Below are positions 1 to 64,000 of a DNA stretch of 64,000 nt, piece after piece. The notes beneath the pieces were generated by a model. It saw nothing but the letters and a program-made list of their open reading frames with translations. It was not told where the DNA came from and did no database searches. Made by a program: the position numbers and the translations under genes. This DNA comes from Halorussus limi. GTDB taxonomy: Archaea > Halobacteriota > Halobacteria > Halobacteriales > Haladaptataceae. Positions within the stretch are counted from its first letter, which is position 1, and each line of letters starts with the position of its first letter. The DNA lies in the NCBI RefSeq assembly GCF_023238205.1, contig NZ_CP096663.1, positions 62,001 through 126,000 of the forward strand. Direction: 5' to 3'.

Positions 1-184
1 TGTCCGCATCCCGTTCGCTTCGGTGTTCGCCAGCGTCGAACAGACTCGTCAGGTTCCCCTCTTGGGGGTCGAGATCTATCACGAGGGTATTTTGACCCAT
101 TCGCTCCAACGCGACGGCGAGGTTAGCCGTCATCGTCGTCTTGTACGTCCCGCCCGACTCGGAGTAGATTACAGTCGTTATCAT
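1..184 (-). CDS. parA: ParA-family partition ATPase (5' part only)
   Basis: Only the first 61 codons lie in the window; the gene continues past the left edge. The N-terminus has a deviant Walker A (SGGTYKTT, residues 9-16) and the Walker A' region LVIDLDPQEGN, as in ParA/Soj ATPases that move plasmid copies apart. The usual GxGKT is GTYKT, and the signature lysine at the start of the loop is absent. The ATG at 184-182 is preceded by a TATA box centred near 213, so the mRNA should be leaderless. The 13-bp iterons begin in this promoter, which suggests autoregulation or a linked partition site. No parB-like partner is visible. Confidence 0.88.
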   Translation of the reverse strand, partial: MITTVIYSESGGTYKTTMTANLAVALERMGQNTLVIDLDPQEGNLTSLFDAGEHRSERDAD

Positions 185-204
185 ATGCCGCCGGATTTCT
201 CCCA

Positions 205-391
205 CTGTACTATAAATCTGTGTCAGACGACCGGGGCAGATATCTGTAATACTTTTCTGTCATATACATCTGTAATAGACCTCTGTAACCCGCCACGTAT
301 GGCGATTGTAGTAGCCCTCACGGAATTAAAACCATCTAGTACAGACATCTATTACAGGCACCTATTACAGAAGTCTGTGACACAGTTCTGT
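205..391. repeat. 13-bp iteron array upstream of parA
   Basis: CTG(T) motifs occur at 205, 218, (231 degenerate), 244, 257, 270 and 283, exactly 13 bp apart; the better copies read CTGTAAT or CTGTAAC. After a gap the motif appears in the opposite orientation (ACAG at 341, 354, 367, again 13 bp apart), then forward at 375 and 388. Such regular spacing next to parA is typical of a centromere-like partition site or of replication iterons. The sequence alone does not say which protein binds. Confidence 0.75.
209..217 (-). promoter_or_regulatory. parA promoter TATA box
   Basis: On the minus strand this reads ATTTATAGT, centred about 28 nt upstream of the parA ATG, the normal distance from TATA box to transcription start in haloarchaea. 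CTGT iterons at 205 and 218 lie on either side of it, so a protein bound to the iterons would compete with TBP/TFB. Confidence 0.6.
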
Positions 392-754
392 ATTCGGTGA
401 GTGTCCACTAAACTGACGCACGTCGTCTGGTAGAGAACACTGTCACGGAACATCGTCATTGGAATTCGGTACTCAATTCTGTAACAGACACCTGTAACGG
501 ACGTCTGTTATAGACGCTCGCCACATGCAGTAAATACAGACATATACCACGGAAGGCTGTAACACAGTGCTGTATTCGGTGAGTGTACACTGAGTTGGCG
601 CAGGTCACCTGGTATAGAACACTGTCACGGAACATCGTCATTGAAATCCGCCACTCATATCTGTAACAGATGTCTGTAACGGGCGCCTGTTATAGACGCT
701 CGCCACATCCACTAGATACAGACATATACCACGGAAGGCTGTGACAGAAGCTCT
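391..754. repeat. Two 182-bp imperfect tandem repeats carrying iterons
   Basis: The block starting with TATTCGGTGAGTGT at 391 recurs at 573, and the block CATATACCACGGAAGGCTGT at 541 recurs at 723, giving a period of 182 bp. Each unit contains three CTGT iterons 13 bp apart (479, 492, 505 and 661, 674, 687) and two more at the junction (557, 570). The units differ by scattered substitutions, so the duplication is not recent. No gene is seen between 185 and 971. Confidence 0.75.
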
Positions 755-971
755 GTCGAACGTGGAGTAAGACAGTCGGAGCGCGGTGAAAGCTGTCGGT
801 ATCCGTCCGCGCCGGAATCTCCTGAAAATATGTTCGCGAGGTGTAAAATGCGTTCACTCCACGAGCGTCCTGCTACGTGAATGGTTCATCGCGGTGACGC
901 GCGCCGGTCCGTGTGAAGTCGAACTGCACGCCCGACCCATCTTTATGATTCGGCCGCCCGATTCATGTTCT

Positions 972-2381
972 GTGCCAACGTTCGTCGTCGTCGGCGGCGA
1001 TGCCGCCGGAATGTCAGCGGCCAGTAAAGCGAAACGGGACGACCCGGATCTCGACGTCGTCGTCTTCGAACAGGGGGAGTGGGTTTCGTACGGCGCCTGC
1101 GGACTCCCGTATTATATCAAAGGTGAGATCGACTCCCTCGAAGATCTCGTCTCGGTCACGCCCGAGGAGTTCCGTCAGGAACGGGATATCGATCTCCGAA
1201 CCGGACACGAAGTCGTCGATATCGACCCCTCGAAGCGGGTCGTCACAGCACGGAGTGACGATGGAGCGGTGAGACAGGAGTACGATCACCTACTCGTTGC
1301 GACGGGCGCAGAGGCAATAACGCCGCCGATCGACGGGGTAGACCACACGGGCGTCTACACGCTCGGGTCGATGTCAGACGGGAAAGACCTCCGTGACTAC
1401 GTGGGGCGGGCGCGTGCCGACGGCAATCTGCAGCAACCCGACAGGGGACCTGCGTGCCAGTTCCTCGAAACGTGTACCGGACCTGTCGGCATCGTCGGTG
1501 GTGGATACATCGGTATCGAGATGGCGGAAGCGCTCGCGGCCAACGGATTCGAGGTCCACCTCTTCCAGCGCGGCGACCGTATTCTGAAGCAGTTCAGCGA
1601 GGCCACGAGTGAGACTGTCCTCGACCACCTCGCCGACCGAGACGTTGCGGTCTACCTCGGGGCGGAAGTAGAGACGCTCGCGGGCGACGACAGGGTCGAA
1701 GCGGTCGTCACCGACGACGTACGCGTCCCTGTCGAAATGGTACTCGTCGGGACCGGCGTCCGCCCGCGAACAGCCCTCGCCGAGGACGCGGGCGTTCAAT
1801 TAGGCGAAACGGGGGCCATCGCGACCGACACGTACCGAGAGACGAACCTCCCGGACGTGTACGCGGCAGGCGACTGTGCGGAGACCGAACACGTCGTCAC
1901 GGGCGAGCCAGCGTACGTGCCCTTGGCGTTGACCGCCAACCGCCACGGCCGGGCAATCGGACAGACTGTCGCAGGAGAACCGACGGAGGGCGGCGGTACC
2001 GCAGGGACAGCGGCAGTCAAGGCGTTCGAGATGGAGGCCGCTCGGACCGGGGTTCTGAATCACGAGGAGGCCCGTGCGGTCGGCTTCGAACCGATGACCG
2101 AGACCATCGAGGCGAAATCTCGCGCTGGCTACTATCCCGAAGGTGGGACCGTGCAAGTAACGCTCACCGTCGATCGGCCGTCCGGTCGCGTACTCGGCGG
2201 CAGTCTCGTCTCCGAGTACGGTGAGGGTGCCGTCTACCGAAGCCACGCGCTCGTCGGTGCAGTGACCGAAGGCATCACCGTCGACGAACTCTCAAACTAC
2301 GATCTCGCGTACGCACCGCCGTTCAATACGACGTGGGACCCCGTCCTGACCGCTGCGAAGGTAGTCGAAAGCGAGCGCTGA
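972..2381 (+). CDS. CoA-disulfide reductase / NADH oxidase-like flavoprotein
   Basis: A class I/III pyridine nucleotide-disulfide oxidoreductase of 469 aa. The FAD-binding motif is VVVGGDAAGMS at the N-terminus, the NAD(P)H motif VGIVGGGYIGIE lies near residue 175, and the second FAD motif VYAAGDCAE near residue 295. With a GTG start at 972 the redox cysteine in GACGLPYY is Cys43, the position used by CoA-disulfide reductases. This start also has a TATA-like TTTATG about 28 nt upstream. ATG 945 and an earlier ATG at 786 are in frame but would add unrelated sequence. It should reduce CoA disulfide or a similar substrate, or oxygen, with NAD(P)H in the cytoplasm; which one cannot be told from sequence. 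Confidence 0.87.
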   Translation: MPTFVVVGGDAAGMSAASKAKRDDPDLDVVVFEQGEWVSYGACGLPYYIKGEIDSLEDLVSVTPEEFRQERDIDLRTGHEVVDIDPSKRVVTARSDDGAVRQEYDHLLVATGAEAITPPIDGVDHTGVYTLGSMSDGKDLRDYVGRARADGNLQQPDRGPACQFLETCTGPVGIVGGGYIGIEMAEALAANGFEVHLFQRGDRILKQFSEATSETVLDHLADRDVAVYLGAEVETLAGDDRVEAVVTDDVRVPVEMVLVGTGVRPRTALAEDAGVQLGETGAIATDTYRETNLPDVYAAGDCAETEHVVTGEPAYVPLALTANRHGRAIGQTVAGEPTEGGGTAGTAAVKAFEMEAARTGVLNHEEARAVGFEPMTETIEAKSRAGYYPEGGTVQVTLTVDRPSGRVLGGSLVSEYGEGAVYRSHALVGAVTEGITVDELSNYDLAYAPPFNTTWDPVLTAAKVVESER

Positions 2382-2626
2382 ACTGTCCCGCGGTCGTCGC
2401 CAAGCGCGGGGCTAGTCGTCGTGCAACGAGTCTCAGAGTACGTCCGGCAGTTCTCAGTCAGTTTACGTCGAAAGGGTCCCGGTTCGTCGAGTTCACATCT
2501 GAGACGTTGCAGTGCGTCAGACTCGTCCCGTGACTCGACTTGCATTAGCACCGCTGTAGACTGTGCAACCGTTCCGTTGACCGACGGCCACCACATTTTC
2601 GGGTACCCGGGCGAAACGCAGAGATA

Positions 2627-2812
2627 ATGGGCCTGATGCAGAAGCTCCGGCGGCTACTCGGACTCGTCGAGGGTCACGAGGACAAGATAGCGAAGCAGGT
2701 CAGCAAGCGAACCAGCGTGAGCGAAGAGAAGGCCAAACGAGGCATCGAGAAGGTCCAAGAGACGGTCGGCGAAGACTCGAACAACGACGTCGGAGACCCG
2801 AACCGTCGCTGA
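2627..2812 (+). CDS. Small charged hypothetical protein
   Basis: A 61-aa protein, MGLMQKLRRLLG at the N-terminus followed by a lysine- and glutamate-rich helix and a polar tail. It has no cysteines and no membrane segment. It lies between the flavoprotein and RNase H genes, all on the same strand, but with gaps over 200 bp on each side, so it is probably a separate transcript. The amphipathic N-terminus could touch membrane or nucleic acid; I do not recognise a family. Confidence 0.5.
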   Translation: MGLMQKLRRLLGLVEGHEDKIAKQVSKRTSVSEEKAKRGIEKVQETVGEDSNNDVGDPNRR

Positions 2813-3028
2813 CGACAGCCAGACCGAATGCCATAGATCTGCCCGTGTATCAGCCGCTGAGGACCCCGCGGGACCGACCGATTCGAAACGACCGGCCACC
2901 GGTACCACCTGAAGGGATTATGCCGCTCGACCACCGAGGACCCGTATGCAGTGGTGCGACCAGCCAAAGAGGACAGCCGCGAGCGACGGTGTGAGAACGC
3001 GGAACCGAATTCCGAAGGAGGACGTGGC

Positions 3029-3682
3029 GTGACCGACGACCCGCTTCCGGCCGAACACCTCTCGCCGCTCGCTGCGCTCGTCGACGAGGTACTCGCGGGC
3101 GTCGGTTACGAGATGGCGGCCGCTACCGACGCCATCGACGACGCCGTCCCCGGCTACGGCGGTCTCTTCGACCCCGCGACCACCTCGGACGAGTTGCGTC
3201 AGGCGCTCGAAGACCTGCTGGCGTCGGGGGTCACCCAGCCACCCGTCGCCGAGTCGACGAGCGACACCTTCGTCCTCTACGTCGACGGTAGCTCGCGGGG
3301 CAATCCCGGTCCCGCAGGTGCGGGCGCGGTCATCATGGACGCAACGGAGGACGAACTCGCTCGTCTCGGCCGCCCCGTCGGCTCCCGGACGGGCAACAAC
3401 ACCGCCGAGTACGTCGCCCTCCGGCTCGGCCTCTCCGAACTGCTGGCTCGCTACGAGCCACGGAGACTGGAGGTGCGTATCGATTCGATGACGGTCATCC
3501 GAGACGTCTGGGGCGGCGACGACCCGACGGAACCGGGCGTCGAAGCCTATAGCGAGGCCGTCAGGACCGCATTGGCGAGCATCCCGGAACACGAGTACAC
3601 GCATCTGGCCGACAGCGACCCGAACCCCGCCGACGCACTGGCCACAGTAGGAGCCGATATCGCGGCCTTCGGACCCGGATAG
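3029..3682 (+). CDS. rnhA: Ribonuclease HI-like protein
   Basis: A 217-aa protein whose C-terminal half (about residues 78-217) is an RNase HI fold. The four acidic catalytic positions are present: D in YVDGSSRGNPGP, E in NNTAEYVAL, D in RIDSMTVI and D in PADALAT. RNase HI cuts the RNA strand of RNA-DNA hybrids in the cytoplasm. The N-terminal 75 residues are a haloarchaeal extension without a known motif. The GTG at 3029 is chosen because a GGAGG Shine-Dalgarno sits 8 nt upstream; an ATG at 2951 is in frame but not preceded by a signal. Confidence 0.88.
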   Translation: MTDDPLPAEHLSPLAALVDEVLAGVGYEMAAATDAIDDAVPGYGGLFDPATTSDELRQALEDLLASGVTQPPVAESTSDTFVLYVDGSSRGNPGPAGAGAVIMDATEDELARLGRPVGSRTGNNTAEYVALRLGLSELLARYEPRRLEVRIDSMTVIRDVWGGDDPTEPGVEAYSEAVRTALASIPEHEYTHLADSDPNPADALATVGADIAAFGPG

Positions 3683-3899
3683 GAGTAGTGCGTTCGTCTG
3701 TCCTGTTGGCGTCCGTGCGGTCGTTCTACTCGTGGTCAGTGAAATGGCATGGTCGGTGTAGTTGTACTTGATTCTAAGACCGCTTAAACCGTGTTTCCAC
3801 TACACTGCAGGTCTTGTTTTACGAACCTCTTAGCGCGTTCGTTCCCTCAGATGAACCGGGGGATTCCGTAGGCGGAACCGTGGAATCCGACCTCGAATC

Positions 3900-4088
3900 A
3901 TGAACGCAGGCACCAGTATCGACGACAGAATCGTACTGCAACCGGAATCGACTAGCGAGCAACAGGTGCGGAACCTGCTTATGGACGCGGTCACCGAACA
4001 CGATGCGGCCACGCTCTTGTGGACGACTGCGGACCTCGGTGACTACTCCGAGCTGCACGGAAAGCACGCCCACAGGGACGAGGAGTAG
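3900..4088 (+). CDS. Small hypothetical protein
   Basis: A 62-aa acidic, soluble protein starting at an ATG just after an AT-richer stretch with a possible TATA element (CTTAAACC, about 3783-3790). No motif is recognised. The composition fits haloarchaeal coding sequence and the reverse-strand alternatives here look worse, but there is no close neighbour in the same operon. Treat it as a candidate gene only. Confidence 0.4.
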   Translation: MNAGTSIDDRIVLQPESTSEQQVRNLLMDAVTEHDAATLLWTTADLGDYSELHGKHAHRDEE

Positions 4089-4223
4089 GGGCTGGTAATG
4101 CCGTGGGACGACGCCGAGGAGTTCCCCGTGTACGGTGAAAGGCAAGACTACAGACGCCTTCTGCAAGCACTTATCAGCCAATCATTGTACCAGAGTGACG
4201 ACGGTGTAGAGTTCCGAGCCACC

Positions 4224-5132
4224 TTAATTCGTGCACGACTCGTCCGAACTGAGAGAGAGGGTATACCACTCCCCGTCGTAGTCGACGTACCACGTGTAGT
4301 GGGCTTCAGGAAAGGCGGTCTCCCGAAGTCGCTCCAGGAGCCGGTGCCATGCGCGGGAAGGAGACTGGGTTGTTTCGTGATAGCCGTCGGTCACCGCCGC
4401 GTCCAGAATGGCTTGCTCTTCGGGTGTGGGGGGCTCAATTCGGATGATGTGGCGGTCGGCAATCAACTCACGGAATGACTCGGCACTTTCTGCCACCCGT
4501 TCAGCAGTGTATTCGTGTACGAGTTTCTCCATCGTGGTTGTTCGGTGGGCCGTCACCTCGTAGGCCCTCCCCTCCCAGCGAACCCACAACTCGCCCTCGT
4601 CCACAAACGTTGACTCAGCGGTCCCGTCCCGGTATGGAACTGGAGACGCGGAAAAATCGAGTATCGTCTCCGGATAGACTTGGGGTTTGTAGAGACCGCC
4701 GTAGACGGTGGACCGCAATGCTAATTGGTCGGATTCGGGGAGGTCCGGGAACGATAACACCGTAGCGTTCGGTGATGGCGTTTGACGGGGGTTCCACGTG
4801 ACGCTGAGTACGAGTGCCGGTAGTTCAGCGGTGTAGCTGTTGGCAAGTTCGACGTAGTAATACGAGTTATCGAACTCCACGTACGAGGCCTGTTTGAGTG
4901 GGCGAGGCCCGTAGGAAGCAGTCGTACTCCCATGGCGACTTGCTCGGTGAGCGAGTGTCCGCTGAAATCGGTTGTACGTGGGCAGAAGGTCCGTCACGGG
5001 GTCGAAGGGTTCAGCGACGGCCCCGTACTCACAGAGGTCCTGTTCATCCCTCGAACCCCCGAATGGAAGTGAACTACAGCCCGCACCCAAGAGCGCGAGG
5101 CCGGATGCAACGAGTGTTCGTCGTGAATACAT
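4224..5132 (-). CDS. Tat-exported lipoprotein, family A
   Basis: 302 aa. The N-terminus MYSRRTLVASGLALLGAGC is a twin-arginine signal ending in a lipobox, so the protein is exported folded and anchored by a lipid on Cys19. The rest is soluble and beta-rich with no known catalytic motif. It is the second gene of an operon: the upstream gene stops 3 nt before this ATG. It is paralogous to the lipoprotein at 33439-34395. Shared features are a central LPE(S/V)DQ segment, a threonine-rich YTAERVAESA / YTAKQVATAA helix, and the C-terminal EEQAILDAAVTDG / AQQDIVETAITEG helix before a YDGEWYT / YQGDVYWT strand. Function unknown. Confidence 0.78.
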   Translation of the reverse strand: MYSRRTLVASGLALLGAGCSSLPFGGSRDEQDLCEYGAVAEPFDPVTDLLPTYNRFQRTLAHRASRHGSTTASYGPRPLKQASYVEFDNSYYYVELANSYTAELPALVLSVTWNPRQTPSPNATVLSFPDLPESDQLALRSTVYGGLYKPQVYPETILDFSASPVPYRDGTAESTFVDEGELWVRWEGRAYEVTAHRTTTMEKLVHEYTAERVAESAESFRELIADRHIIRIEPPTPEEQAILDAAVTDGYHETTQSPSRAWHRLLERLRETAFPEAHYTWYVDYDGEWYTLSLSSDESCTN

Positions 5133-5135
5133 AGT

Positions 5136-5681
5136 CTACAGGCAGGTGTACGCGCCGGGCGCTCCGTAGGACGTTACTTCGGTTTTGAAACCGTAGAGGA
5201 GGCCGTTGTCACAGGAGACACTCTTCCAGATCTTGACGTGGTCGTCAGTGTAGACGACGATTACGAAGACGGTCTGGCCGTACGGCTCGGCCATCGTCCA
5301 AGTGCGTGTCGTACCGGGGTCCAACGTGTACCGTCCGTAGAGTTGGACCTCACTAGGAAACGAAAGGGACATCACCGTGTGATAGTCGCCGGGATGACTC
5401 GAACTGATACCAGCAGTCCCCTCGGTCGTGTTGTAGTCACCACCAGTACTGCGATGTACTTGGATGTCATTGATCTCTGTCCCTTCACCGACCCAAAGTT
5501 CGAGCGTGTGGCTCGTATCCGCGCTATTAGTAAAATTGATGAACACTGGACGGTCTTGTGGGGTCGACGTATCGGAAGTGCCTGGTAGCGCCCCCGCTAA
5601 AAATAGTCCGCTAAAACAGAGTCCCGCCAACAGGAGAATGATACTTCCGCGGAGAAGACGAGTCATCGTCTGCTGAATCAT
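5136..5681 (-). CDS. Membrane-anchored or secreted beta-rich protein
   Basis: 181 aa. One hydrophobic N-terminal helix (residues about 12-32) is followed by a small Ser/Thr-rich linker and a domain rich in beta strands (HTLELWVGEGTEIND ...). This resembles many halocyanin- or immunoglobulin-like extracellular domains, but no metal ligands are evident. The C-terminus has two cysteines (SCDNG, YTCL) that could form a disulfide. It precedes the lipoprotein gene 4224-5132 by 3 nt, so the pair is very likely cotranscribed and both act at the cell surface. Confidence 0.68.
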   Translation of the reverse strand: MIQQTMTRLLRGSIILLLAGLCFSGLFLAGALPGTSDTSTPQDRPVFINFTNSADTSHTLELWVGEGTEINDIQVHRSTGGDYNTTEGTAGISSSHPGDYHTVMSLSFPSEVQLYGRYTLDPGTTRTWTMAEPYGQTVFVIVVYTDDHVKIWKSVSCDNGLLYGFKTEVTSYGAPGAYTCL

Positions 5682-5892
5682 ACTCTAAACCCTTAACAAT
5701 TCGCAACTTCCCGGCGTGTCATCGCCATTAGAGTTGGTGTTTTGCCGCTATTTAGGCATGCTTGTACCAGCCCTTCCAGGGAAGAATTCCGGAAATACAC
5801 GGACGCTCCGTGCTGAATACAGAGGAGGGGATGGATTAATTGGTGGGGTATGAGATTGGTGTTCGGCGTGTTCGTTGGAGATAGTCTTGGGC

Positions 5893-6237
5893 TTACTCTT
5901 TGTGTTGTTGGTTGTGTAGTCCTGATGAGACGCCGACGGTGAGGGCGACGACTACTGTGAGGATGTGTATTGTTCCGAACTCAGCGCTATTGTTAGTGAA
6001 TTCGAGTATCAGGAAGACAGATGTCATAGTAGTGATGACAAATTGGCCTTCGTTTCTGGCTGTTCCTCCGTAAAGTAGCCAATTCCAAACCTCTGGGCGC
6101 AATATTACGATAGACCCATTTATGATTATGACTCCCACCCCGATAGAAAATAGTAGTGTTCCAGTAGTTACGATTGTGTACACAAAGGCGAGGGCACCGA
6201 TAAGTACGGACAGGGCAAACCGTGACGCGTCGTTCAT
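5893..6237 (-). CDS. Small integral membrane protein
   Basis: 114 aa with four likely transmembrane helices (about residues 7-25, 29-47, 67-84, 88-105) and a polar LHNQQHKE tail. There are no charged residues inside the membrane segments and no catalytic motif. The coding sequence is AT-richer than its neighbours, which suggests a separate origin. It is divergently placed relative to the Tat protein at 6327 and shares its upstream region. Function unknown. Confidence 0.6.
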   Translation of the reverse strand: MNDASRFALSVLIGALAFVYTIVTTGTLLFSIGVGVIIINGSIVILRPEVWNWLLYGGTARNEGQFVITTMTSVFLILEFTNNSAEFGTIHILTVVVALTVGVSSGLHNQQHKE

Positions 6238-6326
6238 ACGGGTATCTTTTTTCGTTACTGTAAAAACATGTCTAACTGACGTGGAAATTAGCGGCTATTC
6301 GGAACTACAGGACCTCGAGGCGAAGC

Positions 6327-6704
6327 GTGTTGAAGACGATTGGCGGTACTGCGGCCTTCGCGAGTGCTGCAGGGGTCGGCAGCGCAGAGGGCAGACAGGG
6401 TACGATTCATCACGCGTACAAGTCGTTCATAGAGGACAACTGGGACAACGCCAACGATACCTCGAAGGACCTCGTCGAAGAGTTCGAGCGGGGAGCGAGC
6501 AGCCCGCAGTGGGATGGTTCGATGAAAGAGGCTTGCAAGACAATAGCAAGTGATTCGACGAACTACTCCGATCAGGTCTACGAGACGATCGTGAACAACG
6601 GCCCCAACAACCGAGACGACTGGGACGAGTTCGTCGAAAATTCGGCGTACGCGTGCATGTGGTTCATCGGGGCGTACTCTCGCGGAGCGATCAACCAGCT
6701 GTAA
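6327..6704 (+). CDS. Tat-secreted hypothetical protein with damaged 5' end
   Basis: The first usable start in frame is the GTG at 6327, giving 125 aa. The in-frame codons just upstream read S-R-R-S-V-L-K, a classic twin-arginine motif, which continues into a hydrophobic stretch ending VGSAEG. The open frame reaches back to a stop at 6273 without ATG or GTG, while an ATG at 6268 lies in another frame. The intact gene probably began there and has suffered a 1-nt frameshift, or it uses a rare start (CTG 6276). The mature part is acidic, with two cysteines, and matches nothing I know. Confidence 0.45.
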   Translation: MLKTIGGTAAFASAAGVGSAEGRQGTIHHAYKSFIEDNWDNANDTSKDLVEEFERGASSPQWDGSMKEACKTIASDSTNYSDQVYETIVNNGPNNRDDWDEFVENSAYACMWFIGAYSRGAINQL

Positions 6705-6844
6705 CCACGACCGGCATATCGGTAACGGACAGTGGCCGCCCGCACTATTTCTTGGTGAACAACCCGATGCGGCGACGGCTCAGGTCGCCGGACGACCGTC
6801 ATCTCGGAAGAAAGAGTTATGAAATTAACATTCTAATCTCGGAT

Positions 6845-8056
6845 ATGAAGCGGAGAACGTTCCTGTCGACAGCGGCCGTCGGCGCAAGTACACTCTCGGG
6901 GTGTCTGTCGATGCTCCCGTCGTCAGACTCGGACACCCCCCTGCCGGACGTTCCCACGGGAGCGTGGACACAGTACGGAGCCGACGCGGCGAACACGTTC
7001 GCAACAGACGTATCCGCTCCATCGCAGGGGAACCTGGCATGGACGTCGGAGACCTTCACACGCTGGCAGCCTGCGGTTTCCGACGGAACAGTGTACACGA
7101 CGAACTTCGACCCCAGCCACGACGGGAGTGCAATCGCACTCGACGCACAGGACGGCACCGAACAGTGGCGAACCACCCTCGACGCCAGCGGGGCCAACGG
7201 GACTGTCGTCGTCGACGAGAGATGTATCGTGGCATACGACACGGAACTCGTCGCGCTCGATCCCGAAACGGGCGAGCGAATCTGGACCGAAACGACGAAC
7301 GGTCTCGAATTATCGGAACTGCTCGTCGCAGACGAAGCCACCGGGACCGTACTGGTCGCGTCCGAAAGCGGTATCGAGGCGTTCGGAGCAGCGAACGGGA
7401 AGAAACGCTGGGAAACCGACACGATACGCCCACTCGTCCATGCGCCTGCAGTGTACGACGGGCGCGTGTTCGCGGTAGGAAACGTCGATGGAGCGCCGTC
7501 CCTCGTTGCCCTCTCGCTGGAGGACGGCGCGGAGCGCTGGCGGAGCGAACTCACCTCCGGACCCGAGTCCGCCGCGCCCGTCGCGACCCAAGAAGGGGTG
7601 TTCGTCGCCGACGACCGAACGCTCGTCGCCTACGACAGGGAAACCGGCGACCGCCACCGCGAACTCCACTCGTTCGGCGAGGGCGAAGATGCAATCGCTC
7701 ACACGGTTGCGGCCGACGACGGTACCGTGTTCGTCACTAGCGCGTCCGGTGCCGTCGCAGTCGACAGCGAAACCGGAACGGAACGATGGCGCCGCGACGC
7801 TCCGGTGTACGACCCGGGAATCTGTGTCGGAACCGAAACGGTCGTGTTCCCGATCGACGACCCCGAATACTCACCCGGCAAGAAGACGATCAGCGCGCTC
7901 GATCGCGACTCGGGAGAGATGCGCTGGCACCACGCGTTCGACCGGTCCCCCAACGTGATCGTACCGCCGATACTGGTCGACGGAGCCGTGTTCTTTACAG
8001 CCAGTAACATGGACAGTCTCGCGGCCCTCGGCGACGTGCCCGCACGGGATAGTTAG
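6845..8056 (+). CDS. PQQ-repeat beta-propeller Tat lipoprotein
   Basis: 403 aa. The start is ATG 6845, where the protein begins MKRRTFLSTAAVGASTLSGC: a twin-arginine signal with lipobox, preceded by an AT-rich TTATGAAATTAACATT promoter region. The mature protein carries repeated blades of the PQQ/BamB-like type (GTEQWRTTL, GERIWTETT, GKKRWETDT, GAERWRSEL, GTERWRRDA, GEMRWHHAF), each with a conserved tryptophan, giving about seven blades. Such extracellular propellers act as scaffolds or quinoprotein relatives; PQQ ligands cannot be assigned here. The gene stands alone, followed by a possible terminator hairpin. Confidence 0.88.
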   Translation: MKRRTFLSTAAVGASTLSGCLSMLPSSDSDTPLPDVPTGAWTQYGADAANTFATDVSAPSQGNLAWTSETFTRWQPAVSDGTVYTTNFDPSHDGSAIALDAQDGTEQWRTTLDASGANGTVVVDERCIVAYDTELVALDPETGERIWTETTNGLELSELLVADEATGTVLVASESGIEAFGAANGKKRWETDTIRPLVHAPAVYDGRVFAVGNVDGAPSLVALSLEDGAERWRSELTSGPESAAPVATQEGVFVADDRTLVAYDRETGDRHRELHSFGEGEDAIAHTVAADDGTVFVTSASGAVAVDSETGTERWRRDAPVYDPGICVGTETVVFPIDDPEYSPGKKTISALDRDSGEMRWHHAFDRSPNVIVPPILVDGAVFFTASNMDSLAALGDVPARDS

Positions 8057-8200
8057 TTCCCAGCGCCGTCCGCCCTTTCCTCGCGAGAACGTCGCTCCAT
8101 CGCTATCGCTCCGACTCCCCCGTGAAGAAGTCACTCGTCGGGAGGAGTGATACCGAATTCGGTCGTGCGGTCTCACACTCAGAATAGATTACTCCCCGAA

Positions 8201-8223
8201 AGGAGGAGGGGTACACTCCTCCT
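8201..8223. terminator. Inverted repeat between convergent genes
   Basis: AGGAGGAG (8201-8208) and CTCCTCCT (8216-8223) form a perfect 8-bp stem with a 7-nt loop, downstream of the propeller gene and before the minus-strand reading frames that end at 8230. There is no strong T tract on either strand, so the terminator assignment is tentative. Confidence 0.3.
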
Positions 8224-8229
8224 CGCGAG

Positions 8230-8508
8230 TCAGTTGCCTCGAGTCGGTCCGTCTGTCCCGGAACACCGCGGCCGGGACGCCTGCCACCGGGTCGCGCGCT
8301 GTAGTCGCCCGCGATTGAAGGTGTCGTTGAAGTGGGTCGCGAACGTCTGCTTCACACCGTCGAGGCCAAGGACGGCGTCGACAGCGTTGACACCGCCGGT
8401 GATAACACCTGTGTCGCGCGCGGTGATGGTATAGGCTCCGTCATCTCCTCGTGAGTCACGGTCGACAGCTGTAACGTATCGCAGGTTACGAAGTGCGATG
8501 GAGGACAA
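8230..8508 (-). CDS. Doubtful hypothetical reading frame
   Basis: A 92-aa frame starting at TTG, 3 nt after the stop of the epimerase pseudogene. The central part (DDGAYTITARDTGVITGG) looks protein-like, whereas the C-terminal third is arginine-rich and looks like non-coding translation. It may be the remnant of a longer gene in this decaying region. No family recognised. Confidence 0.25.
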   Translation of the reverse strand: MSSIALRNLRYVTAVDRDSRGDDGAYTITARDTGVITGGVNAVDAVLGLDGVKQTFATHFNDTFNRGRLQRATRWQASRPRCSGTDGPTRGN

Positions 8509-8511
8509 CGC

Positions 8512-9164
8512 TTACCGTTCTACCGCCACGCAGTAGGACTCTCTGAACGGTGTTTCGTACTCGATACCCACTCGGTCGTACACGATACGCGGGATACTGA
8601 TATCTCCGAGGTAGAGCCGACTCTCGATTTCGCGAAGGCCGGTCTTCGGAAGTGCCAGCGTGAGTATCTCGTCCGATTCGACGAGCAGTCCGGGACGCTC
8701 GCCAGTCGTCGCGTCGAGTCCCGATGGCACGTCGAGGGAAACGGTAGGTGTCTCGGTATCGTTACAGAGGTCGATGAGGTCCTGAGTCCGTCCACGAGGA
8801 GCACCCTGCAGACCGTACCCGATGAGCGAATCGACGACGGTGTCCGCCTCGCTACACACGTCAGAAGCGTCCGAGGTGGTGACGGAGACGTTCATCCCCT
8901 CGAGAATGCGATACTGGGTCGATACGGCACCGTCTAAGGCATCCGGAGAGCGGTCGAGGACGACAGACACGGACACGTCCCGATTGGCGAGGTGGCGTCC
9001 ACAGGCGAGTCCCCCGCCACCGTTTCTCCGTTACCCGCGAGTATAGCCACGCGCTCCGGGTCGCGTTCGAGAACACGACCCGCGAGATTGCGTCCGGCGT
9101 TCTTCATCATCTGGAGCAGCGTTAAACCGACATCGTCGACGGCGACGCGGTCGGATTTCCACTC
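8512..9164 (-). pseudogene. nnrE: NAD(P)H-hydrate epimerase (YjeF_N), frameshifted
   Basis: The minus strand encodes the YjeF N-terminal Rossmann-like fold in two frames. The first part reads VAVDDVGLTLLQMMKNAGRNLA ... VAILAGNG; after a 1-nt shift near 9010-9032 it continues GGGGLACGRHLANRDV ... DSLIGYGLQGAPRG ... LDVPSGLDATTGE. The intact enzyme repairs hydrated NAD(P)H by epimerising R-NADHX to S-NADHX. The 5' end is also lost: the first frame meets an in-frame TGA (9165-9167) before any start. An internal ATG at 8976 would give a 154-aa fragment without the glycine-rich loop. The gene is therefore probably inactive. Confidence 0.7.
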
Positions 9165-9191
9165 TCATGGGTCAGAGAGAACGGAGGGGTC

Positions 9192-9440
9192 GTGACGACC
9201 ACCGTCGGTGGAACTGGTGTCGTCGTGTTCGCGTCCGAGAACGGAATCTACGCGTTTCGGAACCCCGACTACGAGTTCGAACAGACCGAGAGCGGGGCGT
9301 ACGAGGCCGACGGAACCACGTGGGACGAAGCGACGGGCGAGTCAGCGGACGGACGGTCCCTTGGAGCTGTATCCGCGAAACGGCTGTTCGCGTTCGCGTG
9401 GCAGGACGACCACGGTCACGATGCGTTCTACTCCCCGTAA
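9192..9440 (+). pseudogene. C-terminal remnant of a DUF3179-like protein
   Basis: 82 codons reading VVVFASENGIYAFRNPDYEFE ... TTWDEATGESADG ... LFAFAWQDDHG. This matches, from memory, the end of DUF3179-type proteins, where a TxWDxxTGxxxDG motif and a late FxFAW motif are conserved. Everything upstream is missing: the frame begins abruptly within 30 nt of the truncated epimerase on the other strand, so the point around 9165-9180 is a rearrangement junction. Too short to fold as the full domain. Confidence 0.5.
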
Positions 9441-9536
9441 CGAGCAATAGACACTCACAGTCACCGCTAACCGAAGTGAGTACGTGCGGTTCAGCAGAAA
9501 TACAGCGAAATCGGAGACGCCCGAACGGTCGGCCCG

Positions 9537-9893
9537 TCAGAACGTGATGATTTCGTAGTCGTCGTCGACGAGCGACCGGATGCTGGGGTGGCCCTCGTGC
9601 TCGTCTATCGTCACGACGCCGGCGTCCTGAATCGCATCGTCGACGCCGAACGCACCGGCGCAGTAATCGCAAGCCGATGCGCTCTCGCTGACCGACGCGT
9701 AGAGGTCATGGTAGTCGTGGTCTTCGTCTTCGAGTTCGGGAATCCACTGCGTCCCTGCGCCGTCGAAGATGAGTTCGAGTTCATCGCCGTCGTTCTCGGC
9801 GAATTCTTTCGCGGCTTCGAGACCGTTGACGACGCGACCGTTGTCGGCGTGCGATTCGGTACCGGCCAGAATCACGATAGCTGCTTTCGCCAT
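9537..9893 (-). CDS. DsrE family protein
   Basis: 118 aa, full length for the family. It starts MAKAAIVILAGTESHADNGR and has the (V/A)xNGLEAAKEF helix, the FDGAGTQW strand-loop, and the CDYCAGAFG motif with two cysteines. DsrE-like proteins form small alpha/beta sulfur-carrier or sulfur-sensing oligomers in the cytoplasm. In haloarchaea they occur as single genes whose partners are unknown. The gene is monocistronic here, with about 180 bp of AT-rich DNA upstream that holds its promoter. Confidence 0.85.
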   Translation of the reverse strand: MAKAAIVILAGTESHADNGRVVNGLEAAKEFAENDGDELELIFDGAGTQWIPELEDEDHDYHDLYASVSESASACDYCAGAFGVDDAIQDAGVVTIDEHEGHPSIRSLVDDDYEIITF

Positions 9894-10074
9894 AACGACT
9901 CGGTATTGGTCTATGAGACGTAAGTATCGGATGACGGCGGCGAGTCCGCCCGCGACTAAAGATCCTTTTATTTGTATTTATTATTAGTCCCTGGAGGTTA
10001 TTGTCACTTTTCACTACAGCTTAATATCCCAACCCTTATGGCGCAGAATCAATTGTGTCACCAACTACTGACGA

Positions 10075-10284
10075 CTATTCCGCGCGAATTTCTTCTGCAC
10101 GCCGCTTGAGCCGTCGGAGAATTTGGATGCGATTTTGGTGAGTATTCTCGTAGGCGACACAGGCACGGAGCGTGTCCATGTCGTCTATCGTCGCAATGCT
10201 TGGATCGATGAGCCGGATGTTTCGCGGCTCAAGTCGTTGTTCTGGTGAGAGTCCATTCGATTCGTCGTCTATGACGTTGCTCAC
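10075..10284 (-). CDS. Small haloarchaeal plasmid protein
   Basis: 69 aa from the GTG at 10284 (VSNVIDDESNG). It is polar, with a helical C-terminus rich in Arg and Glu (NRIQILRRLKRRAEEIRAE). A longer frame from 10326 would run through the stem-loop of the promoter element, so it is rejected. It is the first gene of the minus-strand block to carry the T-tract plus stem-loop element (10290-10325). No known domain. Confidence 0.55.
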   Translation of the reverse strand: MSNVIDDESNGLSPEQRLEPRNIRLIDPSIATIDDMDTLRACVAYENTHQNRIQILRRLKRRAEEIRAE

Positions 10285-10289
10285 TTGTT

Positions 10290-10325
10290 GTCGCCTCCGC
10301 TCCTGTCGGAGACGACGAAAAAACA
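10290..10325 (-). promoter_or_regulatory. T-tract plus stem-loop element, copy 1
   Basis: Read on the minus strand: GTTTTTTCGTC, then a 10-bp stem (GTCGTCTCCG / CGGAGGCGAC, one G-T wobble) at 10307-10316 and 10290-10299. The downstream start codon is at 10284. If the T-rich tract acts as the TATA box, the palindrome lies between TATA and the transcription start. Confidence 0.55.
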
Positions 10326-10406
10326 ACCGAGAGCAATTTTTTGGACTCTAAGCCGGTAGACTACATGAGACGTGTTTCGAGGTACGGATGAAAGAGCGCG
10401 ACCGGA

Positions 10407-10844
10407 CTAGCAGTCACGGTCGGTGTACCGCTGGCGCTCCGGCCGAATCTCTCCAGCGAGGACCTCGCTTTCGTAGTGATCGCCGACACTTCTATCGAGA
10501 TCGACGAGTTTGTACACGCCGTCACCGGTCCAGCCACAGTCGGCTGAACATCGAGCGACCGCGTACGCATTTGCACCCTCGCGGAGATGGATACCGTTGA
10601 GCGTGAGCGCGCTATCGCACGCTGGACAGATGGGACTGACCGAGGTGTACGTATCCCCGAGCATCACCTGGATGTCTGTCGTGGCGTCGCTGAGCGTCTC
10701 GTTGGGGACAGTTCCAACAGCTGTTTCGAGTGACTCACAGAGGGCCTGCTGTTCGGCTTCGTCTTCTGGAAGGTTGGTGTTCGTAACTGCGATGGTTAGT
10801 CGTGCGAGCGAAGCGTCGTCATTCGTGTTTTCGGGAGAAGTCAT
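10407..10844 (-). CDS. Zinc-ribbon-like hypothetical protein
   Basis: 145 aa. The N-terminal half is acidic and without motif. The C-terminal half has CPAC (near residue 73) and later CSADCGW (near residue 98), which can form a four-cysteine zinc site. The gene is one of several small minus-strand genes typical of haloarchaeal plasmids and lies 122 nt before the next start. Zinc ribbons of this size usually bind nucleic acid or protein partners; no precise role can be given. Confidence 0.6.
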   Translation of the reverse strand: MTSPENTNDDASLARLTIAVTNTNLPEDEAEQQALCESLETAVGTVPNETLSDATTDIQVMLGDTYTSVSPICPACDSALTLNGIHLREGANAYAVARCSADCGWTGDGVYKLVDLDRSVGDHYESEVLAGEIRPERQRYTDRDC

Positions 10845-10926
10845 AGGATTCGGAATCTATTGCTGGTTGTTGTGCTTCGATGCAGCGTGGCAGAACGTAG
10901 CAGGGGTCGTCTTGAGGTACAGAGTG

Positions 10927-11373
10927 CTATTCGGGGAGGTCACGTCGTCCGGTCCGGTAGCACTCCCAGCACGGGAAATCGCTGGAGAAGTCCGCACAGT
11001 CACAGTCCGATTCATCTATCTCCGGTTGTTCTTCTGAGTTCTCCTTATGGTCGCGCACTTGGTTTGAGGGCTGGACAGTCTCGCCACCGTCGGCGAGGAG
11101 TTGGTGGTGGCGGACGGCGTCGAGAATAGGCCGGCGGAGCGCAACAGCAACACGGTGTTTACACGCCTCGCTGTATTTCGCGTCTGCCGGGCACGTACAC
11201 GCAGTCGGTAGGTCGTCCTCGATGCAAACGGTGTATTCGTGATTCTCCGGGTCGGCGTAGCTCCCATTCCGCACGCGCACATCACCGTTTTGAAGTTCGA
11301 ATTCGAGGGCTTCGTACTGTGCTCGTTTTCGGACTCTACTCGTCGTTTCTAGGTTTGCGAGTGGCGTTGTCAT
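10927..11373 (-). CDS. SWIM zinc-finger protein
   Basis: 148 aa from ATG 11373. The SWIM signature CxCx(n)CxH is seen as CTCPADAKYSEACKH, about residues 69-83. A second cysteine cluster near the C-terminus (DCDCADFSSDFPCWEC) could bind another metal. Haloarchaeal SWIM proteins are common on plasmids and are thought to bind DNA or protein partners, sometimes near recombination factors. An earlier in-frame ATG at 11448 would put the stem-loop element inside the coding region, so 11373 is preferred. Confidence 0.75.
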   Translation of the reverse strand: MTTPLANLETTSRVRKRAQYEALEFELQNGDVRVRNGSYADPENHEYTVCIEDDLPTACTCPADAKYSEACKHRVAVALRRPILDAVRHHQLLADGGETVQPSNQVRDHKENSEEQPEIDESDCDCADFSSDFPCWECYRTGRRDLPE

Positions 11374-11403
11374 GCTGGTCGTGAGGCACCGGGAAGTCGA
11401 GTG

Positions 11404-11430
11404 CCCCGCACCCTTCGGGGGCAGAAAATA
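11404..11430 (-). promoter_or_regulatory. T-tract plus stem-loop element, copy 2
   Basis: Minus strand: GGTTATTTTC followed by TGCCCC ... GGGGCA, a 6-bp stem around CGAAGGGTGC. It ends 30 nt before the SWIM gene start at 11373. Confidence 0.6.
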
Positions 11431-11572
11431 ACCCTGCTGTATCAACACGACTACTTAGAGTCCACTTTGGAAAACGGAGAATACTGCTTGTCTCCTCATC
11501 TCTGCTCCCGAGGAGACTTTCGTTTGCCCAGCCAGGATGCTACTACATTTGGAAAACGCTAGCCAATCGCCG

Positions 11573-11977
11573 TCATCGATACGTTTCGACCTCGACGCCG
11601 TCGATCGTTTCGAAATGTGAGTCGGCCGTCAAAATCGGCTCGTCGCGTTCGAGTGCTGTCGCTGCAATTGCGGCATCACCTTTCCCGATGCCCGGTCCAT
11701 CGCCATCGCCTGTGTTCATTTGCTCGCCGAGCAGTCGACCAGCACGACGGGAGATACTCGGTGACATCTCCACGAGCGGGTAGATGTCGAAAATCGCTTC
11801 GACTTGCTGGCGTTCCCGTGCCGAGTTTGTGACTTTCCCCACGCCGATGTAGAGTTCGAGCAGGGTCATCGCGGGAATGACGAGGGGGACACCTGCGGCT
11901 TCGAGTTCTCGTTCTTTCTCGATGGCCTCCTCCACACCGTCGATGACGTCCAGCACGAAGATCGTGTCGACGATCAT
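11573..11977 (-). CDS. vapC: VapC-type PIN-domain ribonuclease toxin
   Basis: 134 aa, full PIN domain. The acidic catalytic residues are D4 and D10 region (MIVDTIFVLD), the glutamate in LLELYIG, D in GKGDAAIAA and D in TADSHFE. VapC toxins cut tRNA or rRNA when the antitoxin is lost, stabilising the replicon. The ATG overlaps the end of the antitoxin gene by 4 nt, so the two are translationally coupled. Confidence 0.88.
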   Translation of the reverse strand: MIVDTIFVLDVIDGVEEAIEKERELEAAGVPLVIPAMTLLELYIGVGKVTNSARERQQVEAIFDIYPLVEMSPSISRRAGRLLGEQMNTGDGDGPGIGKGDAAIAATALERDEPILTADSHFETIDGVEVETYR

Positions 11978-12204
11978 TCGAAGCGTTCGCCGATTTCACG
12001 GACCTCGGCTACGTCCTCTTCATCTGCTGTTTCGATTGCGTCCCGCATCTCGTCTACCTGCTCATCATCGAAGATGTCCTGAAGGTCACGAAGCGAACGG
12101 TCGTTGATAAGGCGCTCGATGGCGTCGCTAAACGACTCTCCCTCCTGCTTGTTTGCTTTGATGCGCTCGTAGAGGTCGTCGTTGAGTCGGACCTGATGCG
12201 ACAT
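11974..12204 (-). CDS. vapB: VapB-type antitoxin
   Basis: 76 aa from ATG 12204 (MSHQVRLNDDLYERIKANK), a ribbon-helix-helix-like N-terminus followed by a conserved ESFSDAIERLI segment and an acidic C-terminal tail that would occupy the VapC active site. It stands immediately upstream of vapC with a 4-nt overlap. A near-palindrome GTTGACAAC (12209-12217) and a repeat of GTTGAC just upstream of the start are possible autoregulatory operators. An upstream in-frame ATG at 12255 would include this operator and is less likely. Confidence 0.83.
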   Translation of the reverse strand: MSHQVRLNDDLYERIKANKQEGESFSDAIERLINDRSLRDLQDIFDDEQVDEMRDAIETADEEDVAEVREIGERFE

Positions 12205-12302
12205 CCTTGTTGACAACGTTGACGCCGAACGTGAATTAGTGTTTGGGTCACTCACGAAACCTCTCCTCCGACATTCGCTGCAAACGAGTTTAGTACTAGC
12301 AT

Positions 12303-12683
12303 TCAGTTCTCAACTGGCTCAAGAGCCCGAAGGTCTGCTCGCAGGACGTCGCCACGCCGGACAACGTATCGAGCGGCAAGTACCGGGAACCGACATTTGG
12401 TGAATCCGGCCGTTTGAATATCGAGTTCGTCGCCCTCCTCGACGTACGCTGCGAGTGCTCGAAGGAACTCGTGGGTCCGCTGCCCTGCTTCGTAGTCGGG
12501 CAGGCCGTTTTCTCGACGCCCATAGATCTCGAATGCGTCGTAGCCCCAGATTGAGAGTCGGTCGTTGTCGTTGACCTCCCATTCGAGCATTCCGAAACAG
12601 TATGATTCGCAGAGTTCTCGAACTGCCTGTGCATCGGTGACGGTGACGCCGTTCGACGTTGTTGCTGCTTGGAGTGTTGCCAT
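12303..12683 (-). CDS. Haloarchaeal plasmid protein of unknown function
   Basis: 126 aa, a compact alpha/beta protein without cysteine pairs or membrane segments. It has an N-terminal helix (VTDAQAVRELCESYC), a strand-rich centre (RLSIWGYDAFEIYG) and a C-terminal half with FPVLAARYVVRRGD. Proteins of this look are recurrent on haloarchaeal plasmids. The gene has its own T-tract plus stem-loop element 23 nt upstream, so it is a separate transcript. Confidence 0.65.
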   Translation of the reverse strand: MATLQAATTSNGVTVTDAQAVRELCESYCFGMLEWEVNDNDRLSIWGYDAFEIYGRRENGLPDYEAGQRTHEFLRALAAYVEEGDELDIQTAGFTKCRFPVLAARYVVRRGDVLRADLRALEPVEN

Positions 12684-12706
12684 GTTTCTCGGACAGGGAC
12701 TGCTAT

Positions 12707-12733
12707 CCCCGCACCCTTTCGGGGTTGAAAAAC
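12707..12733 (-). promoter_or_regulatory. T-tract plus stem-loop element, copy 3
   Basis: Minus strand: GTTTTTCAA followed by the 5-bp stem CCCCG / CGGGG around AAAGGGTG. It ends 23 nt before the start at 12683. Confidence 0.6.
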
Positions 12734-12793
12734 TGCTCCGGATGTCGTCTCTATTCGAGTCCCGAACCCTCGTTTAATCCGTTTGCGTTCATC

Positions 12794-13063
12794 TCATTCC
12801 GCCGGTTGAATCTGGCGAGCCTCCTCGGCGAGATTACGAATGTACGCTCGAAGTACGTCCATATCTTCACGGGCGTCGTCAAGCGTTTTCGCCTTCACCT
12901 TCGCCTTGATCTGGTCTTCATCTCGTGTACCAGTCCCTCGCTTGAGTTTCACCGTGAGCGAGACACCGACGTCGCTCCGCTCGATGTGCTCTGTCGGTGA
13001 CGATTCGTCATTGGTTGCTTTCGATTTGGTCGCTGCACGAGAAGACGAGTTGTGTTCTGACAT
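12794..13063 (-). CDS. Small haloarchaeal protein (DUF7389-like)
   Basis: 89 aa. A disordered Ser-rich N-terminus precedes the conserved core ERSDVGVSLTVKLKRGTGTRDED ..., then a helix ending LAEEARQIQPAE. From memory this core matches DUF7389, a family of unknown function on haloarchaeal plasmids. It lies 22 nt downstream of the DUF6166 gene and is probably cotranscribed with it. Confidence 0.7.
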   Translation of the reverse strand: MSEHNSSSRAATKSKATNDESSPTEHIERSDVGVSLTVKLKRGTGTRDEDQIKAKVKAKTLDDAREDMDVLRAYIRNLAEEARQIQPAE

Positions 13064-13085
13064 GGTGTAGCTGTATTACTTGGGT

Positions 13086-13487
13086 TTAGTTGGACGATGC
13101 GACGGCTTCGTCGGACAGTTCACGGAGGGCGTTTTCGATGTCAGTGCCGGTGAGTCGCCAGTACCCTTCAGGATGAGAGCAGTCCAACTGGCTCACGACC
13201 CGGGTTTTGAACCCAATGTAGTGGGCTAGCGCAACGTCTTCATCGTCGGTGTAGTCCAGTAGGAGCGCAAGCGCAAGTTGCGCCGGGCCACTCCCACTGT
13301 ATCCCCAGCTGAAGCCCGAGGGACTGTGATTCGCCAGTTCCAGACTCTGCTCTGGTGTCATCTGTTCTTGACCGGGCTGTTTTTCTACAATAGCACGTCC
13401 GCGCCGCCGGTAGCCGACGTAGACGACATCCTGTTTCGGGTTTGGCCGTGTCTGTTCGAGTGATTTCGAGTCAGTTGTTCCACTCAT
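13086..13487 (-). CDS. DUF6166-like protein
   Basis: 133 aa. The core VVYVGYRRRGRAIVEK ... GFSWGYSGSGPAQLALALLLDYT ... YIGFKTRVVSQL matches DUF6166, a family found on plasmids and phages of bacteria and archaea. Its function is unknown, but its repeated presence next to replication or mobility genes suggests a mobile-element maintenance role. It is the first gene of a two-gene unit with 12794-13063 and has the stem-loop element 28 nt upstream. Confidence 0.75.
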   Translation of the reverse strand: MSGTTDSKSLEQTRPNPKQDVVYVGYRRRGRAIVEKQPGQEQMTPEQSLELANHSPSGFSWGYSGSGPAQLALALLLDYTDDEDVALAHYIGFKTRVVSQLDCSHPEGYWRLTGTDIENALRELSDEAVASSN

Positions 13488-13515
13488 GGTTCAATTCGAG
13501 GGACTACTTCGAGTT

Positions 13516-13544
13516 CCCCCGCACCCCTTAGGGGGGTGAAAAAC
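13516..13544 (-). promoter_or_regulatory. T-tract plus stem-loop element, copy 4
   Basis: Minus strand: GTTTTTCA followed by a stem of five or more C-G pairs (CCCCC / GGGGG) around a loop containing TAAGGGGTG. It ends 28 nt before the start at 13487. Confidence 0.6.
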
Positions 13545-13587
13545 TCACTGCGGTCACACCGTCACATTCCTTGGCTAGCTCCGGCGC

Positions 13588-13785
13588 TCAGTAATGAATG
13601 TCTGCTGGTACAATTTAGAACGTGTTGCTTTCCGTGATACGGGCAGGCTATTCTCGATGCGTGCCGGATATACCTGTCATCGTATTCCGTCGTTGTTGCA
13701 ATTGGAGGGTCGTCCCAGCAGGCTTTGCTAGCGACTGGTGTGCCAGACTCGTCGAATGTCACTTCGCCGGTGATGAAACTATTTC
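13588..13785 (-). pseudogene. Internally deleted copy of the 14889-15380 gene
   Basis: The region carries two pieces of a near-copy of the gene at 14889-15380: an internal segment (VTFDESGTPVASKACW, compare VTFDESGTSVAGKARW) and the intact C-terminal tail IVPADIHY with its stop. The middle of the gene is missing or unrelated. The DNA after the stop (13562-13587) is also homologous to that after the intact gene. It sits directly downstream of the TumE-like gene. Confidence 0.6.
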
Positions 13786-13788
13786 GTG

Positions 13789-14232
13789 TCAGCCTTCATC
13801 GGCTAGTGTCGGGATTTTCTTCTCAAACAGTCGGTCAAGTGCTGTCCAGAGGATCTCTGGTGGAAGTGTCTTCTCGAATTCGGCAGGCTTGTGGTCACGT
13901 TCGTCCGCAACGGGGTGTTCGTACTGGAAGTGGACTGGCCCGAGATCCTGATGGTCGTGGTCGCGATGCCACCCACAATTGAACCCTGTATTCGAATCAG
14001 CGTAGTGGATGCGATAGTACGGTTCTTCCTCGACGAACCGCCACTCGATGTCGAGTGTTGGCGGTTCCGGGCCCGTTGGTGGTACAACACGGCTGGGGTC
14101 GATTTCTGCCTGTAGAAACTGCCTGACGATGCTATCCGGTTTGTAGGCAACCGTCGTGGTGGCCGGGTGTCGTTGCAGGACGTCCTTCAGCCCCTCGTAC
14201 ACTGAACTGCTTGTCGTTCCTGGTAGCCCCAT
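13789..14232 (-). CDS. TumE-like (DUF6516) toxin candidate
   Basis: 147 aa. The core (IEWRFVEEEPYYRIHYAD ... CGWHRDHDHQDLGPVHFQYE ... PPEILWTALDRLFE) has the histidine-rich GWHRDxDH and HFQYE motifs seen in DUF6516/TumE proteins. These form the toxic half of TA pairs with an HTH antitoxin. The upstream HTH gene ends 5 nt before this start, which fits that arrangement. The family assignment is from memory of the motif pattern; toxicity is inferred. Confidence 0.62.
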   Translation of the reverse strand: MGLPGTTSSSVYEGLKDVLQRHPATTTVAYKPDSIVRQFLQAEIDPSRVVPPTGPEPPTLDIEWRFVEEEPYYRIHYADSNTGFNCGWHRDHDHQDLGPVHFQYEHPVADERDHKPAEFEKTLPPEILWTALDRLFEKKIPTLADEG

Positions 14233-14237
14233 CTGTA

Positions 14238-14762
14238 TTAGGCAGGGAGGGCGTCACGCTCGTTCGCCCAGTCGTATTCGTTGAGTGCTGCCCGGACGAC
14301 CGGGATGCGCTCTTTGAGATGCTCCCACTCGCTGGCAACCTCCCGTCGTTCTTCGATCTCCTCGGAGTTGTCGAGGTCGGCGATACTCGCCCGGAGTTCA
14401 CCCGGCGTCTCGACATCGTAGGTGGTCTTCCAGTCCCTGATTTTGGTGCGCATCGATTCGAGTGAGGTCGTGAGTGCTTCGCGGTCGTGTTCGCGTTGAA
14501 GCGCAGCGACTTCACGGTAGGTCGCCATGAGTTGGTCGACGCAGTAGAGCGTCTGGTCGCCCTGCTCGATCTTCCGGAGCACGTTGTCCTCGACGAGTTG
14601 GTTGAGATATTTCTGGGCTGTTTTCACCGACGCGTCTGTCTCGTCGGCGATCCACGAGGCAGTACGCGGTGTCTGGAGCGTCCGCGCAGCCGCGCGGATT
14701 CGTTCGCCACGCGTCATCGACGCGTGATTCTGGGTGTCGTTTTGGGTGGGGTCGTCGGACAT
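14238..14762 (-). CDS. Winged-HTH regulator, likely antitoxin partner (DUF7342-like)
   Basis: 174 aa from ATG 14762 (MSDDPTQNDTQNH). Residues about 20-75 form a helix-turn-helix (TRGERIRAAARTLQTPRTASWIADETDASVKTAQKYLNQL, with the recognition helix SVKTAQKYL), followed by a long charged helical region that may be a coiled coil. The second half (ETPGELRASIADLDNSEEIEERREVASEWEHL) is typical of a haloarchaeal family I recall as DUF7342. Alternative starts at 14789 and 14858 are in frame; a TATA element AATATATT at 14807-14814 predicts transcription starting near 14785, which excludes 14858. Likely represses its own operon with the downstream gene. Confidence 0.72.
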   Translation of the reverse strand: MSDDPTQNDTQNHASMTRGERIRAAARTLQTPRTASWIADETDASVKTAQKYLNQLVEDNVLRKIEQGDQTLYCVDQLMATYREVAALQREHDREALTTSLESMRTKIRDWKTTYDVETPGELRASIADLDNSEEIEERREVASEWEHLKERIPVVRAALNEYDWANERDALPA

Positions 14763-14888
14763 ACTCGTATCTACGCTCTGCTCGAACATATATCTACTGT
14801 ACTGGAAATATATTACTCCTAGTTTACTCATACAATTTAAGCCTAAAATCCCGTCCACTCCGTCATGTTCCTTGGCTGGCTCGGGCGC

Positions 14889-15380
14889 TCAGTAGTGAAC
14901 GTCTGCTGGGACAATCCAGAGATTCTCGCTCTCCTCGAGGATACGGTCGAGGTGGTCTCGATGCCGAATGCCGCTCCCGTGTTCGTCGTACAGGAAGATA
15001 GTCGGCCCCTCGTACGCGCCGACTTGGTGGAACGCATGCCGAGAGAGCCCGTCGTCACGCATAATCTCCTCGTCGCTCAGTTCCTCAAGCGCATCCCGGA
15101 CGCGGTCAAGATTTCGCTCAAACTCGCTCTTTGTCGCCTCCCACCCACGCTCCAACAGTTCTTGCCCATCGTCGGACTTGACGGGAGCTACTACTGGCAG
15201 GTCACCCCACCGGGCTTTACCTGCGACTGACGTGCCCGACTCGTCGAACGTCACGTAATAGTCAAACACCACATCTGCGTGTGGGTTAGCCCCGACAAGT
15301 TGGTCGAATACCGTCTTTCCAGTTGCGAGTGCTTCGTCTCGTGTCGATGCCTCTACCAGCGAGTAAATGACCATATGCAT
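14889..15380 (-). CDS. Haloarchaeal protein with repeated accessory domain
   Basis: 163 aa (ATG 15380 or 15374). The N-terminus (MVIYSLVEASTRDEALATGK) is a beta-alpha unit. The C-terminus carries TIFLYDEHGSGIRHRDHLDRIL and ends LWIVPADVHY. The same domain is in the larger protein at 16474-17367 and in the broken copy at 13588-13785, so this is a three-member local family. No catalytic motif is recognised. A T-tract plus stem-loop element lies about 55 nt upstream. Confidence 0.7.
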   Translation of the reverse strand: MHMVIYSLVEASTRDEALATGKTVFDQLVGANPHADVVFDYYVTFDESGTSVAGKARWGDLPVVAPVKSDDGQELLERGWEATKSEFERNLDRVRDALEELSDEEIMRDDGLSRHAFHQVGAYEGPTIFLYDEHGSGIRHRDHLDRILEESENLWIVPADVHY

Positions 15381-15435
15381 TGGTTCTCACTTCGGTCTGC
15401 CGACGCACACGACTCTATTCTACGCTACTGCTTGG

Positions 15436-15468
15436 TGCGCCGGCACTCATCGCCGGCGCAGAAAAAAC
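15436..15468 (-). promoter_or_regulatory. T-tract plus stem-loop element, copy 5
   Basis: Minus strand: GTTTTTTC followed by a perfect 9-bp stem TGCGCCGGC / GCCGGCGCA around GATGAGT. The stem sequence is unrelated to copies 2-4, while position and flanking T tract are the same. Confidence 0.6.
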
Positions 15469-15711
15469 ACAGGCGGCCATCGTCCAATCAGGAAGGAGTT
15501 GTGGATTGGACTGGAGTTAACCAACAAACGCTGAAATTCGTGCTCGTTCGTTGGTTAACAGTAGAGGGTAGCATAATTTCTTTACTCAGAATCGCCTATG
15601 CAATCGACGCTCGATTTAGGGAAGCGACGTATAAAACGACTGATCTGTCTATAGAATTTGTCACAAACGGCGTGCAAAATTTAGCGGATAAGTACAGCAC
15701 AACGTCTGTTC

Positions 15712-16329
15712 TCATTGACTCTCGGGTTCGACTAGTGGGAAGCAGTAGCCGATTGCTATCATTGTTGTTGCCACTGAGGCGACGAAAAGAGGCGAAAGCC
15801 ACCCTGGATACACTCCCGATAGTCCCACGACGACCAGCGGGAGGCTCCAGGCCGATCCAAACATCAGTAACGCCCCACCGAGCAGTCGGGTTCGGTCGTA
15901 CCGAAGCAAAGAGAGTCCGAACGTCGCAATGCCACCCGCGAAGACGGCCAAGAGCGTGAAGAAGACAGTATCGATTCTGACCGGCAGGACGGTTACGTCG
16001 GGGACGATACCACTGGCGTCAGCCGCGACAGCCCACGCTACTATGACGACGGTCCCAACCGGAAGTGCCGCCACGAGGGCAACCCCGACGACAGCCGATG
16101 TCGGTGTACGGTCCGAGAGGTACTGATACGACCTAAGCAGCACAAGCGGGAGTAAGACAAAGCCGATTCCGAACGGAATTGACGTGAGAAGCCATGCAAA
16201 CGGAACCTCCCGTAAACTCTCACTAATGGCACCGCTGGCAGCTTCAATAAGTATCAGGACGCCAGCAATCGCCAAGAGTCTCCCCGTCCAGTGTTCAATC
16301 TCGTCTACTTGACTGCTAGTGAGGGACAT
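15712..16329 (-). CDS. Six-helix integral membrane protein
   Basis: 205 aa from ATG 16329 (MSLTSSQVDEIEHWTGR), with a TATA-like AATATATG about 15 nt upstream. Six hydrophobic segments (about residues 15-32, 46-64, 78-104, 122-142, 151-168, 177-198) make up nearly the whole chain, with short arginine-containing loops. No motif identifies a transported substrate or enzyme. Neighbours on both sides are small soluble proteins; no operon partner. The gap 15469-15711 after it holds nothing recognised. Confidence 0.65.
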   Translation of the reverse strand: MSLTSSQVDEIEHWTGRLLAIAGVLILIEAASGAISESLREVPFAWLLTSIPFGIGFVLLPLVLLRSYQYLSDRTPTSAVVGVALVAALPVGTVVIVAWAVAADASGIVPDVTVLPVRIDTVFFTLLAVFAGGIATFGLSLLRYDRTRLLGGALLMFGSAWSLPLVVVGLSGVYPGWLSPLFVASVATTMIAIGYCFPLVEPESQ

Positions 16330-16473
16330 ATCCGCAATATATGCCCCCCAAAAATATAATTTGCGCAACACTAACGGTTCACCATGTATTGAGCAAAACT
16401 ACTGAGACAGTTACGGACTACAAATTGAACAAAGAAACCGTACTACTAACTACTGCTAAGATTACCATCTCGC

Positions 16474-17367
16474 CTACTTGCCCACTTTGGATTCTGGCCC
16501 GTATCGAGGCATTCCGCAGACGTGACACTCCCACATCGGGTGACCACTCCACTCATCGTCTGGAACGGTCTCGAAGTTGAGGAATCGGTGCCTCGTACCA
16601 CGGTCGCACTCACGACACTCGAGGTGCCTCCTAGTTGGTCGCTCGCGTTGGTGGCTGTCAGTTGTGGTCTCCTCGATAGATTGCTGGAGTACAATCGCGG
16701 GGACTAGCCACATGTTGTCTGCGTCCTCAAGAAGCGCCATAAGACGATTTTTGTCGCGAACGCCACGTCCGCTTTCGTCGTAGAGGAACGTCGCATGTTC
16801 GCCGTTGTGACGTGACTGCGTTGTGTCCTGCCACTCCGTCAGTTCACGGGCAGTCTTGAGTAGCTGTCTCCCTGAGTTGGACGTAATCCGTACTGCTTCG
16901 GGAAGCGAAGGCCATTTGCTGGCAAGTTGTGATGCAGGCTTTTCGTCGAACTCGGAGATTGGTTGGCAGTCGTTGACCGCGGAGTCTCTGTCGGTCTTCA
17001 CAAGGAGGCCCGCGGCTGCAGTACCTTTTGCGACGGCGCTGTCGAACGTCGATGCTTCCACGACGAAATGAACAACGTGAAGCAGTGTCCACTCAGTGTC
17101 TGACGTAGACTGTTCCACGTCAGAGCTATTGAGGTGGTTCACCAGACAGAACCGACATTTGGTTCGACTCGAAGGAATAGTTGCTCCACAGGAAGAACAC
17201 TCGCTCTCCGTTGCTGTCGTCTCGTTTGGATATCTTGTAGCGACTGCATCTAGTCGCTGTTGGCTCAACTCCTCGTCACTACTATTGGAGAGTTTGTCGT
17301 CGGGGATATGCGTTGCTTCGCCGAGTGGCCGAAGTTCTTCGTGGTCTGAGTCCCGCTGAGTCATCAA
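16474..17367 (-). CDS. Multi-domain protein with zinc ribbons and accessory domain
   Basis: 297 aa. Residues about 57-78 contain CSSCG ... CRFC (first zinc ribbon). Residues about 95-210 are the same domain as the 163-aa protein at 14889 (HVVHFVVEASTFDSAVAKG ... ATFLYDESGRGVRDKNRL ... NMWLVPA). The C-terminus adds a second ribbon, CRECDRGTRHRF ... WECHVCG. It may therefore be a nucleic-acid- or protein-binding adaptor built on the accessory domain. A TATA-like CTTAAATAC lies upstream. Function unknown. Confidence 0.68.
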   Translation of the reverse strand: MMTQRDSDHEELRPLGEATHIPDDKLSNSSDEELSQQRLDAVATRYPNETTATESECSSCGATIPSSRTKCRFCLVNHLNSSDVEQSTSDTEWTLLHVVHFVVEASTFDSAVAKGTAAAGLLVKTDRDSAVNDCQPISEFDEKPASQLASKWPSLPEAVRITSNSGRQLLKTARELTEWQDTTQSRHNGEHATFLYDESGRGVRDKNRLMALLEDADNMWLVPAIVLQQSIEETTTDSHQRERPTRRHLECRECDRGTRHRFLNFETVPDDEWSGHPMWECHVCGMPRYGPESKVGK

Positions 17368-17661
17368 GTAATGGAGTACTGCCTCGTCTTCGTATTTAAG
17401 CGATAGCCCCGGGTCAACACCTATTGAAAACTACAGCCTTTTTGAATTCTCTACTCCTGATAGAATAAAATTGCCTGTGCGCAATATAGAGGAACGATGT
17501 TTCACGTCGGGAGCCAATCTGATCAGAGACTGTCAGGAACAGCGTGCTGAAGAGAGTGAATGTAGCATAAGAACTTCGTTACCTTCTCCGAATAAATCCA
17601 GAACCAGCCAATAACTGTGCTTATATATAGGTTGAATCAAATCAAACAATAATTAAGATTG

Positions 17662-17934
17662 TCATCCGTAGTATGCGCTAAATTGCTCATCACAATTCTG
17701 ACAGGCTGCTTGCGTATCGCGTCCCGATCTATTTCCACACTTGACCTTTTGAATTACCGTATCCTGATCGGGGACATTTACTATGGCTTCTTTACCGCAA
17801 CACGGACATGCCGTATTTCGAATAGGCATGATTAGCAACATTTCCGCGTTCGGCTTAAGTCTGTCTACTGCGGTGACTGTGTGCCAATCTGAGAATTTTA
17901 GTTGATACGTGCCCGGCTTGTACTTACCACTCAC
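17662..17934 (-). CDS. Small zinc-ribbon protein
   Basis: 90 aa. Six cysteines are arranged as CPCCG, KCGN and CQNCDEQF, compatible with one zinc ribbon and a spare pair. The N-terminal half is a beta-rich lead (GTYQLKFSDWHTVTAVDRL). The coding sequence is AT-richer than its neighbours. It stands alone; the 294 bp downstream of the previous gene (17368-17661) hold only AT-rich DNA with no recognised feature. Confidence 0.55.
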   Translation of the reverse strand: MSGKYKPGTYQLKFSDWHTVTAVDRLKPNAEMLLIMPIRNTACPCCGKEAIVNVPDQDTVIQKVKCGNRSGRDTQAACQNCDEQFSAYYG

Positions 17935-18120
17935 TCTCCCTCAGACTAACCCCCGTTCGTACCACATTCTCGCCTTGTATCTTGCACAGTCCGAGAATGT
18001 CTACCGTATCTAGTAAGACTCACAACGGTATCTACGCACTACGAACTACTCACGTCAGCTACTGTGGCACCAGAAGTATTTCAACAGAGCCAGAACTACG
18101 AATGAGGGGAACACGCGCCT

Positions 18121-19050
18121 TCATACAGCGAGTTCGTCCAATGTATCTCGATGAGTGCGGATGGTCACCGTCGAGACATTCGCGGCCCATGCAACTTCTG
18201 ATTGGACCATCAAGCGGCCTGCGTCACATCCCGCTTTGTATATACATGCGGCGGCGAATCCTGTCGGATCAACGCCTGAAACGGCACCTGCTGATTCTGC
18301 TTGGTCTGCTAACTGCCGGGCACGATGCCGAATCTGTTCAGGGATATCAAGCTCGGAGGCTAACTGGGGAATGAATCCACTCGGCCTCACCGGTTGGGCT
18401 GGAAGGCCGAGTTCCGTATTCAACGTCTGATACGCAGTCCTCACTCGGGCCTGCTCAACGCGCGCTGGCTCGGTGATCTCCTCGAGTGTTCGCGAGAGGC
18501 CGTTACATCGACATGCGCCGTGGACGCTTGCCGCCGCCATCGCTTCGATTGAGTGGCCCCGAAGGAGGTCTTCGTTCTGGGCGCTCCGGAAGAGTTGGCA
18601 TGCTTGGTCACGAATCGTCTCGGTGAGGTCGAGCCCACTACTGATTCGGCGGACCTCCCCAAGGCCGTGTGCGAGGTTGCGCTCGGCCTTCGACTGGAAT
18701 CGCCCGCGGGACTGCTCCCGACGGAGTCGACCGAGTTGCCGTCGCTTTCGCCCGGAGAGCTGATTTCCGTTTGCGTCGGTCCCACGCCCGATTTCCGTCG
18801 AGAGGCCGCGGTCGTGGCGCGTCGCCGTCAGCGGCGCACCTGTACGCTCTCGGTTCTGCTCGTCGTCACTGAACGACCGCCACTCCGGCCCGTGGTCGAT
18901 ACGTTCGTCCTCAAGAACGAGTCCACACTTCTCACAGACGGTCTCTGCGACGTTCGTGGCGACCCGTCCGTCACACTCCGGGCATTGATTCGTTGTATCG
19001 TTCTGTACGTCCTCGTCGAACGCCGTCTCGTAAATCTCGCTCGTTGCCAT
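18121..19050 (-). CDS. tfb: Transcription initiation factor TFB
   Basis: 309 aa from ATG 19050. The N-terminal zinc ribbon is CPECDG (near residue 23) and CEKCG (near residue 39), followed by the B-finger/linker region (DHGPEWRSFSDDEQNRERTGAP). Two cyclin folds follow: residues about 110-200 (ISSGLDLTETIRDQACQLFRSA) and 205-305 (ELDIPEQIRHRARQLADQAE), ending in the recognition HTH (NVSTVTIRTHRDTL). TFB recruits RNA polymerase to TATA-bound TBP; haloarchaea have several, and plasmid copies give specialised promoter choice. The stem-loop element lies about 45 nt upstream. It is followed on the minus strand by 186 bp without a gene. Confidence 0.93.
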   Translation of the reverse strand: MATSEIYETAFDEDVQNDTTNQCPECDGRVATNVAETVCEKCGLVLEDERIDHGPEWRSFSDDEQNRERTGAPLTATRHDRGLSTEIGRGTDANGNQLSGRKRRQLGRLRREQSRGRFQSKAERNLAHGLGEVRRISSGLDLTETIRDQACQLFRSAQNEDLLRGHSIEAMAAASVHGACRCNGLSRTLEEITEPARVEQARVRTAYQTLNTELGLPAQPVRPSGFIPQLASELDIPEQIRHRARQLADQAESAGAVSGVDPTGFAAACIYKAGCDAGRLMVQSEVAWAANVSTVTIRTHRDTLDELAV

Positions 19051-19090
19051 GATACTCACGAGGGACTCCGTGAACCGGTCTCTCGAAGAG

Positions 19091-19110
19091 GCCCTCACCA
19101 ATTGAGGGCA
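19091..19110 (-). promoter_or_regulatory. T-tract plus stem-loop element, copy 6 (tfb)
   Basis: Minus strand: GTTTATTC, then the 7-bp stem GCCCTCA / TGAGGGC with a 5-nt loop; the 3' arm runs a few nt below 19091. TTTATT is a reasonable haloarchaeal TATA box, so here the stem-loop would separate TATA and transcription start. Confidence 0.6.
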
Positions 19111-19263
19111 GAATAAACACGTCGTGGTGGGGAACCAAGTCTGACTGCTGTGGCGAAAGCCCGGCCGCGAACGGCCCGTGGGTCGTGAGCGGCCCGGACC
19201 GTGGAGGTGGTGGGAGGTGGCGGTGACCGCACCACACCAGCAAAAAAGGGGGGCGTACTCGGG

Positions 19264-20160
19264 CTATTCCCACCAACGACCGCGCTCAGGGAACTGGATG
19301 GTCGTCCACCCGGTCACGGCGAGGGAGACACGTCCTTCGTACCAGTTCCGGGCCGCCCCGCGGATGCACACTTGCTCGCCTTCCTCCATCCACGGCGCTT
19401 GCGAGTTTTTCCAGACCGTGACTCGGGTTCGTCCGCTTTCGTCTTCGATGAGTCCGACTTGCGCTATACTTGGATGCGATGGCTCCCACAATGTGTCGAC
19501 ACGCCCGGAGATGCTCACCTCCTTGCGATTCACGTCTTCGAGCTTGCCGATTGGAATCACGTGTCCCGGGGCCGTCTGCAATTCTTCGTGGACGCCGACG
19601 ACCGCACTCATCATGCCTGCCCCTTCGACCACGCGCTCGGCCAATCGCCGACTAATCGCCGCTCTCGTCCACCCATCCAACTTCTCGCTCAACCGCTGTG
19701 TCTGCTCGTTCACGCTTGCTAGCTCGTCTTGGGATAGCTCCTCGCGTGGGTCCGGCCGCTCCGGGTCTGCCATGGGGGTCACGCTTGCCGCCCGCTTCTG
19801 GAACTCTCGACGCCGCTCTTTGCTCCGTTTCGCCGCGATGTCTCGCGCTCGCTCTGCCCGACCATCCTGCCGACTGACTTTAGCTCTGATACTGATGCGC
19901 TCTAGTTCTGCTTCCCGCGCTCGAATGCGCTCCTCCTGTTCGAGGGTCGCACCCTGAATCCGTTCGTTGTTCGTCTCCTTGATTCCATCTGGGTGGTTGG
20001 CATCCACCTTCGCTTGGACCTCCTGTTCGACTGTCGCTCTGAGTTCGGGCGTCTCCTCGACCACCTCGAAGCCATCCGCATCGACTGCTTGCTCGTCCGC
20101 CTGTTTGAGTGCCTGTTCATCGACCGAAACGACCTTGCCGCTTGCGTTGTTACTAGACAT
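19264..20160 (-). CDS. RPA-like OB-fold DNA-binding protein
   Basis: 298 aa from ATG 20160. Residues about 20-130 are highly charged and helical (likely coiled coil). The C-terminal 100 residues form an OB fold (KEVSISGRVDTLWEPSHPSIAQVGLIEDES ... RVTVWKNS ... CIRGAARNWYEGRVSLAV) as in archaeal replication protein A. It should bind single-stranded DNA, in keeping with plasmid replication or conjugation. Haloarchaeal plasmids often carry this form. The first gene of the minus block; upstream DNA is the inverted-repeat-rich region. Confidence 0.82.
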   Translation of the reverse strand: MSSNNASGKVVSVDEQALKQADEQAVDADGFEVVEETPELRATVEQEVQAKVDANHPDGIKETNNERIQGATLEQEERIRAREAELERISIRAKVSRQDGRAERARDIAAKRSKERRREFQKRAASVTPMADPERPDPREELSQDELASVNEQTQRLSEKLDGWTRAAISRRLAERVVEGAGMMSAVVGVHEELQTAPGHVIPIGKLEDVNRKEVSISGRVDTLWEPSHPSIAQVGLIEDESGRTRVTVWKNSQAPWMEEGEQVCIRGAARNWYEGRVSLAVTGWTTIQFPERGRWWE

Positions 20161-20200
20161 TGGAGTTAGCGTAGCTCCGAAGGCGCTCACGCGCCCGACA

Positions 20201-20563
20201 CCGCGATGCTCCTACATCGCGGATTTCCTCGACACCCACAACCAACAGACTCATCTGCGCTCTCGCTCGCGCCTTCGCGCGCCCCCTTGGGGCGCGAGCG
20301 AGAGCGCACTTTGGGAGAGGATGCATCCAGCGCCGCGCGCCGTCTCGGCCGCCGCGAGCGTCCAGCGGAGTATGCGTCGCGGGGTGAGCACCCACGGCGC
20401 GCAACCCCCGGCGGATACCCGCTGGCGTCGAGACCAGATTCACTTTAGCCCGGACCGGGCGCTCGCGGTGTGGAGAGCGCCCGCATGCCCGGAATGGTCG
20501 GTCGCGAGCGACGCGGCGGTCTCGTGAGCGAAGCGAACGAGACGTCGGTGAGCTTGCTCACCG
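20201..20563. repeat. Cluster of perfect inverted repeats in non-coding DNA
   Basis: Within 363 bp there are five perfect inverted repeats: 20201-20208/20215-20222 (8 bp), 20256-20273/20291-20308 (18 bp, 17-nt loop), 20457-20464/20475-20482 (8 bp), 20519-20525/20537-20543 (7 bp) and 20546-20552/20557-20563 (7 bp). The region from 20161 to about 20700 has no convincing gene. It could be a replication origin, a structured RNA gene or an element end; none is established. Confidence 0.6.
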
Positions 20564-20710
20564 GAAGCCGGTAAGCGGCGAGCGGGGCGGGCCGTAACGA
20601 AGGACACCCACTCAACCGGCCTTGTCGCCCGTTTACATAGCTGACCTCCTGGCGGACTCAAGAATGAGAACTTCTACTATTGCTCCCAAAACCGTGTCTT
20701 CTCAGAGAGA

Positions 20711-21140
20711 TTAGAGAGAGCGGACAGACAGACGTTTCTCAAACTTTTGGTCAGTCTTCTCTCGAATTTCTTGGCGTACTTCATCTTGATCGGATTCAAT
20801 CCCGAACTCGTCCTCAAACGAATCGAATCCAAGCGTCGTCAGAATATCCAGCAGGAGCTCGATTCGTCGATCCTGTAGAGTCTCATAGGTCCAGAAGGAA
20901 TTGAAATATGCCACTACATTCGACAACGTCGGGCTCGTCCTCCAGGCTTACGACGACGATCTTCTTTATTGGGCCATGCACCTCGACTCGCCCGTCAAGT
21001 GCTTCACACACGGCCTCAAATCCAGAATCATCTGTGGTCAGTTTTCCTTCGCTCAGGAGGGTTACCTGCCCCTGTTCGATTTGCTGGATTTCATCCCCAT
21101 GTATTTGTATGCCCGAAACTGCTTGAACTCAGGGAGAGGT
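20711..21140 (-). pseudogene. Remnant of an unknown gene in two frames
   Basis: On the minus strand one frame is open from a stop near 21140 to 20886 (… GDEIQQIEQGQVTLLSEGK … EVHGPIKKIVVVSLEDEPD …) but has no ATG or GTG near its beginning. A second frame overlaps it and continues to 20711 (YFNSFWTYETLQDRRIELLL … EIREKTDQKFEKRL). Together they look like one gene broken by a frameshift and missing its start. No family recognised. Confidence 0.35.
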
Positions 21141-21210
21141 ATGTTGTTTTATGACTCTTGACACTCGGATAAGATACGGATTATCTTTGTATCGACAGAC
21201 AGAGACAGGT

Positions 21211-21882
21211 ATGGAAGCAACACGAGAAAGGGCTCTTAGCGAACGCGAGTTTGAACTATTGTTAGAAGGAGCTGGGCGGATATCAGATACGCAAAGACGT
21301 CTTGAGACACGAGCCGCTATCCTCCTCGGGGGACGCCTGGGACTTCGGCCAGGAGAAACGACGCACCTGTCTACATCGTGGATTGACCTAGAGCGTCAGA
21401 TGATTCAAATTCCCAAACAAGAAGATTGTACAAAGGGACGTGACGGCGGTATCTGTGGCTACTGTCGGCAAGCGGTGAAACAACGAATGGACCACAATCC
21501 CAAGAAGGACTTCCAAAGTTTTGCGGATAGCTATTGGCTCCCGAAAACAGAGGCCGCGTCTCGAACAGTGCCGTACCATTTTTCGTATCGAGTCCGAATC
21601 GCGATCGAATTACTACTTGACGAACATGGCGGTTGGCCATACTCGTTCTCGACCTTACAGCGACGTCTGGAAACGGCCCTTGAACTGTCTCCAGAACTGT
21701 CCAACGACGCAACCTCATTACACGGACTGCGTGCCACAGCAGCGTCGTACCATGCGGGAAGGGGCTTAGACCTTCCTGCACTTCGAGCAATGTTCGGTTG
21801 GGAGGACATCACGACTGCACGTCAATATCTGAATGTCGATGGAGCGATGACCCGGCGAGCGCTGGACAGCATTCATCAGTAA
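21211..21882 (+). CDS. Tyrosine recombinase / site-specific integrase
   Basis: 223 aa from ATG 21211, a catalytic domain with almost no N-terminal core-binding domain. The active-site residues are R46 in GLRPGE, a lysine in PKTEAA, H-x-x-R in LHGLRATAAS, W in place of the second histidine (FGWEDITTARQY), and the nucleophile Y206. A cysteine insert KGRDGGICGYCRQ typical of a haloarchaeal integrase family could bind zinc. Its stop is 49 nt from the end of the methyltransferase gene on the opposite strand. Given the inverted repeats in that gene, it is a candidate invertase for the methyltransferase locus; it could also be the integrase of a larger element. Confidence 0.85.
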   Translation: MEATRERALSEREFELLLEGAGRISDTQRRLETRAAILLGGRLGLRPGETTHLSTSWIDLERQMIQIPKQEDCTKGRDGGICGYCRQAVKQRMDHNPKKDFQSFADSYWLPKTEAASRTVPYHFSYRVRIAIELLLDEHGGWPYSFSTLQRRLETALELSPELSNDATSLHGLRATAASYHAGRGLDLPALRAMFGWEDITTARQYLNVDGAMTRRALDSIHQ

Positions 21883-21931
21883 GCTTGAATGGACTAACAT
21901 TCAAGAACCAGGCGTAGTGCTAACTCAGAAG

Positions 21932-24900
21932 TTACTCCATTGGCCCTACGTCTCCAAGATGAGTGTATTTCTCAGCGACCTTCTCGATGTAGGCTTCCGT
22001 CATAATTCGAGGATTCGACACCCGATGAAAGTCATCAAGAACGAACTGCATTTCCCCCCTATCGAGTCCGTAGGCGTGGAAAGAAGCTGCATCAATTTCG
22101 GCCTGAAGTCGCCGACGCTCTGATTCCTCTTTAGCGGGTTCAATTCCGCCGAGCCGCTCCCGCATCTCCTCGAACTCCTCACCGTAGCAGTTGAGCCGGG
22201 CCGCCCGGTCTGAAATATAGTGGAACCAGTTGTCGCCCTCTGTGAGACGTGGGACCTGCGATTCTTCCAGTTTAAACCGGACAATGTGTGAATCGACCTT
22301 CGTCCGCATTAGGTAATCGAACGGAATGCTGTTCAGTAGACCGGTGATGACGAACAGTTCCTCATCATCGTAGGCACGTTCATAGATTGAACGGAGGGGA
22401 TACTCTGAGAGGTCTTCCTGCTCCGGATTGACTTCATATGGCGAAAATGTCTGGAGTGTGTGAACACAAACAATTCCTTTAGGTAACACAGTCGAAATCA
22501 TTGTCCGTTCGTCGGTAGGTCGGGCGATATCCCGGTAGATAATTCGGTATCCCGTGAAGTCTGGAAGGAGATCATCCATACAAAGGTCCTGTCCACGGTG
22601 TTCCTGAAGAAGATCGTTGACGAATCCCTTCTGTGATTTGCTGGTCTTTGGTCCACCAAACGCTTCGTATATGTCCTTTTTCGGCGTTCCACCGTTGTAC
22701 GCCCGTTCCCGAACACGGTATTTAGCGCTCAGGTCCGGCCGATCTTCATCGACACTCCATAGTGAAGGGGAATCAAGACTCGAATCGAACGTGTTGTCGT
22801 GCTGGAACTGGTGAATGTTTGCTCCACCGTACACAGGGTAATCACCTTCATTTTCCTCTTCGACGAAACGGTCAGACGCCCGTGATCGATCCAGTTCACG
22901 GTGGGGAGTGACGTTCCACTTCTCTTCAATCTCTTCTCCCAACGGTGGGTGTGAGACAATACTCTTCAAAATACCCACTTCCTCAGGATGAGTGATATTA
23001 GGGAATATCCGTGCTTTCAGTGAATATTGCGAAAGCACTTCTCGAGGAATAGTAATTGCCATCTCATCAAAATGGCGGAGGACAGAAACATCACGCTGAT
23101 CAAATACACCCTCTATCTGGTCCGTTTTACCACTGTTCTTGAAAGAGAGAATGGCGAATTGGTATCGATTGTCGATCTCCTCAAAGATTCCATGATTTTC
23201 GAAGCCCACTAACGTCTTGATCTCTGCGTCATCAAGTAATTTTAATCTGAGATCCTTTGAGAAGGACCCACTGAAGATAACTCCAGGGAGAACTTGCGCT
23301 ACGTACCCTTGTTTGCTCACGAGGTCAAATAGTCTCTCAAAGAAGAGAGCAGCAAGGTTGTTTTCGTTCGGATCCTTGCGGCCGTCTATAACCGGCTTCT
23401 GGAGAGTGTATTCCGATCCATCAGTGAAGTACCGCATTTGCTTCTCTATCTGCTCTTGATACTCCTCCCATCCCTCGGAAATCTCCTCGTCTTCTAGCAG
23501 CTGTTTCTGCATCTCGTCCTTGTTCGAAGGCATCCGGGACCGGAACTGCTCATCAAACTTGACGAAGTAATCGTCGCGACTTGCTCGAAGCTGGTCCCAA
23601 GGAGGATTCCCGATAATGAGATCAAAACCTCCCTGGTCGTAGACTAGCGCGAATTCGAGAATCCAATGAAAGGGATAGAATTCTTGAACTTGATCCAGAG
23701 TGATTTCAGCGCTGGCACTGTGGAACTCATCTAGCACCTTGTTGTCCAGATTCTGACTGTAGCTGGTGATGAGTGACTCTGCCTGACGACGGGCGTTGGT
23801 TGCTTCTTTTGAGGAATTTGCCCTTTTGTGTTTCCGCTGAGCGTGGATTACGTCCTCGTAATACTCACTAACCGGTGTTTCTTCACCGATTCCATAATTT
23901 GTGAGTGAGGTATCACCCTCTTCGTTGACGGTTTCGATGAGGTCTGTAAATCCAATAAGACTGTTCCCCTGCCGAATGTTGAAATCAATATTCGGGAGCG
24001 GTTCGACCTCCCCTGGCTCGTCTTCGATATCCGCAACCATCGAGAGCCACAAACGAAGTTTACAGATCTCCACAGCGCCCTCGTCGATATCCACCCCGTA
24101 GAGGTTATCCAGAATAATCGAGCGTTTTGCGTATAGCGACTCCCCACCATGCCTACCCTCGATACTTTCTAATTCCTCGCGACTACGACTCTCCAGCTCC
24201 CAGCCTTGTCCCTCTGATTCGAGTTGCTGGAAATACTCAATGCATTGCATGTATAGGTCCATCAGCACCTCCTGTGCGGCGAGCAGGAAGGCGCCACTTC
24301 CTACGGCAGGATCGAGAATGTGCGCTTCCTTCAGAATATCGTGGTAGAGAGTCTCCACATGGCTGGTCTGGACCTTTTCCGTTGGAACTTGCTGAGTTAT
24401 GGTTCCGCCATCGGCAACAGCTTCTGTGCTAGTATCTGCTTCGGGCACGGGGAATCCGAACACATTGTCGATCTCGTCGTAGTCTGCGTCCACAGTCTCG
24501 TTGAGCTGATCGAGCAGATACGGATGGATCGTCCGGCGGGCCATGAACCCCGTGATCTCTTCCGGTGTGTAGTACGCCCCCATCTCCTTCTGATTGACCG
24601 TTTGCTCAAAGATGTGGCCCAAGATCGCCGGGGAGAGGTTCTTGGGATCAACGATGTCGAGTCGTTCGTCAACGTTCCAATTCCAGTCGGAGAGGAAGTC
24701 GAGGATATCGTCGAAGAGCTCGTTCGTTTCCTCAGCAGGGCCACCTAACTTCGCGTCCTCGAACTCTTCTTCGACGGGATTCCTTGCGAACAAGCCACCG
24801 TTCAGGTACGGAAGACTACCGAAGTCAGGGTTTTGCTTGTCTTCTGCTAGGTATTCGAAGAAGAGCGGTTCGTAGAACTCTTCGTAGTGGTCACCACCCT

Positions 24901-25555
24901 CGTCAACGACTTCATTCGGCTGTTCGTGAAGGTAGTTCGGGTTCCGATCAAGGAGGCGCTTTTCTTGGATGAAGTAGAGGAAAATCATCCGGTCAAGGAT
25001 GACCTGCACATATCGTTGCTTCGCATCACCCCGATCGTCGGGAATGCCCGTGACCTCTTGAATGAGATCTGTCCGGAGTTCTTCGAACTGTTCATAGAAC
25101 TCCTTGACAACCTGTTGTGTGTCGTAGAGCGTATCGTATATCGCAGCGGAGGAGCCGTACTCGATCGAGTTCAGTTTCTGGAGAATAGTGTTCTTTTCTC
25201 CGCTGTCCCGCGTGAACTGCTCCTTCGAGAACGAAATCTTTTGATGCTTAATTCGACCGTGCTGCTGCCCCTCCCAGCTTCGGACTCGCGTAATGAAGGT
25301 GAAAGTCTCGAAATCGTTGGTGGCAACGAGGTTGGTGTGCCGTGAGCGATTTTCCGGTTTGAAGTCCGTGGCAGTCTCACCGGGACCAGCATTGACAATG
25401 ACGATGAATTCGTCATCATCAAGCTGGACTACGAGTTCGTTATCGCCCCCTAGTTTCGGGCGTGGTTTGAGCCCGCGTTTTTCAAAGGAGTTCGCGATAT
25501 CCTGTAAAGAGTCCCAGCCCGCGATATCGGATGCAGTAATCTGCTGGAGAGTCAT
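21932..25555 (-). CDS. Eco57I-like adenine DNA methyltransferase (expressed copy)
   Basis: 1207 aa. The N-terminal third is helical (ERGLKPRP ... VQVILDRMIFLYFIQEKRLL), as in type IIG/BREX-type enzymes, and could include specificity or nuclease-like parts; no PD-(D/E)XK was confirmed. SAM-binding motif I is DPAVGSGAF (residues 415-423) and the adenine catalytic motif IV is NPPW (650-653). The C-terminal 500 residues (YPVYGGANIHQFQ ... TGLLNSIPFDYLMRTKVDSH ... RLNCYGEEFEEMRERLGG) are the target-recognition half. An AGGTG Shine-Dalgarno precedes the ATG. Likely N6-adenine methylation partner of the PLD-SNF2 helicase. Residue 436 falls at a 56-bp inverted repeat shared with the second copy. Confidence 0.87.
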   Translation of the reverse strand: MTLQQITASDIAGWDSLQDIANSFEKRGLKPRPKLGGDNELVVQLDDDEFIVIVNAGPGETATDFKPENRSRHTNLVATNDFETFTFITRVRSWEGQQHGRIKHQKISFSKEQFTRDSGEKNTILQKLNSIEYGSSAAIYDTLYDTQQVVKEFYEQFEELRTDLIQEVTGIPDDRGDAKQRYVQVILDRMIFLYFIQEKRLLDRNPNYLHEQPNEVVDEGGDHYEEFYEPLFFEYLAEDKQNPDFGSLPYLNGGLFARNPVEEEFEDAKLGGPAEETNELFDDILDFLSDWNWNVDERLDIVDPKNLSPAILGHIFEQTVNQKEMGAYYTPEEITGFMARRTIHPYLLDQLNETVDADYDEIDNVFGFPVPEADTSTEAVADGGTITQQVPTEKVQTSHVETLYHDILKEAHILDPAVGSGAFLLAAQEVLMDLYMQCIEYFQQLESEGQGWELESRSREELESIEGRHGGESLYAKRSIILDNLYGVDIDEGAVEICKLRLWLSMVADIEDEPGEVEPLPNIDFNIRQGNSLIGFTDLIETVNEEGDTSLTNYGIGEETPVSEYYEDVIHAQRKHKRANSSKEATNARRQAESLITSYSQNLDNKVLDEFHSASAEITLDQVQEFYPFHWILEFALVYDQGGFDLIIGNPPWDQLRASRDDYFVKFDEQFRSRMPSNKDEMQKQLLEDEEISEGWEEYQEQIEKQMRYFTDGSEYTLQKPVIDGRKDPNENNLAALFFERLFDLVSKQGYVAQVLPGVIFSGSFSKDLRLKLLDDAEIKTLVGFENHGIFEEIDNRYQFAILSFKNSGKTDQIEGVFDQRDVSVLRHFDEMAITIPREVLSQYSLKARIFPNITHPEEVGILKSIVSHPPLGEEIEEKWNVTPHRELDRSRASDRFVEEENEGDYPVYGGANIHQFQHDNTFDSSLDSPSLWSVDEDRPDLSAKYRVRERAYNGGTPKKDIYEAFGGPKTSKSQKGFVNDLLQEHRGQDLCMDDLLPDFTGYRIIYRDIARPTDERTMISTVLPKGIVCVHTLQTFSPYEVNPEQEDLSEYPLRSIYERAYDDEELFVITGLLNSIPFDYLMRTKVDSHIVRFKLEESQVPRLTEGDNWFHYISDRAARLNCYGEEFEEMRERLGGIEPAKEESERRRLQAEIDAASFHAYGLDRGEMQFVLDDFHRVSNPRIMTEAYIEKVAEKYTHLGDVGPME
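24195..24250 (-). repeat. 56-bp inverted repeat, site in expressed methyltransferase
   Basis: On the minus strand it starts ATGCAATGCATTGAG, encoding M436 onward, and ends at GGCTGGGAGCT. It matches the plus-strand copy at 25718-25773 in 54 of 56 positions; homology drops sharply at both ends. It includes the 10-bp palindrome CAATGCATTG. Confidence 0.85.
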
Positions 25556-25714
25556 ACCACCTGCAAGTTGCTTTACTCATATGAAAATGATGGATATGAG
25601 CGTGACTTTCGACTGAACTGGTCAATCCACTTGTTGAATAGAGTGTAAGAAGCAGCTCGTATTTTACCAGTATTCGTAGATTAAGTCGAAAACAGCCAAT
25701 AGCGAACCACTCAG

Positions 25715-28024
25715 TTGATGCAATGCATTGAGTATTTCCAGCGGCTCGAATCAGAGGGACAAGGCTGGGAGCTAGAATCCAGAACACGAGAAGAGATAGA
25801 GGAAATCGAGTCTGGAAAAGGCTCATCAGCACTCTACGCAAAGCGAACGGCTATCCTCAACAATTTGTACGGAGTCGATATCGACGAAGGTGCTGTTGAG
25901 ATCTGCAAGCTCAGGCTCTGGTTGTCGATGGTCGCTGATATCGAGGACGAACCGAGCGAGGTGGAGCCGCTCCCCAATATCGATTTCAACGTACGGCAGG
26001 GGAACAGCCTAATCGGTCAACTCGATACGGACATTGAGAGTAACGAAGACGGAGACAGCGATCTCGATTCTTGGGAGGTGAAAACTCGTTTTGAGGACGT
26101 GAAAGAGGCCATCAAGAAGCATAAGAAAGCGGAGACCAGTGTTGAAGCACAAGAATGGCGGAAAGAAGCAGAAGACAGAATAGAGGAACATCGGGACAAA
26201 TTTGACGAAATTCTTCGGCGAGAATTCCAAGACGCTGGCTTTGACGACATAACGATCAAGGAAATCCGGGAGTGGTCTCCCTTCCACTGGCCGTTGGAGT
26301 TCGCCGACGTCTTCGAGAAAGGCGGATTCGACGTGTTCATCGGGAACCCACCGTGGGACATGCTCTACGCGAATCGCGACGACTTCTTTATCCGCTACGA
26401 TGAGCAGTTCCGTACCTATCCGTCGGAGGAAAAGGATGGTGTGATGGAAGACCTTCTCTCAAACCCCAAAGTTGCGTGGGAATGGGAGGACTACAAGGAA
26501 TCGATGGAAACTCAGGCAGATTTCTTTACGCAGGGAGATGTCTATAAGCTCCAATCTCCGGTGGTGGGCGGTCGAACGATGCCGACAAAGAACGAACTTT
26601 CGGCTCTTTTTCTTGAGCGGGTCTTCAGACTTTCCAGAGACGGCGTGAAGGTGAGTCTGCTCCTCCCCGGTACTATCTTCGGGGGAGTAATGGGGAAAGA
26701 CCTCCGAATGCATCTGCTGGACCATACGGACGTGGAGAATCTCATCGGGTTCGAGAACAAGGGTATCTTTGAGGCCATCGACGATAGATACCGGTTCGCG
26801 ATTCTGACGTTCGAATATGGGGGGAAGACATCAGCTCTTCGGGGGATATTCAACCAACGTGACATGGATATAGTCTACAGGATCGAAGATGAGGCAGTCA
26901 ACATTCCGCGCGATGTACTCGTCAGTTATTCTCCAGAAGGGGGAATCTTCCCATCCATCACCTCGCAGATCGAAGTAAGCGTCTTGGAGAAGGTAGTTGA
27001 GCAGCCTTCCTTGGGTGAAGATTTAGAGGAGGCTTGGACAGTTGATATGCTCACTAAGGAGTTCGTTGAATCGACTGATAAGGATAGGCTCCTGACATCG
27101 CCGGAGGAGGCCGACTATCCCGTCTATGGCGGCAAAAATATCCACCAGTTCCAGTACGATAATACCCACACAGAAGCGTTAGATGGACCGCAGTACTGGA
27201 GTCGTGAGATGTACGATCCACCGAATAGTGCTCAGTACCGTGTTCGAGAAAAGAAATTCAACAGGGGTAATCTCAAACGGGCAATCTATGACGCCTTTGG
27301 AGGTTCAGAGACGAGCAAGTCTCAAGTTCAATTCGTAGATAAACTACTCGAAGAACACCGTGGTCACGGACTTGAGGAAGAAGATGTCCTGCTCGATTGC
27401 ACTGAATACCGAATCGGCATTCGAGACGTTTCTCGATCTCGGGACGAGCGGACGATCATAGCGACGGTACTTCCGAAGGACGTCATCTGTCTCCACACCA
27501 TTAACACGTTCAAGCCGTTCGCTATTGAGCCTGAAGAGGAACACCTCACAGAGTCCCCACTTCGGTCACCCTACGTCCGGCGATTTACGGATCAAGAACT
27601 CTTCGCGGCAACGGGACTCCTGAACAGCATTGCGTTCGATTTCCTGATGCGAACCAAAGTCGAGACGCACATCGTCAAGCGCGAGCTATTGGAATCCCAG
27701 CTACCACGCCTCACCGACGGAGATGACTGGTTCTATTATATCGCTGAACGAGCTGCCCGGTTGAACTGTTACGGAGAAGAATTCAAAGAAATGCGTGAGC
27801 GACTCGGCGGAATCGAGGCAGCGGTAGAAGATCAAGAACGCAGAGAATTACAGGCTGAAATCGACGCGGCCGCATTCCACGCGTATGGCCTGAAACGTCG
27901 TGACGTGAAGTTTGTCCTCGACGACTTCCATCGCGTTGAGAATCCGAAGCTGATGGACGAGATGTACTTCGATCTGGTCTTGGAGAAATATGATCTGCTG
28001 GATCAGAAGGGGCCCCTACCGTAG
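25715..28024 (+). CDS. Headless methyltransferase C-terminal cassette (silent copy)
   Basis: 769 codons aligning with residues 436-1207 of the expressed copy. It keeps GVDIDEGAVEICKLRLWLSM, the catalytic NPPW (residues 211-214), YPVYGGKNIHQFQ and RLNCYGEEFKEMRERLGG, but diverges strongly in between. It has no motif I and no ATG preceded by a signal; the first codons are TTG ATG at the inverted repeat, and there is no SAM-binding N-terminus. It cannot work alone, yet it has no stop codons or frameshifts, which suggests selection for use after recombination. Its stop is 8 nt from the stop of the convergent helicase gene. Confidence 0.8.
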   Translation: MMQCIEYFQRLESEGQGWELESRTREEIEEIESGKGSSALYAKRTAILNNLYGVDIDEGAVEICKLRLWLSMVADIEDEPSEVEPLPNIDFNVRQGNSLIGQLDTDIESNEDGDSDLDSWEVKTRFEDVKEAIKKHKKAETSVEAQEWRKEAEDRIEEHRDKFDEILRREFQDAGFDDITIKEIREWSPFHWPLEFADVFEKGGFDVFIGNPPWDMLYANRDDFFIRYDEQFRTYPSEEKDGVMEDLLSNPKVAWEWEDYKESMETQADFFTQGDVYKLQSPVVGGRTMPTKNELSALFLERVFRLSRDGVKVSLLLPGTIFGGVMGKDLRMHLLDHTDVENLIGFENKGIFEAIDDRYRFAILTFEYGGKTSALRGIFNQRDMDIVYRIEDEAVNIPRDVLVSYSPEGGIFPSITSQIEVSVLEKVVEQPSLGEDLEEAWTVDMLTKEFVESTDKDRLLTSPEEADYPVYGGKNIHQFQYDNTHTEALDGPQYWSREMYDPPNSAQYRVREKKFNRGNLKRAIYDAFGGSETSKSQVQFVDKLLEEHRGHGLEEEDVLLDCTEYRIGIRDVSRSRDERTIIATVLPKDVICLHTINTFKPFAIEPEEEHLTESPLRSPYVRRFTDQELFAATGLLNSIAFDFLMRTKVETHIVKRELLESQLPRLTDGDDWFYYIAERAARLNCYGEEFKEMRERLGGIEAAVEDQERRELQAEIDAAAFHAYGLKRRDVKFVLDDFHRVENPKLMDEMYFDLVLEKYDLLDQKGPLP
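25718..25773 (+). repeat. 56-bp inverted repeat, site in silent cassette
   Basis: Plus-strand partner of 24195-24250. It lies at the extreme 5' end of the headless methyltransferase and in the same reading frame. The 1.47 kb between the two sites holds the N-terminal 435 codons of the expressed copy plus the 5' promoter region. Confidence 0.85.
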
Positions 28025-28032
28025 CTCCCGAA

Positions 28033-31000
28033 TCACTGTCCGACAACCCCCCAGCATACGAGCTTCGCTTGTACATCACTCTCTCCCATCAGTTTTGTCT
28101 GATATTCAGTAGAGGCTTCGACGTTCTCTTCTAAGAACTCCTCAAGCTGACTGAGGAACTCCACGGTCGGCCACTCTGGGAAGGAGTCGTACTGCTCGTT
28201 CTGGCGAAAGATCTCCCGTAGAATTCGGTCTTCATCTGTGTTCGCCAGCTTTACCTCCTGTAGCCGCTCTTCGATGCCGTTAGCCCATTCTCCTATTGTT
28301 TCGAACTCTTCGACAGGAGCCGGCTCATCACCGTGATTCGGCTGAACGTAGTGACTGATGAAATCGAGGATCGTCTCCTGTTCCTTCGAGAAGGCCTCTC
28401 CCTGTTTGAAAGCACCCTCAACTTGGCCTTCTCGAATCACCTCAAGACGCTCGTCAAGCACTGCTTGAATTTCACCGCGATTCGATAACACCGTATCTGG
28501 ATTTCCGGTAATCGGTTCGCCGTCAACTGAAGGGTCGATGTTGAGCGTGCTCACGGGCCGCTCTTTGACCTCGTCGGCGAAGGGCTTGTAGTAGAAAGCA
28601 CGACGGACGCGACCAAGCGGGGACTCGTGGTCATCATCGTCGAACCAGAGGTGGGCAAGGGCGAACACGCCCGGACGAGGACCGGCATCGTGGTCAGTTA
28701 CATTCGTGTAGAGGAACTCCCGTTCTTCGGGCGGGTCATCGAAGAAGTCCTCAGCGTACTCGAAGTCTTCCGCGGTCAGGTCGTAGTCCTCGTTTAGTTC
28801 TCGCTTCAGAAGGTACCGTTCGAACGCAGCGTGTTCATTGCTCCCCGCATTGCGGAGGAGCGGATTCTTGCTCGTGTCGTCGAGTTCATTCACGTCGTCA
28901 ATTTCACGGGACTTTTGGAGGGAGTCTTCGATCTCGTCCACCTGTAATTCCCCGATTGTCTTCTCCGTGTCTACACCTGTCTTTTCGAGAATCTGGTCTT
29001 CGTTCGGATCGAGGATGTTGTTCTCCTTTCCGACGATGAGCGCGATATCGTTGATCTTTGCCTGCAGGCGTTTCAGGAGCTTGATCGCCGCCTCAATGTC
29101 GCCGTCCGGGTAGAAGTTGTGGACGTGTTTCTCAGCGGTACTCCCAATCCGGTCGACTCGCCCGACACGCTGGACAATCCTCATCGGGTTCCACGGCAGG
29201 TCATAATTGACCACCACATGAACGTCCTGAAGATTAACCCCTTCACTCAGCGTGTCAGTGGCCACTACGTACTGTAGCTCTGAATCCCCCGACTCGGCAA
29301 GCGTTTGCTGGTAGCCTGACGCCTCGGGGGCAAAGCGTTGAATGATGTCCTGTTTATTCTCGTCGCCACCCTTGACGACGGCACTATTCGCCTCGGTGAG
29401 TGGTGAGTCCGCGTTGTCACAGAGGGTTCGATAGACGTAGTCTGCAGTTGCCCGATACTGAGTGAAGATGAGCACTTTCTGGTCGTGATCAGTGAGGACA
29501 TCTGCAAGCCGGTCGATCTTCGGGTCGCGGAACTCGCGGAGTGAAAAGACGGCCTCGTAAAAGTCGCGTGTGGCGGGGTCGACTTCGCTCAGATCACTAT
29601 TCGGGTAGAGAATCGGATTCATCTCTTCTTCAGGAATATCTGGGAGGACACCAGCGTCGTGTTCAGCGAGCCATTGGCGCGTGGAGACCGCATAATCGCT
29701 CACATCACCCGCATCACGGGCGACATCACCGATGAACTGCGAGAGGAAATACGAGAGAAGGGTGAGGTCCTCCCTGATGTACGTCTTCACCTCGCCGATG
29801 GTGGCGTCTACCAGTTCATCTCCCTCGGTATCAGTTCCTTCTTCCGATTGAATAGCGGTGGTATCGAAACCGAATTCTTCGAGTGTTTGTTCGAGATCTT
29901 CAGCAGCGTCCGCTCCTTCGACAAAGTCACCGAGTTCAGAGTCCTCTCCCTTCTGAACAGTTCGGAGCATATCGATGTTTTCGTTTTCGGGGAGTTCACC
30001 AAGAAGGCCGAGAAGCTGGCGTTCACTCTGATGCAGCGTCTCGATCGACTGGACGAACGCGTACGTTGATGACTCAAGCCGTTTGAGGAGGTTCAGCTTG
30101 TAGAGGGCTTTCAGCGTGCTCCCCGCTTTCGGGTTTTTGACTGTGATGTGGGGAAGGTGGAGGGCGTCCATCACGTCGGGGAGCATCCGATATACTGGCT
30201 GGTAGGCCGCCGGCAGAGAGTACTGTTGCTTGTTGAGTTTCGGCGGCTTGAAGCTCATCTCGAAGTCTTCGCTGTCCTGAATCTGGTCTTTGACGTGCTT
30301 GCGCGTCCGAAGAACCATCACTTCGTTCAGGATATTCGATATCTCAGAGGAGTGTCGCTGGAGCTGTTCAGTAATTTCCTGCTGTTCGTCGTCGCCAACC
30401 TCCTCTTTCCCGGCCGCGATGCGTTTTCGCGTCTCCGAGAGTTCGATGTATTCGTCGAACGCATCGAAGTCGAGTGATGCCTTGTTCCGAAGTTCCTCCG
30501 GGCTGGTGAACAAGCTGATGAGGTTTTTCAGGTCGGTGGCACTGTTATTGATCGGGGTCGCGGTCAGCATGATCATCGTCTTTCCGCGGAGCTGCCTCAG
30601 ATTCGCGTGTCGTCGCGTCCCCTTGTAGTCGTCATCGTGGCCCGGGTTCGGTCGCCACTTCCCGTAGTTCCGAAACCGGTGAGCCTCGTCGATAAGCAGG
30701 ACATCGAACTCATCTTTGAGGTCCTGGACCTCGTCGTAGGAGAGATTTTGGAACTTACTGATACTTATCACGTCAAGGTGCGTGCCGTCCACCTCTAACC
30801 CGAAGTATGGATTGCCGTCTTCGTCAGTGTCGTTCTCGAGTAGGTCTTCCCACTGATCAGTCAGGTTGGCCGGGACTATGAGGAGACAATGGTCGCCACG
30901 TTGGCGGTAGTCGTGGAGAAGTTCACCGCCAATAAATGATTTCCCCAGACCGACCGAGTCGGAGACGATGCACCCGTTGAACTGTGAGAGCTTTTCCTTT

Positions 31001-31839
31001 GCACTCTCGTACCCGAGCTTCTGGAAGTAGTACAGTGGGCTGTCACGGATGTTGACGTTCCCACTCAGTTCGTCGTAGGCGAGCAACTTGTAGAGCTCGA
31101 ACGGTTCCAAATAAGTCCCCAACTTCTCGGATGACGTTTCCTTGTCGGACTCGTCCTCCTGCTGTTCCTTCCAGTCCTGGTACTCCTCGCTGTTCTCGAT
31201 GATTCGGATAATCTCCTCACTGAACTCCTCAGCGTTGGCCCACTGGTTGTCGTACCACTCCTCAAACGCTTTGGCCTTGTGTCGATCCTGACTCGTGAGG
31301 TTCAGTTCGATATTGTTCTGGTGGCCGCTCTTGGTGAAGTTCGAGGAGCCAACAACGGTAGCGCATGGGCGGGTGTCTTCCTCCTCGTCTTGTCCCCAAT
31401 CTTCGTTATCTTCGAGTGGCGCTCGAAATGATGCACCCTTTGCGTGGAAGTAACCGTTTTCAGGATTTCGCACACGGACGCTCACCTCGCCTTCGGCGAT
31501 GAAGTCTCGTAGCCGGTCTAGTCGCCCGATCTGAGCGTTATTCAGCTCCGAGATGCTTTCTCTCACTTCTCTTTTGAGTTCCTCTTTGAGATTCTGCCCC
31601 TCACCGATTTCGTCAGCAGTTCCCCTATTCGTCTGACGACCCATCAAGATCCGAAGCGGAGCGTGGCCAAGATCGTCGGGATCAGCCAGTTTCTCAAGGT
31701 CTTCCCGGTAGAGGTCGAATCCTGAGAGATAAAAGTATCCAGTTGCGATACGGCCCTCCTCGATCTGGGGAATAATCCGCTTGTAAGCGTCTTCTACTGT
31801 CCTGTTGGCATTATCGACAAGCGGAGGAAGCGAGAGCAT
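28033..31839 (-). CDS. PLD-domain SNF2-family helicase
   Basis: 1268 aa. The N-terminal domain (residues about 1-195) is phospholipase D-like, with one HxK ... N motif set (YFHAKGASF, GSSNFTKSGHQNNIELNL). An SNF2/Swi2 ATPase follows: Walker A DSVGLGKSF (about residue 296), DEAH box LLIDEAHRF (about 384), motif TATPINN, and the helicase C domain ending RIVQRVGRVDRIGS (about 900). The C-terminal 350 residues are helical with a LWFDDDDHESPLGRVRRAFYYKP segment. PLD-SNF2 fusions are associated with restriction and defence, where they translocate on and cut foreign DNA. It is transcribed toward the methyltransferase cassettes and probably works with them. Confidence 0.88.
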   Translation of the reverse strand: MLSLPPLVDNANRTVEDAYKRIIPQIEEGRIATGYFYLSGFDLYREDLEKLADPDDLGHAPLRILMGRQTNRGTADEIGEGQNLKEELKREVRESISELNNAQIGRLDRLRDFIAEGEVSVRVRNPENGYFHAKGASFRAPLEDNEDWGQDEEEDTRPCATVVGSSNFTKSGHQNNIELNLTSQDRHKAKAFEEWYDNQWANAEEFSEEIIRIIENSEEYQDWKEQQEDESDKETSSEKLGTYLEPFELYKLLAYDELSGNVNIRDSPLYYFQKLGYESAKEKLSQFNGCIVSDSVGLGKSFIGGELLHDYRQRGDHCLLIVPANLTDQWEDLLENDTDEDGNPYFGLEVDGTHLDVISISKFQNLSYDEVQDLKDEFDVLLIDEAHRFRNYGKWRPNPGHDDDYKGTRRHANLRQLRGKTMIMLTATPINNSATDLKNLISLFTSPEELRNKASLDFDAFDEYIELSETRKRIAAGKEEVGDDEQQEITEQLQRHSSEISNILNEVMVLRTRKHVKDQIQDSEDFEMSFKPPKLNKQQYSLPAAYQPVYRMLPDVMDALHLPHITVKNPKAGSTLKALYKLNLLKRLESSTYAFVQSIETLHQSERQLLGLLGELPENENIDMLRTVQKGEDSELGDFVEGADAAEDLEQTLEEFGFDTTAIQSEEGTDTEGDELVDATIGEVKTYIREDLTLLSYFLSQFIGDVARDAGDVSDYAVSTRQWLAEHDAGVLPDIPEEEMNPILYPNSDLSEVDPATRDFYEAVFSLREFRDPKIDRLADVLTDHDQKVLIFTQYRATADYVYRTLCDNADSPLTEANSAVVKGGDENKQDIIQRFAPEASGYQQTLAESGDSELQYVVATDTLSEGVNLQDVHVVVNYDLPWNPMRIVQRVGRVDRIGSTAEKHVHNFYPDGDIEAAIKLLKRLQAKINDIALIVGKENNILDPNEDQILEKTGVDTEKTIGELQVDEIEDSLQKSREIDDVNELDDTSKNPLLRNAGSNEHAAFERYLLKRELNEDYDLTAEDFEYAEDFFDDPPEEREFLYTNVTDHDAGPRPGVFALAHLWFDDDDHESPLGRVRRAFYYKPFADEVKERPVSTLNIDPSVDGEPITGNPDTVLSNRGEIQAVLDERLEVIREGQVEGAFKQGEAFSKEQETILDFISHYVQPNHGDEPAPVEEFETIGEWANGIEERLQEVKLANTDEDRILREIFRQNEQYDSFPEWPTVEFLSQLEEFLEENVEASTEYQTKLMGESDVQAKLVCWGVVGQ

Positions 31840-31920
31840 CGTAATGCCGAGATGTATTCAGTACGTTAACTTAGTATTTAGTGACCTTGGACTACAGAGG
31901 TGTCTCCATACGATGGCCAA

Positions 31921-32115
31921 TCAAACTGGCCGAAAATCCCGGCGGCGGACGTCAATGGTGTTACTATTAGCGATTTCAACTCGGAAAGGATGCCCCTCCC
32001 GTTGATTACCAGTTACAGTTCCTGCATCGTCTGAGATGATCTCAACGACTGTTCCTTGATGTCCATGGAGGTGCTCGTAATCTAAATCTGTCTCGTCGGG
32101 GCTTTCGAGTATCAT
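31921..32115 (-). CDS. Small hypothetical protein
   Basis: 64 aa from ATG 32115, with a GAGGT element 2 nt before it. It is beta-rich (GHQGTVVEIISDDAGTVTG ... HPFRVEIANSNTIDVRRRDF), like a small SH3-type domain. A longer frame starting at TTG 32172 would overlap the PIN gene by 29 nt. It is the last gene of the HTH-PIN unit and may be part of it. Family not recognised. Confidence 0.5.
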   Translation of the reverse strand: MILESPDETDLDYEHLHGHQGTVVEIISDDAGTVTGNQREGHPFRVEIANSNTIDVRRRDFRPV

Positions 32116-32143
32116 GAACCTCGTATCGAGGAACGCTGGCCTG

Positions 32144-32653
32144 TCAACGGTCGCCCGTCCGAAGATCCTCAATGAACCGGAAGCCGTTCACGAACGTTAC
32201 CGAGTCCTCGTAGCCCTCACTCGCGAGCACGGCCTCGGCCCCCTCGCCGGCGAGGGTGTCGGTCGTGTAGATGTACACCTCGGTCGCTACCCCACTACTG
32301 AGGTGCTTGGCTGCCAACGCGGCAAGGGCAGGATCAGCCCGCTCGACCTCGTCTGCTGGGCGGTCGTCGGCGTTCGCGATGTACCGCTGGACGCCATCCA
32401 TCACCCGTGAGACGATTGGCTCTGAGAACTTGAGCGGCGGCGCAACCGTCGCCCACTCTTCCTTGATTGCCGCGTTGACGGGCGGCGTTTCGACGTCGGA
32501 GTCGTCGACGGTCAACTCCTCGTACACGCGTTCGGGCAGGACGTAGGTGACGTCGTTGCGGCGGGCGAACCGGCGGACAGCCTGGTACCGACTGTTCGAT
32601 GGCTGGCCCATCGCGACGAACAGGCCAGTGTCGGCGATATGGAGCGTGCTCAC
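32144..32653 (-). CDS. PIN-domain-like nuclease
   Basis: 169 aa. The N-terminus IADTGLFVAMG carries the first aspartate. A glutamate follows in RVYEELTVDD, an aspartate in DPALAALAA, and a last one in YTTDTLAGEG, the order expected for PIN domains. It overlaps the upstream HTH gene by 4 nt (ATGA), so translation is coupled. This looks like a TA-type unit with a larger regulator in place of VapB. The same HTH-PIN pairing is common in haloarchaea. Confidence 0.75.
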   Translation of the reverse strand: MSTLHIADTGLFVAMGQPSNSRYQAVRRFARRNDVTYVLPERVYEELTVDDSDVETPPVNAAIKEEWATVAPPLKFSEPIVSRVMDGVQRYIANADDRPADEVERADPALAALAAKHLSSGVATEVYIYTTDTLAGEGAEAVLASEGYEDSVTFVNGFRFIEDLRTGDR

Positions 32654-33249
32654 GTATCGTCAACTGCGTCGCCGTCGTCAATATCCAACTCGTCGAGTGA
32701 TGCTCCCGACGCTTCGATATCGTAGTGCTCGTGAACGACGGATCGGAGCGCCTGGAGGATGATCTCGGCGGCCAGCGGCGAGATGTCGAGGTCCTCGGCC
32801 ATCAGCCGGTGGGTCACCTCGCCCCGCTCTCTAGCAACCGCATAGGTGAGCGCCGTCGCAAGCCCAGCGACACCGTGGCGGTCGATGTAGGTGTCGATGT
32901 CGGCGTCCGTCTCTCGGCGGCCGACGGCGTCGATCAGCGCCGGCGTGATTGTGTACTCGCGGTCGCCAGCGGCTGTCGTCACGGTCAGGTCGATTTCGCA
33001 GGCGGCGTACCGCTGGGGCTGCTCGTCGTGAGTGACTTCGATGACGCCAGCGTCGACAAGTCGATTAACGTAGCTGTATGCGGTGCCCTGTGCGAGTTCA
33101 AGGTCGTCCATCATGTTCTGGACAGTGGCCTCGCCTTCATGAGCGAGATACGCGTACAGTTGGGCTAACTGTGGCTCTTCGAGGAGGTCCGCGACCAAGA
33201 GGAAGTCCCGGACAACGTCGCCACCGGCCTGGTTCGAGGTACGTGACAT
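32650..33249 (-). CDS. Winged-HTH regulator of the PIN module (DUF7437-like)
   Basis: 199 aa. Residues about 25-85 form a winged helix (LLEEPQLAQLYAYLAHEGEATVQNMMDDLELAQGTAYSYVNRLVDAGVIEV). The C-terminal half is a helical, acidic domain (YTITPALIDAVGRRETDADIDTYIDRHG) that I associate with DUF7437. Upstream of the PIN gene in the same operon. Probable repressor and antidote of it. Confidence 0.77.
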   Translation of the reverse strand: MSRTSNQAGGDVVRDFLLVADLLEEPQLAQLYAYLAHEGEATVQNMMDDLELAQGTAYSYVNRLVDAGVIEVTHDEQPQRYAACEIDLTVTTAAGDREYTITPALIDAVGRRETDADIDTYIDRHGVAGLATALTYAVARERGEVTHRLMAEDLDISPLAAEIILQALRSVVHEHYDIEASGASLDELDIDDGDAVDDT

Positions 33250-33438
33250 AGCGCTTCTTGATTACAGTTTACAGCGAAACAGTAAAGAGTGTTTGGATCA
33301 CTCCACACCGTGACGAGATGCTTCTTGAAGTTGCGTGTCCAGTACGTCGCCAACCCGCCCAGACATGCTGACGCGCGCTACACGCTTCTCGGTGCGGCCG
33401 ACACAAAGTTTTTCCAGCATCTCCGAGGAATCACGACT

Positions 33439-34395
33439 ATGCGCCGCCGCGCCCTCCTCGCGACCGCCGCCACGTCTCTTCCCGCAATCGTCGCTGGCTG
33501 CACTAGTTCCGGCGGATTCAGTAGGAGCAACGCCGTCGCGGAAGCCTCCACAGCGCGACTTGAACTAACGACGATTACTGACGCAGAACTCCCGACAAAG
33601 GTACTCTATACAGTCCGCCCTGCCGAAGGCGACGACGCGACTGCCCAACTGTTTGATTCGATTCTTGACGGCGGCGCGACAACCAAGGGGACACGTCCAC
33701 CACTCCCCGAACAACAACATATCGCCTACCAAGAGGGCGTCTACGAATTGTCCTATGACATAATCGAGGAAACCCCTGCCACGAGGTACTCCGTGAAAGT
33801 GGATATCGTCACAGACTCAGTAACTGAGTCGGAAGCCATTCAGTTCGCTGATCTCCCCGAGGTCGACCAGAATGAGTTTGCCGCTCACGGGCTCGCGGAT
33901 GGTGATCCGGTCGGTATCGGGACAACATTCCTCTATACGGACGCCGAACGCGAGCAATCTGTCCTCGTCCCGGAGTCAGAGTACTCGTACATCACCTGGG
34001 ACGACGGTACCGAAGCCGAATGGATCGTCGACGACGCCTACGACACGACCCTGAACACCTATCGGTACACTGCCAAACAGGTGGCGACGGCCGCCGATTA
34101 CGGCCGACAAATGCGTGAGCGGTTAGTGTTCGCACTCGGGGAGCTTCCGGAAGCCCAGCAGGACATCGTCGAGACGGCGATTACAGAGGGGCAGTACATT
34201 GTCGGCCCCGACGAGACGCCGTCTGATGCGCTTGTGGCGCTCGCCAATCAGTTTCGCGGCCACGAACAGGCTCACAGACTCGACGAAGACGGCGAGGGTG
34301 ATCTGAGTGGCCCGTATCTGGTTCAGTACCAAGGTGACGTATACTGGACGACGCTCGTCGTCCAGCGCGACGCGTTTCAGACGACGGCAGGCTAA
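33439..34395 (+). CDS. Tat-exported lipoprotein, family A paralogue
   Basis: 318 aa from ATG 33439: MRRRALLATAATSLPAIVAGC is a twin-arginine signal with a lipobox (Cys21). The mature domain shares the layout and several motifs of the lipoprotein at 4224-5132 (LPEVDQ, YTAKQVATAA, QQDIVETAITEGQYI, a late YQGDVYWTT strand). Divergently transcribed from the HTH-PIN unit. Extracellular role unknown; the presence of two copies on the same replicon suggests element-specific surface function. Confidence 0.78.
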   Translation: MRRRALLATAATSLPAIVAGCTSSGGFSRSNAVAEASTARLELTTITDAELPTKVLYTVRPAEGDDATAQLFDSILDGGATTKGTRPPLPEQQHIAYQEGVYELSYDIIEETPATRYSVKVDIVTDSVTESEAIQFADLPEVDQNEFAAHGLADGDPVGIGTTFLYTDAEREQSVLVPESEYSYITWDDGTEAEWIVDDAYDTTLNTYRYTAKQVATAADYGRQMRERLVFALGELPEAQQDIVETAITEGQYIVGPDETPSDALVALANQFRGHEQAHRLDEDGEGDLSGPYLVQYQGDVYWTTLVVQRDAFQTTAG

Positions 34396-34445
34396 ACAAG
34401 AGGCCGCTTCGGGGAGTAGGAGCCATAACAATGGAAGTCTAGTGG

Positions 34446-35366
34446 CTACTCGTTTGAGGTCGAGTGAATGTACTGCCACAACCAGCGGGGTTTGATGGAT
34501 TGAATATCCCCGATAAGCTTGTCCCAGGGGTGGTCACCCCAGAATGCACGGCTGTAGGTATCGGGGACGTCCATAGTCTCACTAACGAGGAGGAGAGAGC
34601 CATAGAGGTCGTAGTCGGGAAGGAATGCGGTGTCCTTCCATCGGTAGCGTGGTTGAACATGGCCAAGTGCTCGCCATGGGAGTGTTGCTTGGAGGGCTGA
34701 AAGTTCGTCGGTGGTGACGCCAAGGTCACGGATAGCTGCTGGCGTAATGCCGCCGTGGCGGGTGCCATGCGCAAGCACTCCTGCAAGGAGTGCATTCGCT
34801 CGCTGTCTCATTGCAGCATGGGCAACTGCATTGTCATCGTCGTCCAGTTCTTGAGCGAGTTGGGTGAGCGCTCGAACCGAGACGGCTCGATCCATTCCTT
34901 CCTGGAGGTAGGGATGGTGCCAAGTTGGGGAGTCAAAGCAATGCTGGTAGGCATGGAGGAGTTCGGAGGCGAGTACGGAGTACGCTCTCGGCACAGGGAG
35001 TCGGCCGGTACTAATACCGATGTGGCCTGTGCGAGCAGCATATCGCGCCCCAATCCACCCCAACATGAGTGACGTCGGTGGGTCACTACTCATGAGCCGC
35101 AGATGCTCTTGCCGGGATACATCATAGACGAGATGGTCGCGCCACTGGTCGCGATATGATGTTGAGTCCACAGCAAAGAGATCGTCGTAGATATAGGTGA
35201 GTTCTCGAAAGCACCGATGGAGACCAGTCTCACTCGCAAGAGGGCTATCACTGTCGTACTGGAGATGCTCGGACAATGGTGGGTGATCCGGGAATTGAGT
35301 TCGATACTCCGTAATGGCGTCAGCACACGTCGTGTGGAGTTGCGTCAGAAAGTTCTCCGCATTCAT
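34446..35366 (-). CDS. Degenerate zincin-like protein
   Basis: 306 aa, soluble. The centre has ASELLHAYQHCFDSP followed 20 residues later by LQEGMDRAVS. This is the geometry of an HExxH metalloprotease with a downstream glutamate, except that the first histidine is serine (SELLH). Either the family binds metal differently or it has lost activity. The rest (RELTYIYDDLFAVDS ... YSRAFWGDHPW) is unfamiliar. It sits between a lipoprotein and a membrane protein, facing the opposite way to both. Function unknown. Confidence 0.6.
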   Translation of the reverse strand: MNAENFLTQLHTTCADAITEYRTQFPDHPPLSEHLQYDSDSPLASETGLHRCFRELTYIYDDLFAVDSTSYRDQWRDHLVYDVSRQEHLRLMSSDPPTSLMLGWIGARYAARTGHIGISTGRLPVPRAYSVLASELLHAYQHCFDSPTWHHPYLQEGMDRAVSVRALTQLAQELDDDDNAVAHAAMRQRANALLAGVLAHGTRHGGITPAAIRDLGVTTDELSALQATLPWRALGHVQPRYRWKDTAFLPDYDLYGSLLLVSETMDVPDTYSRAFWGDHPWDKLIGDIQSIKPRWLWQYIHSTSNE

Positions 35367-35450
35367 CCGATGGTATCGAACGAAGGCTTGTTCAGTATTT
35401 ATAGGTACTCCATCAACACTTTCTAATCAACCAGGGGAGAACCCTCAGAT

Positions 35451-36329
35451 ATGCCCTCCCAAGACGCTCCTTCCACCCAAAAGCAGGCACTCGTCACTGC
35501 CCTTCAATGGGGCTTAATCCAGACTTTCGTTCTTGATACACTCGGCCGTCTCCTCCGAAACTATTACCGTGCAACGACGGATGCCTTCTTGCCACCAAAC
35601 TGGGTAACGTCGATTCAATTCGCAGCTCCGCTGGGTCTCCTCGTCGGCGGCATCGGCGGATACCGCTGGGTGACGAGCAACCGAGCTTCAACATCAGCCT
35701 CAGCACATCGAAACCGCGTTATCTTCGTCGGATCGCTTCTTGCTGGTTGGGCGCTCGCCATCGTCCCAACAATGGCGTTCCAGTGGCTCCTTGGAGATTG
35801 GCTGTTTTCGATGCCATATTTCGTCCTTCCGACCCTGACAGCAATCTCCGTTTTCGTCGGGTCGTACCTGCTTGCCTATCGAGTCGAGACCGCGTGGTAC
35901 CGCCGTCACCGACCTCGACTTCTAGGCGCAGTCAAAGGGGCATTTGCTGGACTGCTGGTTGGCTTCATCGGTTTCATCGCGTACGGTGGATATCTCGCTG
36001 CGACGCAGACCAGCTACAGTCTTAGTGGTGGCCCGGGGATCGTCACGGCCGTGTGTCTCGGTGCAATTGCCGGCTACATGCTAACCGACACGGAACGTGG
36101 CGGGGATCGATCTGCAGAGTTTGTCGGTCTCCTGATTGTATCTCTTCTCGCGTTCAGCCTACTGTTGACTCTCGGGATGGTTGCATTCAATGCAGTCGGA
36201 GTGTCTCCATTCGGGTTTAGTTCGTCGTTCATTTGGCCTCTTATTCCGCTTGTCTTGGCGCTCGGAGTGGCTAGTTACCTAGCGTACGGGGTTCAGACAA
36301 CATTCTACCGACGATTCGTTGGTCGATAG
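35451..36329 (+). CDS. Polytopic membrane protein
   Basis: 292 aa with about seven transmembrane segments (roughly residues 15-32, 49-70, 88-110, 116-140, 158-182, 192-208, 224-284, the last stretch long enough for two). Short Arg-rich loops lie between pairs (RVETAWYRRHRPRL), and the C-terminus FYRRFVGR is basic. An N-terminal cytoplasmic tail begins MPSQDAPSTQKQ. No enzymatic motif. Divergent from the zincin-like gene, so a shared promoter region (35367-35450) is likely. Confidence 0.7.
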   Translation: MPSQDAPSTQKQALVTALQWGLIQTFVLDTLGRLLRNYYRATTDAFLPPNWVTSIQFAAPLGLLVGGIGGYRWVTSNRASTSASAHRNRVIFVGSLLAGWALAIVPTMAFQWLLGDWLFSMPYFVLPTLTAISVFVGSYLLAYRVETAWYRRHRPRLLGAVKGAFAGLLVGFIGFIAYGGYLAATQTSYSLSGGPGIVTAVCLGAIAGYMLTDTERGGDRSAEFVGLLIVSLLAFSLLLTLGMVAFNAVGVSPFGFSSSFIWPLIPLVLALGVASYLAYGVQTTFYRRFVGR

Positions 36330-36428
36330 TCGACGACGCAATCTTTCTACTAACTACCGAGGCAACGAGTCCAAACCGAAGGTTCGGTCGGACCCCACTG
36401 GTCTATTTGATGGCGTCCGATATATCGA

Positions 36429-36665
36429 ATGATGCCGAGTTCACGGAGGCCCCTGAGCACAAGCGAGCAGGCTGTGCTCGACCACCTCGACACGTATATC
36501 GAGACCACGGCAGATGAGGAGCGTATCTCACACGCAGACGCCGTCACGTACCTCAGTGAGCAAGGAATCAACCGTGCCGACGCCCGTGAGCTTGTCGAAC
36601 AACTGTTATTGAAAGGATATCTGTACGAGGTCGGCGACAGACTCCGTATTCCACCTCGCATCTAA
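36429..36665 (+). CDS. Small HTH protein
   Basis: 78 aa (start ATG ATG; MPSSRRPLSTSEQ is likely). Helices HADAVTYLSEQG and RADARELVEQLLLKGYLYEVG form a compact winged-helix-like fold ending in a beta hairpin. A TATA-like ATATATCG lies close upstream. This type of small protein often accompanies haloarchaeal plasmid primase genes; the adjacent gene on the other strand is the primase-polymerase. Confidence 0.6.
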   Translation: MMPSSRRPLSTSEQAVLDHLDTYIETTADEERISHADAVTYLSEQGINRADARELVEQLLLKGYLYEVGDRLRIPPRI

Positions 36666-36718
36666 CCGCTTGCAGTCTGCGTCCGTGGCTTACCAGACTG
36701 ACGACCCTCTACGAACAC

Positions 36719-37999
36719 CTACGAGTCAGGGTCGTTTCCGAACAACCGCTTCGTCCGCCCCCAGACAGACTCCGACTGTGACTCCTCCTCGTCTGAGCTC
36801 CCACTACCAACACGCTCCTCGTGAGTCTGATCCGTCGCTTGCTCACGTTCCGCAAGTTCAGTCGTGAGCCGCTCAACATCTGCTTCAAGTTCGTCGGTGC
36901 GCTCGTTCTTCCATTCGAGAAGCGTCTCTAGCTCCTCGACACGGTCGGCCAACAGCCGATTCTTCTCAGTAAGATACGCCCGACTACGGTCCAATTCGCC
37001 ACGGCTACTATCTACCGAGGAGTCCCTAGTCGAGGCCGAGTCCCGAGTCTGTTCCTCTCTCGGTTCTGGGTCGTAGAACGCTGAGGTATTCTGTACTGCT
37101 CGCTCAATCGTCTTCTCCCCGTATGTTGAACCGTCGGCGTAGTGGACTTCATCCCATTTCTCACGAAGTAATCCCGACTGGCGAAATAGATCGTCCATCC
37201 TCGTTTGGTCGCCACCAGTCCAGAACGCCAGTAGATTACAGAGTGCCATATCAGCTTCCGACTGACTATCGTACCCACCCGTATTCCCGTTCCAGAGACG
37301 CTCGAACTTTGCGCCATTCGACGCATTCATCGCCTTCTCCAGTAACTCCTCGTCCTTGAGGTCAACGTCAACCTTACTCGGTCCATTAGTCGTAGAGTCC
37401 TCGTCAGCGCGCTCACGCTGGTCAGGTTCGGCCTCCGAACTGTCGATGGTGTCTTGGACGTATTCACGGTGGACGGCCGTGAGCGCGTCCTGCCGCCGTG
37501 CAACCCGCGTCGGTGTCTCCTCGACACGGTCGCCGGTGACGGTGAAAAACCGCGCCGTATCGTACAACTCGAAACTCCCACGCCGATTCCGGCCCTCAGG
37601 GAGGTCGCCTTTAATCAGCACGTGGTAGCCAGTTCCGGATGGTGAAACCTCTGTATACGAGTCGAGACGCTCGATGATGTCGTGTGCCGCATCGTCGGCA
37701 TCTCCCGTTTCGGGATCCCGGCAGTCGTCGAGGTCCACTCCCACAATCGGATCATCGTCAGTAAAAACGAACCCGACGCCATCAGCATTCCCCGATTCAA
37801 CGTAGTCAAACGCGGTTTCGAAGTCCGTCCATGTCTCCGAATCCGTTGAGGACGCGAACCCACCCGACCCAGGGGTTACTGGAATCTTCGTCGCCTTCCC
37901 ATCCCGTTGCTCCTCCTTCCAGCACACCCACTGCTCGCGCTCACACAACTCATCCGGAAGCACCAATACCTCAACTAGTGACTCAGAATCCATACTCAT
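36719..37999 (-). CDS. NrS-1-type primase-polymerase
   Basis: 426 aa. The N-terminal 200 residues contain the archaeo-eukaryotic primase-like segments: QWVCWKEEQRDGKATKIPVTP, VGFVFTDDDPIVGVDLDDCRD (metal-binding DxD), SPSGTGYHVLIKG, and RRGSFELYDTARFFTVTGDR. The middle (MNASNGAKFERLWNGN ... SQSEADMALCNLLAFWTGGD) is the helical domain seen in NrS-1 polymerases. The end has a coiled coil (about residues 340-395) and a GRTKRLFGNDPDS tail. It should prime and copy plasmid DNA. Preceded by TATA-like TATAATT and an iteron region. Confidence 0.85.
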   Translation of the reverse strand: MSMDSESLVEVLVLPDELCEREQWVCWKEEQRDGKATKIPVTPGSGGFASSTDSETWTDFETAFDYVESGNADGVGFVFTDDDPIVGVDLDDCRDPETGDADDAAHDIIERLDSYTEVSPSGTGYHVLIKGDLPEGRNRRGSFELYDTARFFTVTGDRVEETPTRVARRQDALTAVHREYVQDTIDSSEAEPDQRERADEDSTTNGPSKVDVDLKDEELLEKAMNASNGAKFERLWNGNTGGYDSQSEADMALCNLLAFWTGGDQTRMDDLFRQSGLLREKWDEVHYADGSTYGEKTIERAVQNTSAFYDPEPREEQTRDSASTRDSSVDSSRGELDRSRAYLTEKNRLLADRVEELETLLEWKNERTDELEADVERLTTELAEREQATDQTHEERVGSGSSDEEESQSESVWGRTKRLFGNDPDS

Positions 38000-38093
38000 C
38001 CCTCCTTGTATAATTCTCTTGGAACATCACACACCCACTATCACGATAATGACAAAACAGTTCTCGACGAGCAGGCTGACGGTTACCCTGTCC

Positions 38094-38224
38094 AACGGGT
38101 GCAACCCGTTCTATATTAGTTGGTCTTTGGCCGGGTATTTGCATGGACAGCGCCCCCGTCATGCGATTTTTCGTGGACAGTCGTGTCCATGCAACATCCT
38201 TGGCCGTCCAGTCTGCATGGACAG
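38094..38224. repeat. Iterons and inverted repeat upstream of primase gene
   Basis: GCATGGACAG occurs at 38141-38150 and 38215-38224; CGTGGACAG at 38172-38180; the inverse TGTCCATGC at 38184-38192. A 7-bp inverted repeat AACGGGT / ACCCGTT with a 3-nt loop lies at 38094-38110. The 348-bp gap 38000-38347 has no gene. It may be an origin or an operator for the primase-polymerase, which starts at 37999. Confidence 0.55.
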
Positions 38225-38347
38225 GGAGCGTAAAAGGCCGAGTCTGCTCGCTTTGAGGCTTGTATTGCAGTATTTCGTCGGCTAGCTTCTGTCGAATGAG
38301 GGAGGTGGCTAAGCCACCCGCTGGTTGTATCATGTATTTGGTTGATT

Positions 38348-41300
38348 TCATTGACCGAGTAGTGTCTCGGCCTCTTGTGTCAGCGTGATTCCAACGTAGA
38401 ACTGCACACGCTCACCGTCCACTCGCGACCGATCAGTATCGAATTCAATGACGTTTCGAAGCTTCCGAGTGAACCATCCCTTGTTCGTCCCATCGATATC
38501 GTGCTGGTCCGTCCAATTAGAATACGCTTGAAACAGGTCATCCTGTGGAACCCTGGCCTCGTCCACTTGCCGAACATACATTGCTGTGAACGCTTCAACA
38601 CCGTCCTCACTCGGATCGATTTCCACCGACTCAGCAGGTGGTTGGGAATCAATGTCCTCAGGGGAGGAGGTTTCTTCACTCTGAGCGGAGTTCTCAGACT
38701 GCTCCGAATCTTCAGTTGAAGTGTCTGGCCATAGTTCGTCAGGATTCTCCGAGAGCGCATACGTCTCCCCTTGCTGGAAGACCGTTGGATTGCCGTCTGC
38801 TGGCAGAATCAGAACAACGTAGCTATCTCGGGGAATCTCCGCCTCCGGCAGTTCGTCACTCGGGATGAATGGTCGCTTGATTGGCGTCCACTCCGCCTCG
38901 AACTCGTCTTTCGAGTCGTATGTCTGTGTTGCGCCGGGTTTGTGGACGGTGTACTGCCCGGTTTCTCGGTCATGACTGTAGTAAGCCGGAACCATGTCTT
39001 TCGAGAGTGTCCCTTCGTCGGACATATGAGCAAACTCCGTCTCGCCGTCAGAGAGTACGCGCTCGTCACCATCACGAGTCCAGACTGTCCGGTTCGTGTC
39101 GGAGGTGCGTGGTCGGACTGCAGTTACGCCACCATGTGCTGTCGCGCCACCGCCGAACGTCACGACCTCGTCGCAGTTGTAGAACTGCTCGGTACCGTCT
39201 GCGCGCTCACGAAGTGGCGGTGAGAGAATGTTCTCAACCCGTGACGCCCACTTCGTCTCCGAGTCACCCGGTCGAACGACAAAAATTGGAATCCGGTCTG
39301 CTTCGTGGGCGCGCTTGAGGTTCTGCAAGACCTTCACGGGGCGATCCGGTGTTGTGGTCTCAGCTTCGATGTTGAATACGGCGTCGTGGTCCGGATGGGT
39401 TGCGACGGCGTCGGGTTGTTCACTCCCGTCCTGTTCGACAACCTCGACACTAAACCCGCGCTCAGTAAGCGCTTCCTCAGTATCGACAAGGACTGCATCG
39501 TGAGTTTCACCGCCCGCAGATCGAACGGATCCAGTCTCCGGTTCGACCATTGTCTCGCCGTCCTCAGTGAGGCGGACTACGATATCGTCGTCCTGCAACT
39601 CGACTTCCATTAGTCCAGAGGCATCTCGTACGTCGGGCAAGTCCTCGGGCGCATATTCGATATCGGCGTCCTGATTGTCGAGGCGAACCGCGAGTTCGTC
39701 GTCCACGACGGTGACGTCCACCCAGCCGTTTTCTGTGCGGACACCCGCTCGAATCTGGACTGCGCGAATCGCCTCCGCCATCGTCTTGTCCAGTATCCGC
39801 GTCGGATTCGCCGCTTCATTCGAGTCGCTATAGATGAGGTTCTGCATAATTTCGGCGTCAGTCAACGGGTCCGTCCCATAGCGTTCGAGGCTCTCCTCGA
39901 TGATGTCGTCAACCGCTTCTGGCGACCGAAGCGGTGGGTATGGCGCGAACGAATTGAGCAGAACTGGTTCGGAGTAGCGACCACCGCTGAGAGGGAGTTT
40001 CGTCCATGCTTTGTACTGGTCAGTCGATATGAGGTCCTCGGCCGTGTAATCACGGAACCGCTTCATCAACAGACGAGCGTCGTCCACGCTGTTCACTGAG
40101 AACGCGATGAGATTGTCGCAGTTATTCTGCACTGCTTCGAGCGTCTCTTCTTCGAACTGCGATGGATACTGGGACGCCAGCGTCACGGAGAGACGCATCG
40201 AGCGAGCGCGAGCGAGCATCGACTCGATGTCGAGGTTGTCGCTAGCGATCTCGTCGAACTCGTCAACAAGCACAAAGTAGGGGGATGGGTCGCGGTCAAG
40301 TTCGTACGAGCGGCGTTGAATCGCACTCCAGAGATTCCGCATCACCCCGAGCGTGATCATCTTCTTAATGTCCGTGTTCTCGACAGGCGTGCGAACGATG
40401 ACGATGCGGTCGTTGTCGATGATATTGCGGAAATCGATGGTACTCTCACGGTGGGCGATAATCCGCCGGATAACCGAGTTCTCGACCCACGATTTAATCC
40501 GCTTCAGGATTGGTCGCACCGTCTCGTCCTCCATCTTCGCGATTTCGATGCAGAATTCACGCACGTAGGGGTCCTCAACGTTCGCCGCGAATTCCTCGCG
40601 GCGCTCGGCGTTCAACAGCGTGAAATACAGATCAATCACCGAGAATGGCTTCTCGGACTGCATCATCGCTCGACCCATCGACTCGGTGATCGACTCCATG
40701 TTGATACCCCAGTACTCGTCGGTATCGAAAATCGCCTTCAGATTCTCGATCCGGCTCTCGATCTCGTTCTCGTATTCCTCCGGCGTCTCGCACTCGGGAA
40801 CTTCGAGGAAATTCAGCCCGACCGTCTTATCGTGCTTGGACGAGCCGGGTTCAATCCAAATCACATCGTCAAGGCGATGAGCAGGGAGTTTCCGCAGGAG
40901 TTCACGGGAGTCGCGGCCTTTCGGGTCGAAGTAGACGAAGCCGTGGCCAGCGTACGCCAACTGGACCGAGATGTTGTTCATCTCGGTGGATTTCCCGTAG
41001 CCCGTCACGCCCTGAATCCAGATATGCCGGAACAGCGAGTCGAAGCGAAGCGGTGCTTCACGGAACCCCCGCTGGACGTCCTCGTCGTACCCAATCCACA
41101 GCTGGTCAAACGCGCCCTCAGCACTTGCCTCAATCATCTCCCGGACGTACGGACCTGCAACGAGACCCTCCTCGGCTGTGGCAGTACTAACGGCCTTCCC
41201 GCCGACGTAGGTCGTGTCCTCCTCAGAGATGTCGTACGGTTCACCGAGGAGCGATTGGGCGTCGGGTGTTGAGTCGGCCTCCGTGTCGTCTGCTTCTGGT

Positions 41301-41371
41301 TTCTCGGATTCAGAGGTAGCGTCGGACGACTCCGAGGAGTCGTCACTGCCGAAGATTCGATCAAACACCAT
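38348..41371 (-). CDS. VirD4-like conjugative coupling ATPase with C-terminal extensions
   Basis: 1007 aa from ATG 41371. After an acidic, disordered first 60 residues comes a FtsK/HerA-type ATPase: Walker A GVTGYGKST (about residue 124), DPKGRD, Walker B YFVLVDEFDEIAS (about 370), and the arginine region SQYPSQFEEETLEA. Residues about 630-720 have a PD ... ExE arrangement (QPDAVATHP, FNIEAETTTP ... VKVLQNLKRA), which resembles PD-(D/E)XK nuclease folds. The last 70 residues (DLFQAYSNWTDQH ... GWFTRKLRN) resemble the winged helix at the end of phage primases. Start overlaps the upstream gene by 11 nt. Pumps or delivers DNA in conjugation. Confidence 0.83.
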   Translation of the reverse strand: MVFDRIFGSDDSSESSDATSESEKPEADDTEADSTPDAQSLLGEPYDISEEDTTYVGGKAVSTATAEEGLVAGPYVREMIEASAEGAFDQLWIGYDEDVQRGFREAPLRFDSLFRHIWIQGVTGYGKSTEMNNISVQLAYAGHGFVYFDPKGRDSRELLRKLPAHRLDDVIWIEPGSSKHDKTVGLNFLEVPECETPEEYENEIESRIENLKAIFDTDEYWGINMESITESMGRAMMQSEKPFSVIDLYFTLLNAERREEFAANVEDPYVREFCIEIAKMEDETVRPILKRIKSWVENSVIRRIIAHRESTIDFRNIIDNDRIVIVRTPVENTDIKKMITLGVMRNLWSAIQRRSYELDRDPSPYFVLVDEFDEIASDNLDIESMLARARSMRLSVTLASQYPSQFEEETLEAVQNNCDNLIAFSVNSVDDARLLMKRFRDYTAEDLISTDQYKAWTKLPLSGGRYSEPVLLNSFAPYPPLRSPEAVDDIIEESLERYGTDPLTDAEIMQNLIYSDSNEAANPTRILDKTMAEAIRAVQIRAGVRTENGWVDVTVVDDELAVRLDNQDADIEYAPEDLPDVRDASGLMEVELQDDDIVVRLTEDGETMVEPETGSVRSAGGETHDAVLVDTEEALTERGFSVEVVEQDGSEQPDAVATHPDHDAVFNIEAETTTPDRPVKVLQNLKRAHEADRIPIFVVRPGDSETKWASRVENILSPPLRERADGTEQFYNCDEVVTFGGGATAHGGVTAVRPRTSDTNRTVWTRDGDERVLSDGETEFAHMSDEGTLSKDMVPAYYSHDRETGQYTVHKPGATQTYDSKDEFEAEWTPIKRPFIPSDELPEAEIPRDSYVVLILPADGNPTVFQQGETYALSENPDELWPDTSTEDSEQSENSAQSEETSSPEDIDSQPPAESVEIDPSEDGVEAFTAMYVRQVDEARVPQDDLFQAYSNWTDQHDIDGTNKGWFTRKLRNVIEFDTDRSRVDGERVQFYVGITLTQEAETLLGQ

Positions 41372-42491
41372 GATTTCCTCTGTTGGAACTGAGGTCGTCG
41401 TCTTCGGCGCTCGTTGCTTGGCGGTCGTGTTGCCCTGCGTCGGCGGGAACCCGGTCGCCACGCTGGGTGTGTCGCCAATCGATGTTCGGCGTCTCGATAT
41501 CGCCACTCGGGATATGGGCGACACCAGCGAGTTCATCAATAGTCAGAATCATCCGCTGGTCACTCCAGTCACGCCCAACCATCTGCTCGACATGCTGGTG
41601 GAGATTGGTCGCTCGTTTTGCTTCTTTGCGATGCCAGATTGGCGTATCCTCAAAGCTTTGCTCGGTGACGCCCCAGTAGAGTTTCTTGAACATCCCCGCG
41701 ACCCCACGGGCACGCGCCTCAGCCTCACTTTGCTCCGCAGAGACAGCGAGAATTCGGATGTTAGCATGGAATGCCTGTTTGCCGCGCTGTTGTGCGACAG
41801 TTTTGGCGATCTGCTTGTCCGTCTCGTTGGCTGGACGAGTTCGTGGATTGAGCCAGCCAACTGAGGTCCCATTTCGATGGGCTTCGGCGAGTTCCTCGAC
41901 GCTGTTGTGTTTGAATCGGTCGCCGTCAGTCCACGACTGCTTCGCTGGCCGGAAGACGACTTGCACGACGACTTTGCTGTCGTCGAGCGAAAGCATCTCG
42001 CTCGTAATCTCGCCATAGGGGTCCGTCTCGAACTCCTCGCTGTTGTGGTGGCGAATCGGATAGTAGGGAATCTTCTTCAGCCCCAGTCGGGCACCAGCGA
42101 TGTACTCGTCGGACTTAATCACGGGAAACGTGACGCCGTCTTCGACGCGAAAGACCTCGCTGTTGGCATAGTTGTTACCGACGCGACGACGGAACTTGTC
42201 GGCGGCTGCCTCGGTCGCGGCGTGCACGTAGAACTTGATTTTGCCTTCGTCAAACCACAGCTCGAACGAGTGGTGGTCGCTCGTGTTCTTCCCCCGGAAG
42301 TTCGTAGTCATGTCGTGGACTGACCGGAGGAGACCGGTCGCGCCGAGGATGTCCTCGTTTTCTTTGAATGGTCGAATACGGAGCAGGCTACCGGATGTGT
42401 CCTCGGCCTGCTGGACGAACGCTTCGTCAAGGGGGAGTTGGGTCGCGCTGTACTGCGGTGAACCGCCGATGATGCGGGTGAATTTAGACAT
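41361..42491 (-). CDS. Conjugation-module protein, partner of VirD4-like ATPase
   Basis: 376 aa from ATG 42491. It has no ATPase motif. It contains a long alpha/beta region (LLRIRPFKENEDILGATGLLRSVHDM ... KFYVHAATEAAADKFRRRVGNNYAN) that resembles the N-terminal domain of HerA/TraC-type ATPases, and a later FHANIRILAVS strand-helix. It overlaps VirB4 upstream by 8 nt and the VirD4-like gene downstream by 11 nt, a tightly coupled arrangement that suggests a complex. I recall it as a DUF8128-type haloarchaeal protein; exact role unknown. Confidence 0.73.
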   Translation of the reverse strand: MSKFTRIIGGSPQYSATQLPLDEAFVQQAEDTSGSLLRIRPFKENEDILGATGLLRSVHDMTTNFRGKNTSDHHSFELWFDEGKIKFYVHAATEAAADKFRRRVGNNYANSEVFRVEDGVTFPVIKSDEYIAGARLGLKKIPYYPIRHHNSEEFETDPYGEITSEMLSLDDSKVVVQVVFRPAKQSWTDGDRFKHNSVEELAEAHRNGTSVGWLNPRTRPANETDKQIAKTVAQQRGKQAFHANIRILAVSAEQSEAEARARGVAGMFKKLYWGVTEQSFEDTPIWHRKEAKRATNLHQHVEQMVGRDWSDQRMILTIDELAGVAHIPSGDIETPNIDWRHTQRGDRVPADAGQHDRQATSAEDDDLSSNRGNHGV

Positions 42492-45400
42492 TGTTAGTGT
42501 TCTCCGTGGAGGTCTCTGCTGGGTCCTGTTCTGTCGGTATCCCACTCCCGTCCGCACGAGCAGTCGAATCGGCTACGCCATTATTGAGTGATGCAGTGAG
42601 AACGGCGTCGATAACTTCTTGCTGTGAAAATCCGTCTTCGAGAATCCGTCTCGCGTCTTGCTCACGGACGCCGAAGCGATTGGTGAGCGCGTTCCGCCGG
42701 GCTTCATTCTCAACGAACTCCTCAAACGCTACGAACTCCTCGGGGTCGGCGGAGATCGCCTGCTGGATAAACTCGCGGTCGTCGGGTTCGTAGTCGATGA
42801 CGCGCTTTTCGAACTCGTCAGCAACGATGTGGAGCGGATATGTACCGTGTTCTTCGACGTGGACGAGCGCCTGACTGTACCCGAGGTCGTCCTTACCAGC
42901 GTCGGCATTCCGGACGTACTTGCGTTGCTCACGAGTCAAACCGATCTTCTCAGCTATTTCATCGTCCAACTCCGGCAGTTTATGGAAGACCTTGATCGGA
43001 CACATCCCGAGAATTTTCTCGGCTTGCTCAGCCTCGTAGAACTCTTGGATCGTCTGTGACAGTAAGACCATCCGGAGGCCAGCGTGGCGCTGATGGCGGA
43101 ACGCTGTTTCGAGGAAATCGAGATTCGCCTGATCCTCGAAGAGGTAGTGAGCCTCGTCGATAGCGAGTTCGACGTTCTGGTCGGTCTTTTTCGCCTGCTG
43201 GTAGACCGTCGTGAGGAGTAATTGCATCAGGAACGTCTGGCGGTTGATACCCGACGCCGTCCCCTCGATTTGGCCGAGGTCGATGTAGACCACTTTATTG
43301 TCACCTTCGAGAATGTCGACCTCTGAGCGGTGTGAGAGATTCTCGTATGCTCCGCCCTCTTGGAATGGTTGGAGTGCAATCGCAAGTTCGTCGGCGTACT
43401 GAGCGGCGCGCTCGCGGGCAGACTCAGAGGTGGCGATGTTGTGTTCGTCGGGGTTCGCCGCGATGTCTGCGAGAATCCGGTGGACGTCCGTCATCGTCGG
43501 CGAGTTCTCGGGCGTGTGCGTCGAAACGTCACCCTCGACGACACCGGCTTGCCGGTAAGCCTCGTCGATGACGTACGAGAGGACGCCCGTTTCAGTCCCG
43601 AGGTCGATATCGCGAGCGGTCAAGAAGTTCTCAAGCACGGCGTACACCTCGTCCTTCTTCGCAGACAATGGCGAGATGCCGTCGGCAGATTCGAGGACCT
43701 CCTGTGGCGTCTCTCGAATCTCCAGCGGATTCAGTCGTGTGTCGCCACCCACCGTAATCGTCTTCGCGTTGAGCGCGTCGGCGAGTCCCTTGAACCCACC
43801 AACGGGATCGATCATCACGAGCATCGTCTCTTGCTGGCGCTTCATCAGTCGCAGGTGGCGCATGATGTCGCCGAACGTTTTGCCAGCGCCGGGCATCCCA
43901 ACAACGAGTTCGCTGTGGCCAGTTTCGAGATCCCACGGGTTGATTTGGACGGGAGAGCCGTTGTGGCCGTGGTAGCCGTACTCGACGCCCTCGTCCATCA
44001 TCAGATAATTCGAGGAGAACGGGAACATCGCGCCGATGGCCTGATTGGTCATTGTGGACATCCGGTCGCATCCAAGTTCGTTCGCACCGAGCGGCGACAC
44101 CGTCGCAAGTCCCTTCTCCTGCCAGCGATTCGCCACCTTGAGCGTACAATTCGCGGGCGCATCCTTGACAATCGAGCGGAGGCGCTTCGTCTGATTGTCG
44201 AGTTCCTGCTTGCTCTCAGCAGACAAGCGGATGAAGACGCCACCCCGGTAGAACGACGCTTTGTTCGCGCGGACGAGCGAGCGCATGAACTTCCCGCGGT
44301 CGATATCCTCCTGTAAGTCCTCGGCTTTGAGGCTGTTCGCATCGTACTGGTTGACCTTCAAGTCCGAAATCCAGTCGGCCATCATGTCCTCGGCCGATTG
44401 CGTGTCGAACGGGTCGAGGTGAATACTGACGTCTGTCTGGAGGTCCGTCTCCAACAGGAGACGCTCAAACATCCCATTGGCAGGCTTCTCGGGAAATTGC
44501 TCAATCCAGAACGTTCGGACGTACGTCTCGTCGTTGAGAACCGCATAGGTCGTCTCCCAGTCAACAGCCGACGGCGCGATGACCGACTGATGCATCGTTG
44601 AGGTATCATCGAGACGGTCGTCAGAGGCAATGTTCGTCTCGGTGTCCGATTCGGTAGCGTCGATGTCCTTGCGGTCGTCCATTGCATCGATGACGCTGTC
44701 CGGTGAGGGATTCGACGGCACGTTGTCGCTGAGACCGTGTGCGACAACCGGGAACGTCCCGATGGCGTTAGCGATATCGTCGTACTCCTCGGTATGGCCC
44801 GTCCAGTATTCTTTCGTCACGCGAGCAAGGTCGTAGGCGTCGACCGGACTCACCGAACAGCGGTAGAGCGACGACCCACCCCGACGAATCTGGCCGAGAC
44901 GCGATTCCAACTGGTCTTCTTTCAGGCGGTCGCGTTCGGCCTCGGAGAGACCGTCAGACTGGACCCCGCCGAATACACGTCCCAGAATAGGGACATCAGC
45001 GAGGTAGGCAAGGACGCTATCGCCGGTCTCGTCGAGTTGTTCGACGTCGGCATCACGGACGGCCGTGATGATGTAGTACTCGCGGATGGTCGTGCTCTCG
45101 GAGTCGATATCGCCGTTCTGGTTGGTGTTGGTGGTGATGTACTCCTCAAGCAGTCGTTTGAGGACCGGCCGAGAACGAACGTCGGCGTCACCGAGACGCT
45201 GCTGGTGTTCGCGGACGGCATCGTCTTGGTCGATCTCTCTGCTCGTGATGTAGAACTTCACGGGGAAGTCGAGAGACGCGTTGACGAACTCGGAGAGGGA
45301 CTCAACGGCTTTCGCCCAGGCCTCGTCGTCTTCAAGCGCCATGTTCGCTGGTTCGACTTTCATCGCGCCGACGAGCGCGCCGTCCGACCGCTCGATAGCG

Positions 45401-45762
45401 TGCGGGAAGACTTGACCGACGCGGGTCAAGTAGCGGACGTCGCTGTTGTCTTCGCCGTGGGTGTACTCTTTGTTCTTGACTGCCCAGCCAAGGCGTGCGG
45501 CCAGCCATTCGGTCAGCCAGAGGTGGGAAGGCTTTACCTTGTGGAGTAACCCGAGGAGAAGACTGAGGGTGATACCAAGTCCGAGGAGTGGTATAGTGAG
45601 GGTGGCTGGGACGAGTGCTGCGCCGATGAGCGTGATGAATGCCACGCCGATAAACAGCATGAGTTCGCCGATGGTGTAGCCACGGAAGAACGCGGTCGTC
45701 CCGCCGAGCGACTGATGGATTCGTCGTGCACTATACTCGTAGTCGTCAGTTTTGGTACTCAT
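42484..45762 (-). CDS. virB4: VirB4-like conjugation ATPase
   Basis: 1092 aa. Two N-terminal transmembrane segments (residues about 33-72) look like a fused VirB3-type piece. The central region contains the VirB4 N-domain. The motor has Walker A GMPGAGKTFGD (about residue 624) and Walker B LAIDEAHYLF (about 867), followed by LRMVLLSQT and EKILGMCPIKVFHKLP, typical of VirB4/TraC. It powers assembly of the pilus and substrate transfer at the membrane. The gene lies 6 nt after the VirB6-like gene in the operon. Confidence 0.9.
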   Translation of the reverse strand: MSTKTDDYEYSARRIHQSLGGTTAFFRGYTIGELMLFIGVAFITLIGAALVPATLTIPLLGLGITLSLLLGLLHKVKPSHLWLTEWLAARLGWAVKNKEYTHGEDNSDVRYLTRVGQVFPHAIERSDGALVGAMKVEPANMALEDDEAWAKAVESLSEFVNASLDFPVKFYITSREIDQDDAVREHQQRLGDADVRSRPVLKRLLEEYITTNTNQNGDIDSESTTIREYYIITAVRDADVEQLDETGDSVLAYLADVPILGRVFGGVQSDGLSEAERDRLKEDQLESRLGQIRRGGSSLYRCSVSPVDAYDLARVTKEYWTGHTEEYDDIANAIGTFPVVAHGLSDNVPSNPSPDSVIDAMDDRKDIDATESDTETNIASDDRLDDTSTMHQSVIAPSAVDWETTYAVLNDETYVRTFWIEQFPEKPANGMFERLLLETDLQTDVSIHLDPFDTQSAEDMMADWISDLKVNQYDANSLKAEDLQEDIDRGKFMRSLVRANKASFYRGGVFIRLSAESKQELDNQTKRLRSIVKDAPANCTLKVANRWQEKGLATVSPLGANELGCDRMSTMTNQAIGAMFPFSSNYLMMDEGVEYGYHGHNGSPVQINPWDLETGHSELVVGMPGAGKTFGDIMRHLRLMKRQQETMLVMIDPVGGFKGLADALNAKTITVGGDTRLNPLEIRETPQEVLESADGISPLSAKKDEVYAVLENFLTARDIDLGTETGVLSYVIDEAYRQAGVVEGDVSTHTPENSPTMTDVHRILADIAANPDEHNIATSESARERAAQYADELAIALQPFQEGGAYENLSHRSEVDILEGDNKVVYIDLGQIEGTASGINRQTFLMQLLLTTVYQQAKKTDQNVELAIDEAHYLFEDQANLDFLETAFRHQRHAGLRMVLLSQTIQEFYEAEQAEKILGMCPIKVFHKLPELDDEIAEKIGLTREQRKYVRNADAGKDDLGYSQALVHVEEHGTYPLHIVADEFEKRVIDYEPDDREFIQQAISADPEEFVAFEEFVENEARRNALTNRFGVREQDARRILEDGFSQQEVIDAVLTASLNNGVADSTARADGSGIPTEQDPAETSTENTNNV

Positions 45763-45768
45763 GAGAAA

Positions 45769-46971
45769 TTACCACCGTGACACCTTGTGCTTCGTCTTCC
45801 GGAACGCCTGCTTCGACCGCGCCTTCGCGGTCTGTGTTGCTTGTGTTACGTCGGCTTTCGCTTGGTCACGCATCCGGCCAGACTCCGACTTTCGGAGGTC
45901 GTTATAGCGGCCAGCGTGTGCTTTCGCGGACTGAGCGGACGAGCCGAGTTTGTAGGTGTTCGAGTCGCCGCTCCCGAGTTGCGTCTGTCCACCCTTCGTA
46001 ACCGGACCGTGTGCATTCTGAGCGTACCCACGGTGGACGTTGCGGGCACCGCGAACCGATTTGCTAGTCCCCTTCTTCGCGGCAGTCTTCGCTTTCGGCG
46101 CACCTCTTGCAGTCGTCTGTGTGCCTGAATGAGCGATCCGTTGGAGTGTTGGGGCACTCCAATAGACCGTCAGAATACTCGCAATGCAGGCTGCGGGGAT
46201 AAGCGAAAGACCGAGAATCAACGCGAACAACGCACTCAACCCACTAGCTGGATCGGTCTGCCAGCCGAGGCGGAATAGAGCTGCTGCTGGAACTCCAGCG
46301 ATGATAAGACCGGGATAGATGCTTGCGGTTCGGCGAGCAGTATTGGATATGGAGCTAAGGGGCCACACGTCTACCGCCCACAGAACACCGAGTAATGGCA
46401 TTAGCGGCGTCAGAACGATTATCCCGAGCCAGCGGAGGCCGTAAACGAATGCGGCCAAGAGAAGTAATATGTTCTCGACAAAGGCGATTACTAACACAGC
46501 GATTAAACCGCCAAGTCCAGCTTTTGTCAACTGACCAAACCCGGAGGACATCTGCTCAATTGGAGCGAGCGTCATCCCAACCGCGTTCACGAACTGGAGT
46601 GGAATCGAGACGAGCGGAAACCAAATGAACGACCCAAGAAATACAATGCCAATCCGTCGAAGGAGTCGCTTGCGGCGATATTCGCTAATCGAACCTGCAC
46701 GAAGCCCAATGAAGGCAAGCGCGACGAGCAACAGCATAATCGCTAATGGGAGGATATACGGGAGGTAGAAATCTTGGTAAATCGAGTTCCAAGGATCGTT
46801 CGACGGAGCATTCACGACGATGTACCGAGAATCGGATTCAGGAGCAGGAACGCCGATTATCGGCTGCAGGAGGGCTTGGAAGAGATCCTCTGCGAGTCCA
46901 AGCAGTCCCTCCCTTACGTCGGTGAGAACGTCCGTGATGGCATTCTCAATCTCGTTTTCTAGCCATCCCAT
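45769..46971 (-). CDS. VirB6/TrbL-like membrane channel protein
   Basis: 400 aa. An amphipathic N-terminus (MGWLENEIENAITDVLTDVREGLLGL) is followed by six or seven transmembrane segments (residues about 75-95, 105-128, 150-180, 185-205, 225-245, 255-275) and a basic, Gly/Ala-rich cytoplasmic tail (residues 290-400). This matches the shape of VirB6/TrbL proteins that form the inner membrane channel of conjugation systems. Two nt separate it from the lipoprotein gene upstream. Confidence 0.8.
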   Translation of the reverse strand: MGWLENEIENAITDVLTDVREGLLGLAEDLFQALLQPIIGVPAPESDSRYIVVNAPSNDPWNSIYQDFYLPYILPLAIMLLLVALAFIGLRAGSISEYRRKRLLRRIGIVFLGSFIWFPLVSIPLQFVNAVGMTLAPIEQMSSGFGQLTKAGLGGLIAVLVIAFVENILLLLAAFVYGLRWLGIIVLTPLMPLLGVLWAVDVWPLSSISNTARRTASIYPGLIIAGVPAAALFRLGWQTDPASGLSALFALILGLSLIPAACIASILTVYWSAPTLQRIAHSGTQTTARGAPKAKTAAKKGTSKSVRGARNVHRGYAQNAHGPVTKGGQTQLGSGDSNTYKLGSSAQSAKAHAGRYNDLRKSESGRMRDQAKADVTQATQTAKARSKQAFRKTKHKVSRW

Positions 46972-46973
46972 AT

Positions 46974-47870
46974 TCAGGTATCGCTCCCGTTCGTCGTCTG
47001 GGTTTGATTAGTCGTCTCGCTATCGAGGATGTTGAGTTCACAAGCACCCTTCTCTCCCCCGTACTCAATTGTCTCCGAGTATGTTGGATTGGAACCCGGC
47101 TGAATGACGGTAGTCAATTGGAGTGTTTTTGTGTCGATTGTCTCGCATTCAATGGCAGAGGCCCCGACTAGCCCTCCACTAGTTTCGTAGACTGGTGGTG
47201 TCGAGTAGACGGTAGTCGTCTCTTCGGGTGGGAGAACTATCGAATGGTCGAACATCTGCTCATTCTCATCTGTCCGGAGGACAAACGGAGCGTTTTGCCA
47301 TCGAGTCTGTTTGAGTATTGCTGGCCCGTTTCCCGTGTTCTCCAGTCGGAACGTAGCGTGTTCCTCCCAGTTGTTTGCAGACTTGTCCCAGTCCATCTCG
47401 GGGTGCTTTTTCGCCCATCGGAAGTCGGTAAGTGCTACACGAGGAGTAAGGTCGACAGTCACTTCTCCAAGTATTTCATCGTCCTTGGCAGCGACAAGTC
47501 GGTGTGTTCCGGGGATATAGCTCTCAGTAGTCTCGCCAACGAGGTCGAGATACGTCTGCTTCGCATCCGGCGATACTCTTGACTCCGCAAAGAGGCCACC
47601 ATTTGGTCCAAAGAGGCGTACCCAGTCAGCAGATATATCGCTATCAAGCGCAGTTACGAGTTGTCCCCCATCGACTTTGACATCTGCGAATACAGCAGAC
47701 TGTGATGCAGGTGACTCGGTCGTTGGGTTGGAGCTATTGTTCGATGTGTCGTCTGGAGAGGGTTGATTGGTACATCCTGCAAGTGCAACGAGGGCACCAC
47801 TAACCCCGCTAAGGAGTGCTCGACGGTCAATTCGTCTCTCGTGTTTCGGTGTATTCGTGTCGTTAGTCAT
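46974..47870 (-). CDS. Tat lipoprotein of the conjugation module
   Basis: 298 aa. RRIDRRALLSGVSGALVALAGC is a twin-arginine signal with a lipobox. The mature protein has two beta-rich halves (LVTALDSDISADWVRLFGPNGG ... TTTVYSTPPVYETSGGLVG) with a Thr/Asn-rich tail. The start overlaps the surface-protein gene by 4 nt. By position it is likely an outer structural piece of the transfer apparatus; no sequence family is recognised. Confidence 0.72.
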   Translation of the reverse strand: MTNDTNTPKHERRIDRRALLSGVSGALVALAGCTNQPSPDDTSNNSSNPTTESPASQSAVFADVKVDGGQLVTALDSDISADWVRLFGPNGGLFAESRVSPDAKQTYLDLVGETTESYIPGTHRLVAAKDDEILGEVTVDLTPRVALTDFRWAKKHPEMDWDKSANNWEEHATFRLENTGNGPAILKQTRWQNAPFVLRTDENEQMFDHSIVLPPEETTTVYSTPPVYETSGGLVGASAIECETIDTKTLQLTTVIQPGSNPTYSETIEYGGEKGACELNILDSETTNQTQTTNGSDT

Positions 47871-49624
47871 GTTCTGTTTGAGAGTCCGAGCAATGCGCCG
47901 CCAGACATGTAGTCGAAGCCGAAGAGCAGGACAGCAACAGGGAGGAACCAGAGTATCGTCACGACGACGAGTTGGATGAGCGATTGAGCGTCCGGAAAGT
48001 CTGCAGGAAGCGTTGTAATATCAGTCGATTCCGCATACGGTTTCTCGGCCTGCCACCACGCTGTTGGGATGTACTTCCCGCGAACGACGGACTCCGGATT
48101 CGAGAGGGTCACAACCCCGATTCCACTACTATTCAGGGCGGTCGTCTGATTCCTGATGTGGACACGGCCAGTCGTAACGGCATCTCCGGTCGAGTTCTCC
48201 GTCACTCTCGCCTGAACAACTGCATGGGTCGCATTGGCTTCGGTGACGGTTACGGTAAGATTCGTCTCGCGGACGGTCTGTTGCTCGGCGAGTGAGACTG
48301 TTCGTGATTGGCCTCGAACGATACCGTGGACTGTGACCTCGCGGAAGTCGCGCTCGTCCAAGGTCGTGGAACTCAGCGCGACCGAGTCTGCGTTCACGTA
48401 TGAGTCGGCCGATTCGAGGTCGATATTCGGCGAGAGCGACGGTCCTGTCCGTTCTGTGCCCCACGCTTCTTCGATGACGAGTGGGCGTTTCCCATCGTCG
48501 GTTGGGTCAGTCGGAACGGACGGTGTCTGCTGGCTCGGGAATGCGTGAACCTGGACGGGGCGCACCGAGGATTCAGCACGCGACGTGTTGGTTGCAGTCC
48601 GCGTGACCATCGTCTGCCATCCGGCGCGTCCGGCCGTGTAGAACCGCCAGTTGCTCCGGGCGCGAACATCGTCGCTGACCGTAATCGTCGCCCACTCAGT
48701 ATTCGGATGGACGACCGCGCCGGTTCGGTTCTCGTCGGTTTCAAACTGAACACGATTGCCCGTAGCTTGAGTGAGTTGGGCGACAGAGACGTTCTGAGAG
48801 GTCGACACTGTTTTCGACGCTTCGAGGGTTTCAACGTCGTGCGTCCACCCGCCACCACAACCGTCACCTGTTTGGTTCCAACTCGGACAATCGAGTGTAA
48901 CGTGGCGGAGTTGCACCGAGATAGTGGCCGTGACAGTCAGTTCCGGCGACCCTGAGAGGTCGGTGTATTGGAGCGTCGCTTGGTGGCCGCGACCAGTACC
49001 GAGCGGTTGTCCGTCTGCTGTGAGCTTGATGGACTCGATCTGGGTTTGGTCGATTGACCAGCGGTCACGCTCTGACCCGTTTCGATCACTTTGCGGAACG
49101 GCGACTCGGTAATCGCTAACTGCGCGAATCTCGCCGTCCGGCGAAATATACCGTGTCGTCTCGTTCTCCCGATGAAGGATTGTCGACGGTTGGATAGCGA
49201 AGATGCTGACGTAGGCATCTTTGATGTACACGCCATCCGTGAGGGATGCTCCCTCCGGATGGACTGACGAACGCTGATTGCCGGGTGTGTAATCGTCGAA
49301 GTCACCGCGGTTCCAATCATCAACTGCCTGTGGTGGGCGAGTGAATGGGATGTCTGTCGACTGGGCTAGCCGTCGAGTGAACTCGCTCCGAGAACCGACG
49401 TTTGCATCCCCGAAATCGTCGGCGGAGAGATTCCCGTTGTCGGTGTCCTCCGACCAAAGACGATGGAACGTGCTGTTGTTCACGCCGTAGTCGGGCCCAT
49501 CGTCAGGGACTGCCGAGTCGGAGTTAGCTGATGGTGCGGTCTGCACGGTTCCTGCGATACCGATGGTGCTACTGCTCACGAGAAGCAGGGCAAGCACGGC
49601 GGGTATCGCGTAGCGGACAGACAT
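47867..49624 (-). CDS. Large exported, membrane-anchored conjugation-module protein
   Basis: 585 aa. It has an N-terminal signal peptide (MSVRYAIPAVLALLLVSSSTIGIAGT), a long Thr/Ser-rich extracellular part containing many short beta strands and a small cysteine cluster (LDCPSWNQTGDGCGGGW), and a transmembrane helix near the end (VVVTILWFLPVAVLLFGFDYM). So it is bound to the membrane with a big outside domain. Lies 41 nt downstream of the pilin-like gene. Possibly adhesion or channel scaffold. Confidence 0.75.
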   Translation of the reverse strand: MSVRYAIPAVLALLLVSSSTIGIAGTVQTAPSANSDSAVPDDGPDYGVNNSTFHRLWSEDTDNGNLSADDFGDANVGSRSEFTRRLAQSTDIPFTRPPQAVDDWNRGDFDDYTPGNQRSSVHPEGASLTDGVYIKDAYVSIFAIQPSTILHRENETTRYISPDGEIRAVSDYRVAVPQSDRNGSERDRWSIDQTQIESIKLTADGQPLGTGRGHQATLQYTDLSGSPELTVTATISVQLRHVTLDCPSWNQTGDGCGGGWTHDVETLEASKTVSTSQNVSVAQLTQATGNRVQFETDENRTGAVVHPNTEWATITVSDDVRARSNWRFYTAGRAGWQTMVTRTATNTSRAESSVRPVQVHAFPSQQTPSVPTDPTDDGKRPLVIEEAWGTERTGPSLSPNIDLESADSYVNADSVALSSTTLDERDFREVTVHGIVRGQSRTVSLAEQQTVRETNLTVTVTEANATHAVVQARVTENSTGDAVTTGRVHIRNQTTALNSSGIGVVTLSNPESVVRGKYIPTAWWQAEKPYAESTDITTLPADFPDAQSLIQLVVVTILWFLPVAVLLFGFDYMSGGALLGLSNRT

Positions 49625-49665
49625 TCGTTTGAGGACTACAGGGATTCAGTATCGATTCAGGTGGG

Positions 49666-50145
49666 TTAGAATGGCTTTACGCAGTCCGAGAAGCCAAAGC
49701 CCATCTGACTACCAATCTTGTCGATAAGTTCGGGCGAAACGAGGGCAAGCACGACGATACCGAAGCCGATGCCGGACATGACGAGTTTTTCTTTCGCCTC
49801 GTTCTGTTTCTCGGGATTGCCTCCCGCACGCATGTACGAGAGGCCAGCCTTCCCGGTGTAGTAGCCCGTTGCTGGGAGTCCAAGTCCGGCAACTGCGCTG
49901 AACACGAGATCGATACCTGTTGCGACGCCAGTATTGCAGTACACATCACCGACTTGGCTCTGTGCTGTGGCAGGGCCGACAGCGACGAGAAAGAATGCAA
50001 GTCCCATTGCAAGGGTCGTCACTCGCGGAGAGGTGCGGGTGATGATTGCTTTGAAACGGTGTCTCCGTTGGGACGCAGAGTGGGAGTCATCACTTAGAGA
50101 TTCGGCCGATACTTCGCCTGTCGGGTCTGGGGTTGGTTCGTTCAT
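49666..50145 (-). CDS. VirB2-like pilin candidate
   Basis: 159 aa. A hydrophilic start is followed by a signal-like helix (LAMGLAFFLVAVGPATAQSQ, cleavage near residue 63). The mature part has two transmembrane helices (GIDLVFSAVAGLGLPATGYY and MSGIGFGIVVLALVSPELI) flanking a charged loop (NPEKQNEAKEKL), with cysteines at VYCN and DCVKPF. This is the size and shape of VirB2/TrbC pilins. It is the first gene before the VirB6, VirB4 and VirD4-like genes. Confidence 0.75.
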   Translation of the reverse strand: MNEPTPDPTGEVSAESLSDDSHSASQRRHRFKAIITRTSPRVTTLAMGLAFFLVAVGPATAQSQVGDVYCNTGVATGIDLVFSAVAGLGLPATGYYTGKAGLSYMRAGGNPEKQNEAKEKLVMSGIGFGIVVLALVSPELIDKIGSQMGFGFSDCVKPF

Positions 50146-50546
50146 AGGGTTGGCTTCTCACCTGAATGTAGCCGTGTCGGCTGTCCAACCGCGGACCAAT
50201 ATCTAGATCGGCAGAGTTAGGACTACTCAGTCGGCGACGTAGCGTATTGTTCCGCGGTCGAGTGACCGCGATTCGGCGGTATTTCGTGGTGCTGGTCAGG
50301 GTAGTATATAGCTTCTGTTCGGCCAATAATAGTCAGTATATTTCTAGAAGTGCCGGAGATAATGCTGTAGAGAAACGCATCCGACCATAGAGGATACATC
50401 GCCAATGACAAGATATCTGGTTAATGATTTTCGACAATACACTAGTACTGGCCGACATACTGAGACTTCTCTCAAAAACAGCAACAACCGAGATCCTAAC
50501 CCACAAGTTCCGGAGAGTCGCCAGTTCCTACGTCAAAACCTCGCCC
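50146..50546 (-). promoter_or_regulatory. Intergenic region with TATA box and leader stem-loop
   Basis: 401 bp without a gene. A TATATA box at 50305-50310 on the minus strand predicts transcription starting near 50280, giving a 135-nt leader before the pilin gene. In this leader CGCGGTC / GACCGCG (50253-50259, 50264-50270) forms a 7-bp stem with a GAGT loop. The rest, 50311-50546, shows nothing recognised. Confidence 0.5.
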
Positions 50547-51833
50547 TCAGCGTTCGAGTGCATCGAGGACGCGACGACACGCGGACGACGTACTCCGAGC
50601 GCGGACAGTCGCGGTAATATATCCACGAACAGAGTCCTCAAGTTGTGCGAGGCGAACCTCTCCCTGGTAACGAGCGAGACGTTCGTCGGCGTAGGCGACG
50701 CGAGTCGCCGCATCTGCGAGAATCGGTCGGATAAGTTCCGGTCGTGGACTCTCCTCAAGTGCCGTCCGAATCGCTTCGATGGCCTGCGAGCGCACCGTCC
50801 GAACGTCCGCCGCATTCTGAACGCCGAACTGCTCGCCGCTCTCGATTCGATCCCGAATGCGCTCATACGCGAGAAAGTCGGTGAATCCTGCAGTCGCGGT
50901 TAACACCGCACTAGCCGGACCAATCGCGTCAGCGACCGCATCCACACTCCTCGCTGCATCGTCGCGGAGCCGATACTGAAGCCACCACGCGATGTCGTGG
51001 TCGTCCTCAGTCGGTTCCGGCGGTAAGGCTTTGCGGCGGTTCCGAAGGTCTTGGGCGAGGCGCTCGGCTGCAGTCGCGAGCGTCTCGCGGATAGTCCCGG
51101 CGTCAGCCGGAAGCGAGGCCGTGAATTGGTCGTAGAGATAGCGGCTGTCAGCGGTGAGGGCAGTCGCCTGCTCTGCGTGTTCGCCCCACTCGGCGACGGC
51201 CAACAACGAACCGTGTTCAGATCGTCCAGATGGTGTCCGGGCGTCAAGGACGTGGTTGAGGTTTCGCTCGATATGAGCGTGGACGAGCGCTGCACGGACC
51301 GGGTCCGTCCCACGGTACTCGTGATTTGTCCGGAGTGTACGGGCTTCGTCGAGCGCCTGCTGATGTTCCACCTTCAAGTCGGCCCGTGTTACGCCACGCT
51401 CGACGAATCCCCAGCCGGCCGCGGCATACCGAGCGCTGGCACGCGCTTCACGGAGCGACTGAAACGCAGCAAAACGAGTCTGAGTCGTCCAAGCGTCCTC
51501 GACGTGTGCCGTTGCTTCGCTGGCGGCATCGAGAAGTCGGTGTCTGATGTAGCCATTCGGGATGCTCTCCGGCCCGAGTGGCATTGGAAGTGTCTCCAGG
51601 AGCTCGTTCACGCGCTGTGTCGCTTCGTCCAGTTTGGACTGCTCGATAGCGACCGGAATCGCCTCGGTGACGACCGGTTCGGATTCACCGTCGTCGGTGA
51701 CATCCGGCAACTCGTGACTGTAGACAGATTCGCTAGAACTGCTATCGAGTGGGTTAAACTCACTACAGCCTGCGGCTAGTGTCGCACCGGCGACCGCCAG
51801 AAAACCACGACGCGTCGAGGAGCTACCGCGCAT
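50547..51833 (-). CDS. Tat lipoprotein, helical
   Basis: 428 aa. The signal RRGFLAVAGATLAAGC is a twin-arginine type with lipobox. The mature protein is almost entirely alpha-helical (ATQRVNELLETLP ... ASARYAAAGWGFVERG ... TIRETLATAAERLAQDLRNRR), with no enzymatic motif, so it is likely a structural or adhesive surface protein. It overlaps the upstream lipoprotein gene by 1 nt (TAATG). Both may be part of the conjugation module. Confidence 0.77.
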   Translation of the reverse strand: MRGSSSTRRGFLAVAGATLAAGCSEFNPLDSSSSESVYSHELPDVTDDGESEPVVTEAIPVAIEQSKLDEATQRVNELLETLPMPLGPESIPNGYIRHRLLDAASEATAHVEDAWTTQTRFAAFQSLREARASARYAAAGWGFVERGVTRADLKVEHQQALDEARTLRTNHEYRGTDPVRAALVHAHIERNLNHVLDARTPSGRSEHGSLLAVAEWGEHAEQATALTADSRYLYDQFTASLPADAGTIRETLATAAERLAQDLRNRRKALPPEPTEDDHDIAWWLQYRLRDDAARSVDAVADAIGPASAVLTATAGFTDFLAYERIRDRIESGEQFGVQNAADVRTVRSQAIEAIRTALEESPRPELIRPILADAATRVAYADERLARYQGEVRLAQLEDSVRGYITATVRARSTSSACRRVLDALER

Positions 51834-52528
51834 TACTGCTCACCCTCCGCAGTAGTGGTAGGCGTTGTCGTCGAATCGCTACTTCCGCTTGCTCCCTCAG
51901 AGCGGGCGGAGCCACTGCGGTTACAGCGTCCGCTTCCGCCAATGCTCGACCCGTAGGAGTTGATCGACTTTGCGTCGAGTGCGACGGGAAGTCGGACGAG
52001 GCGGGATTCGAAGACGTGACCGTCGGCGGTACACGATTCGTCGTACGGTCGAAGCGTCCGGGTGTAGTCGGTCTGGATTTTCTTCGATTGCCACGAGACG
52101 TAACAAAGCTGTAATCGGAAGCACTCTTTAACCTGCTGGGTCTCTAAGTACAGGGTCTCGCTGTCGAAGTTCGTCGCGGAGATGAACGACGAGAGTTCAT
52201 CGCCGCCTACACCGTCAGCGACAGTAAGCCGTCGAGCACGTGACTGGGAATCGATGACTTCGTACTGGTTGAGTCGGGGGGCAGACTCCCATTGCGGTGT
52301 TTCGGTAGGCTCACTATCCAGGTCGGTGAGTCGAATCGGTGGCACGGCGGCCCGGCGGCGAACCATCGGTGGGTCGGTCGCGGTGTCAGATTCGGGAATA
52401 GTTACTCCGTCGTTGGAGACGGAGCGCGTGGATGAGGCTTCACCGCCGGTGAACTGGCTACAACCCGCCAGTCCACCGATAGTCACTGTTGCTACGTGGA
52501 GGAGGCGGCGGCGTGTGAGGGAAACCAT
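51833..52528 (-). CDS. Tat lipoprotein
   Basis: 231 aa. MVSLTRRRLLHVATVTIGGLAGC is a twin-arginine signal with lipobox. The mature part contains a beta-rich domain (YEVIDSQSRARRLTV ... FDSETLYLETQQVKECFRLQLCYVSW ... YDESCTADGHVFESRLVRLPVAL) with four cysteines that can form disulfides, and a disordered Ser/Gly/Thr C-terminus. First gene of a two-gene unit with 50547-51833. Function unknown. Confidence 0.72.
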   Translation of the reverse strand: MVSLTRRRLLHVATVTIGGLAGCSQFTGGEASSTRSVSNDGVTIPESDTATDPPMVRRRAAVPPIRLTDLDSEPTETPQWESAPRLNQYEVIDSQSRARRLTVADGVGGDELSSFISATNFDSETLYLETQQVKECFRLQLCYVSWQSKKIQTDYTRTLRPYDESCTADGHVFESRLVRLPVALDAKSINSYGSSIGGSGRCNRSGSARSEGASGSSDSTTTPTTTAEGEQ

Positions 52529-52755
52529 CTAAGTCAGGGAAGGTTTGATCACCAGTGATAAATTCTTTGTGACGTTCTACTCGTTAGTAAACGGCTCGAC
52601 GGTCTTGTAACTCCGAGAGCTAGTGTTCCGGGCAGGTCTAGAATGGATAGATTCGAACAGTGGTATTTATGTGTTGTTGGTGTGCAACCCTCAGGCCATG
52701 CACCCGATTCGGATTGACAGTTTCCGGTGGGAAATAACTCAAGGGGCCGATACCG

Positions 52756-54831
52756 GTGTCTGAGTCACATTCGTTTGACGGGACTCTCGTCACGGTTCCG
52801 TTCGCCACCGGGGCGTTGCGCGACGTGCTCACTCAACAGTACTGCCGGTTACTCAATTCGCACGACTCCGAGGAGATTCTGGTGATTACCGGAACACCCA
52901 CGAGCATGCGGACGTTCCGAACGTTTCTCGACGGGGAGGTTCTGGACGCTGGCGTTCCGCGGGTGACTTCGCTCGTCGTGCAGGCGACGGACGTGGTGAA
53001 CCAGACCGACGACAGGACCGTCCTCTCGGACGACATGCAGCGCGAACTCGTTCATCGGTTTCTCGAAGGGTACGAGTGGGAGACCGACTACTTCCGGCGT
53101 GCCTCGGGAAATCCCTCGTTCGAAGACGATGTGGCGCAGTTGATGGAAACCGCCACGTGGCAGGACGCGCCGCTCAACGAGACGCCGGAACTCGCGGACG
53201 TCGCCGACGCAATCGACGACTTCCACGCGTGGCTCGCCGACCATGACTACCTCGAACGTGGCCAACTTATCTCGGAAGCAACCACGGCGCTCCAGGAAGC
53301 CGACGACCCCGACCCAATCGTCGATGCCGAAGCAGTGCTGGCCGTTGAGTTCGAAGAATTTCTACCACCTGACCGCGAGTATCTCTCGACGCTAGCGGCT
53401 GACCGCGAACTCGTCTGCATCGCAGAGACTGGTGGAAGCGTCCGGCGGACGTGGGTCGAATCCGGCCCCGTCACCGACCACGTCTCGTTCGCGGAGCGAC
53501 GAGACGAAGACGAGCGTCCGCCCGCGACCCGACCGATGGCGACGGCGGCGTACCTTGCACGCGGAACGGTCGCTGAGGACCCCGAGGAGGGGACGGTGCG
53601 CGTCCTCTCGGCGGAGACTGTGGCCGACCAACTCGGAGCAGTAGCCGACGAAATCGAGGCACTTCGAGCGCAGGAAGGGTTGTCGTACGCCGACTTCGCC
53701 GTTGCGGTCAAACAGAGCGGCACTGCCGTGATGGAGACGGTTAGCGAACTCCAGCAGAAGGGGATTCCCACGTCGTCCGCGACCGTGACAGGCTTCGGAG
53801 ACGACCCGGCCGTCCGCGAGTTACTTCGAGTCGTGCGAGCCCTCGCGGACGACGACCCAGAACTCGCCGACGACCCCCTTCTGGACGAGTCGATACTTGA
53901 CGAACTTAAGGCAATGGACGGACTCGCGGAGTCGCTCCGGCGGTGGGCGACCGAGTCGAACCTGAAAGCCCGCATCGCCGCCGACGAGTCACCGCTCGAC
54001 GCCAGAACCCAGTTCAGCAACATAAAGAATTCTTTTGCAATTGCAGAGTCAGTCGAAAGTACGGACTACATTGCTTCGACGTGGGAGTCGTTCGCCGTAG
54101 TGCTCGAACGCGCTCACGAGTACGCCCCGAAGCGAAACCAGACTAGTTCCATCGACCGCGATGGCGGGGTCCGCGTGGACCATCTGCAGGCGCTCAAGAA
54201 CGGTTCGTTCCCGGTCGTGTTCTTGCTGAACGTGGTCGACGAGGAGTATCCCGGTAGTCCGTCGCTGACGCGACTGTTCCCGGACGAACGCGTCGCAGGA
54301 ATGGCCGACTACCCCGGCGTCACCGACGTGGACGAGAGCGACGTCACGGCGACGTTCGCCACCGATTCGACCGCGTCGGGTCGGCCGTTCCGGCAGTATC
54401 ACGCCGAACACGCGCGCCGCCGCCTCGCGGTCGGCGCGGCGACGGCGCGAGACCGGCTCTACTGCTGTCTCTACGAACACGAGGACACGGCGCTCGACGA
54501 GCGCGTCCAACCGTCGCGGTTCCTCGCGGACGCCTTCCGGCGACTTCCGTGGCTCACCGAGGCGAGCGAATCGGGCATCCACAGCGAGGGCACCGCCGAG
54601 GAGTATCTGCTCTCGCGCGCCGACCGGGCGCTCGCGGACGTTCGCCGAACTAACAGTCAGGGCGTGGCCGTCTCGCTCGACGCACTCGAATCGGAGTTCG
54701 CGGAGATAGACCGCCTCTTGGAGGGGAGCGGCAAGCGCGGTCAGGACCTCAGAGAAGCGCTCCGTGCGCGCATCGACTTTGCGGATGGACGAGTCCGGCG
54801 CGACGCCGACGGGAGGGTTCGGCATGACTGA
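52756..54831 (+). CDS. AddB-like inactive helicase protein
   Basis: 691 aa, GTG start. The fold of UvrD/AddB helicases is suggested by VRVLSAETVADQLGAVADEIEALRAQEGLSYADFAVAVK, DHLQALKNGSFPVVFLLNVVDEEYPG (motif V-like) and RRRLAVGAATARDRLYCCLY (motif VI-like). No Walker A is present at the N-terminus, so it should not hydrolyse ATP and would act as the passive or sequence-reading arm, as AddB does. It overlaps the nuclease gene by 8 nt. These three genes have markedly higher GC than the flanking ones. Confidence 0.75.
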   Translation: MSESHSFDGTLVTVPFATGALRDVLTQQYCRLLNSHDSEEILVITGTPTSMRTFRTFLDGEVLDAGVPRVTSLVVQATDVVNQTDDRTVLSDDMQRELVHRFLEGYEWETDYFRRASGNPSFEDDVAQLMETATWQDAPLNETPELADVADAIDDFHAWLADHDYLERGQLISEATTALQEADDPDPIVDAEAVLAVEFEEFLPPDREYLSTLAADRELVCIAETGGSVRRTWVESGPVTDHVSFAERRDEDERPPATRPMATAAYLARGTVAEDPEEGTVRVLSAETVADQLGAVADEIEALRAQEGLSYADFAVAVKQSGTAVMETVSELQQKGIPTSSATVTGFGDDPAVRELLRVVRALADDDPELADDPLLDESILDELKAMDGLAESLRRWATESNLKARIAADESPLDARTQFSNIKNSFAIAESVESTDYIASTWESFAVVLERAHEYAPKRNQTSSIDRDGGVRVDHLQALKNGSFPVVFLLNVVDEEYPGSPSLTRLFPDERVAGMADYPGVTDVDESDVTATFATDSTASGRPFRQYHAEHARRRLAVGAATARDRLYCCLYEHEDTALDERVQPSRFLADAFRRLPWLTEASESGIHSEGTAEEYLLSRADRALADVRRTNSQGVAVSLDALESEFAEIDRLLEGSGKRGQDLREALRARIDFADGRVRRDADGRVRHD

Positions 54832-55738
54832 GCCGACGTTCCTCTCGCCGTCGCGGCTGGCGACGTATGCCGACTGCCAGCGGAAGTACGACCACAAGTA
54901 CGACCAAGAGATTCAGACGCCTGACGAGACGCGACTCTACTTGAATCAGGGTCACGTCTACCACGAAACGATAGAGGCCGTCTGCGAGGCGACCGAACCG
55001 GGTGACGACCCTGAAATCATCCATCGGCGAGCGATGGAGGCCCTCCCCGAGAAGTGGGAGGAACACCTCGACGAAGACGAGTACGCCTCCCGAGCGCACC
55101 GAAAATTCCAGCGCGCCGAGAACCGCGCGGCCATCGACGCCTTCTTCGACCCTGAGGACGGCAACGGCATCGACCACGCCCGCCGGTCGATTGCGACCGA
55201 GAAGTGGGTCGAGTGCGTCCATGAAGGTCTCGGCCTCCACGGAAAGGTGGACAACGTCCTCTACGACGAGCGCGAGGACGAACTCCACCTTATCGACTAC
55301 AAGCGCACCGTCAGCGGCGTCCTCGGCCACTGGTCCGGCGACCGACTGCTGGACCACCTCGACGGCGAGGCCCACGAGGCAAAGCGCGTCAAGAACGCCT
55401 TCCAGACCGCCGCCTACACCGAGGGCATCAAGCAGTCGGACTGCTACGAGGAGGGTATGTCCGTCCGGTTCAGTTTCTACGGTCTGCTCCACAATCGGGA
55501 CTTCGAGGCAACTCCCGACGGGTATCGCGTCACCGTCAGTGGAAAGCCACGCGAGACCACGAAGGCCTACAAGGAGTACTACGACGCGATCTGGGCGCTC
55601 GCCGAGCGTGCCCACTGCGGCATCACCGACGCCAACTACGACCCCGCGCCCGCCTCACTGATTCGTGAGGAGGCGTGTCCCGACTGCGACTACCGAGCGA
55701 TGTGCCCCGAATATCTCACGGAGGAAGTGACGCGATGA
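54824..55738 (+). CDS. PD-(D/E)XK nuclease with Fe-S cysteines (AddB/Cas4-like)
   Basis: 304 aa from ATG 54824. A cysteine at 18 (ADCQRKY) and three near the end (CPDCDYRAMC, 285-294) are the usual ligands of a 4Fe-4S cluster. The nuclease core has GKVDNVLYD then LIDYKR (around residue 158), the D-ExK type with D in place of E. AddB and Cas4 have exactly this set on one chain. Start overlaps the upstream gene by 8 nt and the stop overlaps the next gene by ATGA. In this set the AddB helicase-like and nuclease parts are two proteins. Confidence 0.83.
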   Translation: MTEPTFLSPSRLATYADCQRKYDHKYDQEIQTPDETRLYLNQGHVYHETIEAVCEATEPGDDPEIIHRRAMEALPEKWEEHLDEDEYASRAHRKFQRAENRAAIDAFFDPEDGNGIDHARRSIATEKWVECVHEGLGLHGKVDNVLYDEREDELHLIDYKRTVSGVLGHWSGDRLLDHLDGEAHEAKRVKNAFQTAAYTEGIKQSDCYEEGMSVRFSFYGLLHNRDFEATPDGYRVTVSGKPRETTKAYKEYYDAIWALAERAHCGITDANYDPAPASLIREEACPDCDYRAMCPEYLTEEVTR

Positions 55739-58700
55739 CCGAGAAAAATGCAGCCACTCCCGACTGGCTCCCGACCCCGGAGGACGATTTCGACCCCAAG
55801 CCCCAGCAGGAGACCATCATCGAGTCCGAGGACTACCCGATGCGGGTCCTCGCTGGTGCGGGCACCGGCAAGACGTTCACGATGGTCCGAAAAATCGAGC
55901 ATCTCGTGGACGAGCAGGGCGTCTCGCCCGACCGCATCCTCGCGCTGACGTTCACCAACAACGCCGCCGACTCGATGCGCGAGAAACTCAACGCCAAACT
56001 CGGGGCCGCGGGCTACGACATCGACGCCTACACCTACCACTCCATCTGCAACGAACTGCTGACCGACTACGCCTACGAGGCCGGACTCGACCCCGACTTC
56101 GAGGTGGCAACCGACGCCGAGACCTACGCCATCTGTCTCGACGTGCTGGACGAAATCGAGTATCGGTCGGTCAAGCCCAACGTCTACGGCCCGGACTCCT
56201 ACGCGACCGGCGCGGCCTCGAAGTTGCGCTCGTTTATCGGGTCGATGAAGCGAAGCGGAATCTCACCCGAGGAAATTGATGACTATCTTGGGTCGGCCGA
56301 GCGGGTCTACGAACTCGCCGAGATTCCCGACCGCATCGAGGCCAGTGCGAGTAATCACCTCGGCGGCCGGTCAGTCTCGACGGTCCTCGACGGGATTCCC
56401 GACGTGTGCGAGGAAATTCGATCGATACGTGACAAACTCGGCGAGGAAGGTATCGAAGCCAGTGTCGCGGACTTGCTCGACCGACTGATGGACCTCTGTG
56501 ACGCCCTCGAAGCGGCGTTCGAGGCCCACGAGGCGGGCGAGCACTCGCTCCCCGACGCCGCTCACAAGCTCCCGAAGTACCTCCTCGGCGGCTACGCCAG
56601 CGGCGCGCCCTCGGGGATTCCCGACGACCTGGACCTCGAACTCACCGACGAACTCCGGACCTTCACCGACGAGTGCAAGACCGCGCTCGACCTGAACGCT
56701 GGCTACGCGGCCTACGAGCGCGAACTCGAAGCGCGCGACTTACTCGACTTCGACGGTCTCGTGGTCGAGGCCGAGCGCCTGCTGAACTCGTCGGTCGGCG
56801 AGGAAATCGCCGACCGCTGGGACTACGTCTTCTGCGACGAGTTCCAGGACACCGACCGCCTTCAGTTCGACCTCGTGACCTCGCTGGTCTCCGAGGACCG
56901 CCTCTTCGTGGTCGGCGACGACGACCAAGCCATCTACGAGTGGCGCGGCGCGCACGTCGCCAACATCACCGACGAACTCGACGCGGAGTTCGGCGACGAC
57001 CTCGCCGACGAACCCCTCGAACAGAACTTCCGGTCCCACCAGCCGATTCTGGACCTCGCAAACGAGGCGCTCGAACGACTGGACGAACGCGAGAGCGAGA
57101 AGACACTCACTCGGGTCGAAGAACCGGACTACGACGGAACCTTCGTCGCCACCGTCGAAGAGGCCGACGACGAGGACGAGCGCGTCGGGCAACTCGTGAC
57201 CGTCGTCCGGAACCTCCTCAGCGGGGAGGCCGCCGACCTCGACCGAGCCTACGACCCGGGCGAAATCGCCCTGTTCGTCCGGAAGAACGACCACGCGACG
57301 CCGATTTTGGAAGCGTTCGACCGCGCGGGGATTCCCTACCAAGTCGCGGGCGACCTCGCGTCGGAGTCGGTCGGCGTCGGCACGGTCGTCGCGTACCTGA
57401 AGGCGCTGGCCCGTCCCGACGACGAAGTGAGTTGGAACCGCGTGCTGACGATGCGCTACCGCCTCGCCGACGCCGACCTCCGGCGTCTGAACGACCACGA
57501 CGACGGCGTGTTGGCCGGTCTCCGCGAGATTCCCCTCGACGCCTTCGAGGAACCGGACCGCGTCCGCGAGGCCCGAACTCACGCCGCCGAACTCCTCGAA
57601 CTTCGCGAGACAGCCTCGCTCGCCCACCTCTACCGGGAACTCAAAGACCTCACGAACGTCGAGTGGTACCTCAGCGAGCAGGAGCGCCGTGACCTCACGC
57701 AGGTTGAGGAAGTCATCGAGCAGTACGGCGACGGCGCGGTGCAACCGCCACTCACGCCGGAGTTCATCGATTCGCTCGAACACTACGACTCCCTGCTGGA
57801 CGAGAGCGGGTCGTCGCCGACCAGCCAACCGGACCTCGCCGACGCCGCGGTCAACGTCATGACCGTCCATAAGAGCAAGGGCTTGGACTTCCCGGTTGTG
57901 CTGATGCCCCGACTCACCGCCGACGAGTGGGAACCCGACTCCCGCACCTACGACACCCTCGAAACCGCGCTCTCGGGCGACCCCGACTCGGCCTTCCGCG
58001 AGGACCTCGTCGCCCGCGACGCCAGAGAGACGCGCCGGGTGCTCCACGTCGGCGTCACCCGCGCCGAGGAACTGCTCGTGCTTCAGGGACGCGCGCCGGA
58101 AGGCGAATCGGACAACGAGCGCGAAGTCCACGAGGCGGTCGCGGAGATTCTTCCCGAGACCGCTCCGTGGCGACCCGGAAGTGGCCACCTCCCCATCTGG
58201 TCGGACCTACAGGAGTCGCTCCCCGAGACGGCGACCGAGTGGACCGACTCGCTCGCATCGACTGTCGTCGGCGATGTCGGCGGTGAAGTCCGATACGACG
58301 GGGATGTACTCTCGGCGACTGAAGGCCGTGAGAAGGTTCTCGCGATCGCTGGCGATTCCGTGGCCGGTGAGCTTGATAGAACAGACCGAGCGGGGCTGTT
58401 CGAAGTCGAGACCATCGGTGGGGTATCGAAAGCAGACCCTCCGATTCGACACAGCTACACGTCGCTCGAACGCTACGAGCAGTGTCCGCGACAACACTAT
58501 CTCGACTTCGTGGTCGATGCTTTCCCGGATTACTGGTCCGGGAGTCCAGCAGGTGATGAGACCGGCGGCGTTTCGCAACACGAAGTCGGCTTGCTCTTCC
58601 ACGACGTCGCCGAGATGGCGAACAGACGGGGAGTGACGACGCCCGACGTGTGGTACGAACTCTGCGACCGGCTCGCGGGACAGCGACACTCGAAGGACAC

Positions 58701-59166
58701 GGTCGATGCAGTTCGGGCGTGTATCGACCGCTATTTTGAACTCGAAGTGAGCGAGTGGGAACTGCTCGACGCAGAGCGCGAGTTCGAGTTGACTCTCGAC
58801 GGCCACGAACTCGTAGGATTTGTGGACGCGGTCTATCGGAATCCCGAGGATGAGCTAGTCGTCGTCGACTACAAGGCGACTGAACGACACCGCGACATCG
58901 AGAACGATAGGCAACTACCGCTGTACCTGCTCGCGTGCCGCGACCTCTACGACGAACCCGTCTCCAAAGCCGGGTACGCATACGTCGGTGCAGTCGGGCC
59001 GAAACTCGAGACCAGCACGTTCGGCGAAACAGAACTTGACACCGTACGCTCGGCGTTGACGGAGACGATGAACGATATCGAATCGACCGCATTCGACAAG
59101 TATCGAGCCGGGACTCACTGTCGATGGTGCCAGCATAACGGGCTTCCCTGCGCCGAACGCAAATAA
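55735..59166 (+). CDS. UvrD/AddA-like helicase-nuclease
   Basis: 1143 aa from ATG 55735, with GGAGG 10 nt upstream. SF1 helicase motifs: Walker A GAGTGKT (residues 41-47), LALTFTNNAA, motif II DEFQD (about 366), GDDDQAIYEWRGA, NFRS, MTVHKSKGLDFPVV and GVTRAEELLVL. The C-terminal 130 residues are a PD-(D/E)XK nuclease (VGFVDAVYRNPEDELVVVDYKAT) ending with a cysteine group (HCRWCQHNGLPC). This is the AddA layout. With the two genes before it, it forms a candidate double-strand-break resection or DNA-degradation complex. Confidence 0.88.
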   Translation: MTEKNAATPDWLPTPEDDFDPKPQQETIIESEDYPMRVLAGAGTGKTFTMVRKIEHLVDEQGVSPDRILALTFTNNAADSMREKLNAKLGAAGYDIDAYTYHSICNELLTDYAYEAGLDPDFEVATDAETYAICLDVLDEIEYRSVKPNVYGPDSYATGAASKLRSFIGSMKRSGISPEEIDDYLGSAERVYELAEIPDRIEASASNHLGGRSVSTVLDGIPDVCEEIRSIRDKLGEEGIEASVADLLDRLMDLCDALEAAFEAHEAGEHSLPDAAHKLPKYLLGGYASGAPSGIPDDLDLELTDELRTFTDECKTALDLNAGYAAYERELEARDLLDFDGLVVEAERLLNSSVGEEIADRWDYVFCDEFQDTDRLQFDLVTSLVSEDRLFVVGDDDQAIYEWRGAHVANITDELDAEFGDDLADEPLEQNFRSHQPILDLANEALERLDERESEKTLTRVEEPDYDGTFVATVEEADDEDERVGQLVTVVRNLLSGEAADLDRAYDPGEIALFVRKNDHATPILEAFDRAGIPYQVAGDLASESVGVGTVVAYLKALARPDDEVSWNRVLTMRYRLADADLRRLNDHDDGVLAGLREIPLDAFEEPDRVREARTHAAELLELRETASLAHLYRELKDLTNVEWYLSEQERRDLTQVEEVIEQYGDGAVQPPLTPEFIDSLEHYDSLLDESGSSPTSQPDLADAAVNVMTVHKSKGLDFPVVLMPRLTADEWEPDSRTYDTLETALSGDPDSAFREDLVARDARETRRVLHVGVTRAEELLVLQGRAPEGESDNEREVHEAVAEILPETAPWRPGSGHLPIWSDLQESLPETATEWTDSLASTVVGDVGGEVRYDGDVLSATEGREKVLAIAGDSVAGELDRTDRAGLFEVETIGGVSKADPPIRHSYTSLERYEQCPRQHYLDFVVDAFPDYWSGSPAGDETGGVSQHEVGLLFHDVAEMANRRGVTTPDVWYELCDRLAGQRHSKDTVDAVRACIDRYFELEVSEWELLDAEREFELTLDGHELVGFVDAVYRNPEDELVVVDYKATERHRDIENDRQLPLYLLACRDLYDEPVSKAGYAYVGAVGPKLETSTFGETELDTVRSALTETMNDIESTAFDKYRAGTHCRWCQHNGLPCAERK

Positions 59167-59270
59167 GAAGACGGAGACTTTTTATCAAAAGCCTTCATTG
59201 AGCGGTACTAGCGTGTCGCCGCCTGTGCCGGATTATCTACTTCTACGGTAGTTGTAGACAGCAGAAAAGA

Positions 59271-59276
59271 TTTATA
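59271..59276 (+). promoter_or_regulatory. TATA box upstream of the aCPSF1 gene
   Basis: TTTATA at 59271-59276 with a purine-rich flank (AAAAGA) predicts a transcription start near 59300, 200 nt ahead of the ATG at 59501. The 334-bp gap 59167-59500 has no convincing gene; a 36-codon frame starting at ATG 59320 is not supported. A long leader or a small RNA is possible. Confidence 0.45.
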
Positions 59277-59500
59277 CGGGTCGTCGGCAATTCCTAATTG
59301 AACGATTTCATCCGTTCGTATGCTGGTGGACTCGCTGTCTCGACATCGTTGGTCGATAATCGGTGTTACTACCAGCGAAAATAGACGACAGTGTCCCGCT
59401 GGTTCAAGAAATGTACACGGACCGTGCTGAGAGCCTGCCTACTGGAAACTTTGTCCGCTCCCGTCAGTCGGTCACTCCCCCGGTTCACCTCCAGTAACAT

Positions 59501-61417
59501 ATGACTACAAACGATAACACGACTGCACTCGATTCGGTACGAGAGAAACTTAACAACGAGATTCCGGATGAGCTCTCCATCTCGAGAGTCACGTACGAAG
59601 GCCCAGAACTCATCATCTATACTGATACGCCACGGAAGTTTGCTGAACAGGATGGGCTTGTCCGCCGGCTCGCAAGTACGGTACGCAAGCGAATTACCGT
59701 CCGACCCGCACCGGGAACACAGACGAGTCCGACCGACGCAGAACCACGAATCCGCAATCTCATTCCCGATAAAGCAGGGATCACGAACCTAGAATTCTAT
59801 CCCGAAACGGGGGAGGTGTTGATTGAGGCTGAAAAACCGGGACTCGTTATCGGAAGTCGGGCCAGTACACTCCGAGAGATAACCAAAGAAGTCGGTTGGA
59901 CGCCGGAAGTCCTCCGAACACCACCGATGGAATCGTCGACGGTCGACAACGTCCGGAACTTCCTCAAGCAAGAACGCGGTGAGCGGCGGCAATTTTTAGA
60001 GCAAGTCGGTGAGGAGATTCATCGTGAATCCGGTCAGGACCCAGAGTGGGTGCGTGTGACGACGCTCGGTTGTTGCCGCGAGGTTGGTCGAGCTAGTTTT
60101 ATACTGAGTACTCCAGAGTCACGCGTTCTCATCGATTGTGGCGATAAGCCAGGGGCCGAGGGTGAAGTACCGTACTTGCAACTTCCAGAAGCAAATCCAA
60201 TTGCGGATCTTGATGCTGTCGTGTTGACGCACGCCCATCTGGACCACAGTGCGCTTCTCCCACTCCTGTTCAAATATGGGTATGACGGCCCAGTATACAC
60301 GACAGAAGCGACACGGGACTTGATGGGTTTATTGCAACTCGATTATCTCGACGTCGCCGCGAAGGAGGGGCGTACACCGCCATACGAGAGCGAGATGGTT
60401 CGAGAAGAACTCAAACACACAATTACACTTGACTACGGAGACGTCACCGATATAGCACCGGGTATCAAACTGACGCTCCACAACGCAGGGCATATTCTCG
60501 GAAGTGCAGTTGCACATTTCCATATCGGAAGTGGATTCCACAATCTCGTTTTCTCAGGGGATATTCATCATACAGATACACGATTGTTCAATGGGGCATC
60601 GAACGATTTCCCGCGTGTCGAGACGCTCGTACTAGAGTCGACATACGGCCGACGAAACGACTATCAGACGGATCAAGAGGATAGCGAACGTCGTCTTATC
60701 GAACTGATTAACGAAACGTCTGAGAGAGACGGAACGGTCGTTATCCCAGCGTTCGCTGTCGGTCGGTCTCAGGAGCTCATGCTCGTCCTCGAGGAGGCGA
60801 TGCGCGAGGGGAAGATTCCGACGATGCCAGTCTACCTTGATGGGATGATTCGGGAGGCGACGGCAATCCATACCGCGTATCCTGAGTTCCTACGTGATGG
60901 ATTGCGCCAGCGGATTCTCCACGACAACGAGAATCCGTTTCTCGCAGATCAGTTCCAACAAGTCGATGGAGGCGACCAAATGCGTGAGGAGATAGCCGCC
61001 GGTGATCCATGTATCATCCTCTCAACCTCGGGGATGGTGACAGGTGGCCCAATCATATCGTGGCTCGAACTGCTCGGTGGAGATCCTGAAAACACCCTCC
61101 TCTTCGTGGGGTATCAAGCTCAAGGGACACTCGGGCGAAGAATCCAGCGCGGCGAACGCAAGATTCCGTTCAGTGACAGTCGCCGCGGAAAGGAGCTGAC
61201 GCTTCAGTTCCGCGTCGAGTCAGTAAGTGGATTCTCGGGACACGCAGATCGAAACGGACTCGAGGACTTCGTCCGGACGATGGAACCTCGTCCACACAAA
61301 ATACTCTGCGTTCACGGTGACGAATCAGCGACAGACCAGTTTTCCTCTGCACTGTATCAGAAATTCAATCTCCGAACATACGCCCCGAAGAACACAGAGA
61401 CGTTCCGACTCGGTTAG
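59501..61417 (+). CDS. aCPSF1/FttA-type beta-CASP ribonuclease (accessory copy)
   Basis: 638 aa, the normal length. Two KH domains occupy residues about 1-150 (VTYEGPELIIYTDTPRKFAEQ; GEVLIEAEKPGLVIGSRASTL). The metallo-beta-lactamase part has TLGCCREVGRASFIL, LTHAHLDHSALLP (HxHxDH) and NAGHILGSA, FSGDIHH. The beta-CASP part has ESTYG, VIPAFAVGRSQE, STSGMVTGGP and SGFSGHADRNGL ... CVHGDE. FttA ends transcription by cutting nascent RNA and is normally a single chromosomal gene. The motifs are intact, so this accessory copy could be active. Confidence 0.88.
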   Translation: MTTNDNTTALDSVREKLNNEIPDELSISRVTYEGPELIIYTDTPRKFAEQDGLVRRLASTVRKRITVRPAPGTQTSPTDAEPRIRNLIPDKAGITNLEFYPETGEVLIEAEKPGLVIGSRASTLREITKEVGWTPEVLRTPPMESSTVDNVRNFLKQERGERRQFLEQVGEEIHRESGQDPEWVRVTTLGCCREVGRASFILSTPESRVLIDCGDKPGAEGEVPYLQLPEANPIADLDAVVLTHAHLDHSALLPLLFKYGYDGPVYTTEATRDLMGLLQLDYLDVAAKEGRTPPYESEMVREELKHTITLDYGDVTDIAPGIKLTLHNAGHILGSAVAHFHIGSGFHNLVFSGDIHHTDTRLFNGASNDFPRVETLVLESTYGRRNDYQTDQEDSERRLIELINETSERDGTVVIPAFAVGRSQELMLVLEEAMREGKIPTMPVYLDGMIREATAIHTAYPEFLRDGLRQRILHDNENPFLADQFQQVDGGDQMREEIAAGDPCIILSTSGMVTGGPIISWLELLGGDPENTLLFVGYQAQGTLGRRIQRGERKIPFSDSRRGKELTLQFRVESVSGFSGHADRNGLEDFVRTMEPRPHKILCVHGDESATDQFSSALYQKFNLRTYAPKNTETFRLG

Positions 61418-61433
61418 CTGAATTGAGGCGCTA

Positions 61434-61480
61434 AGCCCCCTTCCTCAACGAGCGACCGAAGGGAGCGAGTAGGGAGGGGA
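61434..61480 (+). mobile_element. Relic right end of another IS605-type tnpB element
   Basis: The plus strand reads S-P-L-P-Q-R-A-T-E-G-S-E-stop (TAG 61470-61472), which parallels the last codons of the complete TnpB (S-P-T-L-T-E ... V-S-E-stop). It folds into a 9-bp stem with one wobble (61437-61445/61470-61478), like the end of the intact element (62904-62947). It lies 16 nt after the aCPSF1 stop. Confidence 0.5.
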
Positions 61481-61566
61481 TACAGCGCCGCACAGTTCTC
61501 ATACACGATTCGACACTCGGCCCACAGGCCCACGTAATCGCAACGCCTTTGCATATAGTGAATACA

Positions 61567-61695
61567 ATGCATATTGTGAAGCGGACTACAATCACACTCC
61601 GAGAGGACCAACACGAGTGGATTCAAGAACACCACCTGAACCTCTCGTCGTTCATCCGCGAGCGACTTGACGAGTATATCGAGGAACACGAATAG
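61567..61695 (+). CDS. Tiny ribbon-helix-helix protein next to tnpB
   Basis: 42 aa from ATG 61567 (GTG 61558 is also in frame). KRTTITLREDQHEWIQEHH followed by LSSFIRERLDEYIEEHE matches an RHH DNA-binding fold in its smallest form. It ends 3 nt before tnpB, so both are expressed together. It may regulate tnpB or the element, or be a captured antitoxin-like gene. Confidence 0.7.
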   Translation: MHIVKRTTITLREDQHEWIQEHHLNLSSFIRERLDEYIEEHE

Positions 61696-61698
61696 CGA

Positions 61699-62943
61699 AT
61701 GTACTACGCCTACAAGTACCGTCTCAAACCGTCCAACGTCCACCGAGAGGAGTTGGACCGCCACCGAGACATTTGTAGGCAACTATACAATCACGCCCTC
61801 TACCGCTTCAACCAAATCCCCGAAGACGCAGGCACACTTAATCAGCGTGTTCGGTCCATCCGAGACGAAATCCCGTCCCTGAAAGATTGGTGGGATGGAC
61901 TCTCGGACGTGTACTCGACAGTTCTGCAAACAGCGGTCATGCGAATTGAACAGAACGTCAAGTCGCTCGGAGGACTCAAGGAGAACGGCTACGGCGTCGG
62001 TCACCTCACGTGGAAACCGCCACGGGAGTTCCGCAGTTTCACCTACAGTCAGTCTGGCTTCAAGCTCAACAAGAAGGGCGGTCAGACTGTCCTGTCACTC
62101 TCAAAACTCGCGGACATCCCGCTTCGGCTCCACCGACCTATCCCCGACAACGCTACACTCAAACAGGTCACGGTCAAGAAAGAGCCGACGGGCGAGTGGT
62201 TCGCCACCTTCGGCGTCGAACTGGACCGTGAATCACCCGAACTACCCGAGAATCCCGAGCAGTGCGTCGGTATCGACGTGGGGATTCTCACGTACGCCCA
62301 CGACACCGACGGCACGGCGGTCGGGTCGCTCGACCTCTCGGACGAATGTGAACGCTTGGAACGCGAGCAACGGAAACTCTCGCGCAAACAGCACGGGTCG
62401 AAAAACTGGGAGAAGCAACGGCGAAAAGTCGCAGAGTGTCACGCCGACCTCCGACGCAAGCGCCGCGACTTCTTGCACAAGCTCTCTGCCTACTACGCTC
62501 GGGAGTACGACCTTGTGGCGGTCGAAGACCTGAACGTGACGGGGATGATGGAGTCACCGTCGAACAGCCGCAACACGGCGTCCGCCGCGTGGAGAACGTT
62601 CCTCTCGTTGCTCGAATACAAGTGCGAGCGCGAAGGGGCGTACTTCGTGGCGGTCAACCCGAGAGGGACGACCAAGGAGTGTGCATCCTGCGGTGTCTCG
62701 ACGCAGAAGCCACTGTGGGTTCGTGAACACTCCTGTCCTGCCTGCGGGTTCGAGGCGGACAGGGACGCGAACGCGGCGTGGAACATTCGTTCTCGCGGCC
62801 TCGAAGATGTAGGAGTGGGACACTCCGAAGCAACGCCTGTGGAGACTGCGCTCCCTGCGGATACACCTGTATCTGCAAAGCGTGTCGTGGAAACAGGAAG
62901 CCCCACCCTCACCGAGCGAACGGCGCAAGCCGTGAGCGAGTAG
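61699..62943 (+). CDS. tnpB: TnpB RNA-guided nuclease
   Basis: 414 aa. The RuvC residues are intact: D in GIDVGILTY, E in VEDLNVTG and D in DRDANAAWN. The zinc finger is CASCG ... CPACG. The N-terminal half is the helical RNA-binding region (MYYAYKYRLKPSNVHREEL). TnpB uses an RNA from the element's 3' end to cut the donor joint after excision, so the element is kept. The full set of catalytic residues suggests an active enzyme. Confidence 0.9.
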   Translation: MYYAYKYRLKPSNVHREELDRHRDICRQLYNHALYRFNQIPEDAGTLNQRVRSIRDEIPSLKDWWDGLSDVYSTVLQTAVMRIEQNVKSLGGLKENGYGVGHLTWKPPREFRSFTYSQSGFKLNKKGGQTVLSLSKLADIPLRLHRPIPDNATLKQVTVKKEPTGEWFATFGVELDRESPELPENPEQCVGIDVGILTYAHDTDGTAVGSLDLSDECERLEREQRKLSRKQHGSKNWEKQRRKVAECHADLRRKRRDFLHKLSAYYAREYDLVAVEDLNVTGMMESPSNSRNTASAAWRTFLSLLEYKCEREGAYFVAVNPRGTTKECASCGVSTQKPLWVREHSCPACGFEADRDANAAWNIRSRGLEDVGVGHSEATPVETALPADTPVSAKRVVETGSPTLTERTAQAVSE

Positions 62944-62947
62944 GGTG
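62904..62947 (+). ncRNA. Stem-loop at the tnpB 3' end, omega-RNA candidate
   Basis: CACCCT (62904-62909) pairs with AGGGTG (62942-62947), and inside is ACGGC / GCCGT closed by a GCAA tetraloop (62920-62933). It overlaps the last TnpB codons and its stop. TnpB guide RNAs are encoded at exactly this place; the guide would be the sequence following the element end. Confidence 0.55.
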
Positions 62948-63221
62948 AGGTAGTTCACTAGCACCGTATTCGCGTTACCGACGTACTGACTGAAGAATCG
63001 TCGACTACTGCGGCGAAATCTATTTATCGGCCACGACAAAAGTAGTAATTGTATCCCGGACTCCGTCCCGTCCTTTTTCCACTCGCCCATCGGTTCGCCA
63101 CCATAGGGGCGTCCTCCGATGGCACTGCTCTGAGATGCGCCGTGCCAGCGACGGTTCGTCCCCAGCGGTCGTTGGGTGTCCCTTGACGGGGCTGAGCAGT
63201 ACCCGGAGAGACACCGCACCT

Positions 63222-63434
63222 ATGACCAACGAAACAGATCTCCCCTGCACGGACTGTGGAACTGCCCTCAACGAACGAGTAGTCCACGTGCGGGACCTCT
63301 CAATATCCACGGAGTGGCGTGGTACCGTTCAAATTGCAGAGTGTCCACTATGTGGCGCGAGATATTATCCCGAACGCACGCTCGCAAAATTGAGGAGATC
63401 CTCACAGCGGACACTATCTCAAGAGGGAGGCTAG
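63222..63434 (+). CDS. Small zinc-ribbon protein
   Basis: 70 aa from ATG 63222. CTDCG and CPLCG form a typical four-cysteine zinc ribbon spaced by a beta-rich segment. The tail (YYPERTLAKLRRSSQR) is basic. The next gene starts 5 nt after its stop, so the two form an operon. Rubredoxin- or ribosome-type roles are excluded by size and sequence; it is more likely a regulator. Confidence 0.65.
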   Translation: MTNETDLPCTDCGTALNERVVHVRDLSISTEWRGTVQIAECPLCGARYYPERTLAKLRRSSQRTLSQEGG

Positions 63435-63439
63435 CAATT

Positions 63440-64000
63440 ATGGAGAACTCATCACAACAACCTACGGACGGAGTTGAGCTTACCATTAAGAATTTCCCCG
63501 AAGTTTTAGCGGACGGCACAACAGTTCTTGTAGCTGGGACAATCGATCCAACAGCATACGCTCTTTGTCTCCGAGCACTCTGCCATTATAGCAGGAGTGC
63601 TGATACATCAGTTGTCGTGACGGCAACCGAGAATGCATCTCAGACTATTAGCCGATACGAACGCGTATGTCCGACCTCAGACCCTTCGAAACTCCGTCTC
63701 GTCGATATGGCCTCCAAACAGTACATCTCGGCACCCTATGAGGATACCCCGACGATATCAATTCCGACACCGGACGACCTCGAACGCCTCGTTCTCGCGA
63801 TATCCGAGTTAGCCGAGATAAGCGGTTCGATAACTGGTCAGCGCCACATCGTTATTCGCTCACTCTCGCCGATTTTGGCATCGACTCCTGTTAAGCGTGT
63901 TTCGACAGTTCTCAGTCGCATCTCCGGAATCCGAACACCAGCTGGGCTCGGTCTTTTTGGTCTCGATTACACAGCACACGACGAAGAGACAATGAGAGAA
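63440..64000 (+). CDS. RecA/KaiC-like haloarchaeal protein (3' cut by window)
   Basis: The first 187 codons are in the window. The chain starts MENSSQQPTDGVELTIKNF and contains LVAGTIDPTAYALCLRALCHY, VVVTATENASQTISRYERV, and RHIVIRSLSPILASTPVKRVSTVLSRISG. These segments resemble the P-loop-less RecA/KaiC-like fold of a haloarchaeal family (DUF7504 in memory), where the Walker A is lost. Five nt separate it from the zinc-ribbon gene. The C-terminus is not visible. Confidence 0.6.
   Translation, partial: MENSSQQPTDGVELTIKNFPEVLADGTTVLVAGTIDPTAYALCLRALCHYSRSADTSVVVTATENASQTISRYERVCPTSDPSKLRLVDMASKQYISAPYEDTPTISIPTPDDLERLVLAISELAEISGSITGQRHIVIRSLSPILASTPVKRVSTVLSRISGIRTPAGLGLFGLDYTAHDEETMRE

Follow-up and report, generated by a model that had tools for sequence, protein, structure and literature searches.

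We analysed a 64,000-nucleotide stretch of Halorussus limi DNA (the window), which corresponds to C5:62001-126000 of the 150,469-base contig C5. This contig carries orc1/cdc6-like, parA-like and TraG/TraD-like genes. The features on which the analysis rests are the following (window coordinates).

18121 to 19101, minus strand: TFB gene, one of about 15 in the genome, outside the gene island described below.
59501 to 61417, plus strand: fttA2, an accessory FttA (aCPSF1) gene of KHa-KHb-MBL-beta-CASP-RMMBL architecture; 638 aa, ATG start.
61411 to 62958, plus strand: IS200/IS605-type insertion with a tnpB ORF at 61699-62943, which separates fttA2 from the leader RNA.
63014 to 63028, plus strand: promoter-like CGAAATCTATTTATC, about 35 nt ahead of the RNA and conserved in most of its copies.
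63061 to 63196, plus strand: structured leader RNA (model R1), 136 nt, with a long-range closing helix and internal hairpins.
63222 to 63434, plus strand: gene for a 70-aa CxxC/CxxC zinc-ribbon-like protein directly behind the leader RNA; weak DUF7479 match.
63440 to 64000, plus strand: gene for a DUF7504 protein, which extends past the end of the window to about C5:126102.

The fttA2 reading frame was unbroken over its 638 codons. The encoded protein (C5 protein) scored 929.6 bits against TIGR03675, the aCPSF1 equivalog model (cutoff 580.2), and exceeded the cutoffs of four Pfam families (KH_TffA, matched at residues 9-71, Lactamase_B, Beta-Casp and RMMBL). It aligned end to end with the solved FttA structures 2xr1, 2ycb, 9bct and 3af5, and both N-terminal KH domains were covered in the alignments to 9bct, 3af5 and 2xr1. 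All of the metal ligands (H244, H246, D248, H249, H331, D354 and H605) and the beta-CASP residues E379 and H581 are present; in the alignment, the tested metal and beta-CASP residues were invariant in 51 of 51 FttA2 rows and 20 of 20 FttA1 rows. The Pfam, TIGR03675, structure and residue comparisons all bear out the sequence-only reading, which had described the metal and beta-CASP motifs and both KH domains as intact. The dN/dS values between FttA2 pairs (0.03-0.08) were as low as those between FttA1 pairs and, on this measure, FttA2 is under strong purifying selection. As both KH domains and all of the tested residues are kept under this selection, FttA2 is very likely an active nuclease.

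Two more full-length FttA genes were found on the 3.58-Mb contig C1, at C1:2972381 (90% identical to the C5 copy) and at C1:2136676 (72% identical; row HL027 in the tree), as well as a 56-residue FttA fragment at C1:3066121. The copy at C1:2136676 grouped with the housekeeping FttAs of other genera, while the copy at C1:2972381 is of the FttA2 type. The host chromosome has its own fttA, and the earlier description of the C5 gene as an accessory copy stands; the condition that would have refuted it, a genome with no other fttA, does not hold given these two full-length copies. The C5 copy is intact and under purifying selection, as a housekeeping fttA would be, but that it is the housekeeping gene (the FttA1 orthologue) can practically be dismissed, because C1:2136676 holds an FttA1-type gene and the C5 copy lies within the FttA2 clade, which is absent from most genomes. 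The contamination estimate of the assembly was 4.55%; duplicated markers could cause this value, and a small residual chance that C5 is a contaminant contig has to be accepted. The accessory status of FttA2 does not depend on C5, since it also follows from the C1 copy and its sister genome (G374). Duplicates of aCPSF1 have been described in 56 of 366 haloarchaeal genomes (15.3%), with two or three copies each that are 60-100% similar (PMC8653824), and the C5/C1 set is such a case. The available text of that work handles the duplicates as a taxonomic nuisance and presents no clade, island, partner genes or RNA. Haloarchaeal FttA duplicates are known; the portion of the literature open to searching holds no description of their gene context.

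In a tree of 75 rows, FttA2 formed a separate clade (SH-aLRT 97-100) that contains the C5 and C1:2972381 copies and excludes the housekeeping copies. The C5 copy is 97.6% identical to its sister in the tree, which is carried by a Halorussus aquaticus plasmid; the mean identity between FttA2 and haloarchaeal FttA1 is about 69%. An FttA match at the strict limit was obtained in 390 of 391 Halobacteria genomes, about 74 of them with two or more. FttA2 is carried by two of the nine sampled genomes of Halorussus and is missing from most sampled genomes. A single clade of the FttA2 copies from one family (f4) was rejected (AU p 9e-6) and, together with the patchy distribution, this indicates that FttA2 moves between families, at least sometimes. 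FttA2 is also found in chromosomes, in many species and in C1 of this host. Neither phage records nor IMG/VR yielded a full-length FttA at the search sensitivity applied, and a viral origin of FttA2 was rejected on these grounds.

FttA1 and FttA2 are fixed for different residues at 19 positions. The beta-CASP domain, 125 residues long, contains 10 of these and the C-terminal part another 5; the KH domains are nearly alike. In the Tko protein, R238 and Y239 form a contact of FttA to the Spt5 KOW domain (PMC11616081). The matching C5 positions (232-233) are L-G in FttA1 and N/M-P in FttA2 (N-P in the C5 protein itself), and the Tko pair is kept in neither haloarchaeal clade. R562, the site compared with Tko R572 (among the stalk/Spt5 contacts), is kept in the C5 protein and in most rows. 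The changed contact loop at the Spt5 site and the fixed beta-CASP cluster suggest that coupling or substrate choice has shifted and that FttA2 is not simply redundant; from the former we infer altered coupling of FttA2 to Spt5. FttA2 shares with FttA/aCPSF1 the KH-KH-MBL-beta-CASP-RMMBL architecture, the tested metal and beta-CASP residues and a similar length, but differs as a separate paralogous clade with the 19 fixed substitutions and the N/M-P site, accessory and patchily distributed. The eukaryotic INTS11/CPSF73 proteins have the MBL-beta-CASP nuclease core but lack KH domains, and their similarity to FttA2 begins only at about residue 180. The type VII CRISPR nuclease Cas14 has the same core; this assignment was rejected, as the C5 protein scored 318 bits against NF045584 (cutoff 800) and no CRISPR context was seen.

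Next to fttA2, C5 carries an island of expression genes. Downstream lie the zinc-ribbon and DUF7504 genes, RNase Z, a 5S-23S-tRNA-16S operon and a gene for a 292-aa protein. The same stretch holds genes for a macro-domain protein, DUF5786, aIF1A, an MFS protein and a TFS-like factor, for one malate:quinone-oxidoreductase-like and one mandelate-racemase-family protein, and for RNase J, besides hisI and an initiator tRNA-Met. A second island, which has no rRNA, runs from C1:2972381 onward on the host chromosome. In this genome, island copies of RNase Z and aIF1A exist alongside housekeeping-type copies, and three RNase J loci were detected using the first 37 residues of RNase J as the query.

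We set the surroundings of 52 FttA2 genes against those of 20 housekeeping fttA genes, bearing in mind that the loci are phylogenetically non-independent and that 20 controls limit the power. PL017 and PL018 were left out of the island set (housekeeping type and very divergent), and HL157 was dropped from the controls and counts, being the own FttA2 of its genome (G298). The core set comprised eight genes (RNase J, RNase Z, aIF1A, TFS, RLI, DUF5786, DUF7504 and macro). At least one of them was present within 20 kb at 34 of the 52 FttA2 loci, whereas the 20 housekeeping neighbourhoods, which extended 10 kb to each side of the gene, contained none; three or more were present within 20 kb at 21 of the 52, and 18 of the 52 had none of the eight in the stretch examined. 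Within 10 kb of FttA2 we found DUF7504 (19/52), DUF5786 (18/52), the zinc ribbon (16/52), MFS (15/52) and RNase J (14/52), each absent from all 20 controls (Fisher p 0.0007-0.006, the loci being non-independent). Only these five and amphi-Trp were individually significant against the 20 controls. An initiator tRNA-Met of the A1-U72 type occurred at 13 island loci and in 0 of 20 controls. Gene order is scrambled among the loci, and island cores without FttA2 also occur (G265, G146, G256 and G325).

A crude scan for a shared operator upstream of the island genes gave no convincing candidate, but led to the leader RNA. This is a conserved stretch between fttA2 and the zinc-ribbon gene, preceded by the conserved promoter-like box CGAAAYCTATTTAT. 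Using a covariance model (with rough E-values), the RNA was detected in 14 of 391 genomes from 10 genera, and copies were seen ahead of zinc-ribbon and/or DUF7504 genes. The H. limi genome has two copies on C5 (the one in the window and C5:140550-140696) and two on C1 (C1:2974395 and C1:2993690). The C1 copy of fttA2 and the one on the H. aquaticus plasmid lack the insertion element, and there the RNA comes directly after fttA2. Among 18 distinct sequences, 93.9% of the cells were paired, compared to 35-47% with slid partners, 8 pairs were changed on both sides (3.4 in shuffles), and the covariation score was 0.178 against 0.137 (0 of 500 shuffles). The alignment had itself been made to fit the structure, and these figures are biased in favour of it. 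A search against 4227 Rfam families gave no match (best chance hit E 4.9). For haloarchaea, in which, to our knowledge, few structured leaders are catalogued, this RNA is a candidate for a natural structured regulator.

The rRNA operon of the C5 island, on the 150-kb replicon, is complete and divergent (C5:127970-133078; L019 1969-7078). Its 16S shares 92.8% and 95.5% identity with the two 16S genes of the chromosome and scores equally well against the Rfam model. The spacer tRNA is Ala-UGC in both chromosomal operons; its C5 counterpart carries the anticodon UUC and no longer has G3-U70, a pair typical of alanine tRNA. We considered the operon as a regular island member and rejected this, since only the C5 and H. 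aquaticus plasmid islands hold rRNA; it is a local addition to the island. Haloarcula likewise combines several 16S genes in one organism, at a divergence of about 5%, and the accessible text of the reports describes temperature-dependent expression of these divergent genes (PMC5368182, PMC6373231). The C5 operon differs from them in its setting, an island with FttA2 and RNase Z on a replicon of 150 kb, and in its spacer tRNA-Ala, which is now a UUC form.

Taken together, we consider it somewhat more probable than the opposite that FttA2 is an old second FttA paralogue with the role of a conditional isoform, and that the haloarchaeal island of spare expression genes to which it belongs rearranges and is partly mobile. 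In favour of this are the intact domains and residues, the separate clade, the low dN/dS, the recurrent partner genes, the divergent but equally well-scoring C5 16S, the patchy distribution and the difference at the Spt5-contact site. Weighing against it are the 18 FttA2 loci with no core gene, the island cores that lack FttA2, the weak significance of most single partners, the failure of the crude scan to show a shared operator, and the restriction of the rRNA operon to two islands. By analogy with FttA biochemistry, FttA2 would dock as a dimer on the host RNA polymerase via the stalk and Spt4/Spt5, cleave U-rich nascent RNA and release the polymerase; it would have to share the Spt5 of the host, because a second Spt5 is not encoded. 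FttA2, RNase J, RNase Z, aIF1A, the initiator tRNA, the TFS-like factor, RLI and the C5 rRNA operon would form a set of conditional isoforms, supplementing the housekeeping parts or taking their place in some stress or growth state. The Haloarcula 16S genes cited above, as far as the accessible text goes, may serve as a precedent for condition-dependent haloarchaeal paralogues. A bolder version, to which we give only a low probability, is that haloarchaea exchange a mobile expression kit (an alternative termination nuclease, 5'- and tRNA-processing nucleases, aIF1A, an initiator tRNA and sometimes rRNA, with a structured leader RNA of a new type controlling one operon) that would switch cells to a second mode of termination and translation initiation.

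FttA has been treated as the single general archaeal termination factor. An old and selected second FttA, accompanied by spare RNases, aIF1A, an initiator tRNA and at times rRNA, would mean that the core expression machinery of archaea is modular and exchangeable. Through its changes at the Spt5 contact and in the beta-CASP domain, FttA2 offers a natural way of testing FttA for separation of function, and the island provides a concrete gene set with which to ask why haloarchaea retain paralogous ribosomes and factors.

Two rivals to this reading have to be weighed, the main one being that the island holds variants escaping toxins or viral inhibitors, and the other plain redundancy. Under redundancy, housekeeping duplicates on large plasmids would be active and harmless, hitchhiking or adding dosage, with no separate role. 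Haloarchaea are rich in large replicons and duplicates (for FttA, the 15.3% of genomes reported in the part of PMC8653824 available), and the scrambled gene order fits as well. However, repeated recent duplications would not give one old clade, and strong selection, fixed clade-specific changes and the recurrence of the same unrelated genes near FttA2 in several families speak against a passive origin; we regard redundancy as unlikely. The escape explanation, which we rate as a little less likely still, is that the island supplies variants of parts (termination nuclease, RNases, aIF1A, initiator tRNA and rRNA) attacked by toxins, viral inhibitors or antimicrobials made by competitors, and that the host survives when its housekeeping copies are blocked. 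It would account for unrelated essential expression parts duplicated together, with catalytic sites kept and surfaces changed, for the variant initiator tRNA and rRNA, and for a patchy, plasmid-rich distribution; PIN/AbrB and UPF0175 toxin-antitoxin-like genes lie near one locus. Against it, FttA2 matches no known defence model, no inhibitor or toxin gene constantly travelling with the island was found, and metabolic genes (hisI, MFS and the mandelate-racemase family) are also island members.

The idea that the replicon brings its own start and stop factors, FttA2 and an extra TFB, and so reprograms host transcription fared much worse, and we consider it improbable. The TFB noted in the sequence-only reading is real and shares the 150-kb replicon with fttA2, but it is just one of the many TFB-like genes in this genome and lies 40 kb from fttA2, on the same side of it as the restriction and conjugation genes. 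TFB is near only 4 of 54 FttA2 loci, the recurrent partners of FttA2 being RNA-processing and translation genes. Spt5 stimulates FttA, and its gene is single and chromosomal in this genome; moreover, chromosomes also carry FttA2. We also considered a set of paralogues for zinc limitation, since FttA, RNase J, RNase Z, HisI and TFS bind zinc. This was dropped because FttA2 and the TFS-like factor keep their metal residues and cysteines, and because aIF1A, tRNA, rRNA and Cdc48 do not fit.

Several minor observations concern single island genes. The TFS-like factor (L019 15584-15901) scored 41.6 bits against TFS_arch (cutoff 64.75). It may lack the acidic cleavage tip and, by analogy with crenarchaeal TFS4, which acts as an inhibitor, could possibly be one too. 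Extra initiator tRNA-Met genes of the A1-U72 type are located at L020 1719-1795, L185 11328-11402, L012 14036-14112 and elsewhere, and in some of them an A-U pair interrupts the run of three G-C pairs that is usual for the anticodon stem. A further aIF1A copy on another replicon (G000:C3:80563-80877) has a TAA inside the match and is possibly a pseudogene of an island member.

Elsewhere in the window, the region directly upstream of fttA2 (52756-59166) holds a three-gene helicase-nuclease cluster, composed of a 691-aa protein without family, a Cas4-like PDDEXK nuclease and a UvrD helicase-PDDEXK fusion, which scores as AddAB-like or Gabija-GajB-like. These genes were rejected as partners of fttA2, not being conserved beside other FttA2 copies. 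Two Eco57I-type methylase genes and an HKD/PLD-Snf2 helicase at 21932-31839 form a restriction or DISARM-like defence cluster. A protein with an NrS-1-type primase-polymerase domain and two TraG/TraD-like conjugation ATPases are encoded at 36719-45762, which suggests that the C5 replicon is transferable.
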